Source: Pseudomonadota bacterium (GTDB taxonomy: Bacteria > Pseudomonadota > Alphaproteobacteria > Micropepsales > Micropepsaceae). From it: 64,000 nucleotides of DNA. The DNA lies in the NCBI GenBank assembly GCA_018241025.1, contig JAFEEQ010000009.1, positions 72,065 through 136,064 on the forward strand, read 5' to 3'. The notes under the pieces are model-generated. The model made no database searches, was not told where the DNA came from, and saw only the letters and a program-made list of their open reading frames with translations. Positions 1-64,000 of this stretch are shown in pieces (the stretch's first letter is position 1; every line of letters starts with the position of its first letter). The position numbers were made by a program, and so were the translations under genes.

Positions 1-339
1 AGCGCCCATTCCATGCTCTCGATCATCCGTGAGAAACACGCCTCGACCCCCATCGCCGTGGTGTCGCCGATCTGGTCTCCGCCACGCGAGGATGTCGGCG
101 GGCAGGGCGGTCCGTCGCTCAGGCGGATGCGCGAACTGCTGGAAGATGTCGTCGCCAAACGCCGGAAGACCGGCGACGCAAGGGTCCGCTATCTCTCCGG
201 TCTCGAGCTCTTCGGCCCTGCCGACCACGCCGATCTGCCCGACGACCTCCACCCCAACACGGCCGGCTACCGCCGCATGGGTGAGCGATTCCACAAACTG
301 ATGTTGAGTGGGTCTGAAAACCTGCTTGTCGCGGCGTAA
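1..339 (+). CDS. SGNH/GDSL-type hydrolase, C-terminal part (5' end outside window)
   Basis: The reading frame is open from the first base, so the gene starts upstream of the window. The visible 112 residues end with DDLHPNTAGYRRMGERF, which is the C-terminal block of SGNH/GDSL esterases. There the Asp and His of the DxxH motif complete the catalytic triad; the Gly-Asp-Ser-Leu block with the nucleophile must lie upstream. Family members hydrolyse esters of lipids, sugars or acylated glycans. The substrate cannot be told from this fragment. A 10-bp-arm hairpin follows the stop directly. Confidence 0.7.
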   Translation, partial: SAHSMLSIIREKHASTPIAVVSPIWSPPREDVGGQGGPSLRRMRELLEDVVAKRRKTGDARVRYLSGLELFGPADHADLPDDLHPNTAGYRRMGERFHKLMLSGSENLLVAA

Positions 340-344
340 ATTTG

Positions 345-482
345 CCTCTCCCGCTCGCGGGAGAGGGACGCAAAATCTTATGCTTAGCGTAGCGCGTAGC
401 GAAGCTAAGCATTAGATTTTGCTGGGTGAAGGGTACCGGCATAGGGCGCTGGCCCTCACCCGAAAACGCTGACGCGTTTTCG
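345..482. repeat. Cluster of three intergenic hairpin repeats
   Basis: The gap between the hydrolase and the ferritin-like gene is almost entirely palindromic. A perfect 10-bp inverted repeat (345-354/357-366, loop of 2) is followed by an imperfect long palindrome at about 370-422, whose arms both carry GCAAAATCT and TGCTTAG blocks. A perfect 9-bp repeat (461-469/474-482) comes last. This looks like a mosaic palindromic intergenic element. The first hairpin could serve as a terminator, although no T-tract follows it. Confidence 0.6.
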
Positions 483-523
483 ACCTCTCCAGCTTCGCGG
501 GCGAGGTTTAGGAACCGGAGGAT

Positions 524-1651
524 ATGATGACCGACACCAACATCACCAAGGATCAGATGTACGGCGCGGTCGCGCCCGACGATTTCGAGTCGATGATCGA
601 GCTCGACCGCTACGAGCAGCGCTCGACCGCTTTCGACAAGATCATCTCCGCCACCCACGACCATTTCTGGGATCCGCTCGACAAGAAGTACATCGACTTC
701 GACGAGCCCTTCGACATGGAGAACGAGGCGATGATGCCGGAGGAGCAGCAGCCCATCCTCCGCCTGCCTTATGTCGCCGAAAAGCTGAGCGATCCGAAGG
801 AGCGCATCCGCTTCGTCAATTACATGCAGCTGTGGAATTTCTCCTCGATCCTCCATGGCGAGCAGGGCGCGCTTAATCTTTCCGCCTCGCTCTGCCACGT
901 CCTGAAGGATCAGGGCGCGCAGGAATACGCCGCCAACCAGACCCGTGAAGAGGCCCGCCATGTCACAGCCTTCGCCAAATACATCAAGGCGCGCTGGGGC
1001 CGCCCGGTGCCCTGCGGCGCCGCGCTCAAGGCGCTCCTGATCGAGATCATCGAAAGCCCGGCGGTCTACAAGAAGATCATCGGCATGCAGATGCTGGTCG
1101 AAGGCCTCGCCATGGGCGCCTTCGCCAACGGCTTCCGCTACAACCGCGATCCGCTCGCCCGCAAGCTCTTCCAGCTCGTGATGACCGACGAGGCCTTCCA
1201 CCACAAATTCGGAAAAATCTGGGCCGACCGCACCATCCCCAAACTCACCGAATCCGAACGCAACATGGTCGAGGATTGGGCGGCGCATTGCGCCCAGTCG
1301 CTGCTCTTCAACAACGGCTCGCCGGCACAGCAGCAGGTGATCTATGGCGAGTTCGGCCTCGATCCGGAGCGCGTCATCGCCGACATCATGGAGCGGCGCA
1401 AGAACCGCGATCCGCAGAAGCGCTTCAAGGGCGAAACCAATGTCTTCCGCGTCCTGATCAAGACCCTGCTCAATGCGGGGCTGATCACCGATCGTACCCG
1501 CGGCTTCTATGCGATGTATCTCGACATGGACGAACTCCAGGCCGAGGGCACGCGCATGGTCGGCGACGACATCGCCGAAGAAGGCATCCGCTATCTCCAG
1601 ACGATCAACTTCAAGGACCAGGGGCGCAAGGTCTCCATCGCGGCCGAGTAG
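524..1651 (+). CDS. Ferritin-like diiron protein (putative diiron oxygenase/oxidase)
   Basis: A 375-residue, largely helical protein. It carries the carboxylate/histidine pattern of ferritin-like diiron proteins: Glu in HGEQGAL, then TREEARHVTAF (ExxRH), LVEGLAM, and TDEAFHHKFG (DExxHH). This spacing resembles ribonucleotide-reductase-R2-like and AurF-like N-oxygenases, so an O2-activating oxidation is likely, but the substrate is unknown. No signal peptide or membrane segment is seen, so it should be cytosolic. The start has GGAGGAT a few bases upstream. It stands alone between a repeat cluster and an aldo/keto reductase gene. Confidence 0.75.
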   Translation: MMTDTNITKDQMYGAVAPDDFESMIELDRYEQRSTAFDKIISATHDHFWDPLDKKYIDFDEPFDMENEAMMPEEQQPILRLPYVAEKLSDPKERIRFVNYMQLWNFSSILHGEQGALNLSASLCHVLKDQGAQEYAANQTREEARHVTAFAKYIKARWGRPVPCGAALKALLIEIIESPAVYKKIIGMQMLVEGLAMGAFANGFRYNRDPLARKLFQLVMTDEAFHHKFGKIWADRTIPKLTESERNMVEDWAAHCAQSLLFNNGSPAQQQVIYGEFGLDPERVIADIMERRKNRDPQKRFKGETNVFRVLIKTLLNAGLITDRTRGFYAMYLDMDELQAEGTRMVGDDIAEEGIRYLQTINFKDQGRKVSIAAE

Positions 1652-1801
1652 CCTTGGCCATGCCGGCCCCGGCCAACCAACCGCGCCGGGGCAAAAGACG
1701 CGGTCGAGCGCGACCTGCGCGGCCGCCTGATGCAGTGATGGAAACCTCTGGCGTCATCCCCTGGGTTGTCGACAACCGGTTCTAGGGCGCACAGTCCGCG
1801 C

Positions 1802-2677
1802 ATGACGAACGCGCAACTCGGCGACCGCTTCACCCTTCCAGGAACCTCGCTCTCGGTGAACCGCGTCGGCTTCGGCGCGATGCAGCTTCCCGGTCCCGGC
1901 GTCTGGGGACCGCCGAAGGACCATGCCGAAGCCATCGCCGTGCTGCGCGAGGCTATCGATCTCGGCATCGATCATATCGATACCAGCGATTTCTATGGCC
2001 CCTATGTCGCCAACCGGCTGATCCGCGAGGCGCTTCATCCCTATCCGAAGAACCTTGTCATCGTGACCAAGATCGGCGGCCGCCGCGGCGACGACAAATC
2101 ATGGCTTCCGGCCTATTCGCGCGCCGAGCTGATCTCTGCCGTGCACGACAATCTGCGCAATCTCGGCGTCGATGCACTCGATGTCGTCAATCTCCGGCTT
2201 GGCGCTGGTCACGGTGCCCATGTGCCGTCCTTCGAAGAGATGCTCGGCACCGTCATCGACCTGAAGCGGGAGGGCCATATCCGCCATATCGGCCTCAGCA
2301 ACGTCACGCCGGAGGAGTTCGCCCGCGGCCGCGCCATGACCGAGATCGTCTGTGTACAGAACTGGTACAACCTCGTGAAGCGCGACGACGACGCCTTCAT
2401 CGACGATCTGGCGAAGCAGGGTGTCGCCTACGTTCCGTTCTTCCCGCTCGGCGGCTTTGCGCCGCTGCAGGCCGAGGCGCTCGACAGGGTCGCGGCGTCG
2501 CTCGGCATCACCAGCCGGCAGGCGGCGCAGGCCTGGCTGCTCCAGCGGGCGCCGAACATCCTCCTGATCACCGGCACCTCGGCGCGTGCCCATCTGCGCG
2601 ACAACGCGGCTGTCGGCGGCATCAAGTTGCCGGCGGACGCAATCGCCGTGCTGGACGCGATCGCCCATCCTACGTAG
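1802..2677 (+). CDS. pdxI: Aldo/keto reductase, pyridoxal reductase PdxI (YdbC) type
   Basis: A 291-residue TIM-barrel oxidoreductase. The recalled E. coli YdbC/PdxI protein matches along much of its length. Shared blocks include GAMQLPGPGVWGPP, HIDTSDFYGP, TKIGGRRGDD, VHDNLRNLG and YVPFFPLGGF. The catalytic Tyr is in DFYGP (about residue 65) and the Lys in VTKIGG (about 90). The barrel position that is His in most AKRs lies in DVVNLRLGA, as in YdbC. PdxI reduces pyridoxal to pyridoxine with NADPH in B6 salvage. The ATG at 1802 is chosen because the upstream in-frame TTG would add 12 residues unlike the family. No B6 genes are adjacent. Confidence 0.8.
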   Translation: MTNAQLGDRFTLPGTSLSVNRVGFGAMQLPGPGVWGPPKDHAEAIAVLREAIDLGIDHIDTSDFYGPYVANRLIREALHPYPKNLVIVTKIGGRRGDDKSWLPAYSRAELISAVHDNLRNLGVDALDVVNLRLGAGHGAHVPSFEEMLGTVIDLKREGHIRHIGLSNVTPEEFARGRAMTEIVCVQNWYNLVKRDDDAFIDDLAKQGVAYVPFFPLGGFAPLQAEALDRVAASLGITSRQAAQAWLLQRAPNILLITGTSARAHLRDNAAVGGIKLPADAIAVLDAIAHPT

Positions 2678-2847
2678 CCGACGGGCCGCCAAGCGGTCGT
2701 TTTCCGCTAGGTCAGGATGCCGCAGGGGCGTATGATTCCGCCAACATCGAAGGTTGCGGGTCTGCCGTGACCGACGGCGCGTACAGGCCGCCTGGCCATG
2801 GCGATCACGAGCCCTCGAACAACCAATGTTCGGGAGGGATCGCTTTC

Positions 2848-3756
2848 ATGACCATCAGAAACCCCATCGAGTGGAGCGGATCGCAATTCGTTCAGGCCGC
2901 CCACGCGCTCAAAGTTGCCGGCGACTCGCTGCATCACATGCAGGACACGGTGCATTCGCCGATGCCCGTCGTCCGCCGCATCCATGCCGGTGACATCTGG
3001 GATGCGTTGAAGAAGGGCTTCCAGGATTTCGAAGCCTATCGCACCGATGTGCTCTTCCTCGGCATCGTCTATGCCGGCATCGGCCTCGTGCTCGCGCGCG
3101 TAGTCTTCCGGCTCGACCTGTTGCCGCTGCTGTTCCCGCTCGCCTCGGGCTTCGCCATCGTCGGCCCCTTCGCCGCCATCGGTCTCTATGAAATGAGCCG
3201 GTTGCGCGAGATGGGCGCGGAGGCGAACTGGACCAACGCCTTCGACGTGTTCAAGGCACCCGCCATCGGCTCCATTGCCGTGCTCGGCGCTTTCCTGATC
3301 GCGACCTTCCTGCTGTGGCTGGCTGCGGCTTGGGGGATCTATCTCCATACCTTCGGCGCGTCGCCGATCGTCTCCATCCCGCAATTCGCACATGACGTGC
3401 TGCACACGCCCGGCGGGCAGGCGATGATCTATTTCGGTATCGGCGCCGGCTTCCTTTTCGCGCTCTTCGCTCTCACCATCAGCATCGTATCCTTCCCGCT
3501 GCTGATCGACCGCGACGTCGGCTTCGACACGGCCATCGCCACCTCGTTCCGCGCGGTGATGCGCAATCCCTGGCCGATGGCGCTCTGGGGTTTCACGGTC
3601 GCGGCGCTGCTGGTGCTGGGCTCGCTGCCGGCCTTCGTCGGATTGATCGTCGTCCTGCCGATGCTGGGCCACGCGACCTGGCATCTCTATCGCAAGATCG
3701 TCCCGCGCGACGACGAGGTCCGGCGCTTACGCCCGGCCTTTGACGACATCAATTAG
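2848..3756 (+). CDS. DUF2189 family integral membrane protein
   Basis: A 302-residue protein that begins at an ATG with CGGGAGGG upstream. After about 60 soluble residues come several hydrophobic helices: VLFLGIVYAGIGLVLARVVF, a DLLPLLFPLASGFAIVGPFAA segment, SIAVLGAFLIATFLLWLAAA, and further helices in the C-terminal half. The pattern and the RNPWPMALW motif fit DUF2189, an inner-membrane family of unknown role that is common in Alphaproteobacteria. Its last 30 bases overlap the end of hemE on the other strand. Confidence 0.75.
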   Translation: MTIRNPIEWSGSQFVQAAHALKVAGDSLHHMQDTVHSPMPVVRRIHAGDIWDALKKGFQDFEAYRTDVLFLGIVYAGIGLVLARVVFRLDLLPLLFPLASGFAIVGPFAAIGLYEMSRLREMGAEANWTNAFDVFKAPAIGSIAVLGAFLIATFLLWLAAAWGIYLHTFGASPIVSIPQFAHDVLHTPGGQAMIYFGIGAGFLFALFALTISIVSFPLLIDRDVGFDTAIATSFRAVMRNPWPMALWGFTVAALLVLGSLPAFVGLIVVLPMLGHATWHLYRKIVPRDDEVRRLRPAFDDIN

Positions 3757-4746
3757 CCGGCCGACATGCTCCACCGGCGTGTGCTGCAGCACGCCGTGGC
3801 CGAGATTGAAGATGAAGGGACGCCCGGCCATCGCCGCAATGATGCGTCGGGCCTCTTCGTCCATGGCCGCACCGCCGGTCATCAGCAGCATGGGATCGAG
3901 ATTGCCCTGCGCCGCGACACCCTTGGGCAGCGGCACAGCGGCGATATCCGTCATGTGGTCGATCGCCACCGCGTTGACGCCGGTCTCCGCCGCATAGTGC
4001 GCAACATGGGAGCCCGCACCGCGCGGCAATCCGATGATCGGGATCGAAGGATGCCGAGCCCGCACCGCCCTCACGATCCGCGCCGTCGGCTCCGTCACCG
4101 CCATGTCGAACAGCGTCGCCGGCACGGCGCCGGCCCAACTGTCGAAGATCTTGAGCGCCTCGGCCCCGGCATCGGCCTGCGCGATGAGATAGGCCGCGGT
4201 CGCATCGACCAGCTTGTCTATAAGTGCCGCGAACAGTTTCGGCTCGCTCCACATCATGCGGCGGCAGTTCTCGTAATCGGTCTTGCCGCGGCCTTCGATC
4301 ATGTAGGTCGCGACCGTCCAGGGCGCCCCTGCGAAGCCGATCAGCGTGGTCTCCGCAGGCAGACCCGCGCGTACACGCTTCACGGTCTCCATCACCGGCG
4401 CCAGCGTCTCGGCCGCCCGCGCATCCGACAGCTTCGCCACGCCGGCGGCATCGCGGATAGGCTCCAGCCGCGGTCCTTCGCCGGCCTCGAACGCGACCGG
4501 CTGTCCGAGCGCGTGCGGGATCAGCAGGATGTCGGCGAACAGAATCGCCCCGTCCATCCCGAAGCGCCGCACCGGCTGTAACGTCACCTCGGCGGCGGCC
4601 TCCGGGTTCAGGCAGAATTCGATGAAGTTCGGCGCCTTGGCGCGCAGTTCCCGGTACTCCGGCAGATAGCGTCCGGCCTGGCGCATCAGCCAGACGGGCG
4701 GGCGGGGCAGGGCGTGTCCGGCGAGGACCTGGAGCAGCGGCTTCAT
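3727..4746 (-). CDS. hemE: Uroporphyrinogen decarboxylase
   Basis: A 339-residue cytosolic enzyme that decarboxylates the four acetate side chains of uroporphyrinogen III to give coproporphyrinogen III in haem synthesis. Seen directly are the family signature PPVWLMRQAGRYLPEYRE near the N-terminus, the FADILLIP block, GFAGAPWT and the C-terminal FNLGHGVLQHTPVEHV. The ATG at 4746 is chosen because MKPLLQVLAGHALPRPP aligns with the usual HemE N-terminus; an in-frame ATG at 4758 would add only MSGA. The stop lies inside the DUF2189 gene, giving a 30-bp convergent overlap. No other haem gene is nearby. Confidence 0.95.
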   Translation of the reverse strand: MKPLLQVLAGHALPRPPVWLMRQAGRYLPEYRELRAKAPNFIEFCLNPEAAAEVTLQPVRRFGMDGAILFADILLIPHALGQPVAFEAGEGPRLEPIRDAAGVAKLSDARAAETLAPVMETVKRVRAGLPAETTLIGFAGAPWTVATYMIEGRGKTDYENCRRMMWSEPKLFAALIDKLVDATAAYLIAQADAGAEALKIFDSWAGAVPATLFDMAVTEPTARIVRAVRARHPSIPIIGLPRGAGSHVAHYAAETGVNAVAIDHMTDIAAVPLPKGVAAQGNLDPMLLMTGGAAMDEEARRIIAAMAGRPFIFNLGHGVLQHTPVEHVGRLIDVVKGRA

Positions 4747-4844
4747 GGCGCCTGACATGGCCCGGCGCGCCCGGCCTGTCAAAGCGCATCTTGACCGCGC
4801 CGCGACCCGGCTCCAAACCCGCTTGCCCAATCGCGCGAGGTCCC

Positions 4845-5594
4845 ATGTATCTGGAGAAATTCCGGCTCGACGGCCGTACCGCGCTCATCACCGGCGCGGC
4901 TTCCGGAATCGGCTTCTGTGCCGCCGAGGCGCTCGCCGAAGCCGGCGCCAAAGTCGTCATCGCCGATCTCAAGGACGATGCCGTCCGGGCCGCCGCGGCG
5001 AAGATCAAGGGCGCGACCGGCATCGTGATGGATGTGACCGACTCCGCCCGCGTCACGACGATCGCCGACGAACTCGGCGCCATCGACATCCTCGTCAACA
5101 ACGCGGGCATCGCCCGCAGCATGACGCCCGCCGAAGAGGTCGCCGACGAGCATTGGCTCAATGTCCTCGACGTGAACCTGAACGGCACCTTCTGGTGCGC
5201 CCGCGCCTTCGGCCGCCACATGCTGAAGGCGGGTAGGGGCGTGATCGTCAATGTCGGCTCGATGAGCGGCTTCATCGTCAACCGCCCGCAGGCCCAGAGC
5301 TACTACAACGCCTCGAAAGCGGCCGTGCATCATCTGACCCGCTCGCTCGCCGCCGAATGGGCCCCGCGCGGCGTGCGCGTCAACGCGGTGGCGCCAACCT
5401 ATATCGCGACCCCGATCAACGCCTTCGCCGACAAGTCGAGCGAGATGTACCGCCGCTGGATCGACGGCACCCCGATGGGCCGCCTCGGCGAGCCGGAAGA
5501 GATCGCATCGGTGATCCTCTTCCTCGCCTCCGATGCCTCCAGCCTGATGACCGGCAGCATCGTCCTCGCCGACGGCGGCTACAGCGCGTGGTAG
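4845..5594 (+). CDS. Short-chain dehydrogenase/reductase (SDR)
   Basis: A 249-residue classical SDR. The Rossmann motif TGAASGIG lies near residue 14, NNAG follows in DILVNNAGIA, and the catalytic set is the Ser of VGSMSG plus the YxxxK in SYYNASKAA. Asp in VIADLKDD, at the end of beta-2, suggests NAD rather than NADP. The C-terminus ends with GSIVLADGGYSAW, typical of sugar or polyol dehydrogenases, but the substrate is unknown. It is divergent from hemE and ends 4 bp from the convergent beta-propeller gene. ATG 4845 is preferred over the upstream in-frame ATG at 4791. Confidence 0.85.
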   Translation: MYLEKFRLDGRTALITGAASGIGFCAAEALAEAGAKVVIADLKDDAVRAAAAKIKGATGIVMDVTDSARVTTIADELGAIDILVNNAGIARSMTPAEEVADEHWLNVLDVNLNGTFWCARAFGRHMLKAGRGVIVNVGSMSGFIVNRPQAQSYYNASKAAVHHLTRSLAAEWAPRGVRVNAVAPTYIATPINAFADKSSEMYRRWIDGTPMGRLGEPEEIASVILFLASDASSLMTGSIVLADGGYSAW

Positions 5595-5598
5595 CGGC

Positions 5599-7452
5599 TC
5601 AACGCTCCGCGTCCTTGAGATGCGGCGCGAAGTCCACCCGTCCGGTCTCGTGCACCCCGTCGCGGGCGATGGCGCCTTCGACCAACTCGTAACCCATCAG
5701 CGCGAACGTCCGGTTGCCGGCGAAGATCGGCCGCGCATTGCCGTACCAGTCGACGCAGGAGGCGACACAGTTGTCGTTCACGGCGCTCTCCGGATGCGAG
5801 TCCAGCGTGCCGAGCGGCTTGAATGCGCCCTCGGTCCGGCGCAGGAACAGCATCGCCGCAGAATTGTAGAAGAGTTGCTGATAGCCCGGCTGTGCCGCAC
5901 GCGCGATCGGCAGGCCGAGAATGCCGGTATCGCCGTCGCCATAAGCCTTGAAGAAGAAGCCGTGGCTGCGCGTCTCGGCCTGTGACGCATCGCCCAGCAC
6001 ATAGCGGTCGCCGAGATGCGCCACGCGGTCCAGCAGCACCGCCGAGAAATAGACGCTCTTGCTGTCGCTGCCGATCACCACCGCATTGCGGCCCATGACC
6101 TCGATGCGGTCGATGGCGTGCGGCAGGCGCAGCTTGGCCGGCGATCCGCCGCTCAGCCGGACCGCGATCAGCGTCGCGCCGCCATCCTGCGGCCCGCTCC
6201 AGCCATTGCCGTTGCCGTAGAGCACGAAGTCGCCGACGAACCGGTTCTGCATCGAGAAGTAGTCCTTCGGCACCGGCAGGTTGCGATAATCGCTGAGCGC
6301 CGCCTCGCGCCGGCCATTGCCGAATTCGCTGATGGGTAACCGCAGCAGCGCCACCGCGCCGCTGCCGAACTCGGAAGTCCACATCGCATCGCCCGCGCTG
6401 TCGCTGCGCACCAGCACGTTCAGCACGTCGCCATCGTCGCGGAAGGAGAACTGGTCCGTCGGCCCGCCGCGCACGGCGACGGCCGACGGCGCGCTGCCGT
6501 CGAGCGGCAGGCGATAGAGCAGGGAGCGCGCCCGCTTGTCTTCGTCGCTGCGCGAATAGGGCGTCAGCCAGACATAGACCGCATCCGACGAGACATAGAA
6601 CTCATGCCCTTCCGGCCCGAACACGCTCGTCGCGCGGCAATCCAGAACTGGCGTTGTCACGTCGCAGGAGGTGACCGTATGCAGCGCGCCGATCATTCCT
6701 TCCTCGAGCTGCGGCGGCATGAAGACGTCGCGTGCCGAGCCGATGCGCTTGAACCCGGCCTTGGGATCGCCGCTCCAGCGCCGGAGCGCCGGCAGGCCGA
6801 TCGACGGATTGCCGTAGGGTAGGTAGTTCGGTGAATAATAGACCAGCCGCTTGCCGATCAGCCGCGTCGCATAGTTGCGCGAGGAGTAATAGTCGTTCGA
6901 GCGCAGCTGATAGGCATCCTCGAATTTCAGGCGCCCGGCATCGTCGATGATGAAGCGGTCGATCTGCGTGCCGCCGCGGGCATAGCTGTAACCGATCACG
7001 AGCACGCGGTTCTCGGCGATCACCATCTCGTCGTACCAGTCGCCATAGGCATTCGCCCCCGGCGGATAGGCTTCGATGGAGTCGACCGGTTTCATGCTTC
7101 CGCCGGCGATGGACACCGTGAACAGCCGCCCGCGGCGCAGGATCACCAGCACATCACCGCGCTTCTTGACGATGTCGCCCTCGTCGACGCCCGCGGTCTG
7201 GACGTTCGTGATGGCGTCGCTGCCCGAAGCCGCAGCGGGTGCCGGCATGGCGGTCGGCGCCGCTTCCATCATCGGCGGCGCGGGCGGGGGCGGCGGTATC
7301 ATGTATTTCTCGACCCGCTTCAGATAGCGGCGCAGTTCCGCCTCGCTGGTGAAGTGTTTCAGCGTGGCATGCGGCTTGGCCGCAAATGCCGGCCCGGCAG
7401 CAAGGCCGAGTGCCAGGGCAGCGATCAGTATTTTGGCGGCGCGCATATGCAT
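5599..7452 (-). CDS. Secreted beta-propeller domain protein
   Basis: A 617-residue protein with a clear signal peptide (MHMRAAKILIAALALGLAAG, cleavage near AFA-AK) and a Pro-rich linker (PPPPPAPP). The signature TNVQTAGVDEGDIVKKRGD, at about residue 82, begins the beta-propeller family of secreted C-terminal propeller proteins (PF09826 type). The rest shows repeated beta-rich blades. The family is known from archaea and bacteria and is thought to act outside the cytoplasm; no enzymatic role is established. ATGs at 7452 and 7446 are both possible. It is convergent with the SDR gene. Confidence 0.8.
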   Translation of the reverse strand: MHMRAAKILIAALALGLAAGPAFAAKPHATLKHFTSEAELRRYLKRVEKYMIPPPPPAPPMMEAAPTAMPAPAAASGSDAITNVQTAGVDEGDIVKKRGDVLVILRRGRLFTVSIAGGSMKPVDSIEAYPPGANAYGDWYDEMVIAENRVLVIGYSYARGGTQIDRFIIDDAGRLKFEDAYQLRSNDYYSSRNYATRLIGKRLVYYSPNYLPYGNPSIGLPALRRWSGDPKAGFKRIGSARDVFMPPQLEEGMIGALHTVTSCDVTTPVLDCRATSVFGPEGHEFYVSSDAVYVWLTPYSRSDEDKRARSLLYRLPLDGSAPSAVAVRGGPTDQFSFRDDGDVLNVLVRSDSAGDAMWTSEFGSGAVALLRLPISEFGNGRREAALSDYRNLPVPKDYFSMQNRFVGDFVLYGNGNGWSGPQDGGATLIAVRLSGGSPAKLRLPHAIDRIEVMGRNAVVIGSDSKSVYFSAVLLDRVAHLGDRYVLGDASQAETRSHGFFFKAYGDGDTGILGLPIARAAQPGYQQLFYNSAAMLFLRRTEGAFKPLGTLDSHPESAVNDNCVASCVDWYGNARPIFAGNRTFALMGYELVEGAIARDGVHETGRVDFAPHLKDAER

Positions 7453-7676
7453 CCCCTCAAAGCGTGTCGAGGCTGCAGGTTGCGAAGCGGATGTGGCGGA
7501 AAAAAGGGAATGTGGCGGCCAACACGCGGCACGCGTTCACACACGGGTGAGGGTGCGGCAACGGGCAGAAGCTGAAAATTCTCGACGAAGGTGGCCTGCC
7601 ATCCGGTCGCTAGCGGCAGCGTAGCGACGCGCGGAACTGGCTCAGTCCTCCTACGCGCTGCGCGCTTCGGAGGACA

Positions 7677-7707
7677 CCATCCTCCGCTGCTGCGCAGCGT
7701 AGGATGG
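7677..7707. terminator. Hairpin at the 3' end of tRNA-Thr
   Basis: An imperfect inverted repeat with 14-base arms (7677-7690 and 7694-7707, loop TGC) abuts the minus-strand tRNA-Thr and includes its CCA end. A second palindromic block with TCCTCC and GGAGGA ends lies just beyond, at about 7646-7673. It may be a transcript-end or processing hairpin, or a palindromic repeat that inserted at the tRNA end. No T-tract is present. Confidence 0.4.
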
Positions 7708-7779
7708 TGCCGCAGGTGAGAATCGAACTCACGACCTATCCCTTACCAAGGGATTGCGCTACCACTACGCTACTGCGGC
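7705..7779 (-). tRNA. tRNA-Thr (anticodon GGT)
   Basis: Read on the minus strand it gives GCCGCAG at the 5' end pairing with CTGCGGC, discriminator A and an encoded CCA. The D-arm contains TAGTGGTAGC. The anticodon stem ATCCC/GGGAT closes the loop TTGGTAA with anticodon GGT, and the T-arm GTGAG/CTCAC encloses TTCGATT. It reads the ACC codon. It sits alone, with no neighbouring tRNA or rRNA. Confidence 0.95.
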
Positions 7780-7874
7780 ATCTGTGGTATTCGGCCTAAC
7801 CGGGCCGAAAGGACGGCTGCTATAGCCAACCCGGGGCCAAAGGGAAAGGCCCTTTTCCCCGCAGATTGCCAGCC

Positions 7875-8048
7875 ATGCCGGACCGTCCGAAGAGCGCCAA
7901 ACAGACACGGGACGAGCGCCTTGCCGCCGCCCTCAGGGCCAACCTGAAGCGCCGCAAGGAAGACCAGCGCTCCCGGCCGGAACCGGCGGCGCACACCGCC
8001 CCCGAACCGTCGCCGGAACGCCCGAAACCCGCCGGAAACCGCGATTAA
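7875..8048 (+). CDS. Small basic conserved protein upstream of murA
   Basis: A 57-residue, strongly charged protein. Its first half, RDERLAAALRANLKRRKEDQ, resembles small hypothetical proteins found beside murA in other Alphaproteobacteria. The second half is Pro- and Ala-rich and looks disordered. No domain of known function is recognised. ATG 7875 is chosen over an upstream in-frame TTG. It ends 88 bp before murA on the same strand, so co-transcription is plausible. Confidence 0.6.
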   Translation: MPDRPKSAKQTRDERLAAALRANLKRRKEDQRSRPEPAAHTAPEPSPERPKPAGNRD

Positions 8049-8136
8049 CGTCCCGGTCCGTTGAGCCTGTTCGCTGGAGCGCATGCGGGCTACAAGGGAG
8101 AGGGATGGCGGCTTCAAGGCCGCCTGCAAAGGACCG

Positions 8137-9417
8137 ATGGACAAGATTCGCGTCAGGGGCGGCAACCGCCTCAAGGGTGAGATTCCGATCAGCGGCGCCA
8201 AGAATTCGGCGCTGAAGCTCATGGCCGCCTCGCTGCTCACCGCTGAGCCGGTCGTGCTCAAGAACATGCCCCGCCTCGCCGATATCGGCGGGATGAGCGA
8301 CCTGCTCATGCAGTTCGGCGTTTCGATGAACATCCGCCGCGGCCAGGCGCTCGGGCAGAGCGACACGATGCGGCTCCATGTTCCGAAGATCGAGTCGGCA
8401 CTCGCGCCTTACGACATCGTCCGCAAGATGCGCGCGAGCTTCCAGGTGCTGGGGCCGCTGCTCGCCCGCCATGGCGAGGCGAAGATCTCGCTCCCCGGCG
8501 GCTGTGCCATCGGCGCCCGCCCGGTGGATTTCCACATCCAGGGCTTCGAGGCCATGGGCGCGAAGATCGATCTCGAAGACGGCTATGTCATCGCCTCGTC
8601 GAAGGGCGGCCTGAAAGGCACGACCTTCACCGTGCCGCGCGCCTCCGTCGGCGCGACCGAGAACCTGATGACCGCGGCGACGCTCGCCGAAGGCCGCACC
8701 GTCCTCAAGAACGCCGCGCGCGAGCCCGAGACCGAAGACCTTGGCCGCTTCCTCATCGCCATGGGCGCAAAGATCGTCGGCCTCGGCACCTCGGAGATCA
8801 CGATCGACGGGGTCGACAGCCTGCACGGCTGCGAATATTCCGTGATGCCCGACCGGATCGAGACCGGCACTTATGCCATCGCCACCGCGCTCGCGGGCGG
8901 CGAGGTCGAACTCGTCGGCGCCCGCGCGGAGTCGAACGCCGCGCTCTACAATCTCCTGCGCAACATCGGCACCGAAGTGACCGAGACCAATCGCGGCATC
9001 GCGATCCATCGCAACGGCGTGCGCCCGACCTCCATCGACGTCACCACCGATGTGTTTCCGGCCTTTCCGACGGATCTGCAGGCGCAGTTCATGGCGCTGA
9101 TGGCGGTGTCCAACGGTATCTCGCATATCCGCGAGACCGTGTTCGAGAACCGCTTCATGCATGTTCCCGAGCTCGCCCGTATGGGCGCCAACATCCGCGT
9201 CGAGGGCGACATGGCGACGGTTACCGGCGTCGACAAGCTGAAGGGCGCGCAGGTGATGGCGACGGATCTTCGCGCCTCGGTCAGCCTCGTCCTCGCCGGG
9301 CTCGTCGCCGAGGGCGACACCATGGTCAACCGCGTCTATCATCTCGACCGCGGATTCGAACGCCTGGAGGAAAAACTCTCGGGCGTGGGCGCGGATATAG
9401 AGCGGCTTTCGGCATGA
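8137..9417 (+). CDS. murA: UDP-N-acetylglucosamine 1-carboxyvinyltransferase
   Basis: A 426-residue cytosolic enzyme for the first committed peptidoglycan step, transfer of enolpyruvate from PEP to UDP-GlcNAc. The N-terminus [14 protein letters not shown] and SGAKNSALK (Lys22, Asn23) match the family. The loop [13 protein letters not shown] holds the active-site Cys (residue 123), so the fosfomycin-sensitive Cys form is present. The two-lobed inside-out barrel is full length. ATG 8137 is chosen because it gives the canonical N-terminus. The stop overlaps the next start by 4 bp, so the two genes are probably translationally coupled. Confidence 0.97.
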
Positions 9418-9848
9418 CGGGTTTGACGCTGGCGGCGGAGGATGCTGCCGATCTGGAGGTGATTTCGGCGCGCTTGCAGGATGCGGTCGCGCAGATGAAG
9501 GACCTCGTCTATCTGCCGAAGAAGCGCCGCTTCGCTGCCATCTTCAACCGTTTCCAATGGGAAGCGGATACAAAGAAGGGCGATCTGCGCGTCCGCTCGG
9601 GTCTGCATTTCGAGGGCGTCCTTTCGGTCAAATCGCACAAGCTGAAGCGCGGCGCGCCCGACGCGGTCGTCTCGCTGCTGGCAATCAAGTTCGAATCCAA
9701 AGGCGGAGAGGATCCAGGCGGCACGGTCGAACTGGTCTTCGCCGGCGGCGGTGCGTTGCGCCTCGAGGTCGAAGTCATCGACGCCAGCCTGACCGACATG
9801 GGCGGCGTCTGGGCGGCACGCGGCCGCCCGCAGCACGAAGACAGCTGA
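9414..9848 (+). CDS. DUF2948 family protein
   Basis: A 144-residue small protein of the DUF2948 family, recognised from [29 protein letters not shown] at the start, the FNRFQWE motif and its position between murA and hisD. This placement is widespread in Alphaproteobacteria. There is no known activity, no membrane segment and no signal peptide. It overlaps murA by 4 bp and is followed one base later by hisD, so it belongs to a tight operon. Confidence 0.8.
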
Positions 9849-9849
9849 C

Positions 9850-11148
9850 ATGGCGCGCCGTCTCGACAGCAGCGCGCCGGACTTCGCGGGCGCCTTCGAT
9901 GCCTTGCTCAACGCCAAGCGGGAGGAGGAAGAGGATGTGGCGCTGGCCGTGCGCGGCATCATCGCCGATGTCCGCAAACGCGGCGACGACGCACTTGTCG
10001 ATCTGAGCAACAAATTCGACAAGGCGAACGTCACCGCCGCCACGCTTCGCCTTTCGCAATCCGAAATCGACGCCGCCGAAGCGCAATGCCCGAAAGCCGC
10101 GCTCGATGCGCTCGCCGTCGCCGCGTTGCGCATCGAGAGCTATCACCGCAAGCAGCTGCCGAAAGACGAATGGTTCACCGATGCCATCGGTGCGAACCTC
10201 GGCTGGCGTTGGACGCCGCTCGACAGCGTCGGGATCTACGTTCCCGGCGGCACGGCTTCCTATCCCAGTTCTGTCCTGATGAACGCGATTCCCGCGCGCG
10301 TCGCGGGTGTCGGACGCATCGTCATGGTCACGCCGGCCAGCGGCGGCAAGATCAATTCGCTCGTTCTCGCCGCCGCCAAGCTTGCCGGCGTGAGCGAGAT
10401 TTACCGCGTCGGCGGCGCCCAGGCTGTCGCTGCGCTCGCCTATGGCACCGCGTCCATCGCGCCCGCCGACAAGATCGTTGGCCCCGGCAACGCCTATGTC
10501 GCTGCCGCCAAGCGCGAGGTCTTCGGCAAGGTCGGCATCGACTCCGTCGCCGGCCCCTCCGAGATCCTCGTCGTCGCCGACGCCGCCAACGATCCCGACT
10601 GGATCGCCGCTGACCTTCTCAGCCAGGCAGAACACGACGTCTCCTCGCAAAGCATCCTCATCACCGACGACACGGCCTTCGCCGCGAAGGTCGAAGCCGC
10701 AGTCGAGGCACGCTTGAAGCTCCTGCCGCGCGAAGCCATCGCGCGCTCCAGTTGGAACGCCTATGGCGCCGTGATCGTCGTCGCCAGGCTCGAAGACGCC
10801 GCGCCCCTGGTCGACGCTATCGCCGCCGAGCATCTCGAGATCGCCACCGCCGACCCGCACGCCTTCGCCGCGAAGGTCCGCCACGCCGGCGCGATCTTCC
10901 TCGGCCGCCACACGCCCGAAGCGATGGGCGACTACATCGCCGGCCCGAACCATGTGTTGCCGACCTCGCGCACCGCGCGGTTCTCCTCGGGCCTCTCGGT
11001 GCTCGACTTCATGAAACGCACGACGCTGCTCGAGATGACACCCGGCGCCATCGCCCAGATCGGTCCCGACGCAATCGCGCTGGCCGAGGCCGAAGGCCTC
11101 GATGCCCATGCCCGCTCCATCGCGGCGCGGCTCAACGCGGCCCGCTGA
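9850..11148 (+). CDS. hisD: Histidinol dehydrogenase
   Basis: A 432-residue cytosolic, zinc-dependent enzyme that oxidises L-histidinol to L-histidine in two NAD-linked steps. Motifs seen are [43 protein letters not shown], the zinc pair in LSQAEHD (Gln, His) and the C-terminal EGLDAHARS His. The length is normal. It starts one base after the DUF2948 gene. No other his genes are in the window, so it is separated from the main histidine genes, as in many alphaproteobacteria. Confidence 0.97.
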
Positions 11149-11152
11149 TCCG

Positions 11153-11626
11153 ATGGCGGGGGACTTCCGCATCGTCGATATCGTGCTGGACGAAAGCTCC
11201 ATCGTCCGGCGCACGCGCGAGATCGAGCAGGAACGCGACATCGCGATCTACGACATCAAGGAGGAGAACAGCTTCAAGCCCGAAGGCTCGCATGGCGGCC
11301 CCTACAAGCTCGTGCTCGGCATTGAGGACAACAGGCTCACCTTCGACATTCAGCTCGAAGACGGCTCGCCGCACGGCAAGATCATGCTGTCGCTGACGCC
11401 CTTCCGCCGCGTTGTGAAGGACTACTTCCTGATCTGCGACAGCTACTTCAAGGCGATCCGCACCGCGCCGCCCTCGCAGATCGAGGCGCTCGACATGGGC
11501 CGCCGCGGCCTCCACAACGAAGGTTCGGATCTGCTGCAGGAGCGCCTCAAGGGCAAGGTCGAGCTCGACCACGACACCGCGCGGCGGCTGTTCACGCTCA
11601 TCTGCGTCCTGCACATGAAGGGCTGA
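11153..11626 (+). CDS. UPF0262 family protein
   Basis: A 157-residue cytosolic protein of the UPF0262 family, recognised from the N-terminal [20 protein letters not shown] region and the block [17 protein letters not shown]. The family is almost restricted to Alphaproteobacteria and regularly follows hisD. The function is unknown. ATG 11153 gives the family N-terminus; the longer in-frame start at 11102 would overlap hisD. The next gene starts 6 bases after the stop. Confidence 0.85.
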
Positions 11627-11632
11627 GCGGCC

Positions 11633-12094
11633 ATGCGGGGCCCGAACGGCGAGGAGCTTCCGGGAGCGGTTCTGTTCGCCTGCACCATGAATTCGGTGCG
11701 CAGCGTGATGGCTTTCTCCATCATGAAGCATCTCTACGGCAAGTTCGTTTACGTCGACGCCGCCGGCGTGCGCGCCGGCGAGCTCGATCCGATGGCCGTC
11801 GAGGTGATGGACGAGATCGGCATCGAGGTCGCGAAGTACAAACCGAAGACCTTCGACGACATGGAGGATTCGACCATGTTCGACCTCTGCATCACGCTGT
11901 CGCCGGAGGCGCAGCACCGCGCCGTCGATCTCGCCCATACCAGCGCCATCGATATCGAATACTGGCCGACCCACGACCCGACCCTGGTGGAAGGCAACCG
12001 CGAGCAGCGCCTCGACGCCTACCGCGCGGTGCGGGACGGGATCATGCAAAAGATCAAGGATCGGTTCGCGGCAGAGCAGGCGAGCGATACCTGA
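11633..12094 (+). CDS. Low-molecular-weight protein tyrosine phosphatase family protein
   Basis: A 153-residue protein with the catalytic loop Cys17-TMNSV-Arg23-Ser (CX5RS) close to the N-terminus and a general-acid Asp in YWPTHDP. This places it in the LMW-PTP/arsenate-reductase fold. It should be a small cytosolic phosphatase; the partner is unknown. It lies 6 bp downstream of the UPF0262 gene in the conserved hisD-to-infA stretch. It is convergent with the following membrane-protein gene. Confidence 0.8.
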   Translation: MRGPNGEELPGAVLFACTMNSVRSVMAFSIMKHLYGKFVYVDAAGVRAGELDPMAVEVMDEIGIEVAKYKPKTFDDMEDSTMFDLCITLSPEAQHRAVDLAHTSAIDIEYWPTHDPTLVEGNREQRLDAYRAVRDGIMQKIKDRFAAEQASDT

Positions 12095-12097
12095 GGG

Positions 12098-12841
12098 TCA
12101 GTAGCGTGTGAACGCGAAGATGCCGGGGGCGATGGATGCCCAGCCGCGGCTGGTCGCAAACACGGGCTCGATGAAGTGGATCGTCAGCATGATTGCGGCA
12201 GCCCACAGGGTCGCCGGATGGATACGGCCGAAGCAGCGCCGATCATGGAGGGCAAGCGGGACCAGGAAGAGGTCGGCAAGAATGTTGGGGCCAAAATCGG
12301 TGAAGGGCGGAAAAGACGGGAAGGGAAGGAACCAGCGCGAGATGGCCGGCCCGACGAGGCAGAGCGCAGCCGCATAGGTGAAGCGGCGGTGCCACTCCAA
12401 GCCTCGCGTGACATTGGCGATGGACGCCGTCATGAAGGCCGCGAACAGGCCGATATCCACCAGGTTGTAGAGCGTGAACTCGAAGGGGCGCGGCGCATTC
12501 GTGTCGAGGCGGTGTTGGGCAGCGGCAAGCGCCGCTGCCAGCCCGAGCGGGATCATCAGCGCCGAAAGCGCGACGCCCGCCAGGCCGATCTCGCGGTGTA
12601 GGGCGGTGCGTCCGGTCGCCGCGAGGTGAGTCTGCCAGACATAGAGGAACATCCAGCCGAAAAAGGCCGCGCCATGGACGTGGAACAGCAGGCCGAATTG
12701 GCGCGATCCGGTGATCAGGGGGCCGTAATAGGTAAGCGGAAAACTGAAAAGCACCGCGGCGAGCATCGCCAGCGCCGAATTGGCGAAGAATCGCCCTCGC
12801 CTGGCCTGCACGCGCGGCGGTGCCAATGTTGCACCGGACAT
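12098..12841 (-). CDS. Multi-pass membrane protein of unknown function
   Basis: A 247-residue protein with about six to seven hydrophobic helices, including ALAMLAAVLFSFPLTYYGPL, FHVHGAAFFGWMFLYVW, EIGLAGVALSALMIPLGLAA, and helices around YNLVDIGLFAAF and LWAAAIMLTIHFIEPVF. Scattered His residues (HVHG, HLAAT, HRRFTY) hint at metal or haem, but no named family is recognised. ATG 12841 is preferred over the more upstream start, whose extra 37 residues are basic and poorly plausible. It runs against its neighbours and separates the phosphatase from infA. Confidence 0.65.
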   Translation of the reverse strand: MSGATLAPPRVQARRGRFFANSALAMLAAVLFSFPLTYYGPLITGSRQFGLLFHVHGAAFFGWMFLYVWQTHLAATGRTALHREIGLAGVALSALMIPLGLAAALAAAQHRLDTNAPRPFEFTLYNLVDIGLFAAFMTASIANVTRGLEWHRRFTYAAALCLVGPAISRWFLPFPSFPPFTDFGPNILADLFLVPLALHDRRCFGRIHPATLWAAAIMLTIHFIEPVFATSRGWASIAPGIFAFTRY

Positions 12842-12983
12842 CGCTCGCCCCCCAAATCGCAGCCGACGCCAACAGAAGGGGCTGCGCCTCCAGGTATCGC
12901 GAAAATCCGGCCGGGTCCAGAAAACCTTGCTTTTCCCCCTTTTCGATGGCATCTCCTCGGCCTGCTAAGCCCCAAGAGGACGA

Positions 12984-13202
12984 ATGGCGAAGGAAGAACA
13001 ACTGGAATTCGAGGGCACGGTTGCCGAGCGCCTGCCGAACGCGACCTTCCTGGTCACGCTGCAGAACGGCCACCAGATCATCGCCCACACCGCCGGCAAG
13101 ATGCGCAAGAACCGCATCAGCGTGCTGACCGGCGACAAGGTCATGGTGGAGATGACGCCTTATGACCTCACCAAGGGGCGCATCACCTATCGCTTCAAAT
13201 AG
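12984..13202 (+). CDS. infA: Translation initiation factor IF-1
   Basis: A 72-residue OB-fold protein that matches IF-1 over its whole length: [19 protein letters not shown], then [39 protein letters not shown], and ITYRFK at the end. IF-1 binds the 30S A site during initiation. An AGAGGACGA purine-rich site precedes the ATG. The next gene, maf, starts inside infA, which couples the two. Confidence 0.98.
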
Positions 13203-13770
13203 CCGCCTCGTTCTCGCCAGCGAGAGCCCGCGCCGCAAGGCGCTGCTGGCCCAGGCGGGGATCGCGCCGGACGAGATCCGTCCTGCCAACATCGACGAAT
13301 CCATCCACAGGAACGAACAGCCCCGTCCCTACGCGCTGCGTCTGGCGTCGGCCAAGGCGGCTGTCGTTGCGGAAGGCGCCCCCGATGCGCTCATCCTCGC
13401 CGCCGATACCGTGGTCGCGCTCGGCCGCCGCGTCCTGCCCAAAGCCGACAGGGCCGAGATCGTCCAGGAATGTCTCGAACGCCTCTCCGGTCGCGCCCAC
13501 CGCGTCATGACCGCGATTGCCGTCGCAACGCCGGGCGGAAAAATCCGCACACGGATTGTCGAGACCCGGTTGATCTTCGATCGCCTCGACGACGCACGCA
13601 TCGCGGACTATGTGCGCTGCGGCGAAGGTCTCGGCAAAGCCGGCGGCTATGCGGTGCAGGGCAGGGCCGAAACATTCGTTCGCCACATCGCCGGATCTTA
13701 TTCCAATGTGGTCGGGCTGCCCTTACGCGAGACCATCTCTCTCCTTCGGGGATGCGGATATCCGTGCTAG
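13162..13770 (+). CDS. maf: Maf family nucleoside triphosphate pyrophosphatase
   Basis: A 202-residue Maf house-cleaning enzyme that hydrolyses non-canonical or methylated NTPs to NMP and PPi. [20 protein letters not shown] is the family N-terminal motif; [11 protein letters not shown] holds the catalytic Asp, and [15 protein letters not shown] is the second signature. The only usable start before that motif is the ATG at 13162. This overlaps the end of infA by 41 bp and adds about 14 residues before the fold. The infA-maf-rng-yacG order is conserved in Alphaproteobacteria. Confidence 0.92.
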
Positions 13771-13802
13771 CGTAAATTCGTCGCTATCGCCTGAGCACCC
13801 GA

Positions 13803-15320
13803 ATGCAGAAGGACGTCCTGATCAATGCAGGGGCGGGTGAAATCCGCGTAGCCGTCGTCGAAGACGGCCGCCTGCAGGACCTGATGATCGAGCGCACCAT
13901 CGGCCTCGACGACGGCCCGCGCCGCAAGACCGACGGCCGCAGCGGTCACAGCATCATCGGCAACATCATGCTCGGCCGGGTCCAGCGCGTGCTGCCCGGC
14001 ATGCAGGCGGCCTTCGTCGATGTCGGACTCGAACGCGCGGGATTTCTAGGCGCCCGCGAAGCGCGCTGCCTCGCCGATCTTCCCGGCTACGACGAAGAGC
14101 GCACGCCGAAGATTTCCGAATGCGTCCATGAGGGCGAGGAGATCCTCGTCCAGGTGGTGAAGGACCCGATCGGCGACAAGGGCGCGCGGCTTTCCGCGAA
14201 CATCACCATCCCGGGCCGCCTCGCCGTGCTCGTCCCCAACACGCCCGGCGTCGCGCTTTCGCGCCGCATCGAGGAAGACGGCGAGCGCGACCGCATGCTG
14301 GCCCTGGGCGAGCAGATGATCGCCGAAGGCGGCGACAGGCTGGTGCCCGGCGCCGGCTACATCCTGCGCACCGCCGCCATCGAAGCGACCATCGCCGATC
14401 TCAAGGAAGACGCCGAACGCCTCGCAGAAGCCTGGCGCCCGGTTCTCGCGCGCCGTCAGCAGGCGCGCGCGCCGGCAACGCTCTATCACGACCTCGACCC
14501 GGTCGAGCGCACCATGCGCGACACAGTGCGCAGCCACACCAGCCGTGTCGTGGTCGACGACGCGGCCGCCTATGAAGCCGCGCGTGCCTATTGCCGCCGC
14601 GCCATGCCGGAAGCCGAGGACAAGGTCGAGCTCTTCACCGGTCCGGGCGCGCTGTTCGATGCCATCGAGGACGAAATCGCCCAGCTCACCGTCCCGAAGG
14701 TCCCGCTGCCCTCCGGCGGCTGGATCACCGTCGAGGGCACCGAAGCGCTCACCGCGGTCGACGTGAACTCCGGAAGCTTCACCGCCTCCACCGGCCTCGA
14801 AGAAACCAGCCTGCGCGTCAATCTCGAAGCCGCCGACGAGATCGGCCGCCAGGTCCGCCTGCGCGGCATCGGCGGGCTGATCGTCGTCGATTTCATCCAT
14901 CTCGGCCAGGCGGCGAATATCGAGAAGGTGCTCGACACGCTCGCCGAAAGTCTCTCGAAGGATCACACGCCCACCCAGATCTCGCCGATGTCGGAATTCG
15001 GCCTGGTCGAGATCACCCGCAAGCGCGTGCGCGATCCGCTGGTCAAGCTGATGAGCGAGTGCTGCCGCTCCTGCAACGGCCATGGCCGCAAGCGCACCAA
15101 GGAAAGCGTCGCGCTCGAGATCATCCGCAGCATCGAGCAAGCCGCTGCCGCCGCGCCCGGCAAGCCGATCGCCGTGCGCGCCTCCGCCGAAGTCGTGCGC
15201 TGGCTCGACGATCACGGCGAGGAAATCCGCAACGCGCTCGCGCGCCGCGGCGCCACCCGCGTCGCGTTCGAGGCCAACGATGCCTTCGCCCGCGAGGGAT
15301 TCGATGTCACAACCCTCTAG
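13803..15320 (+). CDS. rng: Ribonuclease G / Rne-Rng family endoribonuclease
   Basis: A 505-residue RNase G-type enzyme. The N-terminal S1-like domain includes NIMLGRVQRVLPGMQAAFVD and GFLGA. The RNase H-like and DNase I-like core carries TAVDVNSG and GLIVVDFIH, with the Asp residues that bind Mg. The linker CCRSCNGHGRK supplies the zinc-link cysteines. RNase G processes the 16S rRNA 5' end and turns over mRNAs. It lacks the long C-terminal scaffold of RNase E. It overlaps yacG by 17 bp. Confidence 0.93.
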   Translation: MQKDVLINAGAGEIRVAVVEDGRLQDLMIERTIGLDDGPRRKTDGRSGHSIIGNIMLGRVQRVLPGMQAAFVDVGLERAGFLGAREARCLADLPGYDEERTPKISECVHEGEEILVQVVKDPIGDKGARLSANITIPGRLAVLVPNTPGVALSRRIEEDGERDRMLALGEQMIAEGGDRLVPGAGYILRTAAIEATIADLKEDAERLAEAWRPVLARRQQARAPATLYHDLDPVERTMRDTVRSHTSRVVVDDAAAYEAARAYCRRAMPEAEDKVELFTGPGALFDAIEDEIAQLTVPKVPLPSGGWITVEGTEALTAVDVNSGSFTASTGLEETSLRVNLEAADEIGRQVRLRGIGGLIVVDFIHLGQAANIEKVLDTLAESLSKDHTPTQISPMSEFGLVEITRKRVRDPLVKLMSECCRSCNGHGRKRTKESVALEIIRSIEQAAAAAPGKPIAVRASAEVVRWLDDHGEEIRNALARRGATRVAFEANDAFAREGFDVTTL

Positions 15321-15498
15321 CGTCAGCGCCTGTCCGGTCTGCGGCCGCCCGCGCGATGTGAAGCTGCGTCCGTTTTGCTCGAAGCGCTGCGCGGATATCG
15401 ACCTCGCCAAGTGGCTGCGGGGCGAATACGCCATCCCGGGCGCCCCGCCGGGCGAAGAGGGGGCCCCGGACGACGGCGAACCCTCTGAATTCCATTGA
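15304..15498 (+). CDS. yacG: DNA gyrase inhibitor YacG (zinc protein)
   Basis: A 64-residue protein with the C-X2-C-X11-C-X3-C zinc knuckle (Cys10, Cys13, Cys25, Cys29) followed by CADIDLAKWLRGEYAIPG, the YacG signature. The acidic tail (PGEEGAPDDGEPSEF) is usual. In E. coli YacG binds GyrB and inhibits gyrase. The ATG at 15304 overlaps the end of rng, so the pair is translationally coupled. It ends 58 bp before tRNA-Phe. Confidence 0.92.
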   Translation: MSQPSSVSACPVCGRPRDVKLRPFCSKRCADIDLAKWLRGEYAIPGAPPGEEGAPDDGEPSEFH

Positions 15499-15556
15499 CA
15501 AATCCCCTCTGGACAGCGCCCCCGCCGTCGCCTAGAAAACCCGGCCCTTCGGGTAG

Positions 15557-15632
15557 GCCCGGGTAGCTCAGTTGGTAGAGCAGCGGATTGAAAATCCGCG
15601 TGTCGGCAGTTCAATTCTGTCCCCGGGCACCA
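15557..15632 (+). tRNA. tRNA-Phe (anticodon GAA)
   Basis: 76 bases with an encoded CCA. The acceptor GCCCGGG pairs with CCCGGGC, and the D-arm carries AGCTCAGTTGGTAGAGC. The anticodon stem GCGGA/TCCGC encloses TTGAAAA (anticodon GAA), and the T-loop is TTCAATT. A palindromic sequence (CCTTCGCTCGCGAAGCGAGG, about 15633-15653) follows directly and may end the transcript. Confidence 0.96.
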
Positions 15633-15782
15633 TCCTTCGCTCGCGAAGCGAGGGACGGATGTCGCGCCGTAGCCTCAAAGGGGCAAAGGCGGACCGGTTG
15701 CCGCGAGCCACGGCTCGACAGGCCGGTCGCTCAATCCCATCCGAACACGCTAGACTCAAAATCGCCCAAGGCCGGTCTCGCG

Positions 15783-16712
15783 ATGCGCATTCTCACTGTT
15801 ACGCTGAACCCCGCGATCGATGTCTCGGCTTCCGTCCCCGAGATCGTTCCGCAACACAAGCTGCGCTGCCACGATCTGCGCCGCGATCCGGGCGGCGGCG
15901 GGATCAATGTGGCCCGCGTTCTTCACGGCCTCGGCGCGGATGTGCACGCGCTGTTCGCTGCCGGCGGCCCATTGGGTGCGTTGCTGACGCGGCAAATGAC
16001 GGCCGAGGGTGTTGGCCACACCGCCGTCCCGATTTCCGGCGATACGCGTGAAGACTTCACCGTCACCAGCGCAGCCGACGGCTTGCAATACCGCTTCGTG
16101 CTGCCCGGACCGGTCCTTGCGTCGCAGGAATTCGAAACGGTGATCGCCGCTGTCGGCAGCAGCGGTGCGGAATTCGTCGTCGCCAGCGGCAGCCTCCCGC
16201 CCGGCGCGCCGCCCGACGCCTATCGCCGCCTGCGCGCCGCGTTGCCCGCAGACTGCTTCTTCGCCCTCGACACCTCGGGCGCTGCGCTCGCCGCGTCGCT
16301 CGGTCCGGGCGTGAGTCTGATCAAGCCGAGCCGGCGCGAACTGGCGGAATTGCTCGGTGAGCCGCTTCCCGACCGCGGCGCTTGCGTCGCGGCGGCGCGC
16401 CGTCTTGTGGCGGCAGGCGGCGCGGAGAGCGTCGCAGTCAGTCTCGGGGAAGACGGCGCGCTTTTTGTCGGACGCGACTTCGCTTGCGATGCGCGTGCGC
16501 CGCAAGTCGTGCCGAAGAGCACGGTTGGCGCCGGCGATAGCTTCCTTGCGGCGCTCGTCTTTGCCATCGCAAATCGGGCTGCGCCTGACGTCGCCCTGCG
16601 CCACGCAGTCGCCGCAGGCACGGCTGCTCTGTTGGCGCCAGGGACGGCGCTCGCGCATGCCGCGGATATTGCACGCTTGGAGTCGGGTGTGATCGTAGGA
16701 CCTGCAGACTGA
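15783..16712 (+). CDS. PfkB-family hexose-phosphate kinase (1-phosphofructokinase/Pfk-2 like)
   Basis: A 309-residue ribokinase-fold protein. It shows TVTLNPAIDVSASVPEI at the N-terminus, DPGGGGINVARVLHGLG for sugar-phosphate binding, the block SGSLPPG, and STVGAGDSFLAALVF with the catalytic Asp of the GAGD anion hole. The pattern is that of fructose-1-phosphate, tagatose-6-phosphate or 6-phosphofructokinase-2 enzymes; the exact substrate cannot be settled here. No PTS gene is adjacent, which argues for a Pfk-2-like role. ATG 15783 gives the family N-terminus. Confidence 0.85.
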   Translation: MRILTVTLNPAIDVSASVPEIVPQHKLRCHDLRRDPGGGGINVARVLHGLGADVHALFAAGGPLGALLTRQMTAEGVGHTAVPISGDTREDFTVTSAADGLQYRFVLPGPVLASQEFETVIAAVGSSGAEFVVASGSLPPGAPPDAYRRLRAALPADCFFALDTSGAALAASLGPGVSLIKPSRRELAELLGEPLPDRGACVAAARRLVAAGGAESVAVSLGEDGALFVGRDFACDARAPQVVPKSTVGAGDSFLAALVFAIANRAAPDVALRHAVAAGTAALLAPGTALAHAADIARLESGVIVGPAD

Positions 16713-16781
16713 CGCAGGATCGCTGCATCTTCGCCGCTGGATATGGCGGCCGGCGCAGGCGAAGCGCGCCGGCCGTATGGC

Positions 16782-19691
16782 TCAGAAGTCCATCCGGAAC
16801 TGCAGACCAGTCGTAACGGCGACCGTGCCGACCGCGCGGCCCTGGGGGTTGATGTCCACAAGGCTGAAGCCCGCGACATGCGCGCGATCCTCGAACACCG
16901 GCATGTCGTAGAGCGCCTCCGCACGATACTCGCGCACACCGGACAGGCTCCACGTTTCGTTCAGGGCGCCGAGCGTACCGGCGTCACGGTCGACGACCTG
17001 GAGCGAACTGTATTGCAGCGCGCCGCTTTCGACGTGCAGCGGCTGGGCGAAGCTGATCCGCAGAAGATCGCCCTCGCGCGCGAGACCGCTCTTGCTGGCG
17101 ACGATCTCATAGGCCGTCGAATCGAGGCCGCCATCCTGGAGTGTCAGCGTGGATGTACCGAACCCTGCCGAACGGGTGTGGGCTGCCGTCGCCGACCCTG
17201 CCACCGCGTATCCGTCGCCCAGGTCGAATGTCGCCCCGACGGTCGTCGCAGCGGTGCGTGCGGCACCCAGGGTGAACAGTCCGGCGCCTTGCGCACCCAG
17301 GAGGCCGTTGGCTTCGCTGAGATCGGTATAGGCGAGGTTCAGCGTCACCCCGCGTGCCGGGGTGTAATCGAAGCCCATCGTCGCTGCCGAAGCGACCTGG
17401 GTCGGCAGCGGCATTTCCTTGAGTTTTCCGAAGGTCGGATCGGCGATGTTGTGGCCGTCGCTCTTCTGCGTGATGCCGACGGTGAAATGCAGGTTGTCGG
17501 CCACCGTGAACGCGCCCTGGGCATAGGCGCCGCCCGATGCGAGACCGAGCACCGGATTGACGCCGCCGGTCGAAGGATCGAAATCCGAACGGAAATCGAA
17601 TCCGTTTTCACCGGTCAGACCATGCGCGCCGTCGCCTTCGCCGAAGCGGAGTGCGAGGCCGAGCGACGGATTGGTCGCGACGAACTCGCTATGGAAGGGC
17701 AGCGAGCCGTGGCGCACCTCGTCGGCCGAAGCCACCGTGGCGGTGAGGTTCATCCGCCAGCCGGCATTGTCGAACGCAACGCTGTGTGCGTTGAAGGCGA
17801 GAGAATTGCCGTTCGCCCAGTCGATCAGGCGCTGATAGAGATAGGACTGGAACGGATTGTCGCCATTGCTCGTCTTTTGATTCTTTCCGACCAGAAGCGT
17901 GCTCAGCGGAATCGTGAAGTCGCGATAGGTCGTGCCGATGTTCTCGAATGCGACGATATAGGCGCCCTGCTTCTGCCACAGGCTGAGCTGGCCAGGATTG
18001 AGCGCGGCCGATTTGAGCTGGCGCGTCGACCAGTTCGGCAGTAGCGTGCTGAACGCGCTGAGCGCTTTGCCGTTGTAGGTGAAGGGCTGGTAGACGACGA
18101 GATTGTCGAAGCTCAACGGCGATTGCGCCGCGGTGACATCGAGTTCGCCCCAGCCATAGACCGGATCGACGCCCGGCGCGCCGAGGTCCTTGGCCGAGCG
18201 CAGGATGATCTGCACCGTCTCGTCGGCATGACTCTGCAGCCAGGGCCAGCGGTCGTCGAGCAGTGCGACGGTGCCGGTCACCAGCGGTGCGGCGAAGGAG
18301 GTGCCGCTCATGCGCGTCACGCCGCCATTGCCGTCGGACACCAGCATCAACTCGCCCGGCGCCACGAGATAGCGGTATTTCAGCTTGTTCTGCTCGAGGC
18401 AGATGCCGAGCACGGTCAGGCAGGCTTCGCCCGGCGTGTTCGAGAAGGACGAGATCTGCCCCGTCGGTCCGACCGAACCGACGATGAGAATGTTGTTCGG
18501 GGCACTGAGACCGAGCAGCCAGGGGATGTTCTGCGTCTGGACCTGGCCTTCATTGCCGGCGGCCTTGACGATGACGAGATCATGCGCACGCGGGCTGAGC
18601 AGCGGACCGGAAAGGATGTTCACCCACTCCTGCGAGAAGGCGAGCCCCGGCGTACCGAGCGACGCGTTCACGACATGCGCGCCGCTGGCATAGAGCTTGG
18701 CGATGCCTGTCGAGACGTCGTTCCAGTTCGCTGTGCCGGTCTGGTCGAAGGGGTTGTAGAGATTGATCTGCGCGTTCGGCGCGATGCCCATCACGCCGGT
18801 GCCGTCATGCTGCGCGGCGATCAGGCTCGCGACCGCGCCGCCATGCTGGTTCACATAGAGGTTGTAACCGCCGATGAAATTGACGTTTGCGACGTCGTTG
18901 GCGGCGCCGTTGAAGGTCGAGTCGATGATGCCGACGATAGCGCGGCCGGTTGAGCCCTGGGTCTGCGTCAGCTCCGGCGACCAGTTGACCGCCGGCATCC
19001 ACCAGTCGACATGGTCTACGCCGGTGAAGTTCATCAGCCCGTCGTAGAAATTCAGGAAGAACGCCGAGCGGGTCTGAACGCTGACATTGGCGAGCGACGC
19101 GGCGTCGTTTGGATCGATGCCGTATTTCGCGAGCATGTCATCGGCGAAGCCGGCCGAGAAATCTTTGTTCGTGTACTTCTCCACCGCGCCGTTCCAGAAA
19201 GACGAAGCCTGGCCGAGGAACTGCTGGAGCTGGCGCTGGAGCTGAGAGTAGTCGGTCGCGTTGGACGATTGCAGCTGGTTCCAGAGAGTGTTGATCTGGC
19301 CCCATTGCGGTCCTGCGTTCTGCCAATAGGGCATGACCGTCGGCCAGAAAGCGTTGTTCCCGAACGGCGTGATGCTGCCCCAGAAGGGATTGATGCTGCC
19401 GTAGAAGGGATTGATCGAACCGTAGAACGGGGTGATATCGCCCCAGAACGGCGTGATGTCGCCCCAGAACGGGCTGATCGAACCGTAGAACGGATTGATC
19501 GAGCCATAGAAGGGATTGATCGACCCGTAAAACGGATTGATCGAGCCGTAGAACGGCGAAACCGAATTGTCGTTAGGATTTGCCGGAGCATCCAGAATGA
19601 GCGGCACCGCGGCGCCCGCTGCTTGGGATGCAACACCACTCGCCAGCAGGCAGCCCAAGGCCGCGCCTGCCATCCACACACCACTACGCAT
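16782..19691 (-). CDS. Secreted S8 (subtilisin-like) serine peptidase with N-terminal heptad repeats and C-terminal beta-domain
   Basis: 969 residues. There is a signal peptide (MRSGVWMAGAALGCLLASGV, cleavage near QAAGAA), then nine tandem copies of the seven-residue unit NPFYGSI at residues 45-107. A helical Gln-rich spacer is followed by the S8 domain: Asp in IVGIIDSTFNG, His in NQHGGAVASLIA, oxyanion Asn in VKAAGNEG, Ser in MSGTSFAAPLVTG. The last 300 or so residues are beta-rich, with repeated amphipathic strands, and end in GLQFRMDF with a terminal Phe. This suggests an outer-membrane or autotransporter-like module. ATG 19691 is chosen because the alternative further upstream is a TTG that would spoil the signal peptide. 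A sensor kinase gene lies behind it on the same strand. Confidence 0.85.
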   Translation of the reverse strand: MRSGVWMAGAALGCLLASGVASQAAGAAVPLILDAPANPNDNSVSPFYGSINPFYGSINPFYGSINPFYGSISPFWGDITPFWGDITPFYGSINPFYGSINPFWGSITPFGNNAFWPTVMPYWQNAGPQWGQINTLWNQLQSSNATDYSQLQRQLQQFLGQASSFWNGAVEKYTNKDFSAGFADDMLAKYGIDPNDAASLANVSVQTRSAFFLNFYDGLMNFTGVDHVDWWMPAVNWSPELTQTQGSTGRAIVGIIDSTFNGAANDVANVNFIGGYNLYVNQHGGAVASLIAAQHDGTGVMGIAPNAQINLYNPFDQTGTANWNDVSTGIAKLYASGAHVVNASLGTPGLAFSQEWVNILSGPLLSPRAHDLVIVKAAGNEGQVQTQNIPWLLGLSAPNNILIVGSVGPTGQISSFSNTPGEACLTVLGICLEQNKLKYRYLVAPGELMLVSDGNGGVTRMSGTSFAAPLVTGTVALLDDRWPWLQSHADETVQIILRSAKDLGAPGVDPVYGWGELDVTAAQSPLSFDNLVVYQPFTYNGKALSAFSTLLPNWSTRQLKSAALNPGQLSLWQKQGAYIVAFENIGTTYRDFTIPLSTLLVGKNQKTSNGDNPFQSYLYQRLIDWANGNSLAFNAHSVAFDNAGWRMNLTATVASADEVRHGSLPFHSEFVATNPSLGLALRFGEGDGAHGLTGENGFDFRSDFDPSTGGVNPVLGLASGGAYAQGAFTVADNLHFTVGITQKSDGHNIADPTFGKLKEMPLPTQVASAATMGFDYTPARGVTLNLAYTDLSEANGLLGAQGAGLFTLGAARTAATTVGATFDLGDGYAVAGSATAAHTRSAGFGTSTLTLQDGGLDSTAYEIVASKSGLAREGDLLRISFAQPLHVESGALQYSSLQVVDRDAGTLGALNETWSLSGVREYRAEALYDMPVFEDRAHVAGFSLVDINPQGRAVGTVAVTTGLQFRMDF
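19371..19559 (-). repeat. 21-bp tandem repeats coding NPFYGSI heptads
   Basis: Nine in-frame 21-bp units code for S/N/T-PF-Y/W-G-S/D-I. The unit order is four YGS, two WGD, two YGS, one WGS, followed by a degenerate TPFGNNA. Unit-to-unit base changes are mostly silent or swap Tyr/Trp and Ser/Asp, so the protein pattern is kept under selection. It lies between the signal peptide and the protease domain. Confidence 0.9.
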
Positions 19692-19853
19692 TAATACCCA
19701 CCCACCCGAATTTTTTCGTGTTGTGCCCAATCTGGGGGTGGGACGTTAAACGCGAGTTAATGCGCAATTTTACGGAAACGATTCGCCAAGCAGAGTGAAC
19801 GCAGCGTTTACGTCTGATGCCTCGCGTCGACAGGCCGTTTACCGTGACAGGCT

Positions 19854-21950
19854 TCAGGACGCCGCGCGAAGGCCCGTCGTCTCGGCGTTTTCGACGATAC
19901 GCGCGGCAGGAAGGTGAACGCGCGCCGTCGTGCCGTGGCCGACCACGCTTTCGACGGTGAACGTGCCGCCATGCAGCTGCACCAGCGATTTCACGATCGG
20001 CAGGCCGAGACCGATTCCGCCATGGCTGCGCGCATAGGCGCTTTCGACCTGCCCGAATGCTTCCATGACTTCCGCGAGCTTGTCGCCCGGAATACCGATG
20101 CCGTTGTCCGCGACCACGATGGCAACGCCATCGCTGTCCCGCTTGAAGGAGACGCGGATTTCGCCATCCGCACCGGTGAACTTCACCGCATTCGACAGCA
20201 GGTTCTGAACCACCTGGCGCAGGCGGCGCTCGTCGCCGCGGATCTCGACAGCGCCGCCGTCATCCGCAATGGCGATCGTCTTGCCGTGGTTCGGCGCCTC
20301 GCCCTCGAGCGCCAGCGTGGCATTGTCGACGATGGCACGCAGCGACAGCACATCATCGTCGAGCGAGACGGTGCCCGCATCGAGCCGCGCCATGTCGAGA
20401 ATGTCGTTGAGTATTATGAGCAGCTTGCGCCCGCCGCTGTGGATGTCGGCGGCGTACTCGGTCGTCTTGGCGGCCGGCAGGACGCCCATCGCGATGATCT
20501 CGGAGAAGCCGATGATCGCGTTCAGCGGTGTGCGCAGCTCATGGCTCATATTGGCGAGGAAGTGGCTCTTGGCGACGTTCGCCTGCTCCGCGGCGCCCTT
20601 GGCAAGGCGCAATTCGGCCTCGACCTCGATGCGCCGCTCGATCTCGCCGTCGCGCTCGGCGAGCGTCTTGGCGAGTTCGTTGCGGTGACGATTGACGGTG
20701 TAGTGGCGCCAGCTGATCCACAAAATCAGAAGAATGCCCGCCAGCAGTACGCCAGCGAAGATCGCGGTCTGCGTCGTCTGCCGCGCCTCGCGCAGGCTCA
20801 TGTCGCGCTTGAGCTGCTCGGCCCGCAGATGCTCGATCTCGAGCTGCTGCGTGGCGAAGTCGAACTGCGCGCCCATGAGCGCGAGATTTGCGGACGCGGT
20901 GAGCGACCGGCCCTGGTCGTCGAGACGTTTGAAGGCCTCCAGATGCGCCAGCGCCAGGGGATAGTTTCCCTTGGCCCGATAGACCTTGTAGGCGATCTCG
21001 TGCATGTCGCGGAACGGCGAAATGGTCGTCTTCAGGTCGACGCCGCGAAACGCCTTGTCGAGATCGTTCGCCGCTGCATCCACGTTGCCGCGCGCGAATT
21101 CCGCCTCCGCCTTCACGCCCCACACGAAGGGCGCCCAGCCGTTCTCGTCCTTGGGTCCGAGCAGGGCCAGCGCGCGGTCGGCGGTCTTCAGCGCTTCGGC
21201 GGCGTGATGCCGTTTCGCCAGCACCGCCGCGATGTTGGTGAGGATGCGGGCTTCGAGGAACGGGCTGTCCATCTTGCTCGCGACATCGAGCGCATGGTTG
21301 AAGTCTTTCAAGGCCTCGTCGTAACGGCCGAGCTGGAGCAGGGCGAAGCCGACATTGTTGGCGTCCGACAGTTCGAAGGCGGGTTCGTCCGGATAAACCT
21401 GCGAGGCGCGGCGGTAGTATTCGATCTCGTGGTCGAAATCGTGCGCCTTGTCGTAGATGCTGCCGAGGCCCTGGAGCGCGAGCGACTGGAATCGCGGAAT
21501 GCCGAGATGCGCGAAGATGTCGTGCGCGCGGTGATAGCTCTTGAGCGCGAGCGCGAAATTGCTCGTCGCCTCTGCAAGACGCCCGAGCGAAAGCTGCAGG
21601 TCGCCGTCGAGTTTGGTGATCTTGCGATCGGAATCGGCCAGCGCAATCGCGCGCCCGATGACGCCCTTGGCATCGTCCGTCCGGTTGACCCGGGTCAGCG
21701 CTTCGCCTTCGAGCCACAGGCTCGTCGCCATCGCGTCGTTCTGCCGTGCCGAGTGTGGCTGCGCCGCGGCGAATGCTTCGGCCTTGCGCGCATATTCGAG
21801 TGCCGCAGGGGGATCGGCCATCATGGACTTCTTGGCGTCGGTTACGATGCCGTCGAATGCCGTCCAGTCATGCGCCGGCGCTGCTGCCAGGGCGCCAACG
21901 GCGCCGCCGATCAGACACAACGCGATCAGCGCGGCTGAGACCCGAACCAT
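19854..21950 (-). CDS. TPR-domain membrane sensor histidine kinase
   Basis: 698 residues. There is an N-terminal signal/anchor (VSAALIALCLIGGAVGALAA), then several TPR-like helical pairs to about residue 370 (for example LGRYDEALKDFNHALDVA). A membrane helix follows (TAIFAGVLLAGILLILWISW), then a coiled coil, HisKA (SHELRTPLNAIIGFS, phospho-His in the H-box) and HATPase_c (NAVKFTGADGE, ADNGIGIP, HGGIGLGLPIVKSL). The TPR part is predicted to be periplasmic. No response regulator is adjacent, so it is an orphan kinase. It reads out just before the repeat-bearing protease on the same strand. Confidence 0.88.
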   Translation of the reverse strand: MVRVSAALIALCLIGGAVGALAAAPAHDWTAFDGIVTDAKKSMMADPPAALEYARKAEAFAAAQPHSARQNDAMATSLWLEGEALTRVNRTDDAKGVIGRAIALADSDRKITKLDGDLQLSLGRLAEATSNFALALKSYHRAHDIFAHLGIPRFQSLALQGLGSIYDKAHDFDHEIEYYRRASQVYPDEPAFELSDANNVGFALLQLGRYDEALKDFNHALDVASKMDSPFLEARILTNIAAVLAKRHHAAEALKTADRALALLGPKDENGWAPFVWGVKAEAEFARGNVDAAANDLDKAFRGVDLKTTISPFRDMHEIAYKVYRAKGNYPLALAHLEAFKRLDDQGRSLTASANLALMGAQFDFATQQLEIEHLRAEQLKRDMSLREARQTTQTAIFAGVLLAGILLILWISWRHYTVNRHRNELAKTLAERDGEIERRIEVEAELRLAKGAAEQANVAKSHFLANMSHELRTPLNAIIGFSEIIAMGVLPAAKTTEYAADIHSGGRKLLIILNDILDMARLDAGTVSLDDDVLSLRAIVDNATLALEGEAPNHGKTIAIADDGGAVEIRGDERRLRQVVQNLLSNAVKFTGADGEIRVSFKRDSDGVAIVVADNGIGIPGDKLAEVMEAFGQVESAYARSHGGIGLGLPIVKSLVQLHGGTFTVESVVGHGTTARVHLPAARIVENAETTGLRAAS

Positions 21951-22112
21951 ACGTTCTCCCGCCGCGACACTGACCGAATAACATTTATGAACAATTACTT
22001 GGATGATTTCCGTGAATATTTCAGCGCCATGCTCAAACCGGGTGTTAACAAGCGGAACTCGCGTTTACGATTTGATAATATCCGCACGAATCCTTGAGCC
22101 CGGGGGGGGCAG

Positions 22113-23513
22113 ATGAAGCCTTTGGACTATTCACGCCGTGGCGTACTGGGCGGCCTCGCGGGCGCCGTTGCCGCACCCTACCTGGCCTCCACGGCCCGGG
22201 CTGCGACGACCGATGTCGATGTCGTCATCGTCGGGGCCGGCGCCGCCGGCATCGGGGCAGCGCTGGCCTGCAAGGCGAACAATGTCCGCTACATCGTGGT
22301 CGAGGCGGCGGACCGGATCGGCGGCCGCGCCCTGACCGATACGAAATCCTTTGTCGGCGCCGGCGGCCATGCTGTGCCGTTCGACATCGGTTGCGCCTGG
22401 ATCCATCGCTACCGCGACGGCGATCCCTTCGCCGACTGGTCACGCAAGCTGAACTTCGACACCCAGGCCCACGATCTCTCGGTCACCGGGCTCTATTACG
22501 GCCGCACGCCCTACAGCAGCCTGATGGTCAAGATGCTTGGCGAGGATGAGGAAGCGATCAAGAAGCTGATCGCCAAATCCGTCGAGGCCGGGGAAGACGT
22601 TGCCGCCGGCACGCTGATCAAGGATCGGCGCAAGCCGATGGATGCGGCATCGACCTATATGGGTCCGATGGACATGGCGGTGGATTTCGATTCCATGTCG
22701 GCCGCTGATTTCCACGCCATGGCGGATTACGATCCGAACTACCTGGTGCGCGAAGGTTACGGCACGCTGGTCAAGGCCGTCGGCCTTGGCAACAGTCTCA
22801 ACATCGCGCTTGGATCGCCGGTCACCACCATCGACACGACGGGTACCGGCGTGCGCATTACCACCGCTGGCCGTCATCCCGGAACCATCACCGCGAAAGC
22901 TGCGATCGTCACTGTCTCGACCGGTGTGCTCGCCTCCGGCGCGATCCGCTTCGTCCAGCCGCTTCCGGCCGAAATGCAACAGGCGATCGAAGATGTGCCG
23001 ATGGGCCTCCTCGCCAAGATCCCGATGCAGATCCCGGGCGTCGGCCACTATCTCTCCGGCATCCGGCCATACGACAATGTGCTCCAGGAGAATTCCGGCC
23101 CCGGCGACATCTACTTCCTCGCCTGGCCCTGGGACAGCGACCTGATGGTCGGTTTCGTCGGCGGCAATTTCGGCTGGGAGCTGTCGCGCGAGGGCCAGCG
23201 CGCGGCGATCGATTTCGCCAAACAGCGTCTCGGCGAAATCTTCGGCTCCGCCATGCCCAAACACGTGAAGCGCGCCCTGCTCACGCCCTGGGCGACCGAC
23301 AAGCTGGCGCTTGGCGCCTATTCGGCGGCAAAGCCCGGAAAGCATGCCAGCCGGGCCGTCCTCGCCCAGCCGCTCTGGGAGAAGCTCTATTTCGCCGGTG
23401 AAGCGACGGCGCCGGACGGCATGTTCGCGACCTGCAGCGGCGCCTACACCGCCGGCAGCAACGCCGCGATCGCCGCGATGCGGGGTGTCCACAGCCCCAT
23501 TGCCGCGCCCTGA
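22113..23513 (+). CDS. Tat-exported flavin monoamine oxidase (FAD-dependent)
   Basis: 466 residues. The N-terminus holds a twin-arginine signal (SRRGVLGGLAGAVAAP, cleavage near ARA-AT). Next comes the FAD-binding VVIVGAGAAGIGAALAC and the VVEAADRIGGRA block. At the C-terminus, YFAGEATAPDGMFATCSGAY is the flavin-covering motif of the MAO/polyamine/amino-acid oxidase family. It should oxidise an amine or amino acid in the periplasm, giving H2O2. The substrate is unknown. The gene is divergent from the sensor kinase. Confidence 0.85.
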   Translation: MKPLDYSRRGVLGGLAGAVAAPYLASTARAATTDVDVVIVGAGAAGIGAALACKANNVRYIVVEAADRIGGRALTDTKSFVGAGGHAVPFDIGCAWIHRYRDGDPFADWSRKLNFDTQAHDLSVTGLYYGRTPYSSLMVKMLGEDEEAIKKLIAKSVEAGEDVAAGTLIKDRRKPMDAASTYMGPMDMAVDFDSMSAADFHAMADYDPNYLVREGYGTLVKAVGLGNSLNIALGSPVTTIDTTGTGVRITTAGRHPGTITAKAAIVTVSTGVLASGAIRFVQPLPAEMQQAIEDVPMGLLAKIPMQIPGVGHYLSGIRPYDNVLQENSGPGDIYFLAWPWDSDLMVGFVGGNFGWELSREGQRAAIDFAKQRLGEIFGSAMPKHVKRALLTPWATDKLALGAYSAAKPGKHASRAVLAQPLWEKLYFAGEATAPDGMFATCSGAYTAGSNAAIAAMRGVHSPIAAP

Positions 23514-23574
23514 AACTGCCGCCTGTCGCGCTGCCCGGTTCGCCGTAATATCGCGGCGTGTCGCGGAGGTTCGC

Positions 23575-24108
23575 ATGCGTCTGGAAAACAAGCGCCGGCT
23601 TTACGTCAAGGTCAGCTGGAACGAGATCCATCGCCAGATGCGCGAGATGGCGGGCTGGGTGCTCGAACTGATCGAGGGCGGCCGTCAGATCGACATCGTG
23701 GTCGGCGTGTCGCGCGGTGGTCTGCCCTTCGCCGGCGTCCTCGCCCGCGAGCTCAACATGCGCGAGAACATCGAGACCATCGGCGTCGCGTCCTATCGCG
23801 GCGAGGACAAGGTTTCCGGCGCGCGCATCATCAAGGACATCCACCCCGACATAAAGGCCAAGGTCAGGAACGGCGGCGAGAACATGATCATCCTCGACGA
23901 TCTCGTCGACACCGGCGGCACGTTCCGCGAGCTGCGCAAGATCTATCCGAACGCGCTCTATGTGACGATCTATTCCAAGCCGGAGGGCGAGGATCTGGTC
24001 GACATGCGCTTCCTCCAGGCGCCGCAGAATTCCTGGGTGGTCTTTCCCTGGGACGCCCGCGACGGCGATCCCGAGGCCGTCGATCCGATCAGCGGCGCGG
24101 AGCGGTGA
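23575..24108 (+). CDS. Purine-type phosphoribosyltransferase (xanthine/hypoxanthine/guanine)
   Basis: A 177-residue cytosolic type I PRTase. The PRPP loop is MIILDDLVDTGGTFREL, VVGVSRGGLPFAGVLAREL forms the pyrophosphate loop, and SWNEIHRQMREMAGWVLE is the N-terminal hood. This is the xanthine/guanine PRTase (Gpt-like) layout; the exact base preference is open. GCGGAGG sits before the ATG. It opens the salvage-rich stretch of the window. Its last 20 bases overlap the convergent pyrophosphohydrolase gene. Confidence 0.82.
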   Translation: MRLENKRRLYVKVSWNEIHRQMREMAGWVLELIEGGRQIDIVVGVSRGGLPFAGVLARELNMRENIETIGVASYRGEDKVSGARIIKDIHPDIKAKVRNGGENMIILDDLVDTGGTFRELRKIYPNALYVTIYSKPEGEDLVDMRFLQAPQNSWVVFPWDARDGDPEAVDPISGAER

Positions 24109-24439
24109 TCGGCCGGTCCTTGGCATCGCCGAGATAGAACACGCCCTTTGTGAAGCCGCCGCGCGCCGCGCGTTTCTTCGCGATCAGACGTTCGAACCGC
24201 ACGCCGCCATGGCCGTAACCGCGCGCCAGCGCGCGGGCAACCTCGACGATGTCGGCCAGCTCTTCGACGCGATGCGCTGCACTGCGGGCCGATGTGAATT
24301 CCGCATATTCCTCGGCCAGCTTTTCCAACAGGGCACGCTGCAACCGCTTGCCTGTCAGCCGCCGGGTGCGCGGCTTGCGCCCGGTCGCCGCGATCAGTGC
24401 CGGAATCCTGTCCCGAACCAGCTTTGGCGCTTGCGGCAT
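24089..24439 (-). CDS. All-alpha NTP pyrophosphohydrolase (MazG/PRA-PH-like)
   Basis: 116 residues. KLVRDRIPALIAATG is the typical start of small phosphoribosyl-ATP pyrophosphohydrolase-like proteins. LLEKLAEEYAEF and RVEELADIVEVARAL supply the ExxE and ExxD metal-binding helices of the all-alpha NTP-PPase fold. It probably cleans up aberrant nucleotides. It begins one base after the aceB stop on the same strand, so it is in the aceB operon. The ATG at 24439 is chosen on this spacing and the RDRIP register. Confidence 0.75.
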   Translation of the reverse strand: MPQAPKLVRDRIPALIAATGRKPRTRRLTGKRLQRALLEKLAEEYAEFTSARSAAHRVEELADIVEVARALARGYGHGGVRFERLIAKKRAARGGFTKGVFYLGDAKDRPITAPRR

Positions 24440-24440
24440 G

Positions 24441-26030
24441 TTACGGCTCCAGCATCTCATACGCAGGTAGCGTCAGGAATTCTTCGAAGCTCTCGGCCAG
24501 CGACAGATCGCGAAACAGCTGTCTCGCCTCCGCGAAACGCCCGCCGTCGAACGCCTCGGCTCCGATATCTTCGCGCACCCGCACCATCTCCTCGCCCAGC
24601 AGCCGCTCGAACAGCGCCGGCGTCGCCGTCTGCCCGTCGGTCAGCGTCACGCCGAAGCGTACCCACTGCCAGACCTGCGCGCGTGAAATCTCCGCCGTCG
24701 CCGCGTCCTCCATGAGATTGTAGAGCGGCACCGCCCCGCGTCCGCGCAGCCACGCCTCGATATACTGCACGCCGACGCGGATGTTCTCGCGCATCCCGGC
24801 TTCGCTTCGCGTGCCCTCATGCACTTCGAGCAGTTCGCGCTGCCCGACATCCACATCCTGGCGCTGGCGTGAAAGTTGGTTCGGCCCCTGCATCAGCCGG
24901 TCGAACACCTCCTTCGCCACCGCCACGAGGTCGGGATGCGCCACCCAGGTGCCGTCATGCCCGTCGCCCGCCTCGCGCTCCTTGTCGGCCTTCACCTTGG
25001 CGAAAGCGACAGCGTTCGCTTCCGCGTCCTTGCGGTTCGGAATCTGTGCCGCCATCCCACCCATCGCAAAGGCGCCGCGGCGATGGCAGGTCTTGATCAG
25101 CAGCAACGAATAGGCGCGCAGGAACGCCTTGCCCATCACCACTTGCGCCCGGTCGGGCAGGATGAAGGCCGGATTGGCGCGCAGCTTCTTGATGAAGCTG
25201 AACATGTAGTCCCAGCGCCCGCAGTTCAGCCCCGCCATGTGGTCGCGCAACTCGTACAGGATCTCGTCCATCTCGAACGCAGCGGGCAGGGTCTCGATCA
25301 GCACTGTGGCCTTGATCGTGCCCTTGGCGATGCCGAGCGCCGTCTGCGCATGCACGAACACGTCGTTCCACAGCCGCGCTTCGAGATGGCTCTCGAGCTT
25401 CGGGAGATAAAAATAAGGTCCGGTGCCCTGCGCGATCTGCGTCTTGGCATTGTGGAACACATAGAGCCCGAAATCGAACAGCGCGCCCGAAATCGGCGCG
25501 CCGTCCACCGTCAGGTGCCGCTCGACCAGGTGCCAGCCGCGCGGCCGCACCTTCAGCACCGCCGGTTTGTCCGTCAGTGCATAGTGTTTTCCGCTCGCCG
25601 TATCGGTGAAATCGATCTTTTCCTGCCAGCGGTCCTTCAGGTTGATCTGGCCTTCGAGATTGTTCGCCCAGGTCGGCGCGTTGGCATCCTCGAAGTCGGC
25701 CATGAAGACATTGGCGCCGCTGTTCAGGGCGTTGATCACCATCTTGCGGTCGACCGGCCCCGTGATCTCCACCCGGCGGTCGAGCAGGTCTTTCGGGATC
25801 GGCGCCACGCGCCAGTCTCCGTCGCGGATCGCGCGCGTTTCCGGCAGGAAGTCGGGCAGGGCGCCGGCATCGAACTGCGCCTGCCGCGCCGCTCGTGCCA
25901 TGAGCAGTTCCCGCCGCCGCGCATCGAAGGCGCGATGCAGCCCGGCAAGAAACGCCAGCGCGTCGTCGCTCAGGATTTCGTCGTAACGCGGCCCCATGGG
26001 ACCCGTGATCGCGATGCCGGAAACGGTCAT
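24441..26030 (-). CDS. aceB: Malate synthase A
   Basis: 529 residues, the usual length of the A form. It joins glyoxylate and acetyl-CoA to malate in the glyoxylate shunt. Seen are NALNSGANVFMADFEDANAP and KPAVLKVRPRGWHL, TVLIETLPAAFEMDEILYEL, LNCGRWDYMFSFIKKL and the AMGGMAAQIPNRKD block that closes the active site. No isocitrate lyase gene is adjacent. It lies 20 bp behind the transaminase gene. Acetyl units from deoxyribose breakdown by the deoC/ALDH genes across the divergent gap could feed it (inference). Confidence 0.96.
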   Translation of the reverse strand: MTVSGIAITGPMGPRYDEILSDDALAFLAGLHRAFDARRRELLMARAARQAQFDAGALPDFLPETRAIRDGDWRVAPIPKDLLDRRVEITGPVDRKMVINALNSGANVFMADFEDANAPTWANNLEGQINLKDRWQEKIDFTDTASGKHYALTDKPAVLKVRPRGWHLVERHLTVDGAPISGALFDFGLYVFHNAKTQIAQGTGPYFYLPKLESHLEARLWNDVFVHAQTALGIAKGTIKATVLIETLPAAFEMDEILYELRDHMAGLNCGRWDYMFSFIKKLRANPAFILPDRAQVVMGKAFLRAYSLLLIKTCHRRGAFAMGGMAAQIPNRKDAEANAVAFAKVKADKEREAGDGHDGTWVAHPDLVAVAKEVFDRLMQGPNQLSRQRQDVDVGQRELLEVHEGTRSEAGMRENIRVGVQYIEAWLRGRGAVPLYNLMEDAATAEISRAQVWQWVRFGVTLTDGQTATPALFERLLGEEMVRVREDIGAEAFDGGRFAEARQLFRDLSLAESFEEFLTLPAYEMLEP

Positions 26031-26050
26031 GGGAAATCCGCTATATGCGC

Positions 26051-27367
26051 TCAGTCGAGCGTCTTCAAAACCTTGCCGACCGTATCGGCGAGGAAATCGA
26101 TATGGCTGTGCTCCGCGATCAGCGGCGGCGCGAAGGCAAGCGTATCGCCGGTGACACGGCAGAGCAGCCCCGCCTCATGGAGCTTCAGGAATGCCTCGAA
26201 GCCGCGTTTCCCAGGCTCGGCACCCGGCGCCATCTCCACAGCGCCCATCAATCCGATATTGCGCACGTCGGCGACCTTTGGCCCACGCAGTCCATGCAGT
26301 GCATCGGCCCAAATGGGCGCCAGCTCTGCCGCGCGCGTCAGCAGACCTTCTTCCTCATAGGTATCGAGAGTCCCCAGCGCCGCCGCGCAGGCAAGCGGAT
26401 GCCCCGAGTAGGTGTAGCCGTGGAAGAACTCGATCGCATTCGGCGGCCCCTGCAAAAACGCCTCATAGATCTTCGTCTGCGCGAACACCGCGCCCATCGG
26501 CACCGTGCCGTTGGTGATCCCCTTCGCCGTCGTGACCAGATCAGGCTCGACGCCGAAGTATTGCGAGGCAAAAGGTGTGCCCAACCGTCCGAACCCGGTG
26601 ATCACCTCGTCGAAGATCAGCAGGATGCCATGCCGGTCGCAGATCTCCCGCAGCCGCTTGAGGTATCCCTGCGGCGGCACGATCACGCCCGCCGAACCCT
26701 GCACCGGTTCCACGATCACCGCCGCGATGGTCGAGGCATCGTGCAGCGCCACCAGTCGTTCCAGATCGTCAGCGAACTCCACACCGAATGCCGGCTCGCC
26801 GCGCGCAAAGGCATTGCGCGGATCGCCATGGCTATGGCGCAGATGATCGACGCCGGTCAGCAGTGTCCCGAACATCTTGCGGTTGGCGACCATGCCGCCG
26901 ACGCTCATCCCGCCGAAATTGACGCCGTGATAGCCCTTCTCGCGCCCGATCAGCCGGGTGCGCGAGCCTTCGCCGCGCACACGATGATAGGCGAGCGCCA
27001 TCTTGAGCGCGGTCTCGACCGACTCCGATCCCGAGTTCGTATAGAACACATGCTTCAGCCCGCCCGGCATCATCGCGACCAGCCGGTTCGCCAGCTCGAA
27101 CGCCTTGGGATGGCCGAACTGGAACGACGGTCCGTAATCCAGCTCGCCAGCCTGCGCCCTTATCGCCTCGACGATGCGCGGCCGGTTGTGCCCAGCATTG
27201 CAGCACCACATCGACGAGACGCCGTCGAGCACGCGCCGGCCGTCCGCGGTGGTCAGATACATGCCTTCGGCGGATACGAAGTTGCGCGGTCCGCCCTTGA
27301 ACTGACGCTGCGCCGTGAACGGCATCCAATAGGCGTCGAGGCTGTTCTTCGGCGGTTCGCGGTCCAT
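26051..27367 (-). CDS. Class III PLP aminotransferase, omega-amino acid (beta-alanine):pyruvate type
   Basis: 438 residues. [19 protein letters not shown] is the N-terminal mark of omega-amino-acid:pyruvate transaminases. Other blocks are [40 protein letters not shown] and TTAKGITNG with the PLP lysine. Such enzymes turn beta-alanine plus pyruvate into malonate semialdehyde plus alanine; beta-alanine is an end product of uracil breakdown, which fits the pyrimidine genes next door. Other primary amines are possible donors. It is the first gene of a minus-strand operon with aceB and the small pyrophosphohydrolase. Confidence 0.85.
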
Positions 27368-27474
27368 GGCCCCCAGTAAAGCCGCTCGCCGCGCGCCGTG
27401 CCACTGAATTCCGCCTTTCGCCGCGCCGTCCGCCGGTGCTACGCAGGGCGCGCCGCCGCAAGGGACACGCAGCC

Positions 27475-28104
27475 ATGGCCCAGGTTACCGTCGTCGATCA
27501 CCCGCTTGTCCAGCACAAGCTCACCCTGATGCGTGACAAGGCCTGTTCGACCAAGCAGTTCCGCGAGCTGCTGAACGAGATCGGCATGCTCATCGGCTAC
27601 GAGATCACGCGCGACCTGCCGCTCGACAGCGTCGACATCGAAACCCCGATCGCGCCGATGAAGGCGCCGCATCTGTCGGGAAAGAAGCTGGTCTTCGCGC
27701 CGATCCTGCGCGCCGGCATGGGCTTTCTCGACGGCATGCTGAGTCTCGTGCCCTCGGCCCGGGTCGCCCATGTCGGGCTCTACCGCGATCCCAAGACGCT
27801 GCAATCGGTCGAATACTACTTCAAGGCGCCGCACGACATCGAACATCGCCTCGTCATCGTGATGGACCCGATGCTCGCCACCGGCAACTCGGTCACCGCG
27901 GCGGTGTCGCGGCTGAAAGGCCATGGCGCGAAACGCCTTCGCCTGATGACGCTGCTCTCCGCGCCGGAGGGCATCAAGACTTTCACGGAGTCCCATCCCG
28001 ACGTCCCGGTCTGGACGGCCGCGATCGAAAGCCATCTCAACGACCACGGCTACATCATCCCCGGCCTCGGCGACGCCGGCGACCGCATGTTCGGAACGAA
28101 ATAG
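27475..28104 (+). CDS. upp: Uracil phosphoribosyltransferase
   Basis: A 209-residue cytosolic enzyme that makes UMP from uracil and PRPP. Seen are [17 protein letters not shown] at the start, [15 protein letters not shown], the PRPP loop [18 protein letters not shown] and the uracil-binding [16 protein letters not shown] at the end. ATG 27475 gives the family start. It is divergent from the transaminase operon over 107 bp and leads into the toxin-antitoxin pair. Confidence 0.96.
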
Positions 28105-28158
28105 TCGCCCGGCTTCGTCGAGATTGTCCCCAATGGCTTGCGGGAGTACCATGAGCCC

Positions 28159-28371
28159 ATGATCAAGCCCGTGGTTCATCGCGATTCCGACATTCTCGGC
28201 GGAACCCCCGTCTTCATCGGCACGCGTGTTCCGGTCCGCTGCTTGCTCGATAGCCTCGAAGGCGGCGAGACGCTCGAAGATTTTCTGGATGGCTATCCGA
28301 CGGTCAGTCGCGAACAGGCAATCGCATTTCTCGAGCAAGCCAATGACCGGCTACTCGAAACCATTGAATGA
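28159..28371 (+). CDS. DUF433 family antitoxin
   Basis: A 70-residue DUF433 protein, with VHRDSDILGGTPVFIGTRVPV (the GxPxxxGTR core) and an acidic helical C-terminus. DUF433 proteins fold like small winged-helix/VapB45-type antitoxins. It overlaps the PIN-like gene by 4 bp, as expected for a type II toxin-antitoxin operon in which the antitoxin comes first. ATG 28159 is chosen because the earlier start adds residues that do not fit the family. Confidence 0.82.
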   Translation: MIKPVVHRDSDILGGTPVFIGTRVPVRCLLDSLEGGETLEDFLDGYPTVSREQAIAFLEQANDRLLETIE

Positions 28372-28706
28372 AGATTCTTCTCGACGAATGTGTCAACGGC
28401 CGCCTGGCGCGTGATCTTCCCGGACATGACGTCTGGACCATCGGACGGATGCGGTGGAAGGGACTGAGCAACGGAAGGCTCCTTCAAAGCGCCTTAGATG
28501 CTGGCTTCGAGGGGTTCATCACCGTCGACAGCAATATTTCGTTTCAGCAGGATGTCTCGAAATATGCCCTGACCGTCTATGTGCTGCGCGTTAGACACCT
28601 CCGGCTCGCCGAATTGAGGCTGCTGGCGCCAGCTCTGCTTGCTGCTCTGGCATCTCCAGCGCCGGGAAATTTTGTGGTCATTGACAGCCGCCACAGCCAG
28701 CCTTGA
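28368..28706 (+). CDS. DUF5615 PIN-like toxin
   Basis: A 112-residue protein that begins MKILLDECVNGRLARDLPGH, the DUF5615/Mut7-C PIN-like start with acidic Asp and Glu near the active site. A second acidic patch is FITVDSNISFQQ. PIN-like proteins are Mg-dependent RNases, and members paired with DUF433 act as toxins. It is coupled to the antitoxin by an ATGA-type overlap. The pair sits between upp and deoC. Confidence 0.8.
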   Translation: MKILLDECVNGRLARDLPGHDVWTIGRMRWKGLSNGRLLQSALDAGFEGFITVDSNISFQQDVSKYALTVYVLRVRHLRLAELRLLAPALLAALASPAPGNFVVIDSRHSQP

Positions 28707-28739
28707 CGGCGCCCCACAGCCACGCGAATGCTGCGTCCC

Positions 28740-29717
28740 ATGTCCAACGTCCAGCCGATCAAGTCCCCGGTCGAGCACGCACGCAATCCCGGCATGGCCT
28801 TCGACGCCGATGTCATCGACGGGCTGCGCGTGAACCGCTCCGCCGCCGAACGCCGCACCGCCACGCTCGGCGCGCGCCGCTCTGTGAAGAAGGAATACCA
28901 GGCCGCCTGGCTGCTGAAGGCCGTGCAGTGCATCGACCTCACGACACTCGCCGGCGACGACACGCCCGGCCGCGTTCGCCGCCTCTGCGCCAAGGCGCGC
29001 CGGCCGGTGCGCGCCGATCTGCTCGAAGCGATGGGCGTCAGTGGCATCACCACCGGCGCGGTCTGCGTCTATCACAACATGGTCGAGACCGCGGTCGAAG
29101 CGCTCGCTGGCACCGCCATCCCCGTCGCCGCCGTCTCCACCGGCTTCCCCGCCGGCCTTTCGCCACTCTCGACTCGCCTGAAGGAGATCGAGCTTTCCGT
29201 CGCCGCCGGCGCGCGCGAGATCGACATTGTTATCGATCGCGGCCACATCCTCACCGGCAATCACAAGGCCGTCTACGAGGAGATGAAGCTCTTCCGCGCG
29301 GCCTGCGGTTCCGCCCATGTGAAGGCGATCATCGGCGCCGGCGATCTCGGCACGCTGACAAATGTCGCGAAAGCCTCGATGGTTTGCATGATGGCGGGCG
29401 CCGATTTCATCAAGACCTCCACCGGCAAGGAGCCGACCAACGCCACGTTGCCCTTCGCCCTGATCATGACCCGCATGATCCGCGCCTATGGCGAGATGAC
29501 CGGCACCCGCATCGGCTTCAAGCCCGCCGGTGGCATCTCCACCGCGAAGGATGCGCTCGGCTACCAGATCGTGATGAAGGAAGAGCTCGGCCGCCCCTGG
29601 CTCGAACCCGATCTCTTTCGCCTCGGCGCCTCCAGCCTCCTCACCGATATCGAGCGCCAGCTCGAGCATTACGTCACCGGCCATTACTCGGCCGCGCACC
29701 GCCACCCGATGGGCTGA
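28740..29717 (+). CDS. deoC: Deoxyribose-phosphate aldolase
   Basis: 325 residues. It cleaves 2-deoxyribose-5-phosphate to glyceraldehyde-3-phosphate and acetaldehyde. The Schiff-base lysine is in ADFIKTSTGK, the partner lysine in GFKPAGGIST, and AVSTGFPAGLS and HVKAIIGAGDL are also present. It is of the longer class seen in proteobacteria and animals. Two ATGs (28728, 28740) are possible and neither has a strong RBS. It leads into the tandem aldehyde dehydrogenase with only a 2-bp gap. Confidence 0.94.
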   Translation: MSNVQPIKSPVEHARNPGMAFDADVIDGLRVNRSAAERRTATLGARRSVKKEYQAAWLLKAVQCIDLTTLAGDDTPGRVRRLCAKARRPVRADLLEAMGVSGITTGAVCVYHNMVETAVEALAGTAIPVAAVSTGFPAGLSPLSTRLKEIELSVAAGAREIDIVIDRGHILTGNHKAVYEEMKLFRAACGSAHVKAIIGAGDLGTLTNVAKASMVCMMAGADFIKTSTGKEPTNATLPFALIMTRMIRAYGEMTGTRIGFKPAGGISTAKDALGYQIVMKEELGRPWLEPDLFRLGASSLLTDIERQLEHYVTGHYSAAHRHPMG

Positions 29718-29719
29718 TC

Positions 29720-32080
29720 ATGAGCGTCGCATCCGTTCTGCAATCGATGGACTACGGCCTCGCGCCGGAAGCCTCCGGCCCTGCCGAAGCCTGGCTGAAG
29801 ATGCACGACGCCACCTTCGGCCATTTCTTCGACGGCGCCTGGGTCAAAGGCGCGAAGCATTTCGACTCCATCAATCCCGCCACCGGCAAGAAACTCGCGA
29901 ACATTGCCGAGGCAAGCGCCGCGGATGTCGATGCCGCCGTGACAGCCGCGCGTGCCGCGCAGCCCGGATGGGCGAAGCTAGGCGGCCATGGCCGCGCCCG
30001 TTTCCTCTACGCGCTCGCGCGCCTCGTGCAGAAGCACGCCCGCCTCTTCGCCGTGCTCGAGACCATGGACAACGGCAAGCCGATCCGCGAGAGCCGCGAC
30101 ATCGATATCCCGCTCGTCGCGCGCCACTTCTATCACCACGCCGGCTGGGCCCAGCTGATCGAGAGCGAGTTCGCCGATCATGAGCCGCTCGGCGTCGTCG
30201 GCCAGGTCATTCCGTGGAATTTCCCGCTGCTGATGCTGGCGTGGAAGATCGCCCCCGCCCTCGCCGCCGGCAACGCGGTGGTGCTCAAGCCTGCCGAGGA
30301 CACCTCGCTCACCGCGCTCCTCTTCGCCGAAATCTGCCAGGAAGCGAAGCTGCCCAATGGCGTGGTCAACATCGTCACCGGCGCCGGCGAGACGGGTAGG
30401 GCGGTGATCGAACATCCCGGCATCGACAAGATCGCCTTCACCGGCTCCACCGAAGTCGGCCGCCTGATCCGCATCGCCACCGCCGGCACCGGCAAGAAGC
30501 TCACGCTGGAGCTCGGCGGCAAATCGCCCTTCATCGTCTTCGACGATGCCGATCTCGACGCCGCGGTCGAAGGCGCGGTCGACGCCATCTGGTTCAACCA
30601 GGGCCAGGTCTGCTGCGCCGGCTCGCGCCTCCTCGTGCAGGAAGGCGTCGCCGGGAAGCTCTACGCCAAGCTTCGCGCCCGCATGGAGCATCTGCGCGTC
30701 GGCGACCCGCTCGACAAGAACACCGACATCGGTGCCATCGTCTCGCCGAAACAGCGCGCGCAGATCGAAGGCTTGGTGAAGCAAGGCGTCGCCGAAGGCG
30801 CGACGCTGTTCCAGCCGAAAGCGATCTGCCCCGAAGGCTGCTTCTATCCGCCGACACTGCTCTCGAACGTCGAACCCGCCTCGACGCTCGCGCAGACCGA
30901 GATCTTCGGCCCCGTCCTCGTCTCGATGACGTTCCGCACGCCGGCCGAAGCCGTTCAGCTCGCCAACAACACGCGCTACGGCCTCGCCGCCTCGATCTGG
31001 AGCGAGAACATCAACGTCGCGCTCGATCTCGCGCCGAAGATCAAGGCCGGCGTGGTCTGGGTGAACTGCACCAATCAGTTCGATGCCTCCGCCGGCTTCG
31101 GCGGCTACCGCGAATCCGGCTTCGGCCGCGAGGGCGGCCGCGAAGGCATGTTCGAGTATCTGAGGCGCAAGCACACCGCGAAGCCGCAGAAGTCTGCCGA
31201 ACCGGCACCGGCTTTGTCGCCGGTCGAGATCGACGGCATCGACCGCACCGCCAAACTCTACATCGGCGGTAAGCAGACCCGTCCCGACAGCGGCTACAGC
31301 CGCGCTGTGCTCGACCCAAAGGGAGAGCTGATCGCCCAGGTCGGCGAAGGCAACCGCAAGGACATCCGCAACGCCGTCGAAGCCGCCGCCAAAGCAGAAA
31401 GCTGGGCCGCCACGACAGGCCATGCCCGCGCGCAGATACTTTATTATTGCGCCGAGAACCTCTCCGCCCGCGCATCTGAGTTCGCCGCCCGCATCCGCTG
31501 CATGACGGGCGCCAGCGCCGCCGCCGCGAGACGCGAGGTCGAAGTCTCGATCCGCCGCCTCTTCACCTACGCCGCCTGGGCCGACAAGCTCGACGGCGCG
31601 ATCCACGATCCGCCCCTGCGCGGCGTCGTGCTCGCGATGAACGAGCCGCTCGGCGTTACCGGTCTCGCCTGCCCGGACGAGGCGCCGCTTCTCGGCCTCA
31701 TCTCGCTCATGGCCCCCGCCATCGCGATGGGCAATCGCGTGGTTGTCGTTCCTTCCGAGTCTCACCCGCTCGCCGCGACCGATTTCTACCAGGTGCTCGA
31801 AACCTCCGACGTTCCCGCCGGCGTGGTGAACATCGTCACCGGCGCGCGCGACAGCCTCGCGCTCACGCTCGCCGAACACGCCAATGTCGATGCTCTCTGG
31901 TACTTCGGGCCGCGCGCGGGCGTCGCCGCGATCGAGAAGGCCTCGGCCGCCGACCTCAAGCAGACCTGGACAGGCGACATTCATCAGGTTCCGTGGCTCG
32001 ACACGAGCGAGGGTGAAGGCCGTCACTTTCTCCGCCACGCCACGCAGGTGAAGAACATCTGGATCCCGTATGGCGCCTAA
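29720..32080 (+). CDS. ALDH16-like two-domain aldehyde dehydrogenase
   Basis: 786 residues with two ALDH units. The N-terminal unit has VIPWNFPLLMLAWKIAPALA, ELGGKSPFIVFDDAD and the catalytic Cys in FNQGQVCCAGSRLLV, plus the Glu of LTLELGG. The C-terminal unit, from about residue 505 (KLYIGGKQTRP), keeps LGVTGLACPDEAPLLGLISL but lacks a Cys loop. This is the arrangement of bacterial ALDH16, with an active first half and a degenerate second half. It follows deoC by 2 bp, so acetaldehyde oxidation during deoxyribose use is the likely job. Confidence 0.85.
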   Translation: MSVASVLQSMDYGLAPEASGPAEAWLKMHDATFGHFFDGAWVKGAKHFDSINPATGKKLANIAEASAADVDAAVTAARAAQPGWAKLGGHGRARFLYALARLVQKHARLFAVLETMDNGKPIRESRDIDIPLVARHFYHHAGWAQLIESEFADHEPLGVVGQVIPWNFPLLMLAWKIAPALAAGNAVVLKPAEDTSLTALLFAEICQEAKLPNGVVNIVTGAGETGRAVIEHPGIDKIAFTGSTEVGRLIRIATAGTGKKLTLELGGKSPFIVFDDADLDAAVEGAVDAIWFNQGQVCCAGSRLLVQEGVAGKLYAKLRARMEHLRVGDPLDKNTDIGAIVSPKQRAQIEGLVKQGVAEGATLFQPKAICPEGCFYPPTLLSNVEPASTLAQTEIFGPVLVSMTFRTPAEAVQLANNTRYGLAASIWSENINVALDLAPKIKAGVVWVNCTNQFDASAGFGGYRESGFGREGGREGMFEYLRRKHTAKPQKSAEPAPALSPVEIDGIDRTAKLYIGGKQTRPDSGYSRAVLDPKGELIAQVGEGNRKDIRNAVEAAAKAESWAATTGHARAQILYYCAENLSARASEFAARIRCMTGASAAAARREVEVSIRRLFTYAAWADKLDGAIHDPPLRGVVLAMNEPLGVTGLACPDEAPLLGLISLMAPAIAMGNRVVVVPSESHPLAATDFYQVLETSDVPAGVVNIVTGARDSLALTLAEHANVDALWYFGPRAGVAAIEKASAADLKQTWTGDIHQVPWLDTSEGEGRHFLRHATQVKNIWIPYGA

Positions 32081-32091
32081 TCCCATGCCGT

Positions 32092-32148
32092 CATGGCCGG
32101 GCTTGACCCGGCCACCCATCAAGGCGCGCGTCTGCGCGCCAATGACGG
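32092..32148. repeat. Intergenic palindromic repeat, copy A
   Basis: Starts with a 27-bp sequence (32092-32118, CATGGCCGGGCTTGACCCGG plus CCACCCA) that recurs exactly at 36974-37000. The next bases, ATCAAGGCGCGCGTCTGCGC, match in reverse complement a stretch near 37040 in copy B. The element lies in the 293-bp gap between the ALDH16 and cytidine deaminase genes. Confidence 0.75.
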
Positions 32149-32164
32149 CGCGCAGCGCCAACAA

Positions 32165-32217
32165 TGTTCACGCGGAGACGCGGAGGTTAAGCGCAACTCC
32201 GCGTCTCCGCGTGAACA
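32165..32217. repeat. Perfect 21-bp inverted repeat
   Basis: Arms 32165-32185 and 32197-32217 are exact reverse complements (TGTTCACGCGGAGACGCGGA plus G on the left), around an 11-base loop. It would form a very stable stem in RNA. No T-tract follows, so it is a palindromic repeat or an RNA-stability stem rather than a classic terminator. Further weaker palindromes lie at about 32270-32350. Confidence 0.85.
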
Positions 32218-32373
32218 AATTCGGCACTTCGCGCCCAAGGCGGATTGTGAAGCTTTTGCCACTCTGTCATCGCCCGCTAAATGCGGGCGAACCAATTTCA
32301 TCGCGCGGAGAAAGCGGGTAAATGGATCACCCGCATGAAGCGGGTGATGACAACCGGGAATTACGGACGACAG

Positions 32374-32880
32374 ATGACCATCTCCCGTCGTGACACCATC
32401 CTCGCTGCCGGCGTCGCCGGTGCCGCGCTGCTGGCAACCGAAGCGGCCGCCGCCGTGAAGCCCACGAAGCTCTCCGACCTCGCGCCCGGCCAGCAGAAGC
32501 TGGTCCAGACCGCGCTCGCCGTGCGCCAGAAGGCCTATGCGCCATACTCCCACTTCCTCGTCGGCGCGGCGCTCATGGCCGCCGACGGCACCGTGTTCAA
32601 AGGCTGCAACGTCGAGAACATCTCCTACGGCGCCACGATCTGCGCCGAACGCAACGCACTCTTCCACGCCGTCGCCAGCGGCCACCGCAAGTTCAAGGCC
32701 ATCGCCGTCGTCGGCGATCTGCCCGCGCCGATCACGCCCTGCGGAATGTGCCGCCAGGTGCTCGGCGAGTTCGGCGGCGACACGCAGGTGATCTGCGCCA
32801 ACCTGAAGGGCGACGTGATGGTCACCACCGTCGGTGCGCTCCTGCCTGCGGCGTTCAACTTCGATCCCTCGAAGACCTGA
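32374..32880 (+). CDS. cdd: Cytidine deaminase with N-terminal Tat-type signal
   Basis: 168 residues. The deaminase core has CAERNALFHAV with the zinc Cys and catalytic Glu, and PCGMCRQVLGEFG with the other two zinc Cys; YAPYSHFLVGAAL and GCNVENISYGATIC are also typical. It converts cytidine or deoxycytidine to uridine or deoxyuridine. Unusually, the first 27 residues (MTISRRDTILAAGVAGAALL, then ATEAAAA) form a twin-arginine signal peptide, so export to the periplasm is predicted. The ATG at 32374 is the likely start; in-frame ATGs at 32338 and 32353 would only lengthen the n-region. deoA starts 3 bp later. Confidence 0.9.
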   Translation: MTISRRDTILAAGVAGAALLATEAAAAVKPTKLSDLAPGQQKLVQTALAVRQKAYAPYSHFLVGAALMAADGTVFKGCNVENISYGATICAERNALFHAVASGHRKFKAIAVVGDLPAPITPCGMCRQVLGEFGGDTQVICANLKGDVMVTTVGALLPAAFNFDPSKT

Positions 32881-32883
32881 CGC

Positions 32884-34206
32884 GTGCTGCCCCAGGAACT
32901 CATCCGCAAGAAACGCGACGGCCATGCACTGACCGATGACGAGTTGCACGAGGTCGTCGCCGGCATCGTCTCCGGCGCCTTCAGCGAGGCGCAGGTCTCC
33001 GCCTTCGCTATGGCGGTGTTCTTCAAAGGCATGACGACGGCAGAGCGCGTCGCCTTCACCCGCGCCATGACGCATTCCGGCCGCGTGCTCGACTGGAACG
33101 ACCATGCCCTCGGCGGGCCGGTGCTCGACAAGCATTCCACCGGCGGCGTCGGCGACAAGGTCTCGCTCATGCTCGCCCCTATCGTCGCGTCCTGCGGCGG
33201 TGTGGTGCCGATGATTTCGGGCCGCGGCCTCGGCCACACCGGCGGCACGCTCGACAAGATGGGCTGCATCCCCGGCTACAACGCCACGCCCGATATCGAG
33301 ACCTTCCAGCGCGTCGTGCGCGAAGCTGGCTGCGCGATCATCGGCCAGACAGCCGATCTCGCCCCCGCCGACCGTCGCCTCTATGCCGTGCGCGACGTCA
33401 CTGCGACCGTCGAATCCATTCCGCTCATCGCCGCCTCGATCCTGTCGAAGAAACTCGCCGCCGGCCTCGAAGGCCTCGCGATGGATGTGAAGGTCGGCTC
33501 CGGTGCGTTCATGGAGGAGATCGAAGATGCCCGCGCTCTCGCCGAAGCGCTGGTGTCCATAGGGCAGGGCGCTGGCCTTCCGATCACCGCGCTTCTCACC
33601 GACATGCATCAGGTCCTTGGCACAACTGCAGGCCACAATCTCGAAATGCGCGAGGCGCTCGATTATCTTACCGGCGCCGGTCCGCGCGACGCGCGGCTGC
33701 ACGCCATCACCATCGAACTCGCCGCCGAGATGCTCCTCCTCGGCAAGCTCGTCCCGAACCTCGAAGAGGGCAGGGACGAGGCTCAGCAGGCGCTCGACAG
33801 CGGCCGTGCCACCGAAACTTTCGCCCGCATGGTATCCGCGCTCGGTGGCCCCGAAGATTTCGTCGAGAAATCGTCGACCTATCTAAAGCCCGCACCCGTC
33901 ACCAAGCCCGTCATCGCGGCCCGCACCGGCACGATGCAGAGCATGAACACCCGCGCCATCGGCGTCGCGCTGATCGATCTCGGCGGCGGCCGCCGCAAGA
34001 CGAGCGACACGCTCGATCTCACCGTCGGCTTCTCGCAGGTCGCGAAGGTCGGCCAGAAAGTCTCGCGCGGCGACACCATCGCGCTCGTCCACGCCGCCGA
34101 CGAGGCCGGCGCGACAACCGCCGCCGCCGTCCTCGGCCGCATCCTCCACATCGACGACCCGGAGGTGACGCCTCCACCCGCTATTTGTGCACGGATTACG
34201 GCGTAG
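32884..34206 (+). CDS. deoA: Thymidine phosphorylase
   Basis: 440 residues, starting at a GTG three bases after cdd. It phosphorolyses thymidine or deoxyuridine to base plus deoxyribose-1-phosphate. Seen are the phosphate-binding KHSTGGVGDKVSLMLAP, the SGRGLGHTGGTLDKM loop, DVKVGSGAFM and the C-terminal pyrimidine-phosphorylase domain with GVALIDLGGGRR. With deoB and deoC it completes the route from deoxynucleoside to glyceraldehyde-3-phosphate plus acetaldehyde. Confidence 0.95.
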   Translation: MLPQELIRKKRDGHALTDDELHEVVAGIVSGAFSEAQVSAFAMAVFFKGMTTAERVAFTRAMTHSGRVLDWNDHALGGPVLDKHSTGGVGDKVSLMLAPIVASCGGVVPMISGRGLGHTGGTLDKMGCIPGYNATPDIETFQRVVREAGCAIIGQTADLAPADRRLYAVRDVTATVESIPLIAASILSKKLAAGLEGLAMDVKVGSGAFMEEIEDARALAEALVSIGQGAGLPITALLTDMHQVLGTTAGHNLEMREALDYLTGAGPRDARLHAITIELAAEMLLLGKLVPNLEEGRDEAQQALDSGRATETFARMVSALGGPEDFVEKSSTYLKPAPVTKPVIAARTGTMQSMNTRAIGVALIDLGGGRRKTSDTLDLTVGFSQVAKVGQKVSRGDTIALVHAADEAGATTAAAVLGRILHIDDPEVTPPPAICARITA

Positions 34207-34223
34207 ACGTCACTCCCACCACC

Positions 34224-34252
34224 GTCATCGCCGGCACCAGCCCGGCGATGAC
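34224..34252. repeat. Hairpin in the 314-bp deoA-guaD gap
   Basis: A perfect 11-bp inverted repeat (34224-34234 and 34242-34252, GTCATCGCCGG/CCGGCGATGAC, loop of 7) lies just after deoA. The rest of the gap, to 34520, is somewhat AT-richer, with a palindromic CTCCGCG patch near 34350. No gene or clear promoter is recognised in it. Confidence 0.65.
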
Positions 34253-34520
34253 AATGTTTTTGAAGGCCGTCGGAAATATTTCTGGGACAGAAAATATCGC
34301 TCCCGAACAAGGCTGCCAGACCTTATCCGACAGCGCGCATGTGAAATCTCCGCGCTCTCCGCGGCTTCGCGCGAGTAATCCGTCCGATAGGTCCTGCCGA
34401 AAATTATTTTCCGATGGCCCTTGAACCGAGTCTCTGTAATCGCCATTTCCGCTACATCCCGACAATTGCATCCATCCACGAACGGTGCCTATCTGCGCGC
34501 TGTCGCCTGAGCCTGCGTCC

Positions 34521-35855
34521 ATGTCTCGTCACGTCTATCGCGCGTCGATCTTCCATCTCCTCGGCGATCCCGCCGCGGGTACCGATCCGCTCGCCGGCTG
34601 GTTCGACGATGGCGCGCTGGTGGTGGAAGACGGTCACGTCGCCGCCTGCGGCGCCTGGGATGCGGTCGAACATCGCGACAGCGATCGGGTCGTGCACTAT
34701 CCCGGCGCGCTCATCGTGCCGGGTTTCGTCGACGCCCATGTCCACTACCCGCAGATCGACATGATCGCCTCGCCGGGCGGCCAACTGCTCGACTGGCTGG
34801 AGAACTACACCTATCCGGCGGAGATGCGTTACGCGGATCCCTCAGTTGCCCGCGAGGCCGCTGGCTTCTTCCTCGATCAGTTGCTCGCCCACGGTACGAC
34901 CACGGCGCTCGTCTTCGCCACTGTGCACAAGCACTCCGCCGACGCCCTGTTCGAAGCCGCCTTCGCGCGCAACATGCGGCTCGCCGCCGGAAAAGTGCTG
35001 ATGGACCGCAACGTCCCGCCGGCGCTTAGCGACACGGCGGAGAGCGGCTATGCCGACAGCGCCGCGCTCATCGCCAAATGGCACAACAAAGGCCGTCTGA
35101 CCTATGCCGTCACGCCGCGCTTCTCCGCGTCGTCGACCGAAGAGCAGCTTGCGCTTACCCGCCGCCTGCTCGACGAGCATCCCGATATTCTGCTCCAGAC
35201 CCATCTGTCGGAGAACGAAGCCGAAATCGCCCATGTCCTCGAAACCTTTCCCGGTGCGCCGGATTATCTCGCGACCTATGAGAAATTCGGTCTCGTCACA
35301 GAGCGCTCGTTGTTCGCTCACGGCATCCATCTTTCGCCCAGTGAGTGGCAGAGGCTCGGCGCGGCGAAGTCCGCCGTCGCCTTCTGTCCGACATCCAACC
35401 TGTTCCTCGGCAGCGGGCTGTTCGACCTGCGTGCCGCCGAAGCCGCGAATGTCCGTGTCGGACTGGGCAGCGATATCGGTGCCGGCACCTCGCTGTCGCA
35501 GCTCCAGTCGATGAACGAGGCTTACAAGGTCGGCCAGATGAGGCGCCAGATGCACGATGCCTTCACGCTCTTTCATCTCGCCACGCTCGGTGGCGCCAGG
35601 GCGCTGCGCATGGATGCGAAGATCGGAAATTTCGAAACCGGCAAGGAAGCGGATTTCATCGTCCTCGATCCCGCCGCGACGCCGGTCCTCGCCCGCCGCT
35701 ATGCCCGCGCCACCACGCCGGCGGACAAGCTCTTCGCTCTCGCGATCCTCGGCGACGACCGGGCCGTGCAGGCGACCTATGTGATGGGCGCCTGCGCCTA
35801 CAGCCGGCCGCTCGCGATTTCGCTGGATTTCCCGGGCGCACGGCCGCTGTCATAG
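34521..35855 (+). CDS. guaD: Guanine deaminase
   Basis: 444 residues of the amidohydrolase (TIM-barrel) family. The metal motif is in [12 protein letters not shown], followed by [15 protein letters not shown], the His of [21 protein letters not shown] and the Asp of [23 protein letters not shown] is specific to guanine deaminases. It converts guanine to xanthine plus ammonia. Xanthine could then be salvaged by the PRTase at 23575. ATG 34521 is preferred over a start 12 codons earlier. Confidence 0.92.
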
Positions 35856-35943
35856 CCGCGCCACCCTTATCCACGAGATTTCGTCAATCGATTCGAGGGC
35901 TTGCGCCCTCGACAAGCCATTCGAACCCCATTACGAGACACGA

Positions 35944-36963
35944 ATGTCGGACCGCGCCAAATTCATCGCCGGCCTGCCGAAGGCCGAACTCCACCTCCAT
36001 CTCGAAGGCAGCCTCGAACCCGAACTGATGTTCGCGCTCGCCCGCCGCAACAAGGTCGAGATCCCCTTCAAATCCGTCGAAGAGATCCGTGCCGCCTACC
36101 GCTTTTCGAACCTGCAGGACTTTCTCGACATCTATTATCAGGGCGCGAACGTCCTGCGCACCGAGCAGGATTTCTTCGATCTCACCGATGCCTATCTGAA
36201 GCGTGTCGCCGCCGACGGCGCCCGCCATGTCGAGGTCTTCTTCGATCCGCAGACCCACACCGCGCGCGGCATTCCGTTCGCGGTCGTCGCCGACGGTATC
36301 CTGCGCGCGCTTTCGGAAGGCGTGGCGCGCTACGGGGTGACGTCCAAGCTGATCCTGTGCTTTCTCCGCCATCTCAGCGAGGAGGATGCGCTGGCGACAC
36401 TCATCGCCGCCGAGCCGTATCTGGATCGCCTCGCCGGTGTCGGGCTCGACTCGTCGGAGCGCGGCCATCCACCGTCGAAATTCCGCAATGTGTTCGAGGC
36501 GGCGCGCGAGCGCGGCCTGTTGCTCGTCGCCCATGCGGGCGAGGAAGGTCCACCGGAATATATCCATGAGGCGCTCGATATCCTCGGCATCGACCGTCTC
36601 GATCATGGCAACCGCGCCCTGGAAGACGCCGCACTGGTCCGCCGTCTCGCCCATGAGAAGATGACGCTGACGGTCTGCCCGCTCTCGAACCTGAAACTCT
36701 GCGTCGTGACCGATCTGAAACAGCACCCGCTGAAGCGCATGCTCGACCTCGGCCTGCGCGCGACGGTGAACTCGGATGACCCGGCCTATTTCGGCGGCTA
36801 TCTGAACGACAACTACAACGCCGTCGCCGAAGCGCTCGACCTCTCCCACGACGACCTGGTCACGCTGGCGAAGAACAGCTTCCTCGGCTCCTTTCTCAGC
36901 GAAGCCGACAAGGCGAAGCACATCGCCGCGATCGACGCCTACGCTGGTCGGGCGCAATCATAA
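35944..36963 (+). CDS. Adenine deaminase (type 2; adenosine deaminase family)
   Basis: 339 residues. The zinc pair is in [15 protein letters not shown], then come [24 protein letters not shown] and [31 protein letters not shown] is the specific mark of adenine-type deaminases such as Pseudomonas PA0148 and yeast Aah1, where adenosine deaminases have a different substrate loop. It therefore probably turns adenine into hypoxanthine, although automatic annotation would say adenosine deaminase. It follows guaD by 88 bp. Confidence 0.88.
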
Positions 36964-36973
36964 CCCCATCCAC

Positions 36974-37082
36974 CATGGCCGGGCTTGACCCGGCCACCCA
37001 GCGCGGCGCGAAGCGACGCCGACAAAGAGTCTTTGGCGCGCAGACGCGCGCCTGATGGGTGGCCGCCTCAAGGGCGGCCATG
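36974..37082. repeat. Intergenic palindromic repeat, copy B (MITE-like)
   Basis: Holds the same 27-bp sequence as copy A at 36974-37000. Its right part (about 37050-37082, ATGGGTGGCCGCCTCAAGGG and following) is a diverged inverted copy of the left, giving terminal inverted repeats over about 110 bp. It fills the gap between the convergent adenine deaminase and amn genes, where it could act as a two-way terminator. No target-site duplication is obvious. Confidence 0.7.
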
Positions 37083-37087
37083 GTGGG

Positions 37088-38551
37088 TTATCTAAACGCC
37101 GGCTCGGTAAAGCTGCGCAGCTTGCGCGAATGCAGCGTGCCCTCGCGCGCTTCCTCGCGCATGTATTCCAGCGCGCGAATGCCGATCCGCAGGTGCTGGC
37201 TAACCCGCTCCTCGTAGAACGCATCCGCCATTCCTGGCAGCTTGATCTCGCCATGCAGCGGCCGGTCGGACACGCAGAGCAGCGTTCCGTAGGGCACGCG
37301 GAAGCGATAGCCGTTCGCGGCCAGCGTCGCCGACTCCATGTCGATGGCAATGGCGCGCGACTGGTTGAAGCGCATGGAAAGTTCGTTGAAGCGAAGCTCC
37401 CAGTTGCGGTCGTCCGTCGTCACCACGGTGCCGGTGCGCAGCCGCTCCTTCTGCGCCTTGCCCTGGAGGCCGGTGACGTCGGTCACGGCTTTGGCGAGCG
37501 CGAGCTGCACTTCGGCGATGGTCGGCACCGGAATGGCGAGCGGCAGAACGGAATCGAGCACATGATCGTCGCGCAGATAGGCATTCGCCAGAACGTAATC
37601 GCCGAGCCGCTGGCTCTGCCTGAGGCCACCGCAATGCCCGACCATCAGCCAGACATGCGGCCGCAGCACCGCCAGATGGTCCGTCGCCGTCTTGGCGTTC
37701 GACGGCCCGACGCCGATATTCACGAGCGTGATCCCTTCGCCGTCCGGCTGGACGAGATGATAGGCCGGCATCTGGGGCATCTTGGCGAGCGGCGGCTGCG
37801 TCGGCTCCTTGCCGGGCTCGGTGATCCGCATTCCCGGCTCGACGAAACGCTGTGCCCGCCCGGCCGCGATCTCTTCGAGCCCGTATTCGATGAACTCGTC
37901 GATATAGCGCTGATAGTTGGTGAACAGCACGAAGCTCTGGAACGTCTCCGGCGCAGTGCCGGTGTAATGCCGCAGCCGGTGCAGCGAGTAATCCACCCGC
38001 TCCGCCGAAAACAGCGACAGCGGCCCGTCCTCGTTGCCCGGCCAGCGCCCGCCATCGACCACCAGGTCGTGCGCCGCATCGAGACGGGGCAGGGGAAAGT
38101 GCTGCGCCAGTTCGATCCGCTTCTCCGCCGACATCGCGGATGCCGCCCGCTCGACGGCAAAGGTCAGCGGGATCGCCGTCTTGCTTTTGCCGACGAAGAT
38201 GTCGGCCTCGCTGTTCTGGGTGACAAGGTTGATCTGCTCGATCAGGTAATTGCGGAACAGCCGCGGTGCGGTGATCGTGTTGCCGTAAAGCCCCGGCCGC
38301 GCCACCTTGCCATAGGCCAGCGTCGAACCGCGCGGCACCGACTCCACTTCGATGGCGAGATAGGGATAGACCGGATGCCGCTTTGGCGTCCGCCCCTCCT
38401 TGGCGAAGGCCTCGAAGTTCTTTTCGATTTCGGCGATGGCCGCGTCGTAGAGTTCGATCAGCCGCTCCACCACCTGGGTGGCGTCGCTGCAGCGGCGAAG
38501 TTCGGTTGCGGGGATGTTGCCGGCCTTGGGGCCTTGGGAGTCGCTAGCCAT
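37088..38551 (-). CDS. amn: AMP nucleosidase
   Basis: 487 residues. It hydrolyses AMP to adenine plus ribose-5-phosphate. The N-terminal AMN domain includes TPKRHPVYPYLAIEVESVP. The C-terminal phosphorylase-fold domain has VNIGVGPSNAKTATDHLAVL, LMVGHCGGLR, GTVVTTDDRNWELR and the AIDMESATLAANGYRF block with the catalytic acid. Adenine so released would feed the adenine deaminase just across the repeat. It starts 8 bp after the deoB stop on the same strand. ATG 38551 is chosen because it gives the usual length. Confidence 0.93.
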   Translation of the reverse strand: MASDSQGPKAGNIPATELRRCSDATQVVERLIELYDAAIAEIEKNFEAFAKEGRTPKRHPVYPYLAIEVESVPRGSTLAYGKVARPGLYGNTITAPRLFRNYLIEQINLVTQNSEADIFVGKSKTAIPLTFAVERAASAMSAEKRIELAQHFPLPRLDAAHDLVVDGGRWPGNEDGPLSLFSAERVDYSLHRLRHYTGTAPETFQSFVLFTNYQRYIDEFIEYGLEEIAAGRAQRFVEPGMRITEPGKEPTQPPLAKMPQMPAYHLVQPDGEGITLVNIGVGPSNAKTATDHLAVLRPHVWLMVGHCGGLRQSQRLGDYVLANAYLRDDHVLDSVLPLAIPVPTIAEVQLALAKAVTDVTGLQGKAQKERLRTGTVVTTDDRNWELRFNELSMRFNQSRAIAIDMESATLAANGYRFRVPYGTLLCVSDRPLHGEIKLPGMADAFYEERVSQHLRIGIRALEYMREEAREGTLHSRKLRSFTEPAFR

Positions 38552-38559
38552 TGTCTTTT

Positions 38560-39768
38560 TTAAAGGAACGAAGTTCCCACGGGAAGCGGGGGCAGGCCGA
38601 GATGCTGCGCCACCGACTGGCCGATATCGGCGAACGTCTTGCGTGGTCCGATCGGTCCGGGCGCCACGCCGGGACCGAAGGCGAGGATCGGCACATATTC
38701 GCGCGTATGATCGGTCCCCGGCCATGTTGGGTCGCAGCCGTGATCGGCCGAGAAGATTGCCAGGTCGCCGTCGCGCAGGCTCTCACGAAGTTCTGGAATC
38801 CGCCGGTCGAACGCTTCCAGCGCCCCGGCATAACCGGCGATATCGCGGCGATGGCCATAGAGCGTGTCGAAATCGACGAAGTTGGCGAAGATGATCGCCT
38901 CCTCCGGGCCGTTTCGCACGAGGTCGAGCATCGCATCGAACACCTCGTCATTGGTGAAGGCCTTCACATATTCGGTTATGCCCTTGCCCGCGAAAATGTC
39001 GGAGATCTTGCCGATGCCGAAGGTCAGCCGCCCCGTCGCCGCGTAGCGGTCGAGCAGCGTCGGCGCATGCGGCGGCATTGCATAGTCATGCCGATTGCCG
39101 GTGCGTTTGAATGCACCGGGCTTCTCGCCGACGAAGGGCCGCGCGATCACGCGGCCGATATTGTATTTGTCCACCAGACGGCGGGCGATGTGGCAGCACT
39201 CGTAAAGCCGCTCCAGACCGAAATGCGTTTCATGTGCCGCGATCTGATAAACCGAATCTGCCGAGGTGTAGACGATCGGCTTGCCGGTCCGGATGTGCTC
39301 CATGCCGAGCTGTTCGATGATCTCCGTGCCCGAAGCGTGGCAATCGCCGAGGATCCCCGGCACGCGGGTTTCCGCGATGAATGCCGCGGTCAGTTCCGCC
39401 GGAAAGCTCGGTACCGTCTTGGGGAAGAAGCCCCAGTCGTAATCGACCGGCAAGCCCATCATCTCCCAATGGCCGCTCGGCGTGTCCTTGCCGCGCCCCA
39501 TCTCGGCGGCGAAGCCGTATTTTCCCGCGACAACACACGGCTCCGCAACCCGCACCCGGTCGTCCGCCTGCACCGCCGCCTTGCCGAGGCCGAGTGCCAG
39601 CATGTTGGGAACGTCGAGCGGCCCCGTCCGCCCGTCCTTGCGGGGCAGACCCTCGGCGCAGGCCTTGGCGATATGGCCGAAAGTGTTTGCCCCGGCATCG
39701 CCGAAGCGCTCCGCATCCGGCGCTGCGCCGAGGCCAAAAGAATCGAGAACGCCGACGATCGCGCGCAA
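38560..39768 (-). CDS. deoB: Phosphopentomutase
   Basis: 402 residues, alkaline-phosphatase fold. It interconverts (deoxy)ribose-1-phosphate and the 5-phosphates, linking phosphorolysis to deoC. Seen are [20 protein letters not shown] with the metal Asp, [29 protein letters not shown] with the phospho-acceptor Thr, [13 protein letters not shown], and [19 protein letters not shown]. No ATG or GTG fits; the frame-consistent start is a TTG at 39768, which gives [12 protein letters not shown] in the correct place. deoB diverges from punA over 89 bp and precedes amn. Confidence 0.93.
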
Positions 39769-39857
39769 GGCAAATATCCGGTCTGTTTCGACGCCGGCCG
39801 ATTGCCGCGCCGCCGGGCAATATATAGTCCGAACCAGCGATTTGCGAGGAATGCGCC

Positions 39858-40685
39858 ATGACCGACAGCTATGCGGAACAGGTCGAAGCCGGAACGGCCG
39901 CCCTCAAAGCCCGCTTCGCCGACGGCTTCCCGAAGACGGCGCTGATCCTGGGCAGCGGACTCGGTCCGCTCGCCGACCGTATGGAACAGGCCATCGACGT
40001 TTCCTATGCAGACATTCCCGGCTTCCCGATCCCCACCGTCGCCGGCCATCATGGCCGCCTGCGCATCGGCACGCTTTCGGGCCATACCATCGCCTGCATG
40101 CAGGGGCGGCTGCACGCCTATGAAGGCCATCCCGCGCAAGCCATTGCGGTTCCGATCCGCATCCTGCGCCGTATGGGCGTCGAGCGCCTGATCCTTACCA
40201 ATGCGTCCGGCGGGTTGAAGCCGCATCTGCCGGCGGGAACGCTGATGCTGATCGAAGACCACATCAACTTCTCCGGCCGCAATCCGCTCGTCGGCCCGAA
40301 CGACGAGAGCATCGGTCCGCGCTTCCCCGACATGTCACATGCCTACGATCCCGATCTGTGCGCGAAGTTCCGCGCCGCGTCCGAACGCGCGGCGGTCAAG
40401 CTGGAGCAGGGCATCTACATCTATGTCCTCGGCCCGACCTTCGAGACACCGGCCGAAATCCGTGCCTTTGCCGCGATGGGCGCCGACGCTGTCGGCATGT
40501 CGACGGTTCCCGAATGCATTGCCGCAGTTCACTGCGGCATGACGGTCGCAGCGCTGTCACTTGTCACGAATCTCGCTGCGGGCTTAAGCACGGTTCCGCT
40601 CACGCATCACGAGACGCTGGCGGAAGCGGAGAAAGCTTATGTTCGAGTCGAAAGACTGATGCTGGAATTCTTTGCCGCACTCTGA
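39858..40685 (+). CDS. punA: Purine-nucleoside phosphorylase (trimeric PNP)
   Basis: 275 residues. It cleaves purine (deoxy)nucleosides with phosphate. Seen are [15 protein letters not shown], the phosphate-site His pair in [57 protein letters not shown] with the base-site Glu, MSTVPE and the Asn in SLVTNLAAG. The Asn at that position marks the 6-oxopurine type (inosine, guanosine). It is divergent from deoB. It ends 311 bp before the TonB receptor gene. Confidence 0.94.
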
Positions 40686-40773
40686 GTGCGGAAGAATTTC
40701 GCGATGCCGGTGCGTGGCGTCGCGTTTGTTGCGAACGATGCGATGTGTCTGCCGGTCGCGTCGCGATAAGTCC

Positions 40774-40796
40774 GCAATCGTCACAAACACGATTGC
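40774..40796. promoter_or_regulatory. Inverted repeat in the 311-bp punA to TonB-receptor gap
   Basis: A perfect 8-bp inverted repeat, GCAATCGT/ACGATTGC (40774-40781 and 40789-40796), with a 7-base spacer, lies about 200 bp upstream of the receptor start. Its size and symmetry suit a dimeric repressor operator, though a hairpin after punA is also possible (an A-run, not a T-run, follows on this strand). The rest of the gap, up to GAAAGGGGAAAG before the ATG, holds no gene. Confidence 0.35.
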
Positions 40797-40996
40797 GATC
40801 GTTCAAAAAACTGAAAACGCTCTCTCCTAAATTCCGCGCAAGACACAACGGATGACACGTTGCTGAGTACGTGCGCGCGCAAAAGAGCGCGTGCGCATCG
40901 AGTGGGGAACAACAACCAGGCCGGAATTGGTTTCAGCCGGGATGCGCCGCATCCCGGTATCGGGATGTCTTTGTCTTGCGCGTGAAAGGGGAAAGC

Positions 40997-43900
40997 ATGC
41001 GGTTCTCAGGAAGTTTGATGGCGAGTTCGGCGATGGCTGCCGCGCTCATTGTATTGGCCCAGCCGACTCCGGTCCTGGCGCAGCAGATTTCGTCGTCCGT
41101 CCGCGGCCAGCTGACCGCAAACAGCGACGTGGTTCCCGGCGCGACTGTCAGCCTCATCAACACGAAAACCGGCGCGAAGCAGACGACGACTTCGAGCGAA
41201 AGCGGCGCCTTTGCCTTCGCCGGTCTCGATGTCGGCGGCCCCTACACGCTCGTCGTCTCGGCGACGGGATACGACAAGAAGACGATCACCGGCATCTATC
41301 TGACCGTCGGCGAAACTTCGAGCCTCAGCGTCGATCTTGCCGCGCTCGATATCGAAACCGTTGTGGTTTCCGGCGCGCGCGAAACGGCAGCCGCGACTGC
41401 GATCGTCGAGTCGCGCGGTCTTGCAACCTCCTTCACGGCGAAGGACATCAAGAACACGCCCACCATCGAGCGCGACCTGAAGGACATCGTCCAGAAGACG
41501 CCCTATGCTTATGTCGATCCGGTCGGCGGCGGTTCCTCGCCGCCTGTGCCGACGCTCAACATCGCCGGTTCCAACGGCCGTTGCTCCAATCTGCTCGTCG
41601 ACGGTCTCCAGCAGAAGGACAATTTCGGCCTCAACAGCCAGGGCTATCCGACCGCGCGCGCGCCGATTCCGAACGACTGGGCCGAGCAGATCCAGGTCGC
41701 CGTCACGCCCTATGACGTTCAGTACAACGATACCTGCGGCGGCATCGTGAATGTCGTCACCAAGTCGGGCTCGAATGATTTCCACGGCACGAGCTATTTC
41801 TACTACAAGGATGCCGGCCTCGGCGGCGACGGCCTCGCGCCGTTCGTTGAACGCAGCTATGGCGCGACACTCTCGGGCCCGATCCTTGAGGATCGTCTGT
41901 TCTTCTTCGTCGGTTATGACGAGCTACAGCGCACGTCGTCGCCCGCCAACTCGGCCATCGGCCCGAACGGTTCCGGCTATCCGACGATCGCGACGAACAT
42001 TTCCCAGGCGCAGGTCGACCAGGTCGCCTCCATCGCCCAGTCGATCTATGGCTTCAACGCCGGCAACTTCGCGGACAATTTCACCGAGTATAACCAGCGC
42101 TACATCGCCAAGCTGACTTGGCAGATCGACGACAACCAGCGCCTTGTCGCGACCTACCAGCATACGGCGGGTGGCACGCTCGCCACCGGCGGCGGCTCGA
42201 CCTCGTCGGTGACGCCGGCTGTGGCGATGCCATCGAACTGGTACATCGACGCCGAAAAGCTCGAAGCCTACTCGCTGCAGTACTATGCCAATTGGGGCAA
42301 CAACCTCTCCACCGAAGTCGACCTCGGACAGCTTCATGTCCACGGCGATCAGACGCCGCTCGGGGGGACGAACTTCCCGGAAGTCTTCGTCCGGACACCG
42401 GGTGCCAACGGGGTCTATGACCTCGGTACTTCGACGACGAGCAACAATGCATCGGACGACGGCTACATCATCCTTGGGCCGGATATCTACCGCCATTACA
42501 ACTTCCTGACCTACAAGAACGATTACGCCAAGGCGGTCGCGACCTACACGCTCGACACCAACACGCTCAAGGCCGGTTTCGAGTTCCACCGCATTGGTAT
42601 CGTCAACAGCTTCCTGCCCGGCGCGCAGTCGGTCGTGCGTTTCGACTCGATCTCCGATTTCCAGAACGGAATCGTGGCGCAAACGATCGATACCCGTTCC
42701 AACTTCTCGCGCAGCTCGTTTGCCAGCGGCAATGCGGTCTACTTCGCGAGCGGTATCGGCGGCGATCCGAGCACGGCGAATGCGAACTTCAAGTTCGAGG
42801 TCGGCTCGCTCTACCTCCAGGACGAGTGGTTCCCGAGCGACGATCTCAGCGTTCAGGTCGGTCTGCGTTACGACCGCTATTTCTCGGACGACCACCCGGT
42901 TCTCAACCCGTATTTCCAGACCCGCTACGGGTTCACCAACCAGCGTACGGTCGATGGCCTGAACACGCTGCTGCCCCGCTTCTCGGCAAGCTACAACTGG
43001 CGTCCGGATCTGAGCATGCTGAGCCTGGATGACTCGCTGATCCGACTCCGCGCCGGCATCGCCCGCTACTCGGGTGGCTTCCAGACCGTGTGGATTTCGA
43101 ACAGCTATGCCAATACCGGTATTACCTCGCTGACCACCTTCGGCACGCCGGGTCAGCCGGCAGCCGGACCGTGCACCAGCGCGGCGCCCTTCGCCTGCGT
43201 CCCGACGGTGATGCCGACGGATCACGCAACCTGGGTGCAGGATCTGGTCAATGGCCCACTCTCGACGGCGTCGGTCCAGCAGACTTCGACTGTCAACGCG
43301 ATCCTGCCGAACTTCCGGCTGCCGAATATCTGGCGCGCCAATCTCGGCTTCGACTGGGTCTTTGGTCCGGGTATTGCCGGAGACAACTGGATTCTGAAAT
43401 TCGACTACCTGTCGGAAGCCGCGCAGGCCGAGCCCTACTGGACCAACCTGCGCATCGAGCCCTCGGCCACGCGCGCACCGGATGGCCGCATTATCTATCA
43501 GTGGACCTTTGATCAGGCTGCCGGTCGGCCGGATCCGGTCGGCACGGCTGGCCAGCTCAAGGGCACCGATCTTGCGATGGGCAGCGCCGACGGCGGCGGG
43601 TCGTCGATCTTCGTGATCGGCGCGTCGAACAGCTGGCAGCACACGCTGCTCGGCGATATCGACTTCGACATCGGTTACACCCACACCAAGGCGAGCGAGA
43701 TCAGCCCTGACACGTCGTCGACGGCCAGCTCGAGCTATCTCAACGAGGCGCGGGTCAACTTCAACGAGGCCGAAGTCGGAACCTCGGACTACGAGCGCGT
43801 CCACCGCTTCACAACCAATGTCACCTTCACCGAGCGCCTGTTCGACGAACTCGAAACCCGCCTGAACCTGTTCGCACAGCGCATGTCGGGTCAGCACTTC

Positions 43901-44422
43901 AGCTACGTGTTCAACGGAAATCCGTTCGGTGCCGGCACGCTCACCGGCCGTTCGCTGGTCTATGTTCCGGCCGTCGATCCGGCGACCGGCATGGTCACGG
44001 CTCTGTCGGATCCGAATGTGACCTATGCCGGCGGCTTTGATCTGGCGGGCTTCAACACGATGCTGCGCCAGACCGGCCTGATCAAATATGCCGGCCACAT
44101 CGCGCCGCGCAACTCGGGCGACAGCCCGTGGAGCACGCTCGTGAACATGGGCGTCGAGCAGGAACTGCCGAGCGTGTTCGAAGGCCACCGCTTGGTTGCC
44201 TCGCTCGACATCTTCAATCTCGGCAACCTGATCAACAAGGATTGGGGCAAATACGCGACGCCGAACTTCTACCAGGCGTACAACACGATTAACGCATCGA
44301 TCGTTGGCGGCAAGTACCAGTACAACTCGTTCTCGAGTAACAGCACGATCCAGTCCAACATCAGGGAACGGCCGATCACCTCGACCTATCAGATCCAGAT
44401 CGGTATCCGTTACGAATTCTGA
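40997..44422 (+). CDS. TonB-dependent outer-membrane receptor (Oar-like)
   Basis: 1141 residues. A signal peptide (RFSGSLMASSAMAAALIVLA, cleavage near VLAQQ) leads to a CarboxypepD_reg-like Ig domain (about 28-115, with PGATVSLINTKTG and GLDVGGPYTLVVSATGY). The plug follows (FTAKDIKNTPTIERDLKDIV), with GGIVNVVTKSGSNDFHG at its end, and then a large beta-barrel that ends GIRYEF with the terminal Phe. TonB-linked receptors import scarce large or complex ligands. This one lies between punA and a secreted nuclease, so nucleic-acid fragments are a plausible ligand (inference). A strong terminator follows. Confidence 0.9.
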   Translation: MRFSGSLMASSAMAAALIVLAQPTPVLAQQISSSVRGQLTANSDVVPGATVSLINTKTGAKQTTTSSESGAFAFAGLDVGGPYTLVVSATGYDKKTITGIYLTVGETSSLSVDLAALDIETVVVSGARETAAATAIVESRGLATSFTAKDIKNTPTIERDLKDIVQKTPYAYVDPVGGGSSPPVPTLNIAGSNGRCSNLLVDGLQQKDNFGLNSQGYPTARAPIPNDWAEQIQVAVTPYDVQYNDTCGGIVNVVTKSGSNDFHGTSYFYYKDAGLGGDGLAPFVERSYGATLSGPILEDRLFFFVGYDELQRTSSPANSAIGPNGSGYPTIATNISQAQVDQVASIAQSIYGFNAGNFADNFTEYNQRYIAKLTWQIDDNQRLVATYQHTAGGTLATGGGSTSSVTPAVAMPSNWYIDAEKLEAYSLQYYANWGNNLSTEVDLGQLHVHGDQTPLGGTNFPEVFVRTPGANGVYDLGTSTTSNNASDDGYIILGPDIYRHYNFLTYKNDYAKAVATYTLDTNTLKAGFEFHRIGIVNSFLPGAQSVVRFDSISDFQNGIVAQTIDTRSNFSRSSFASGNAVYFASGIGGDPSTANANFKFEVGSLYLQDEWFPSDDLSVQVGLRYDRYFSDDHPVLNPYFQTRYGFTNQRTVDGLNTLLPRFSASYNWRPDLSMLSLDDSLIRLRAGIARYSGGFQTVWISNSYANTGITSLTTFGTPGQPAAGPCTSAAPFACVPTVMPTDHATWVQDLVNGPLSTASVQQTSTVNAILPNFRLPNIWRANLGFDWVFGPGIAGDNWILKFDYLSEAAQAEPYWTNLRIEPSATRAPDGRIIYQWTFDQAAGRPDPVGTAGQLKGTDLAMGSADGGGSSIFVIGASNSWQHTLLGDIDFDIGYTHTKASEISPDTSSTASSSYLNEARVNFNEAEVGTSDYERVHRFTTNVTFTERLFDELETRLNLFAQRMSGQHFSYVFNGNPFGAGTLTGRSLVYVPAVDPATGMVTALSDPNVTYAGGFDLAGFNTMLRQTGLIKYAGHIAPRNSGDSPWSTLVNMGVEQELPSVFEGHRLVASLDIFNLGNLINKDWGKYATPNFYQAYNTINASIVGGKYQYNSFSSNSTIQSNIRERPITSTYQIQIGIRYEF

Positions 44423-44445
44423 GGTCCGCCTAAATATATGGAACG

Positions 44446-44476
44446 CCGGCCCGGGCAACCGGGCCGGTTTTCTTTT
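44446..44476 (+). terminator. Rho-independent terminator after the TonB receptor
   Basis: A perfect 9-bp GC-rich stem (CCGGCCCGG/CCGGGCCGG, 44446-44454 and 44459-44467) with a GCAA tetraloop is followed at once by TTTTCTTTT. This is the clearest intrinsic terminator in the window. It separates the receptor transcript from the nuclease gene. Confidence 0.93.
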
Positions 44477-44539
44477 GACCTTGTAACTGTCACGGAGCTT
44501 CGGCTCGGTTAAGGTTCGGACCGCGTGAAGGAGTGTCCT

Positions 44540-45544
44540 GTGCCCCGGTTGCTTCCGCTTCTCCTATTGTTGCTTGCCGTGCCGGGCGATGCTCTGGCTT
44601 GGGGCTCTGCCGGCCATCGCATGATCGGCGAACTTGCGATCAAGTCTCTGCCCGACGAGATTCCGGAATTCCTCCGCACGCCCGAGACCGTTGCCGCAGT
44701 CGGCGAACTTGCGCGCGAACCCGACCGGTCGCGCGGAGCCGGGCCTGTCCACGACAGCGAGCGGGATCCGGGCCACTTTGTCGACGTCTCCGACGACCTC
44801 ACGGTGTTGGGCGGCCCGCCGCTGAACGCGCTGCCGCCGTCCCGCGGCGACTACGACACCGCGCTGCGTGCGGTGGGTGCGACGCAGTACAAGGCCGGAT
44901 ATCTCCCTTACAGCATCGTCGATGGCTGGCAGCAGCTCCGCATGGATTTCGCCTTCTGGCGTGTCGATGTCGCCGGCGCGAAATATGCGAAGACCGATGC
45001 CGCCCGCGCATGGTTCGAGGCCGACCGGACGCTGCGCGAAATGCTGATCGTCCGCGACCTTGGCGTCTGGGCGCATTATGTCGGCGACGGCAGTCAGCCT
45101 CTGCATGTGACGGTCCATTACGATTCCTGGGGCGACTATCCCAATCCGGACGGCTTCACCGAGACGCATGGTCTTCATGCCCGCTTCGAGAGCCACTTCG
45201 TCGCCGCCAATGTCGCGGAGGACGACGTCGCGCCGCTGGTCGCGGACTATCGCGACTGCGCCTGTGCCATCGAAACGCGAACTGCCGACTATCTCGCCAG
45301 GTCCAATTCTTTCGTGGTCCCGTTGTTCCGTCTCGACAAGGATCACGCCTTTGACGGGAAGCATCCGGAGGGCAAGGAATTTGCCGCGGCACGTCTCGCC
45401 GCGGGAGCGTCGGAGCTGCGCGACATGATCGTCGATGCCTGGCGCGCCAGCGCGGCGATGCGCGTCGGCTACCAGAAACTCAGCGTCGCGGATATCGAGG
45501 CGGGCGCGGTCGATCCGCTCGACATGATGCAGGGCAACGAATAG
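44540..45544 (+). CDS. Secreted S1/P1 nuclease
   Basis: 334 residues. A signal peptide ends DALA-WGSAGH, so Trp21 would become the mature N-terminus, whose amino group is a zinc ligand in the S1/P1 family. HRMIGELAIK, the HFVDVSDD block, WAHYVGDGSQPLHVTVHYD and HGLHARFESHFV supply the other His/Asp zinc ligands. The family uses three zinc ions to cut single-stranded DNA and RNA to 5'-nucleotides and to remove 3'-phosphates. The GTG at 44540 is chosen because GAAGGAG lies about 7 bp upstream. Export places it where it could feed the receptor gene next door. Confidence 0.88.
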   Translation: MPRLLPLLLLLLAVPGDALAWGSAGHRMIGELAIKSLPDEIPEFLRTPETVAAVGELAREPDRSRGAGPVHDSERDPGHFVDVSDDLTVLGGPPLNALPPSRGDYDTALRAVGATQYKAGYLPYSIVDGWQQLRMDFAFWRVDVAGAKYAKTDAARAWFEADRTLREMLIVRDLGVWAHYVGDGSQPLHVTVHYDSWGDYPNPDGFTETHGLHARFESHFVAANVAEDDVAPLVADYRDCACAIETRTADYLARSNSFVVPLFRLDKDHAFDGKHPEGKEFAAARLAAGASELRDMIVDAWRASAAMRVGYQKLSVADIEAGAVDPLDMMQGNE

Positions 45545-45634
45545 CTGTCAGCCCTTGACAGCCTTCGCCTGTCATGTGCGGCTTGCGCGGCCGGATACAA
45601 ATCCAGAAAGTCCGCGCCGGAGAATTTCTATCAA

Positions 45635-46507
45635 ATGTCGGTGACTATGAGTTCCGCCTATTCCGAACCCGAATGCGTCTGGCCGCTCGGCGCCCTTCTG
45701 GGCGAAGGCCCAATCTGGGTCCCGTCGGACGGGGCACTCTGGTTCGTCGATATCAAGAAGAACCATATCCACCGCTTCGATCCCGCGACTGGTTCAACCA
45801 GAACCGTCGACGCCCCCGAAAGCCCGGGCTTCCTGGTGCCGGATGGCGACGGTCGTTTTACCGTTGGCCTCGCCAGTGGCCTCTACCGCCTCGATCCCGC
45901 ATCCGGCGCATTCTCTCTTCTTCATCGCGTCGATGCCGACAAGCCGGGCAATCGCATTAACGACGGCGCGCGCGATCCGCATGGAAGACTCTGGTTCGGC
46001 ACGATGGACAATGGCGAGTCCGAACCGACCGGGAGCCTCTACCGGCTCGACGCCGATGGCCCCCATGCCGTGGACAGCGGCATCTGCATCACCAACGGCC
46101 CCTGCTTCAGCCCCGACGGCCGCACGCTCTATCACACCGACACGCGGAACCGGACCATCTACGCCTTCGACCTCGCGCCCGACGGAACGCTCTCGAACAA
46201 GCGGGTCTGGGTGACGATTGAAGAGGGCGTAGGGTTCCCCGACGGCTCGGTGACCGATTCGGAAGGCTGCGTCTGGGTCGGCCTATATGCCGGCTGGGCG
46301 GCGCGGCGCTATTCGCCGGAAGGCCGGCTGATTTCCACCGTCCGCTTTCCCTGTGCCAATATCACCAAGCTCGCCTTTGCCGGCCCCGACCGAAAAACCG
46401 TCTACGCCACCACGGCGTCGAAAGGGCTCGACGACAAGGCGCGCGCCGAACAGCCGCTGGCCGGCGGCCTGTTCCGCTTCCATTCGGATATCCCCGGCCT
46501 CGCATAG
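45635..46507 (+). CDS. xylC: SMP-30/gluconolactonase family, probable D-xylonolactonase
   Basis: A 290-residue beta-propeller lactonase. Metal ligands are expected in ALLGEGPIWVP (Glu), NRINDGARDPHGRLWFGTMD (Asn and neighbouring residues) and GFPDGSVTD (Asp). Sugar lactonases of this family open aldonolactones. Position 11 bp before a xylonate-dehydratase gene supports the Caulobacter XylC assignment. Arabino- or gluconolactonase activity cannot be excluded. ATGs at 45635 and 45647 are both possible. Confidence 0.8.
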   Translation: MSVTMSSAYSEPECVWPLGALLGEGPIWVPSDGALWFVDIKKNHIHRFDPATGSTRTVDAPESPGFLVPDGDGRFTVGLASGLYRLDPASGAFSLLHRVDADKPGNRINDGARDPHGRLWFGTMDNGESEPTGSLYRLDADGPHAVDSGICITNGPCFSPDGRTLYHTDTRNRTIYAFDLAPDGTLSNKRVWVTIEEGVGFPDGSVTDSEGCVWVGLYAGWAARRYSPEGRLISTVRFPCANITKLAFAGPDRKTVYATTASKGLDDKARAEQPLAGGLFRFHSDIPGLA

Positions 46508-46518
46508 GAGTTCGTATC

Positions 46519-48297
46519 ATGGCCGAGCGCAAACCCGTCCGACGGTTTCGCTCCCGCGAGTGGTTCGCCGCACCGGATCGCAGCGACATGGCGGCACTCT
46601 ATCTCGAACGCTTCATGAATTACGGTCTGACGCCGGAAGAGTTGCGCTCGGGCAAGCCGATCATCGGCATCGCCCAGTCGGGCAGCGATCTCAATCCGTG
46701 CAATCGGCACCATCTCGAGCTTGCCCGCCGCATTCGCGATGGCATCCGCGATGCCGGCGGCATCGCCATCGAATTCCCGACCCATCCGACCTTCGAGACC
46801 TGCCGCCGCCCCACCGCCGCTATCGACCGCAATCTCGGCTTTATGACTCTGGTCGAGATTCTGCACGGCTATCCGCTCGACGCCGTGGTCCTTACGACGG
46901 GCTGCGACAAGACCACGCCCGCTGCGATCATGGCCGCATCTGCCGTCGATATTCCTGCCATCGTCCTCTCCGGCGGCCCGATGCTGGACGGCTGGCACGA
47001 TGGCGAGCTGGTCGGGTCCGGCACGGTGATCTGGAGAAGCCGCCGCAAACTCGCGGCCGGCGAGATCACCGAAGACCAGTTCCTCGACGCCGCCTGTGCG
47101 TCGGCACCTTCCGCGGGCCACTGCAACACCATGGGCACGGCGTCGACCATGAATGCCGTCGCTGAGGCGCTCGGCATGTCGCTGCCGGGCTGTTCGGCCA
47201 TCCCGGCGCCCTATCGCGAACGCGGCCAGATCGCCTACGAAACCGGGCGCCGCATCGTCGACATGGCCTATGAAGACCTGACGCCGTCCAAGATCATGAC
47301 CCGATCGTCGTTTCTCAACGCCATTGCGACAGTCGCTGCGATCGGCGGCTCGACCAATGCCCAGCCGCACATCAATGCGATGGCGCGCCATGCCGAGGTC
47401 GAGATCACGCCGGCCGACTGGAGTGCCGCCTATGACATTCCGCTGATCGTGAACATGCAGCCGGCCGGCAAATATCTCGGCGAGCGTTTCCATCGCGCCG
47501 GGGGCGTTCCGGCGGTTCTCTGCGAACTGCTCAAGGCGGGGCGCATCGACGGTTCGGCCTTCACCTGCACCGGCATGACCATCGCCAGAAACATCGAAGG
47601 CCGCGAAACCCGCGACCGCGAAATGATCTTCGCTTACGACAAGCCTTTGCGCGAACGCGCCGGCTTCCTTGTGCTCAAGGGCAATCTGTTCGATTTCGCG
47701 ATCATGAAGACGAGCGTGATTTCGGAGGAGTTCCGCCAGCGCTATCTTGCCCGCCCCGGCAAGGAGAACGTTTTCGAATCACGTGCCATCGTTTTCGACG
47801 GCTCCGACGATTATCACCACCGCATCAACGATCCGGCCTTGAACATCGACGCCAACTGCATCCTGGTGATCCGCGGCTCCGGCCCGGTCGGCTGGCCGGG
47901 CTCCGCCGAAGTCGTGAACATGCAGCCACCGGACGTACTCATCAAACAGGGTATCATGTCGTTGCCGACACTCGGCGACGGCCGTCAGTCGGGCACCGCC
48001 GACAGCCCGTCCATCCTCAACGCCGCGCCCGAGAGCGCCGTCGGCGGCGGTCTCGCCTGGCTGCGCACCGGCGACACGATCCGCATCGACCTCAATGCCG
48101 GAACCTGCGATGCGGTCGTCGCAGATGACGAAATCGCTCGCCGGAAAAAGGAAGCGGCACCGCCGATACCCGAAAGCGCGACCGTCTGGGAAGAGATATT
48201 CCGCGCCACCGTCGGCCAGATGGATAGCGGCGCCGTGATGGAGCCTGCGGTCAAATATCGCCGGATCGGTTCAAAGACGCCGCGTCACAACCACTGA
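46519..48297 (+). CDS. xylD: D-xylonate dehydratase (IlvD/Edd family)
   Basis: 592 residues, matching the recalled Caulobacter XylD closely, from RRFRSREWF and LYLERFMNYG to the C-terminal PRHNH. Fe-S ligands are Cys in SDLNPCNRHH, TTGCDKTTP and SAGHCNTMGT. RYLARPGKENVFESRAIVFD and TLGDGRQSGTADSPSILN are family blocks. It dehydrates D-xylonate to 2-keto-3-deoxy-D-xylonate in the oxidative xylose (Weimberg/Dahms) route. TAGGAG lies before the ATG. The other pathway genes (xylB, xylX, xylA) are not in the window. Confidence 0.9.
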   Translation: MAERKPVRRFRSREWFAAPDRSDMAALYLERFMNYGLTPEELRSGKPIIGIAQSGSDLNPCNRHHLELARRIRDGIRDAGGIAIEFPTHPTFETCRRPTAAIDRNLGFMTLVEILHGYPLDAVVLTTGCDKTTPAAIMAASAVDIPAIVLSGGPMLDGWHDGELVGSGTVIWRSRRKLAAGEITEDQFLDAACASAPSAGHCNTMGTASTMNAVAEALGMSLPGCSAIPAPYRERGQIAYETGRRIVDMAYEDLTPSKIMTRSSFLNAIATVAAIGGSTNAQPHINAMARHAEVEITPADWSAAYDIPLIVNMQPAGKYLGERFHRAGGVPAVLCELLKAGRIDGSAFTCTGMTIARNIEGRETRDREMIFAYDKPLRERAGFLVLKGNLFDFAIMKTSVISEEFRQRYLARPGKENVFESRAIVFDGSDDYHHRINDPALNIDANCILVIRGSGPVGWPGSAEVVNMQPPDVLIKQGIMSLPTLGDGRQSGTADSPSILNAAPESAVGGGLAWLRTGDTIRIDLNAGTCDAVVADDEIARRKKEAAPPIPESATVWEEIFRATVGQMDSGAVMEPAVKYRRIGSKTPRHNH

Positions 48298-48301
48298 ATC
48301 G

Positions 48302-48634
48302 TCAGCCTGCGGGCGAATAGGGCTCGACATGCGTGATGCGGCAGATTTGGCGGTGGCCGTCGATCGTACTTGTCACCACGGTGTCGCCGCGGCCGATGCA
48401 GCGGAAATCGGCGGACAGCGAGATGAAGTCCGCATTGCTCAGGAAAATACAGGTGGTGGTCATCTTAAGCGCGCGATGATCGGCGCCCAGTCGCGCCTTC
48501 GCGACGATGTCATGGCCCGAAAGGAACTGCGCCTGATAGGCGTAGCGCGGATCGATGCAGACCGGGTTGCTGCCGGCGGCCAGGGCCGGTGCGCTCGTGA
48601 GGGCGAAGAGCAATGCGGCGATGCCGGCTTTCAT
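48302..48634 (-). CDS. Small secreted protein, possibly DUF6491-like
   Basis: 110 residues. The signal peptide runs MKAGIAALLFALTSAPALAA. The mature part is beta-rich with paired cysteines (NPVCID, TTTCIF, DFRCIG, RQICRI). The pattern FISLSADFRCIGRGDTVV and ICRITHVEPYSP resembles DUF6491 periplasmic proteins, but the assignment is tentative. GGAGG precedes the ATG at 48634. It is convergent with xylD, with a 4-bp gap. Confidence 0.55.
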   Translation of the reverse strand: MKAGIAALLFALTSAPALAAGSNPVCIDPRYAYQAQFLSGHDIVAKARLGADHRALKMTTTCIFLSNADFISLSADFRCIGRGDTVVTSTIDGHRQICRITHVEPYSPAG

Positions 48635-48773
48635 GGCTGGACCTCCAAGGGCTCGCCATATTATCACCGCGTTGGCCCGCGATAGTAGACGATCCACGGG
48701 CATTTGATCATTGTGGCTCCATAGTTCCGAATACAATTTGTCGCCGTCGGTTCAGTTTCCGGAGAAGTCAATC

Positions 48774-50075
48774 ATGTTTCGCCGCGCCGCCGCTTCCGCG
48801 ATCCTGCTTGCCGCCCTGACGGCAGCGAAAGCTGCGCCGCCGATGGGTGGCCTGCCGACGCCCACGGATTTGCGGCCGCCCAAGGCCCCGCCGGGGCAAC
48901 TCATGATCCTCACTGCCGAGCAGGATCGCCGCCGCTTGCTCGATCTGCTCCACATCAAATCGATGCGGCCCGTCCCGTCGACGATCGTCGAAAATCCCGT
49001 TCTGCCCGATCCGCTCAAGACCAAATCGGGCAAGGCTGTCTCCACGTCCGACATCTGGTGGCAGGAACGCCGGCAGGAGATCGCCGACGATTTCGAGTCC
49101 GCCGTCTACGGCCGGACCCCCGATGATGCGCTGAGCCTCGAATTCAAACCGGTGTCTTCGGTGACCGAGAAGCTCGGCAAGCTTGTCGTGTCGAAGCAGG
49201 TCCTGGTTGGGCATCTCTACTCGCCGACAAAGCCGCCCATCTCGGTCGACGTCAGGCTGACCGTCACGCTGCCGAAGGCGCACAAAGGCCCAGTGCCTGT
49301 CGTTCTCCTCCTCTCATCCGGCGAGGCGCCTGCGGCCTTGCGCGCGCAGGTCCTCGCACGCGGTTGGGCGGCAGCCAGCCTCGACGTCTCCACCATCCAG
49401 GCGAACAACGGCGCCGGTCTTACGCAGGGCGTGATTGGCGTGTTCAACAACGGCCATCCGCGCGAACTCAACAATTGGGGTGTGCTGCGAGCCTGGGTCT
49501 GGGGTGCAAGTCGCGTTATTGATTATTTCGAGAACGATCCGGCATTCGACTCTGCCCACATTGCCGTTGCCGGTCATGCGGATCAGGGCAAGGCCGCTCT
49601 GCTCGCCATGGCCTTCGATGCCAGATTTGCAGTGGCTTATGTTTCCTCATCCGGACCCGGCGGCGCGGATTTGTTCCGCCGGCAACCGATCGAAGCTCTG
49701 ACGGCGAGCGACACCTACCACTTCTTCGATGGTGAATTTCTCAAATATGGCGGCCCGAAAACGGCAAACGATCTGCCGGTGGACGGTCATGAACTGTTTG
49801 CCCTCTGCGCGCCAAGACCCGTCTTCGTTTCGACCGCGTCGCAGGGAGACGACCCCCGTGGCGCGTTCCTGGCCATGGCGGCGGCGGGTCCCGTCTATCG
49901 TGTGCTTGGCAAGAAGGGCCTCGGGACGGACAAGATGCCGCCTGCCGGAAAGGCCGTCTCCGGCGGTGAACTCGCATTCCGCCAGCATCCCGGGAACCCG
50001 TCCATGGAAGCGGACTGGCCGCTCTTCCTCACATACGCGCAACGCTATCTTGTGCCGCTGCGTAAGAAGCCGTAA
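48774..50075 (+). CDS. CE15-like alpha/beta hydrolase with the nucleophile Ser replaced by Ala
   Basis: 433 residues. A short signal peptide (MFRRAAASAILLAALTAA) leads to an alpha/beta-hydrolase core like glucuronoyl esterases (CE15): DIWWQERRQEIADDFESAVYG-type start, NNWGVLRAWVWGASRVIDYF, and DGHELFALCAPRPVFV late. The usual nucleophile motif GCSRxGKAAL reads G267-H-A-D-Q-G-K-AALL here, so the catalytic Ser is Ala (codon 49578-49580). A His is present in AFRQHPGNPSMEADWPLF. It may bind rather than cleave its ligand, or use another residue. The xylose genes nearby fit a xylan-related role. Confidence 0.72.
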   Translation: MFRRAAASAILLAALTAAKAAPPMGGLPTPTDLRPPKAPPGQLMILTAEQDRRRLLDLLHIKSMRPVPSTIVENPVLPDPLKTKSGKAVSTSDIWWQERRQEIADDFESAVYGRTPDDALSLEFKPVSSVTEKLGKLVVSKQVLVGHLYSPTKPPISVDVRLTVTLPKAHKGPVPVVLLLSSGEAPAALRAQVLARGWAAASLDVSTIQANNGAGLTQGVIGVFNNGHPRELNNWGVLRAWVWGASRVIDYFENDPAFDSAHIAVAGHADQGKAALLAMAFDARFAVAYVSSSGPGGADLFRRQPIEALTASDTYHFFDGEFLKYGGPKTANDLPVDGHELFALCAPRPVFVSTASQGDDPRGAFLAMAAAGPVYRVLGKKGLGTDKMPPAGKAVSGGELAFRQHPGNPSMEADWPLFLTYAQRYLVPLRKKP

Positions 50076-50081
50076 CCGCGA

Positions 50082-50660
50082 TCAATTCGCCGGCGCCGCC
50101 GCTTCGGTCAGCATGCGTTCCAGCCATGCATTCATCCGCGCGTCGATGACGACGTGAATGCGATCCGTCGCGCCGAGATTGGCGACGCGATGGGGATCGC
50201 TCAGCCGCAGATACCAGAGGCTGCCCGGTTCGAGGGTGACGGGCCGGCGATTGACCTCGAACTGCACCCCGTCGTTGGTCGTGATCGGCAGGTGCAGCCG
50301 CACCGTTCCCTGCTCGGCATCGAGGTCGTGATCGTGGTGCTCCTTGATTTCGGAACCGGGCGTCAGGCGCATGAGGCGCACGGCAAGCAGCGGACATTCG
50401 ACGCGTGCCAACGCCGCGCGAATGTTGGGGCATCGTGCCAGCAGCGGCATGTCCTCGAACTCGGTCGCCGAGGGATCGGAATAGATCGCGCGGATCGGGT
50501 GGGTCGCGCCGGCCGGGCCGCGAAGGGGCAGGGCGCTCCAGTCGCCGCTGTAGTTCTGGCGGACAAAGTGCGCAATCCAGCCATCGAGCCCCGCGAGATC
50601 GCGCACAAGCAGTGCGGGGTCGAAGGACAAGGGAAGGCGCAACCGGTCTGGAAATGCCAT
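50082..50660 (-). CDS. Aspartyl/asparaginyl beta-hydroxylase domain protein
   Basis: 192 residues with an Fe(II)/2-oxoglutarate jelly-roll: SEIKEHHDHDLDAEQGTVRLH carries the HxD iron motif, LHLPITTNDGVQFEVN forms the core, and LWYLRLSDPHRVANLGATDR carries the distal His and the 2-oxoglutarate Arg. Relatives hydroxylate Asp or Asn side chains in proteins. The start at 50660 lies 55 bp from the divergent sulfotransferase gene, so a shared promoter is likely. It is a candidate tailoring enzyme of the neighbouring cluster. Confidence 0.8.
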   Translation of the reverse strand: MAFPDRLRLPLSFDPALLVRDLAGLDGWIAHFVRQNYSGDWSALPLRGPAGATHPIRAIYSDPSATEFEDMPLLARCPNIRAALARVECPLLAVRLMRLTPGSEIKEHHDHDLDAEQGTVRLHLPITTNDGVQFEVNRRPVTLEPGSLWYLRLSDPHRVANLGATDRIHVVIDARMNAWLERMLTEAAAPAN

Positions 50661-50715
50661 GTCGAAACAGTATTCTGGCGCCGGTGTCCCATCAAGAACA
50701 CGGCACGGGCGGCGC

Positions 50716-51888
50716 ATGAGCGATTCCGGACTTGTACGCCTTCGTGCCGCCATTCTGGCGAGCGAACGGCATCAGGCGATGCTCGCTGCATACGAGGATC
50801 GTTATGAATTCGCCCGGCACGCATTGTCCCTGGCCGTCGCGCTGGATATTCCGGTCGAAGCAAGCGAACTCGCTGGGGCTGTCCAGCCTGATCCCGTCGG
50901 CATCGGGCGTTGGGCCGATGTGGCCCTGACCGAAGCCGTGCCGCAGCGCGGCTGGCTGCCGGTCGGTCTCGTCCCCGGTACCACCAGCCTGCAAGTCGAC
51001 TGGGTGCATTTTGGCGACCAACCGCTCCGCGAACCGTTTTTTGAGGATTCCGTCCGCATTGCCATGCGCCGACCGATCAATCTCTTCGCAAGGCACCGCA
51101 CGACGCTCGCAGGACTGCGATCAGCAGTGCTGGCGAACGCATCGGCACCGCCGGCCGGGTTCGTCTTTCACATGTCGCGCTGCGGTTCTACGCTGGCAGC
51201 CCAGATGTTTGCCTCGGACCCGCAGACGATCGCTGTTTCCGAGGCTCAGCCGCTCGACCAGGTCTTACAGTTGGCAGCGCGAAATCCCGCGGCTGCCCCC
51301 ATGCTCGTGCGCGACATGGTGGCGGCGCTCTGCCAGATTCGCGATGACCGCAGCACACGTGCCGTGATCAAGCTCGACAGCTGGCACACGCTCGCCCTTC
51401 CGTTGTTCCGGCAGGTCTTTCCCGAGGTTCCCTGGGTCTTTCTTTATCGCGAGCCGGTCGAAGTGCTGGCATCCCAGCTCTATCAGCGTGGCATCCAGAC
51501 CGTGCCGGAATACCTCTCGCCCGAGCTTTTCGGCCTGTCGAGGGACGATGCCCTCGAACCCGAAGATTATTGCGCCCGGGTCCTTGGCCGGACCTGCGAA
51601 GCGGCGCTGCAATTTCCCGAAGGCGGCCTCGTGGTGAATTACCGCGAATTGCCGGACGCCGTGTTCAGCCGGATCGCACCGCATTTCGGCATTGACGTTA
51701 CGCAGGAGATGCGTGCCGCCATGACTGATGTCGCTGCACAAGACGCCAAGCGGCCCAGCATCCCGTTCGACCCGCAACAGCCGGAGAAGCGAAAGCTGAT
51801 GACTGCCGAGCTGCGCGCCATCGCAACGCGCCGTCTCGCCCCGGTCTATCGCGAGCTTGAAGCGCGCAATACGGCCTCTGCGATATGA
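50716..51888 (+). CDS. Sulfotransferase family protein (PAPS-type), first copy
   Basis: 390 residues. After an N-terminal region of about 145 residues of unclear family, AGFVFHMSRCGSTLAAQMF forms the 5'-phosphosulfate loop, VIKLDSWHTLALPLFRQVFP follows, and WVFLYREPVEVLASQLYQ is the 3'-phosphate motif. The acceptor is unknown. The ATG at 50716 starts a coupled operon: its stop overlaps the kinase start by 4 bp. Members with the MSRCGSTL loop often sit beside an Asp-hydroxylase, as here. Confidence 0.8.
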   Translation: MSDSGLVRLRAAILASERHQAMLAAYEDRYEFARHALSLAVALDIPVEASELAGAVQPDPVGIGRWADVALTEAVPQRGWLPVGLVPGTTSLQVDWVHFGDQPLREPFFEDSVRIAMRRPINLFARHRTTLAGLRSAVLANASAPPAGFVFHMSRCGSTLAAQMFASDPQTIAVSEAQPLDQVLQLAARNPAAAPMLVRDMVAALCQIRDDRSTRAVIKLDSWHTLALPLFRQVFPEVPWVFLYREPVEVLASQLYQRGIQTVPEYLSPELFGLSRDDALEPEDYCARVLGRTCEAALQFPEGGLVVNYRELPDAVFSRIAPHFGIDVTQEMRAAMTDVAAQDAKRPSIPFDPQQPEKRKLMTAELRAIATRRLAPVYRELEARNTASAI

Positions 51889-52802
51889 AGTCTGTGCACG
51901 CATATCGTATGACCGGCCTTCGGATCAGCAGCGACATCGTTCTGCCGTCAGCGATTGCGGATGCCGCGTCATCGACCGCGCCGGACGTCGTCATCCGTGA
52001 GGCTGTGATCGATCCCGAACCGCCACAGCTCGCGACGTTTCGCCTTGATGCCCGCGATTTTCGCTACGAACTCCCCGGCATCGCGCGGTTCCGGATCTTG
52101 GACGCAAGGGAGCTGCAGTATCAGCCGCTGGACGGAACGCCCGCTGGCGATATTGCCGCGCTGATCGCAACCACGCTCATGGGTATCCTGCTTCACCTGC
52201 GAGGCTCGGTCGTGCTGTCCGCCAGCGCGGTGAAAGTCGGACAGCATGCGGCTCTGCTGTGCGGGCCGGCCGCAGCGGGAAAATCGACCATGGCCGCGGC
52301 GTTGTCGCAGCGGGGCTATCCCGTACTTGCCGATGGTCTCAGTGTCATCTTGGTTTCCAGCGGAAGCGCGTCGATCGCTGGTTCCGATGGCTGCCGCTTA
52401 TCTCTCTGGACGAGATCCATCGAGCGGCTGGGTCTCGCCGACCGGCGTGGCGATCCGGTTCGGCCGGGGTTGCAGAAATTTCTGGTATCGCCGTCATCAT
52501 TTATCGACGAGCGATTGCCTATCGGGAGTGTTCACGTTCTGCGAGAAACGCGCGCTCCGGAGGGCGACGGCATCAGGCGTGTGAACATTGTCGACGGCGC
52601 GCTGCTGATACGGGGCTGCGCGTCCAAACCCCAGCTCGTCAAGTTGCTGCGTCAGGAGAAGACCTATCTCGCCGCCGCTGCCGCGGTGATGGCATCCGCG
52701 CCGATTGGCATTCACGATCGTCCGTTCGATTTCGACGCACTGCCCGGGGCGCTCGACAGGACAGAGGCCGATTGGCGCGCGGCCGGGTTGATCGCAGCAT
52801 GA
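51885..52802 (+). CDS. HPr kinase-like (HprK-related) protein
   Basis: 305 residues. The Walker A loop ALLCGPAAAGKSTMAAALSQ lies in the middle of the chain, after a beta-rich N-terminal domain. The usual HprK LADD acidic pair reads VLADGLSVI, so one Asp is Gly. Related HprK-like kinases occur in lasso-peptide and similar peptide-modification clusters rather than in sugar regulation; no PTS or HPr gene is in the window. It overlaps both flanking sulfotransferase genes by 4 bp, so the three are translated as a unit. Confidence 0.78.
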   Translation: MKSVHAYRMTGLRISSDIVLPSAIADAASSTAPDVVIREAVIDPEPPQLATFRLDARDFRYELPGIARFRILDARELQYQPLDGTPAGDIAALIATTLMGILLHLRGSVVLSASAVKVGQHAALLCGPAAAGKSTMAAALSQRGYPVLADGLSVILVSSGSASIAGSDGCRLSLWTRSIERLGLADRRGDPVRPGLQKFLVSPSSFIDERLPIGSVHVLRETRAPEGDGIRRVNIVDGALLIRGCASKPQLVKLLRQEKTYLAAAAAVMASAPIGIHDRPFDFDALPGALDRTEADWRAAGLIAA

Positions 52803-53680
52803 CCAAGACGTGCTGGCTGGCCTCCTATCCCAAGTCGGGCAACACCTGGATGCGCATCATGATCGGCTGCCTCGCGCTTCCGGAGGGCGCGCCGGTCGAC
52901 ATCAACGCGCTCGAGGGGCAGGGCGGTATCACCAGCGCAAGGGGGATGTTCGACGGCTTCTTCCTGACTGATTCCTCCTTGCTCAGCCATGACGAGATCG
53001 ACCGCTTGCGGCCGCGGCTCTATGAGGCGATGGCCAGCGATCTGACCGAGGATGAGGACGCCGGCCGCTTGCCCGTTCGATTCGTCAAGGCGCATGACGC
53101 CTACACGAACAACGCCGATGGCATACCCCTTCTGGCCGGCGCACGCGGCGCCGCCGGTGCGATCGTCATCGTTCGCGACCCCCGGGATATCGTGGCGTCG
53201 CTGGCGTCCCACCTGGACTGCTCCTTGGATGAAGCCATCGGCTTCATGAACAGTCCGGCGGCCGCATTTTGCGGCGGGTTGAACCAGGTGCAGCCGCAAC
53301 TGCGGCAGAAACTTTTGCGTTGGCATGAACATGCCGAAAGCTGGCTTGAACAGCGCGATATCCCGATTCATCTCGTGCGCTATGAGGAACTCAAGCGTGC
53401 GCCCGTGGAAGTCTTCGTCCGGGCGATGCGGTTTGCCGGCGTCGAAGTATCCGCGGAAGCGGCAAGATCCGTGGTGGCCCGCACCTCATTCGCATCGTTG
53501 CAGGACCAGGAGCAGGCTCGCGGCTTCGCCGAGCGTTTGCGCGGAAAGGAGGGGCGGAACTTTTTCCGGCGGGGCGAGGCCGGAGCCTGGAGGCGCGAAT
53601 TGTCAGTCGATCAGATCGCCGAGGTCGAGCGCGCGCATGGCGTGATGATGTCCCGTCTCGGCTATTTGCCGCTTCGTTAG
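52799..53680 (+). CDS. Sulfotransferase (Sulfotransfer_1 type), second copy
   Basis: 293 residues. WLASYPKSGNTWMRIMIG is the canonical 5'-PSB loop at the N-terminus, VIVRDPRDIVASLASHLDCS the 3'-PB motif, and GKEGRNFFRRGEAGAW the C-terminal PAPS-binding loop (RKGxxGDW-like). It is a cytosolic enzyme; its acceptor, whether peptide, lipid or glycan, is unknown. It belongs to a different subfamily from the first copy, so it is not a tandem duplicate. Its end overlaps the convergent Asn-synthetase gene by 4 bp. Confidence 0.87.
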   Translation: MTKTCWLASYPKSGNTWMRIMIGCLALPEGAPVDINALEGQGGITSARGMFDGFFLTDSSLLSHDEIDRLRPRLYEAMASDLTEDEDAGRLPVRFVKAHDAYTNNADGIPLLAGARGAAGAIVIVRDPRDIVASLASHLDCSLDEAIGFMNSPAAAFCGGLNQVQPQLRQKLLRWHEHAESWLEQRDIPIHLVRYEELKRAPVEVFVRAMRFAGVEVSAEAARSVVARTSFASLQDQEQARGFAERLRGKEGRNFFRRGEAGAWRRELSVDQIAEVERAHGVMMSRLGYLPLR

Positions 53681-55605
53681 GGGGCATCGTCTGGCGGCGG
53701 GCGGTTGTCCCGACGGAACCATTCGACGTATCGGGCAAAGTTGTAGGCATGCAGGGCAGTCATGTGCGGCACGGCTTCCGGCCCACGCCGGAAGGCACTT
53801 CTGCGAAAGACCGCCAATGCCCGCATGCGCGCGAAATCGAAGACTTTGGCTACGTCCTGCGAACTCCGCTCCATGCGCCCGATTTCCCGCAACAGGTCCG
53901 GCCGTATCCGGTCAAATGCAGCCGAAAAATCCGGGATAAGTACATCGTTCGAGCTCGAGCGCTGCTGGTAGGCTTCGGGAAGGAGATCGCGCAACGCCGT
54001 TCGCGCCAGATATCTATCGACACCGTTTTTCACGTGAAGTTCGTCCGGAATGGCGAGTGCAAACTCGACGACGCGTTTGTCGTGGTACGGCCGCGTGAGC
54101 TCGAGGCCGAGAGACGACGCGTGAATCGTTCCGCCGGGCGCGTGAAATCCCTGCTGTCGCGCCAGAACCTCCGTGAGCATGTCGGTCAGCCGCCGGCTGC
54201 GCACCGGAGCACTGAAGTCGAGGGCGCCGAATTGGCCGGCAATGCGGCCAGTCATCTCGGACGACAGCGGCGCCGTTGTCCCATTGATTGGCAGGCCCAT
54301 CTGGAAGCGGAGCCATGCGCGCAAAACACCCGACGGCAGGAACGGCATGACGACTTCCCGGCGCAGCACTGCGGCCCAGGACAGCCGATTGTGTCGCCGA
54401 TAGGCGGCAAGCTCCCTCAGGAACAGGCGCAATCTGCCCTCGCGAAGGCGTCGCGCTGGCCAACCCCGGCCGCGCGGATTGACTGTGTAGTCTCCGCCGA
54501 AGCCATCCATCAGTTGCCGGGCGCCAGCCGCCGCGGCGGCCGCGTACAATTCGGTGTTGGTGTAGATGTTGGGACTGCTCGGCTGTCCTGTCCGCCGGAA
54601 ATTGCTCTCGAATGCGGCGAGGATGTCGACCTTCTCGCGCGTGATCCAATGCACATCGAGCTGCGGCCAGCGGTCGGCCAGCAGGGAAACCCATCGCCGC
54701 ACCCCCGTGGGTGGGTCGGATGGGGGCAGCACCGATGCGACGCCGACCACCTTGCTGCCGGGCAACGCCGAGCAGGTCAGGCTTGCGATCGCCCCGCTGT
54801 CGAAGCCGCCGCCCAGACAAACAGCCGGCGGGTTTGTACTTCGCCGGACACGGCAGGCAACTGCCTCGCCGAGGATCGCACGGTATGTCCTGACATAATA
54901 TTCGGCGTCCCGGTTCAGGTGACTGGGGGCAGCCGAGGGCGTCCAGTAACGTCTATGCTTTGTCGCGCCGTCCGTCGAAACAAGCATGCTGGATCCACCG
55001 GCCAGGGCTTCAATGCCAGCAAACGTGGTGGACCGATCTCTGGCGGTGCGCTCGCGCGATAGATCGTATCCAAGCGCGACGACGTCCAATTCGCGCGGCA
55101 CATCCGTGACAGTCCAAAGGCCGCGCACATCGCTTGCGAACGCGATGAAATCGGACGACCTGTGAAAATAGAACGGCCGCTGCCCCATGTGGTCGCGGGC
55201 CGCGAAGAGTTCACGTCGGGCCTCGTCCCAGACTACGAAGGCGAAGTCACCGATCAGGTGTTCGGGCGCGTTTGCTCCCCAGTGCCGATACGCTTCCGCG
55301 ATCAGCGCGCTGTCCGGCAATTTCTGGAGCGTGGAAGTGTCCAGGCCGAACGCGGCCGCGAGTTCATTGCGATTATCGATCCGAACGTCAGCGGAAATCG
55401 TGAGACTGCCGCTTGTGTGCGGCTGGTCGTCGAGAAAATCTTCTCGCGTGAGGCGGCGAAGCCGGTGACCGATACCCGTTTGGCCGACTATTCGTATTGC
55501 CGCTCGGTCGCCTCCGGCATGGGCGAGGGCGTTCGACTGACGTTCAAGATCGGCCAATCGCGGATGCAGGCCGTCAAAGCGGAAGATGCCAAAAACGGCG
55601 CTCAC
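53677..55605 (-). CDS. Asparagine-synthetase-like protein without glutaminase Cys
   Basis: 642 residues. The N-terminal Ntn-type glutaminase domain is present (GIGHRLRRL, HLIGDFAFVVWDEARRELFAARDHMGQRPFYFH), but the chain starts M-S-A-V-F instead of M-C-G, so the catalytic Cys2 is missing. The synthetase domain has VCLGGGFDSGAIASL as its ATP loop, with SGG changed to LGG. It may act as an amide or macrolactam former with free amines or a peptide, as lasso cyclases do. GTG at 55605 is the start that keeps the family N-terminus. It is convergent with the sulfotransferase gene. Confidence 0.82.
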   Translation of the reverse strand: MSAVFGIFRFDGLHPRLADLERQSNALAHAGGDRAAIRIVGQTGIGHRLRRLTREDFLDDQPHTSGSLTISADVRIDNRNELAAAFGLDTSTLQKLPDSALIAEAYRHWGANAPEHLIGDFAFVVWDEARRELFAARDHMGQRPFYFHRSSDFIAFASDVRGLWTVTDVPRELDVVALGYDLSRERTARDRSTTFAGIEALAGGSSMLVSTDGATKHRRYWTPSAAPSHLNRDAEYYVRTYRAILGEAVACRVRRSTNPPAVCLGGGFDSGAIASLTCSALPGSKVVGVASVLPPSDPPTGVRRWVSLLADRWPQLDVHWITREKVDILAAFESNFRRTGQPSSPNIYTNTELYAAAAAAGARQLMDGFGGDYTVNPRGRGWPARRLREGRLRLFLRELAAYRRHNRLSWAAVLRREVVMPFLPSGVLRAWLRFQMGLPINGTTAPLSSEMTGRIAGQFGALDFSAPVRSRRLTDMLTEVLARQQGFHAPGGTIHASSLGLELTRPYHDKRVVEFALAIPDELHVKNGVDRYLARTALRDLLPEAYQQRSSSNDVLIPDFSAAFDRIRPDLLREIGRMERSSQDVAKVFDFARMRALAVFRRSAFRRGPEAVPHMTALHAYNFARYVEWFRRDNRPPPDDAP

Positions 55606-55655
55606 ACAAAGTCCAAGGTCCTGGCAGTATCAATTGACATCGTCGCAAGCGGAGA

Positions 55656-55677
55656 TTTTTCAATCTATATTGAAAAA
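55656..55677. promoter_or_regulatory. Palindrome upstream of the Asn-synthetase gene
   Basis: TTTTTCAAT-CTAT-ATTGAAAAA is a perfect 9-bp inverted repeat placed about 50 bp upstream of the GTG at 55605. Position and symmetry suit an operator; the T and A ends also resemble a weak bidirectional terminator, though the stem is AT-rich. Confidence 0.4.
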
Positions 55678-56012
55678 GCAGGGTGCAAACGGTTCAGCTG
55701 CCTGCCGTGCTGCTATTCACGCCACGCGATTCGAAAGTGTATGAGGGATTGATTCCCTTCGTCTGCTCTCGCACTTCGCTCACCACGATCTGGGGTGCAA
55801 TCCACTTCCGACGGCACAAACTGCCGGTATTTGGTTCGCTGAGTTCAGCACTCTGTACAGGTCGCACCAATTTCATCCCCAACACTACCCTGGTGCCAGA
55901 CTACTCTTAAAACCAGCTCTTTGCCAGTATCAGTTGTCTTTCCAAGCAAATCATTATCGCCGGTATACAGAATAGTCACAATACCTTCCTGCAAGGGGGC
56001 GCACTTTGCGGG

Positions 56013-56174
56013 ATGGAAAACTGTCGACGGTGCAAATTACGCAGAGGTCTGGGTCTGACTCCTGAAAGCATATCCTTCCTGCCTCTCCTTTCCGTTCAGA
56101 TTTCGCCTTTTGCAATTGCAGGCCTCAAGTATGTGTGGTCTCCATTACGCTCGAGACAAATATTTGTTATCTGA
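56013..56174 (+). other. Short orphan ORF (53 codons), doubtful
   Basis: ATG at 56013, with AAGGGGG about 13 bases upstream, a Cys-containing basic start (MENCRRCKLRRGLGLTPE) and a hydrophobic second half. It is the longest small ORF with any RBS found in the AT-rich gap and lies inside the modification cluster, so it is listed as a possible precursor peptide. It shows no lasso-leader or other known precursor signature, and its spacing is poor. It is most likely not a gene. Confidence 0.12.
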
Positions 56175-56354
56175 ATGATCTTCAAATATGAAAATCGGAA
56201 TATATTTTGAATTAGCATACGCAAAAATGTTTTGAAGTTAATTTTGATATTGAGGTAGTGCAATTATACATGTTAGTACTCACAGGAATAGTCGAAGTGT
56301 TAATAGAATAATCGATCACACGGGCATTGGGCCCTCAATCGAGGAGCAGGAAAC

Positions 56355-56879
56355 GTGAACTTCTTTCTTGGCCAGATCGGCATGTTTGGGTTCAATTTCC
56401 CTCCCAGAGGGTGGGCGCTATGCAGCGGCACAATCCTCCCGATTGCGCAGAACACGGCTCTATTTTCGCTGCTCGGAACGACTTATGGCGGTAACGGGCA
56501 GTCGACATTTGGTCTGCCTGATCTGCGCAGCCGCACCCCGATGGGTTTCGGCAATTTGACCAGCCTCGGCGAAATGGCCGGTGTGGAAAACGTGTCTCTC
56601 CTCATCACGGAGATTCCCCTTCACACCCACCACATGAATGCAACCAGCCAGAACGGCGATGAGCTTAAGGAAGCCGCCAACAGCATATTTGCAGCCGGCG
56701 ATACGGGACCGCTGCCGGGCACGCCTCAGCCGACCTACAACAACGGTCCGGCGAGCACGATGCTGAATGCAGGTACGGTCGGCATCTACGGTCAGAGCCA
56801 GCCCCACAACAACATCCAGCCAAGTCTTGCGATCAACTACTGTATCGCTACGACCGGCTATTTCCCCGCTCGCAACTGA
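56355..56879 (+). CDS. Phage-tail-collar (MdpB-like) protein, copy 1
   Basis: 174 residues. FLGQIGMFGFNFPPRGWALC and TALFSLLGTTYGGNGQSTFG are the Phage Tail Collar domain start, then FGLPDLRSRTPMGFG. It ends YCIATTGYFPARN, with PHNN before the end. Such proteins occur in short-tail-fibre trimers and in free-standing microcystin-dependent-type (MdpB) proteins. No signal peptide is present. The start is a GTG behind CGAGGAGCAGG. Compared with copies 2 and 3, its middle region differs most. Confidence 0.85.
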   Translation: MNFFLGQIGMFGFNFPPRGWALCSGTILPIAQNTALFSLLGTTYGGNGQSTFGLPDLRSRTPMGFGNLTSLGEMAGVENVSLLITEIPLHTHHMNATSQNGDELKEAANSIFAAGDTGPLPGTPQPTYNNGPASTMLNAGTVGIYGQSQPHNNIQPSLAINYCIATTGYFPARN

Positions 56880-56905
56880 CCGAAACCAGCCAGGAGGATT
56901 GAACG

Positions 56906-57445
56906 ATGAGCCAGCCTTACCTCGGTGAAATTCGGTTGTTCGGCGGAAATTTCGCGCCGCGGACGAATGCGATGTGCGCCGGTCAGCTGTTGCCGGTCGC
57001 CCAGAATACGGCGCTCTTTTCGCTGCTCGGAACGTATTATGGCGGTAATGGCACCACGAATTTTGGTCTTCCGGACCTTCGTGGCCGGTTGCCAGTTGGC
57101 ATGGGGCAGGGTCCGGGTCTGTCCAACTACGATATCGGAGAGCAGATCGGGTCCGAGACGGTTACGATCACGACTCAGACCATGCCGGCACATACCCATT
57201 TCGTGTCCGCCTCAACGCAGCCGGCAACTGTGGCGTCGCCCGTTGGCGCCTATCCTTCGGCGCTCGCCGACCCGCCATGGGTGAGGTACTGGGTGCCGGA
57301 TGCCAACAAGACCGGCAATCCGCTTCCGATGTCCCCGAACGCCCTCAGCATGATTGGCGGAAACCAGGCGCACAACAACCTGATGCCGATACTGGCCGTG
57401 ACGGCGATCATCGCCCTTCAGGGCGTATTTCCGTCTCGCAACTAA
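56906..57445 (+). CDS. Phage-tail-collar (MdpB-like) protein, copy 2
   Basis: 179 residues, same architecture: YLGEIRLFGGNFAPRTNAMC, NTALFSLLGTYYGGNGTTNF, LPDLRGRLPVGMGQGPGLSN, HTHFVSAS-type His pair, and the C-terminal block IALQGVFPSRN. Its GMGQGPGLSNYDIGEQIGSE block is close to copy 3, so these two are nearest relatives. An AGGAGG site precedes the ATG by about 7 bases. It is 26 bp after copy 1, so they form one operon. Confidence 0.87.
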   Translation: MSQPYLGEIRLFGGNFAPRTNAMCAGQLLPVAQNTALFSLLGTYYGGNGTTNFGLPDLRGRLPVGMGQGPGLSNYDIGEQIGSETVTITTQTMPAHTHFVSASTQPATVASPVGAYPSALADPPWVRYWVPDANKTGNPLPMSPNALSMIGGNQAHNNLMPILAVTAIIALQGVFPSRN

Positions 57446-57474
57446 GGCGCCCACGAGCCCTACAGGAGGAACCT

Positions 57475-57999
57475 GTGTCAGAACCCTATATCGGTCAGAT
57501 TTGTTTGTTCGGTTTCAATTTTGCACCGCGGAGCTACGCGTTCTGCGCCGGCCAGCTGATCCCAATTTCGCAAAACGAAGCTCTGTTTTCGATCCTCGGC
57601 ACGACCTATGGCGGCAACGGCCAATCGAATTTCGCGTTGCCCAATTTTCAGGACCGCGGTGTCGTGAATATGGGGCAGGGGCCCGGTCTGTCAAACTATG
57701 ATCTCGGCGAAGCTATCGGGTCGGACACGGTCACGCTGAATTCCAACCAGATTCCAATGCACAACCACACCGTCAACGCCTTTGCCGGCTCGACGCAGGC
57801 CTTGGCACCGAGCGCAAACGCCTGGTTTGGAAGCAACTCTCCTCCGGGCCGCATTTATTCCGATCAGCCGGCAACGGGCACCATGGCGCTCAATGTCGTA
57901 AGCGGCTCCGGCGGGTCGCAGCCGCATATGAATGAGCAACCCTATCTCGGCATGAATTTCTGCATCGCGCTCTACGGCATCTACCCGTCCCGTAACTGA
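57475..57999 (+). CDS. Phage-tail-collar (MdpB-like) protein, copy 3
   Basis: 174 residues: YIGQICLFGFNFAPRSYAFC, EALFSILGTTYGGNGQSNFA, the QGPGLSNYDLGEAIGSDTVT block, HNHTVNAFA, and the end CIALYGIYPSRN. The start is a GTG at 57475 with AGGAGGA six bases upstream; this RBS decides the start, since the open frame extends far upstream inside copy 2. It ends 14 bp before the acetyltransferase gene. Confidence 0.86.
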   Translation: MSEPYIGQICLFGFNFAPRSYAFCAGQLIPISQNEALFSILGTTYGGNGQSNFALPNFQDRGVVNMGQGPGLSNYDLGEAIGSDTVTLNSNQIPMHNHTVNAFAGSTQALAPSANAWFGSNSPPGRIYSDQPATGTMALNVVSGSGGSQPHMNEQPYLGMNFCIALYGIYPSRN

Positions 58000-58013
58000 G
58001 TTGACGCAGCGCA

Positions 58014-58505
58014 ATGGTTGACCTGGGCCAGTCGGATCTCTCCCTGCGATCCGACTGTTCCGGCGACAAGCAATTCCTGCGGATGCTTTTTGCGACGGCG
58101 CGTCTGGACGCGCCGTTGTTGGCGCAATGGCCGGTCGCGCAGCGAGACGCATTCCTCGATCAACAATTTGCGTTTCAGGACATCCACTATCGCCGGTATT
58201 ACGACGGCGCGGATTTCCTCATAATTGAACAATGCGGCGAACCGGTCGGCCGGCTCGTCCTTGATCGATCGACGCCCGACTGGTGTCTTGTCGATATCGC
58301 GCTGTTGCCGGAGGCGCGCGGCAAGGAAATTGGGCGCAAACTCCTCGAAGGCATTGTGGCTTCCGCCAAGGCGGGCCGGGTCCGTGCGATTTCCCTCAGC
58401 GTCGAACCTGGGAATCCGGCCTACAGGCTTTACAGCCGCGCCGGCTTCGTCGAAACCGAAAGCGAGAGTGAGGCCAGCATCGCAATGATCCTGCGCCTCA
58501 GTTGA
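58014..58505 (+). CDS. GNAT family N-acetyltransferase
   Basis: 163 residues. VDIALLPEARGKEIGRKLLE is motif A with the acetyl-CoA loop (Q/RxxGxG/A form: ARGKEIG), followed by ISLSVEPGNPAYRLYSRAGFVE, motif B. The N-terminal half is not recognised. It starts 14 bp after collar copy 3 and so is probably in the same transcript, which makes a collar protein or a cluster product a possible acceptor. Its last 8 bases overlap the opposing DUF6916 gene. Confidence 0.85.
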   Translation: MVDLGQSDLSLRSDCSGDKQFLRMLFATARLDAPLLAQWPVAQRDAFLDQQFAFQDIHYRRYYDGADFLIIEQCGEPVGRLVLDRSTPDWCLVDIALLPEARGKEIGRKLLEGIVASAKAGRVRAISLSVEPGNPAYRLYSRAGFVETESESEASIAMILRLS

Positions 58506-58791
58506 AGACTGCCTCGTAGAGGATGCCATCGCGGTCGCGCGCGACCGGTACGATGAAGATGTTCATCGTATCGGTGCCCTTGGCTTTCAGTGGATACATT
58601 TTTTGCGGAAGAACGACATGCGACTGGCTTTTGAAGGTCAGCGTAAACGGCTCGGCCCGCAAACCGCTCACGACCCGGGGTGGCCGCCGCCGGGCTTCGA
58701 CCAGTGTGATGTCGACCGAAGATTCGCCCAACGACAGTGCGAAAGTCTCGCGCAAATGTCCGGCAAAGAATTCATAAGACATCGACTGCAT
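58498..58791 (-). CDS. DUF6916 family protein
   Basis: 97 residues, matching DUF6916: YEFFAGHLRETFALSLG at the start, VDITLVEARRRPPRV, PFTLTFKS and the end IFIVPVARDRDGILYEAVFN. The domain is known mainly as a companion of collar-protein clusters; its function is unknown. GAGGA lies before the ATG at 58791; an ATG at 58782 is the alternative. It is convergent with the GNAT gene. Confidence 0.75.
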   Translation of the reverse strand: MQSMSYEFFAGHLRETFALSLGESSVDITLVEARRRPPRVVSGLRAEPFTLTFKSQSHVVLPQKMYPLKAKGTDTMNIFIVPVARDRDGILYEAVFN

Positions 58792-58896
58792 TCGTTCCTC
58801 GGAGTCATGTAATGCACCATTTTTCGCTTCTTGCCGGCGACTTGTAAAGTTTGCTCGGGTCAGGTAACCGCGAATTTCTTGGTGACGGAGCAGCCA

Positions 58897-59205
58897 GTGA
58901 CTCAGGAATCCGACCCACCTGCGATCCATGCAGGGACAACCCTTCATCGCCGGGGGGAATGGTTGACCGCGCGGGTGGGCGACGAGATGGTGATGATGGA
59001 CGCGGACTCCGGCAGCCACATCGGCCTGACCGAGACCGGCGCCCGAATCTGGGATCTGATCGAAGCGCCTATGACGTTCGGCGCGATCTGCTCCGCTTTG
59101 GCGGAAGAGTACGATGCACCCGCAGGGGCGATCGCGGCCGACATCGTCGGCTTTCTGCAGCAGCTTGCGGCACGCGGGGCGATCAGTCTCGAGCCGCCTG
59201 CCTAA
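58897..59205 (+). CDS. PqqD-like (RRE fold) protein
   Basis: 102 residues. VGDEMVMMDADSGSHIGLTETGARIWDLIEAPM is the PqqD-type winged-helix core (written here only as a span), with an ICSALAEEYDAP helix and a final VGFLQQLAARGAISL helix. PqqD/RRE proteins bind leader peptides and hand them to modifying enzymes. GTG at 58897 is chosen because GGAG lies 8 bases upstream. No precursor is adjacent. It overlaps the FadL-family gene by 4 bp at the 3' ends. Confidence 0.82.
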   Translation: MTQESDPPAIHAGTTLHRRGEWLTARVGDEMVMMDADSGSHIGLTETGARIWDLIEAPMTFGAICSALAEEYDAPAGAIAADIVGFLQQLAARGAISLEPPA

Positions 59206-60554
59206 TTCGCGTGCCAGCTTAATTCGATTCCCGCGACATTGACGTAGGCATTGGTCGTGCCGCTCAGGCTGCCGCGCAGCGCCGCGCCGGTTATCGCGGG
59301 CGTAAGGGCGATATTGCTCTCGAGAAAGAACAGCCTCGATGCCGTGACATTGAGGTCGATGCTGCGGCTCATGCGATACCGTACGCCGGCCGACAGCCAG
59401 ATCCGGTCGGAGTCGGGGATTCGCGGCTCGCGCGTCCCATCCGGAACCGGGCTGCCGTCATAGGCAGCGCCGGCGCGGATCGCCCAGCGGGCCGACGGGC
59501 GGTACTCCGCCCCAACCGATCCGAACCAGCCGTCGTGCCAATGAGTGGTCGTCAGGTCGGTGGGCTGCGCCGGATTGTCGGCAGTCACCACGATGTCGCG
59601 AAAACGGCTCCAATGGGTCCAGTCGACCTCGAGCATCGCGCTCCACTGTGACGACAGGTCGAAACGCGCGCCGGAGGTCACGGTATCCGGCATCGTCACG
59701 CGGGTGGTGTGCTTCGTGTCCGTGAACAGCCCGGTGAGGCTCTGGATTGTCGCGCCGATGCCGGCGCTGTCGAGCGTAAAGGTCAGCGGTCCTCTCAGAT
59801 TGTGCTGCAGCGACGAGCGATAGGCGAGTCCAAGCGACACGCCGTCTGCCGGCCGATAGATCGCTCCGGCCCCGAAACCATAGGCCCAGTTGTTGCCGTT
59901 CGCTCGGGCGATGCTGTCTTGCGCACCCGGAACCGAGCCTGGAATGCTGTTGAGCGCGCCGAGTGTGCCGGTATCGATCACGCTGCTGAGCGTGCCTTGC
60001 GCGAATTCGATCTGCATCGATGCCCCGAGCGCCAGGTTCGGCGATATCTGGTAGGAGATCGACGGCGCAAAATTGATGGTCAGCAGTTTGGTCTGAAGAG
60101 CGTAGTAACGGCCGCCCCAGCTTGCCGGATATTCCGTGCGCAGACCCCAAGGTGCCGTGACGTTGAGACCGACGGCGACCCGGTTGTTGAGGCGGTGGCG
60201 GATAGCGAAAGCGGGCACCTGCGCGTCGCTGATGAACCCGCGCGGATCCATGCCGCCGCCGGTTGCTGTGCTGGCCGACGTCGTTGCGGCGCTGTAATGC
60301 GCGTTCGAGCCAGACAGGATAGGCACAAGGCTTAGGGAAAGATCGGTGCTGTCGACCCCGGCCAGCGCGGCGGGATTGTAAGCGAGATAGCTGGCATCCC
60401 GATCCGTGGCCGCGGCGCCGGCATAGGCTGCCGCCATCGCGTCGGCGCTATGTTCCTTAAGGCCGAAGCCAGCCCCCATCGCCGGGCCTGACGCAAGCAC
60501 CGCTGTTCCCAGCAACAGTGCCGCTCCGCTTGCCCCCGCTATACGCCCACGCAT
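59202..60554 (-). CDS. OmpP1/FadL family outer-membrane channel
   Basis: 450 residues. A signal peptide (ALLLGTAVLASGPAMG) precedes GFGLKEHSADAMAAAYAGAA, where the FadL hatch/N-terminal segment normally starts, and then DASYLAYNPAALAG. The rest is a beta-barrel that includes APWGLRTEYPASWGGRYYAL, TPAITGAALRGSLSG and a terminal strand GIELSWHAN. FadL proteins let hydrophobic molecules through the outer membrane. It is convergent with the PqqD-like gene, so a link to the cluster is only positional. Confidence 0.88.
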   Translation of the reverse strand: MRGRIAGASGAALLLGTAVLASGPAMGAGFGLKEHSADAMAAAYAGAAATDRDASYLAYNPAALAGVDSTDLSLSLVPILSGSNAHYSAATTSASTATGGGMDPRGFISDAQVPAFAIRHRLNNRVAVGLNVTAPWGLRTEYPASWGGRYYALQTKLLTINFAPSISYQISPNLALGASMQIEFAQGTLSSVIDTGTLGALNSIPGSVPGAQDSIARANGNNWAYGFGAGAIYRPADGVSLGLAYRSSLQHNLRGPLTFTLDSAGIGATIQSLTGLFTDTKHTTRVTMPDTVTSGARFDLSSQWSAMLEVDWTHWSRFRDIVVTADNPAQPTDLTTTHWHDGWFGSVGAEYRPSARWAIRAGAAYDGSPVPDGTREPRIPDSDRIWLSAGVRYRMSRSIDLNVTASRLFFLESNIALTPAITGAALRGSLSGTTNAYVNVAGIELSWHAN

Positions 60555-60690
60555 GTTTCCGCCCCGTTGTTGTTTGTTGCAATTGTGTGAATCGAATGAA
60601 TGAACCGTTAACCGTCGGCGCTATGCAATTCTTTACTGGCCGGACGGATGATGCCGTGGGGTTTTCTCGGAAAGGCTGCGACCCAGCGGC

Positions 60691-62124
60691 ATGCAGGCGC
60701 CTTCTCATAGCGACGCGCGGTCGGCCCATGGCGGGTACGACCTCGATCGGCTGCGCCTGCGCTTTCGCGACAAGGCCGTCGAAGCGCAATTCGCACGCGA
60801 AAGCATAAATGAGTCGCGGCCCCTGATCCGCACCTATTTGATCGCGGCTGCCTGTCTCTATCTGTCTTTCGGCATTCTCGACGCCGTGATCGGCACGCCG
60901 GTCGTACACACCCTGTGGTTCATCCGCTACGCCATCGTCTGCCCGACACTCGTGGGTGCCGCGCTTCTGACCTATGTCCCTTCCTTCGACCGGTTTTCCC
61001 AGTCGGCGATTTCGGTTGCGATGATCACACCAGGTCTGGGCGTCGCGGTCATGACCTCGATCATGCCGCCGCCGTCCAACAGCCCGTACTACGCCGGGCT
61101 GATCATGGTTGTGATCTATGGCAGCTCGCTCGTGCGCCTGCGCTTCGTCAACTCGGTCGTGATCTCGCTGATCCTGGTGACCTCGTATCAGGTCGTTTCC
61201 ACGGTGATAAATCCGATCCCGTTCAAGGACTACATTAACAACAACTTCTTCCTGTTCATGGCCACGGCCGTCGGCCTGTTCTCGGGCTACATTCAGGAGA
61301 CCTATATCCGGCGCAGTTACCGCGCCCAGAAGGTAATCGAGGCGAAGAACGCCGCGGCCAACGTCCTGCTGCTCGAAGCCGATAAGGCCAACCGCGCCAA
61401 GAGCGAGTTCCTCGCCAATATGAGCCACGAGCTTCGCACGCCGCTCAATGCGATCATCGGCTTTTCGGACATCCTCAAGCGCCAGCTCTTCGGGCCGATG
61501 GGCAACGAGCGCTACAGCGAGTACGTCGAGGACATCAACGCCAGCGGCAACCATCTCCTGGCGATCATCAACGACATCCTCGACTTGGCCAAGGCCGAGG
61601 CCGGAAAGCTCACGCTCCAGGAAGACGAGGTCGACCTGATGCGTGTGCTCGAGGATGCGGCCCGGATGTGCCGCGGCCGCGCCACGGCGGGAGGCGTCGA
61701 GCTCTCCGTCACCGTCACATTGCAGCCTGTCTATGTCAGCGTCGACGAGCGCATCATGCGCCAGATCGTGCTCAACCTGCTCACAAACGCCATCAAGTTC
61801 ACGCGAGAAGGCGGCAAAGTCGTGCTCAGCCTCGAATCCGATCCGGAGCACGGCATCTTCATCCGCGTTTCGGACAACGGCATCGGCATTGCGCCGGAGG
61901 ACATCGCCCGCGTCATCCGCCCCTTCGAGCAGGTCGAGACCGTTCTTTCGCGTGTTCACGGCGGCACCGGCCTCGGACTTCCGCTCACCAGCAAGCTCAC
62001 GGAGTTGCATGGCGGGCGGTTGACCATCGAGAGCCAGGTAGGTGTCGGCACGACGGTCACGGTCGCGCTGCCGGCCGAGCGGCTGCGCGCCGTGCCGGTC
62101 AAGCGGCTCCTGAAGGCCGTCTGA
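60691..62124 (+). CDS. Membrane histidine kinase with multi-helix N-terminal sensor
   Basis: 477 residues. About five to six membrane helices (residues 45-210, for example YLIAAACLYLSFGILDAVIG and FFLFMATAVGLFSGYIQ) are followed by a coiled coil. HisKA comes next (NMSHELRTPLNAIIGFSDIL), then HATPase_c (NLLTNAIKFTREGGK, DNGIGIAPEDIARV, GGTGLGLPLTSKL). No periplasmic sensor domain is seen, so the ligand probably binds in the membrane. No response regulator is adjacent. The gene is convergent with the PilZ/methyltransferase gene, 12 bp away. Confidence 0.85.
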   Translation: MQAPSHSDARSAHGGYDLDRLRLRFRDKAVEAQFARESINESRPLIRTYLIAAACLYLSFGILDAVIGTPVVHTLWFIRYAIVCPTLVGAALLTYVPSFDRFSQSAISVAMITPGLGVAVMTSIMPPPSNSPYYAGLIMVVIYGSSLVRLRFVNSVVISLILVTSYQVVSTVINPIPFKDYINNNFFLFMATAVGLFSGYIQETYIRRSYRAQKVIEAKNAAANVLLLEADKANRAKSEFLANMSHELRTPLNAIIGFSDILKRQLFGPMGNERYSEYVEDINASGNHLLAIINDILDLAKAEAGKLTLQEDEVDLMRVLEDAARMCRGRATAGGVELSVTVTLQPVYVSVDERIMRQIVLNLLTNAIKFTREGGKVVLSLESDPEHGIFIRVSDNGIGIAPEDIARVIRPFEQVETVLSRVHGGTGLGLPLTSKLTELHGGRLTIESQVGVGTTVTVALPAERLRAVPVKRLLKAV

Positions 62125-62136
62125 CCGCCCCATCCA

Positions 62137-63585
62137 TCAGCTCTTGCGCACGAACAGCATGCGCACGCGGCCTGTCCGTTCGGTCTCCGTCCAAGCCTTG
62201 GCGCCTGCGAGGCCGTCGGCCCAGGCGATCATGCAGGCATCGTCGCGATACTGCAGCGACCAGTCCGCGATGTATTCCATCGGCCAATAGTTGGAGAGAG
62301 GGCACTCGTTCATATTGCCGATGATGAGCAATCCGCCCGGCAGGAGCAGGTCATAGAGCCGCTTTACCAGCGCCTTGGCGCGGTGGTCCGTCAGATAGTC
62401 GAGCAGCCCGACCGAGTAGACCAGATCCTGCGGCGGCAGGCCCGCGAGGCCCTCGGTCCCGCGCAGCACGTCCGTGAAGGAGAGATTGTAGCCCTGCACC
62501 CGGATGCGGCCATCGGCTCCGATCACGTAAGGGTAGGTCTTCTCATGCGCATAGAGCAGGGCGGCTTCTTCCTGATCGATTAGCGAGAATTCGGCGCGAT
62601 TGCCTGACGACACATGGCTGCTGAGATAGGCTTCGATCTCCCGCGCCGGTCCGCTGCCCAGGCTCGCGATGCGCGCCGGCCGCTCATGGCCACGTTCGCG
62701 AACGATATCGGCGATGTGCGTGCGCACGACTTCCATCCGTGTGCGAATGCACTCTGCCACTTCCAGACCCACGCGATGCATCAGCATCTCATAGGCATCG
62801 CCACCCAGGCGTTCCCAGTCATAGACCTGGTTCATGATCTCGAAGTCGCCGGGATAGCCCAGCGGCTTGGCATAGGAACGGTCCCAGATCGCGCCCTTGC
62901 GCAGTTCGGGCGTCAGGACGAGTTCGGTGAACTCCTTGGTCGCCTCGCGTGCGTCACGGTCGTTGATCAGCGGCAGCGTGAGTTCGTTGCCGGTGCGCCA
63001 GAGCGTACGCCACTGCTGGATGATGCGCGGCTCGCAGGTCTCGAAGGCCTCGATTTGGTCGAGGCCGCGACGCATCTCGCTCGCCACTGCTGAGTTGGAC
63101 TCGAGCACCATGCGATAGGAGCGCAGCAGCCGAAGCACATCGGCGCAGAAGGCGCGGTACTCGACCGGAACCAGCTGTGATGCTTCCTGGCCGGCAAACG
63201 CAGGCGAGCGCGCGGCGATCTGGGCCTGGGTGTTGCGCGTCAGAAGCTTGTCGAACTCGACATAGCGATCGACGAAGTTGAAGGCGATCTTCGAACCGAA
63301 GACCGTATTCTCGGCGCGGCAGACGCGGGCCGAACTTTCGAAGATTGGAAGGCCGGACTGCTGAATGCTCAGCGGGACCGTCTCGCCGATTTCCGGAATG
63401 TCGTCGCCGGAGGATTTCGATAGGACGGCGAGGCCGCCTAGGCTGATGTCGTGCAGCCGATACGCCGTCGAGCGAACGCGCACGCGCGGGGCCATACCCG
63501 GAAACATCTTGCGCGCATCATAGCGCGGCGGGCGGAAGCGGATCTTCTGGCCGGTCGAACCTTTGAGTTCTTCATACGCAAGCAT
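62137..63585 (-). CDS. PilZ domain fused to PhcB-type SAM methyltransferase
   Basis: 482 residues. The N-terminal PilZ domain has RVRVR (R34xxxR38) and D46-I-S48-L-G-G51, the c-di-GMP-binding pair. The C-terminal methyltransferase domain has SYAKPLGYPGDFEIMNQVYD, SLGSGPAREIEAYL as SAM motif I, and SVGLLDYLTDHRAKALVKRL and PMEYIADWSLQYRD. The last three blocks are those of the 3-hydroxypalmitate methyl ester synthase (PhcB-like) family. Methyl-ester signal synthesis controlled by c-di-GMP is an inference. ATG 63585 has AAGGGG upstream. Confidence 0.78.
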   Translation of the reverse strand: MLAYEELKGSTGQKIRFRPPRYDARKMFPGMAPRVRVRSTAYRLHDISLGGLAVLSKSSGDDIPEIGETVPLSIQQSGLPIFESSARVCRAENTVFGSKIAFNFVDRYVEFDKLLTRNTQAQIAARSPAFAGQEASQLVPVEYRAFCADVLRLLRSYRMVLESNSAVASEMRRGLDQIEAFETCEPRIIQQWRTLWRTGNELTLPLINDRDAREATKEFTELVLTPELRKGAIWDRSYAKPLGYPGDFEIMNQVYDWERLGGDAYEMLMHRVGLEVAECIRTRMEVVRTHIADIVRERGHERPARIASLGSGPAREIEAYLSSHVSSGNRAEFSLIDQEEAALLYAHEKTYPYVIGADGRIRVQGYNLSFTDVLRGTEGLAGLPPQDLVYSVGLLDYLTDHRAKALVKRLYDLLLPGGLLIIGNMNECPLSNYWPMEYIADWSLQYRDDACMIAWADGLAGAKAWTETERTGRVRMLFVRKS

Positions 63586-64000
63586 GTTGGTACCCCTTGG
63601 AGAACGCTCGAACTCTCCCTCCTGAAGGCACCCCAGTTCCGGTTTTGCCGGAACGCACTACCCAAAACCCCGGAGCCGACGTTGAGTCGTCTGGTCACCG
63701 ACCAAAAGTCTTAACAATGTCTTAATAGCCGAAAGAGTCAGGGAAATCAATTGGATGCACCCCCCCCCATTTAGGGGGACCGGTAAGGTGAATGATTAAC
63801 CTTGGTAAATTCGGAGCCAACCGATTCAAATCCTTGAGCAATTCGAATCGGTTAACCGCCGCTAAGGATGCGCATTCGCGACGCCGAAAGGGACCTCGGA
63901 AAAGCACTTACAGCGTCCCTAAAATTTTCAAAGTTCCCGAAAAGGCGCCTTAGACTTTTTTGCCCAGACTACGTTCTCATCAGCGCGGATCGCCCGCGCA
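63586..64000. other. 415-bp end segment with no gene found
   Basis: Upstream of the PilZ/methyltransferase start. It is AT-richer than average, with a nine-base C-run (63760-63768), a short CCCCC/GGGGG stem (63764-63768/63774-63778) and a perfect 9-bp inverted repeat AACCGATTC/GAATCGGTT (63819-63827/63845-63853). The latter is large and well spaced enough to be an operator or hairpin. The ORFs present are short and unlike any known protein. Confidence 0.5.

Follow-up and report, generated by a model that had tools for sequence, protein, structure and literature searches.

The stretch of alphaproteobacterial DNA analysed here (the window, 64,000 nucleotides) contains a predicted lasso-peptide gene cluster arranged around three tandem proteins of the phage-collar type. 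Collar trios of this kind lie beside lasso genes in many genomes and beside a giant arginine-poor protein in many others. We see an even chance that in the window the three collars assemble into a trimeric head resembling a phage tip, with the lasso peptide as the partner to be carried or bound.

An earlier note on this DNA had listed a hydroxylase, two sulfotransferases, an HprK-like kinase, an Asn synthetase-type ligase, a GNAT, a PqqD-like carrier, DUF6916 and three collar proteins within 50082..60554. Pfam and NCBIfam profile searches of the window proteins bear out this inventory (Table 1), with sulfotransferase A falling just below the cut-off of its model and thus more weakly identified than the note stated. 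FadL, which lies within those coordinates, is a conserved chromosomal flank and stands outside the cluster. The 4-bp overlaps described for the first three operon genes are present (51885-51888 and 52799-52802), and a further, convergent overlap joins sulfotransferase B and the cyclase (53677-53680). Lasso genes flank the collars on both sides, with PqqD on the far side. The hydroxylase start (MAFPDRL) was picked by comparison with a relative in locus L082.

Table 1. Features of the predicted lasso-collar locus and its flank.
Feature	Position	Strand	Evidence
Asp/Asn beta-hydroxylase-like protein	50082..50660	-	PF05118 (Asp_Arg_Hydrox) 49.6 bits
Sulfotransferase-like protein A	50716..51888	+	Sulfotransfer_3 26.7 bits, cut-off 27
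HprK-like lasso kinase relative	51885..52802	+	TIGR04352 29 bits, cut-off 200; family alignment
Sulfotransferase B (Sulfotransfer_1)	52799..53680	+	PF00685 82 bits
Asn synthetase-type lasso cyclase (C protein), predicted	53677..55605	-	NF033535 E 4e-92, 310 bits, curated cut-off 525
Predicted lasso precursor A, 60 aa, predicted core GINPSYTFESRGVNSSTAGS	55694..55876	-	Leave-one-out HMM E 7.6e-4 in 14,915 frames
Collar protein 1	56355..56879	+	PF07484 94.9 bits
Collar protein 2	56906..57445	+	PF07484 85.8 bits; T4 gp12 receptor-binding tip likeness
Collar protein 3, GTG start	57475..57999	+	PF07484 84.2 bits
GNAT acetyltransferase	58014..58505	+	PF00583 42.6 bits; RimI model 31.9 bits, below RimI cut-off
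DUF6916 protein	58498..58782	-	PF21880 73.6 bits
PqqD-like leader-binding protein (lasso B1), GTG start	58897..59205	+	NF033536 (lasso PqqD) 48.5 bits, curated cut-off 80
FadL	59202-60554		Flank; conserved chromosomal neighbour

The earlier note saw no precursor; this was wrong, as a RiPP precursor is encoded just upstream of the cyclase. Lasso precursors are defined by a leader motif, a threonine at position -2 and an acidic ring residue near position 7-9. The window precursor has a W-x-x-P leader motif, T(-2) (T-K before Gly1) and a candidate ring from Gly1 to Glu9, and it ends in Ser, as do the substrates of lasso kinases. The presence of a precursor with these features leads us to predict a lasso cluster, whose lasso topology we infer from sequence. 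The leader aromatic is Trp, in place of the Tyr that is usual in lasso leaders. A lasso made from the predicted core would have a monoisotopic mass of 2011.9235 Da ([M+2H]2+ 1006.969). Precursors were present in eight of the nine gaps first read, and all eight have W-x-x-P and a final Ser; having been read before any motif scan, these eight alone are independent of the Ser requirement that was built into the later scans. With those scans included, a Ser-ending precursor accompanies 21 of 24 lasso-linked collar loci; L083 has a candidate that ends in Ala, and none was found in L080 or L089. Leave-one-out HMMs recovered 14 of 19 precursors, that of the window among them, at E ≤ 0.05 and missed five. 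No homologue of the window precursor was found among 5.8 billion proteins searched.

The best NCBIfam matches of the Asn synthetase-type and PqqD-like proteins are the lasso cyclase and lasso PqqD models, respectively, in both cases under the curated cut-offs, as is likewise so for the cyclase and PqqD of the sister locus L094. As the note had observed, the B2 protease is absent from the cluster, and none is encoded in the window. The sole B2 of the genome is a PF13471 match at C8:3121-3456 (93.6 bits), inside another HprK locus. The B2 proteins encoded within the clusters of the sister loci L038, L094, L117 and L135 exceed the NCBI lasso B2 cut-off (66-80 bits vs 33).

The HprK-like protein has no Pfam match and scores far under the TIGR04352 cut-off. 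The catalytic motif of the HprK-like lasso kinase is given as His-Lys-Asp-Asp in PMC9266682. In our family alignment (37 found, 35 aligned, two of more than 420 aa left out) the catalytic His is kept in 30 of 35 rows, while in the window kinase it is replaced by Ser and the second Asp by Gly, and this copy looks degenerate in sequence. With two of the four catalytic residues gone, sulfation would be the likelier mark from this locus, and sulfated lasso peptides a likely product class. Sulfotransferase B adjoins the HprK-like gene in 15 of the 18 loci compared, and at L037, L040, L042, L043, L044 and L046 the two accompany such a precursor where collars are absent. Relatives of sulfotransferase A are found in L035, L038, L039, L041, L094, L115 and L136. 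Collars are missing from eight of the ten loci in a kinase scan, and it is common for lasso modules to lack them.

The window trio comprises the sole PF07484 matches in the 4.12-Mb genome, and here, as in other collar loci, three tandem collars are accompanied by GNAT and DUF6916. Collar positions 1, 2 and 3 are separate lineages, with the nearest relative sharing the position in 76 of 84 cases, and His-x-His is present in all 84 collar proteins. DUF6916 relatives occur at lasso-linked and giant-linked collar loci alike, and GNAT and DUF6916 stay with the trio across phyla; the trio, GNAT and DUF6916 are one unit found with both partners. Collar protein 2 matches phage fibres in sequence (8kec, E 7e-8; 1ocy, E 3e-4), with which the structure model agrees; the likeness is to the tip of the T4 short tail fibre gp12 and to the cyanophage A-1(L) fibre. 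The model is poor (pLDDT 69), so the trimer idea rests on relatives. A signal peptide is not apparent by eye in the window collars, so a surface location is only assumed; the collars of L085 seem by eye to carry one. Annotation calls bacterial collar trios tail fibres, and to our knowledge no function has been assigned to them; we take them to be linked to COG4675, 'microcystin-dependent protein'.

Collar trios adjoin two kinds of partner. Giant-linked bacterial trios, annotated 'tail fiber protein', have the same trio, GNAT and DUF6916 as the window, with a giant Arg-poor protein where the window has lasso genes. We defined a giant as an open frame of at least 850 aa with Arg ≤ 5% and N+D+T+V+I+L ≥ 35% within 8 kb, a rule set after some loci had been viewed, and called a locus lasso-linked if at least two lasso genes lay within 8 kb by tblastn. 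Among 61 collar loci, which include three with two collars each (L106, L107, L137), 22 are lasso-linked and none of these has a giant, compared with 29 of the 39 others (Fisher P = 3e-9); no trio has both partners beside it. With a stricter rule (at least 1500 aa) 27 giants remain (Fisher P = 5e-8). Six further or borderline giant frames were checked by Pfam, and that of L142 is a subtilase, so that 28 of the 29 may stand. Because lasso genes occupy room near a trio, a giant is less likely to fall within 8 kb for that reason alone.

In the window, the 8 kb upstream of the trio and the 18 kb downstream contain no giant Arg-poor frame of at least 850 aa; the nearest giant-type frame encodes a TonB-type receptor and lies 12 kb upstream. 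The loose rule catches this frame along with a subtilase at 37 kb. Ten loci have neither partner (L085, L099, L100, L102, L105, L107, L108, L128, L147, L151); three of these are short contigs (L108, L147, L151), two have lasso-type precursors (L099, L102), and L100 adjoins a large frame that by eye resembles a polyketide synthase. On a tree of the collars of 52 loci, partner type changes 7 times, against 17.7 in shuffles; for this count L099 and L102 were taken as lasso, and L140 and the two-collar loci were left out. The giants include cadherin/Ig proteins with RTX repeats (L088), autotransporters (L126, L129) and an Ig-like protein (L141), and the giant partner is probably surface-exposed. 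As trios lie beside lasso genes or a giant in most of the 61 loci and beside both in none, their collars likely serve the partner that is present.

The pairing of collars with lasso genes is real and old. Of the 13 class genomes with both a lasso B2 gene and a collar, 5 have the two no more than 10 kb apart, where 0.108 would be expected from random placement with rounded genome sizes and contig breaks ignored (P = 3e-8), so the pairing with collars is no accident. The earlier note had regarded homologues scattered without co-occurrence as counting against its reading; collar and lasso genes were found together in several families. Ten of the 16 collar trios in the order are lasso-linked, single or broken collars (G005, G014, G015, G031, G044:C6, G045:C5 and C28) not being counted as trios. 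Lasso-collar loci occur in seven other class genomes (15 stretches were taken from the class matches, leaving out among others G229 and three trios from each of the genomes G255 and G352), and in a Sphingomonadales MAG, an Opitutales MAG and a plasmid of Azospirillum oryzae. G255 and G352 belong to the same genus as G127. Altogether the pairing extends to seven more alphaproteobacterial families, to two genomes from other classes of Pseudomonadota and to a single MAG of Verrucomicrobiota. A replicate in the phylum is weaker: of 20 genomes with both families, at least 3 have, among the matches listed, a collar no more than 10 kb from B2, and two of these are already in the class set. Lasso-collar loci are present in 4 of 20 phylum stretches picked by eye among the matches listed, namely 3 of the 6 chosen for a B2 match (G545, G582, G614, G422, G632, G457) and 1 of the 14 others. 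Among 60 plasmid records, ten were examined for collars; the Azospirillum record was chosen for a nearby HprK match. These sampling choices inflate the lasso share and leave the count of both-partner loci unaffected.

Could the pairing reflect a shared hot spot, with lasso clusters and collar modules both gathering in variable regions and having no common function? Within the same genus it is common for lasso modules with the HprK-sulfotransferase pair to have no collars nearby (L036, L037, L040, L042, L043, L044, L046, L047), collar modules that lack lasso genes are common too, and the window shares chromosomal neighbours with L038, L039 and L041, so the site has been reused. We nevertheless regard a hot spot as rather unlikely, given that the genes are interleaved, with PqqD beyond the collars, that the pairing spans families and two phyla and is exclusive with giants, that lasso precursors also adjoin trios without enzymes, and that partner type clusters on the collar tree. 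Still less probable, and in our view very improbable, is that the collars are left over from a prophage and merely happen to lie next to a lasso cluster. The name of PF07484 comes from phage tails, the nearest solved structures are phage fibres, and an integrase is listed at the giant-linked locus L133; however, no capsid, packaging or other tail gene was found among 10 window proteins searched, none is annotated at nine plasmid loci, and GNAT and DUF6916 stay with the trio across phyla. The collars also differ from phage fibres in being stand-alone proteins of ~175 aa, arranged as tandem trios whose members belong to three separate lineages and accompanied by GNAT and DUF6916 but by no phage genes.

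The earlier note proposed that the collars themselves are modified by the cluster, through hydroxylation, sulfation or amide formation, and part of this stands. The Asp/Asn hydroxylase tracks collars: it is found in 10 genomes of the order, 9 of which have a collar trio (hypergeometric P = 4e-8), and these trios are both lasso-linked (five) and giant-linked (four), with the hydroxylase on a different contig than the trio in three of the four giant-linked genomes. Hydroxylase and GNAT could thus act on a protein of the collar module. The idea of a peptide-modification cluster also holds, with a separate lasso-type precursor in the place that the note had given to the collars. Elsewhere, the HprK-like kinase, sulfotransferase B, PqqD and cyclase accompany such precursors without collars, and giant-linked collar trios occur where lasso enzymes are absent. 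It is unlikely that the lasso enzymes act on the collars, and we consider modification of the collars by the cluster improbable. We think it equally doubtful that the collars give the producer immunity to the lasso peptide or act as its receptor; elsewhere, TonB receptors or isopeptidases have this role. The fixed pairing, a collar tree that follows partner type and the receptor-binding folds of such tips in phages would fit this role, yet the same trio pairs with giants, which need no immunity.

Returning to a collar head with the lasso peptide as partner, we propose that the PqqD-like protein would recognise the W-x-x-P leader, the B2 protease encoded elsewhere in the genome would cut after T-K, the cyclase would join Gly1 to Glu9, and the HprK/sulfotransferase pair would modify the Ser-ending tail. 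The three collars would form the trimeric head, with either a giant surface protein or the modified lasso peptide as partner; trimer formation, export and binding are all predictions. We speculate, more tentatively, that a heterotrimeric head is loaded with a giant adhesin in some genomes and a sulfated lasso peptide in others; if so, the RiPP would be the working part of a protein machine at the surface or outside the cell and not a free antibiotic.

Kinase-type lasso clusters (paeninodin, ThcoK; proteobacterial SyanK), as described in PMC8498205 and PMC9266682, similarly have a Ser-ending precursor, B1, B2, an Asn synthetase-type cyclase and an HprK-like kinase. The window adds a sulfotransferase by the kinase, the collar trio, GNAT, DUF6916 and the hydroxylase, and differs in its B2 outside the cluster and a kinase without the catalytic His. 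PMC8498205 also mentions a sulfotransferase gene for some Firmicutes lasso clusters, a 2OG-type hydroxylase (CanE) in the canucin cluster and a GNAT (AlbT) in the albusnodin cluster. Unlike in the canucin and albusnodin clusters, hydroxylase and GNAT here also accompany giant-partnered collar trios, so the peptide is not their obvious substrate.

We know of no natural role for many lasso peptides. The pairing names candidate binding partners for the lasso peptide and a few candidate cargoes for the collars, so that the role of the peptide and the function of the trios become testable together. It also gives a simple search rule, namely to look beside collar trios for lasso precursors without adjoining enzymes. 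At L099 and L102, where no lasso enzymes lie within 8 kb of the trio, a lasso-type precursor adjoins it.

Every gene named in the earlier note is present in the window (Pfam and NCBIfam matches), as are the 4-bp overlaps in the run of sulfotransferase A, HprK-like gene and sulfotransferase B. The cyclase scores 310 bits vs a curated NCBIfam cut-off of 525, the PqqD-like protein 48.5 vs 80, the HprK-like protein 29 vs 200, and sulfotransferase A 26.7 vs 27. The three collar genes are the only PF07484 matches in the 4.12-Mb genome. FadL, a histidine kinase and a PilZ methyltransferase are chromosomal flank; they are grouped in 4/5 relatives' stretches without the cassette, and adjoin the cassette in sister locus L041 (two of the three in L039, FadL in L038).

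Features of the predicted lasso-collar cluster and of related loci
Feature	Position	Strand	Remark
Asp/Asn hydroxylase	50082-50660	minus	
Sulfotransferase-like A, HprK-like kinase, sulfotransferase B	50716-53680	plus	in that order; HprK-like, 51885-52802
Asn synthetase-type protein	53677-55605	minus	best NCBIfam match, lasso cyclase model
Lasso-type precursor	55694-55876	minus	MKLVRPVQSAELSEPNTGSLCRRKWIAPQIVVSEVREQTKGINPSYTFESRGVNSSTAGS; six-frame reading of gap
Three collar proteins	56355-57999	plus	
GNAT	58014-58505	plus	
DUF6916	58498-58782	minus	
PqqD-like	58897-59205	plus	
B2 protease, sole copy in genome	C8:3121-3456		PF13471, 93.6 bits
Orphan lasso-type precursor beside collar trio	L099 8508-8741		
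Orphan lasso-type precursor beside collar trio	L102 8609-8965		

The HprK-like protein was matched in 22/96 genomes of the order, and the window's proteins were mapped onto 18 of its neighbourhoods fetched from the order. Six-frame reading of nine gaps, mostly beside cyclases, revealed one kind of short peptide in eight of them, including the window's, and all eight peptides have Trp-x-x-Pro and a terminal Ser. The window's precursor combines a leader Trp-x-x-Pro, Thr two residues ahead of Gly, Glu at core residue nine and a final Ser; the leader motif, Thr before Gly and core Glu are features of lasso precursors. We predict a ring from this Gly to Glu nine, together with the cut site. When 19 precursors were each left out in turn from an HMM searched against 14,915 frames, 14 were recovered at E ≤ 0.05 (the window's at 7.6e-4), four scored worse and one (L044) was not found.

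Ser-ending precursors occur in 21 of the 24 lasso-linked collar loci. Scores are weak in L117 (E 0.16) and L095 (E 0.64), those of L097, L103, L124 and L135 were identified by motif alone, the L083 candidate ends in Ala, not Ser, and a search of L080 and L089 found none. In L099 and L102, trios from a single genome, a precursor adjoins the collars, and a search of the surrounding 8 kb gave no lasso enzyme. Looking beside trios is a route to orphan precursors of this kind, which would depend on enzymes acting in trans. Three loci without collars (L042, L044, L049) each have more than one lasso-type precursor candidate, some weak.

The absence of a visible B2 protease from the cluster, already remarked upon, held in a genome-wide search, which gave no PF13471 match in the window; the genome's B2 lies in L090, alongside a cyclase and an HprK-like gene other than the window's. 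Because this genome (G000) has four HprK-like matches (contigs C2, C8, C34) vs a single B2, we infer that one B2 would serve several lasso loci. Sister loci such as L038, L041, L094, L117 and L135 have an in-cluster B2, and in four tested loci it scores 66-80 bits, above the NCBI lasso B2 cut-off of 33.

HprK-like lasso kinases are known to target a C-terminal Ser (PMC8498205, PMC9266682), and PMC9266682 describes a His-Lys-Asp-Asp motif as required for activity. Alignment of 35 HprK-like proteins shows that in the window's copy Ser replaces the catalytic His and Gly replaces the second Asp; the P-loop Lys is kept and the frame is otherwise open. Paralogues of the same genome (L040, L090) retain His and both Asp. 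Phosphorylation by the window's copy is therefore doubtful, and this protein is possibly a pseudokinase. Sulfotransferase B retains the PAPS-binding-type loops YPKSGNTW and RDPRDIVAS, so sulfation would be the likelier local mark.

Further genes recur near lasso genes. A family of ~245 aa is found in L041 (13056-13805; no Pfam match), L038 (7965-8696), L104 (15842) and L135 (5586), and more weakly in L043 and L113. Other lasso-collar loci (L096 16896-18377, L097 15342-16759, L098 from 16695) have a different 2OG-Fe(II) oxygenase and a weak sulfotransferase-like gene, as if standing in for the window's hydroxylase/sulfotransferase A pair. A nucleotidyltransferase (NTP_transf_5, 146.8 bits, L083 15169-16395) recurs in five lasso-collar loci (L083, L080, L081, L089, L094); such an enzyme is known in some phosphoglycosylated lasso clusters (PMC8498205).

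Pairing of collars with lasso genes extends well beyond the window. The order sample holds 16 collar trios in 15/96 genomes, and 10/16 adjoin lasso genes. Among 289 genomes of the class, 13 have both B2 and collar, which lie within 10 kb in five, vs 0.108 expected under random placement (P = 3e-8). With other lasso genes also counted, the pairing is seen in seven genomes of the class that belong to other genera and represent six families (L094-L098, L103, L104). A kinase scan gave it in 2/10 loci (one Sphingomonadales MAG, one Opitutales MAG), and an Azospirillum oryzae plasmid is annotated with 'lasso peptide biosynthesis B2 protein', 'asparagine synthetase B family protein', three 'tail fiber protein' genes and GNAT. 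In the phylum sample, four of 20 stretches are lasso-linked (L135, L136, L140, L153), adding a seventh class family (G457) and, from other classes, two genomes (G545, G420). As a replicate the phylum sample is weaker: among its 20 genomes with both families, B2 and a listed collar are no more than 10 kb apart in at least three (G106, G137, G545), two of which were already in the class sample. Searches of an open-access library turned up no paper on this pairing.

Collar trios elsewhere have a different partner. On plasmids, trios, usually with GNAT and DUF6916, adjoin genes annotated 'choice-of-anchor D', 'Ig-like', 'putative Ig', 'YDG', 'cellulose binding domain' or very long 'hypothetical protein'. 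In 61 loci fetched for collars, a biased selection with the giant rule (≥850 aa, Arg-poor) set post hoc, giant frames occur in 0/22 loci having two or more lasso genes within 8 kb vs 29 of the 39 other loci, ten having neither (Fisher P = 3e-9; with a 1500-aa floor, 27 giants and P = 5e-8). By Pfam, five giants comprise a cadherin/Ig protein bearing RTX repeats (L088), two autotransporters that contain Ig-like domains (L126, L129), an Ig-like protein (L141) and DUF7948 with beta-propeller repeats (L143); one of the 29 frames (L142) is instead a subtilase. On a tree of joined collars from 52 loci, partner type changes seven times vs 17.7 in shuffles, and starred branches force at least two changes; partner type is therefore inherited with the collars and has changed on more than one occasion. 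The collars of the window belong to a starred four-locus lasso clade, nested in a region where most loci are giant-linked and not all forks are starred.

The favoured reading has two halves. That the lasso machinery would make a peptide whose tail ends in Ser and is modified is well supported by homology. Genome context is what suggests that the collar trio would form a head carrying or binding this peptide, as for the giant protein elsewhere. Phage fibre tips are matched both by collar sequence and by a structure model, albeit a poor one. His-x-His is present in 84/84 collar proteins and invariant in 27 aligned; in the tip of T4 gp12, such residues are metal ligands along the trimer axis. The nearest relative in other loci holds the same trio position in 76/84 cases (28 loci), a count inflated by close relatives among loci, and collars within one locus average 40% identity. 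The three positions thus form lineages of their own, which is what a heterotrimer would require.

Of the proposal that collars could themselves be the modified substrates, the hydroxylase part holds up. Close relatives of the hydroxylase occur in 10/96 order genomes, and 9/10 hold a collar trio vs 15/96 overall (P = 4e-8), so the hydroxylase follows the collars; the exception is G031. Five of the nine are lasso-linked and four giant-linked, with the hydroxylase on another contig in three of the latter. In L100, a large open frame beside a collar trio (12707-19900) looks by eye like a polyketide synthase, possibly a third partner type.
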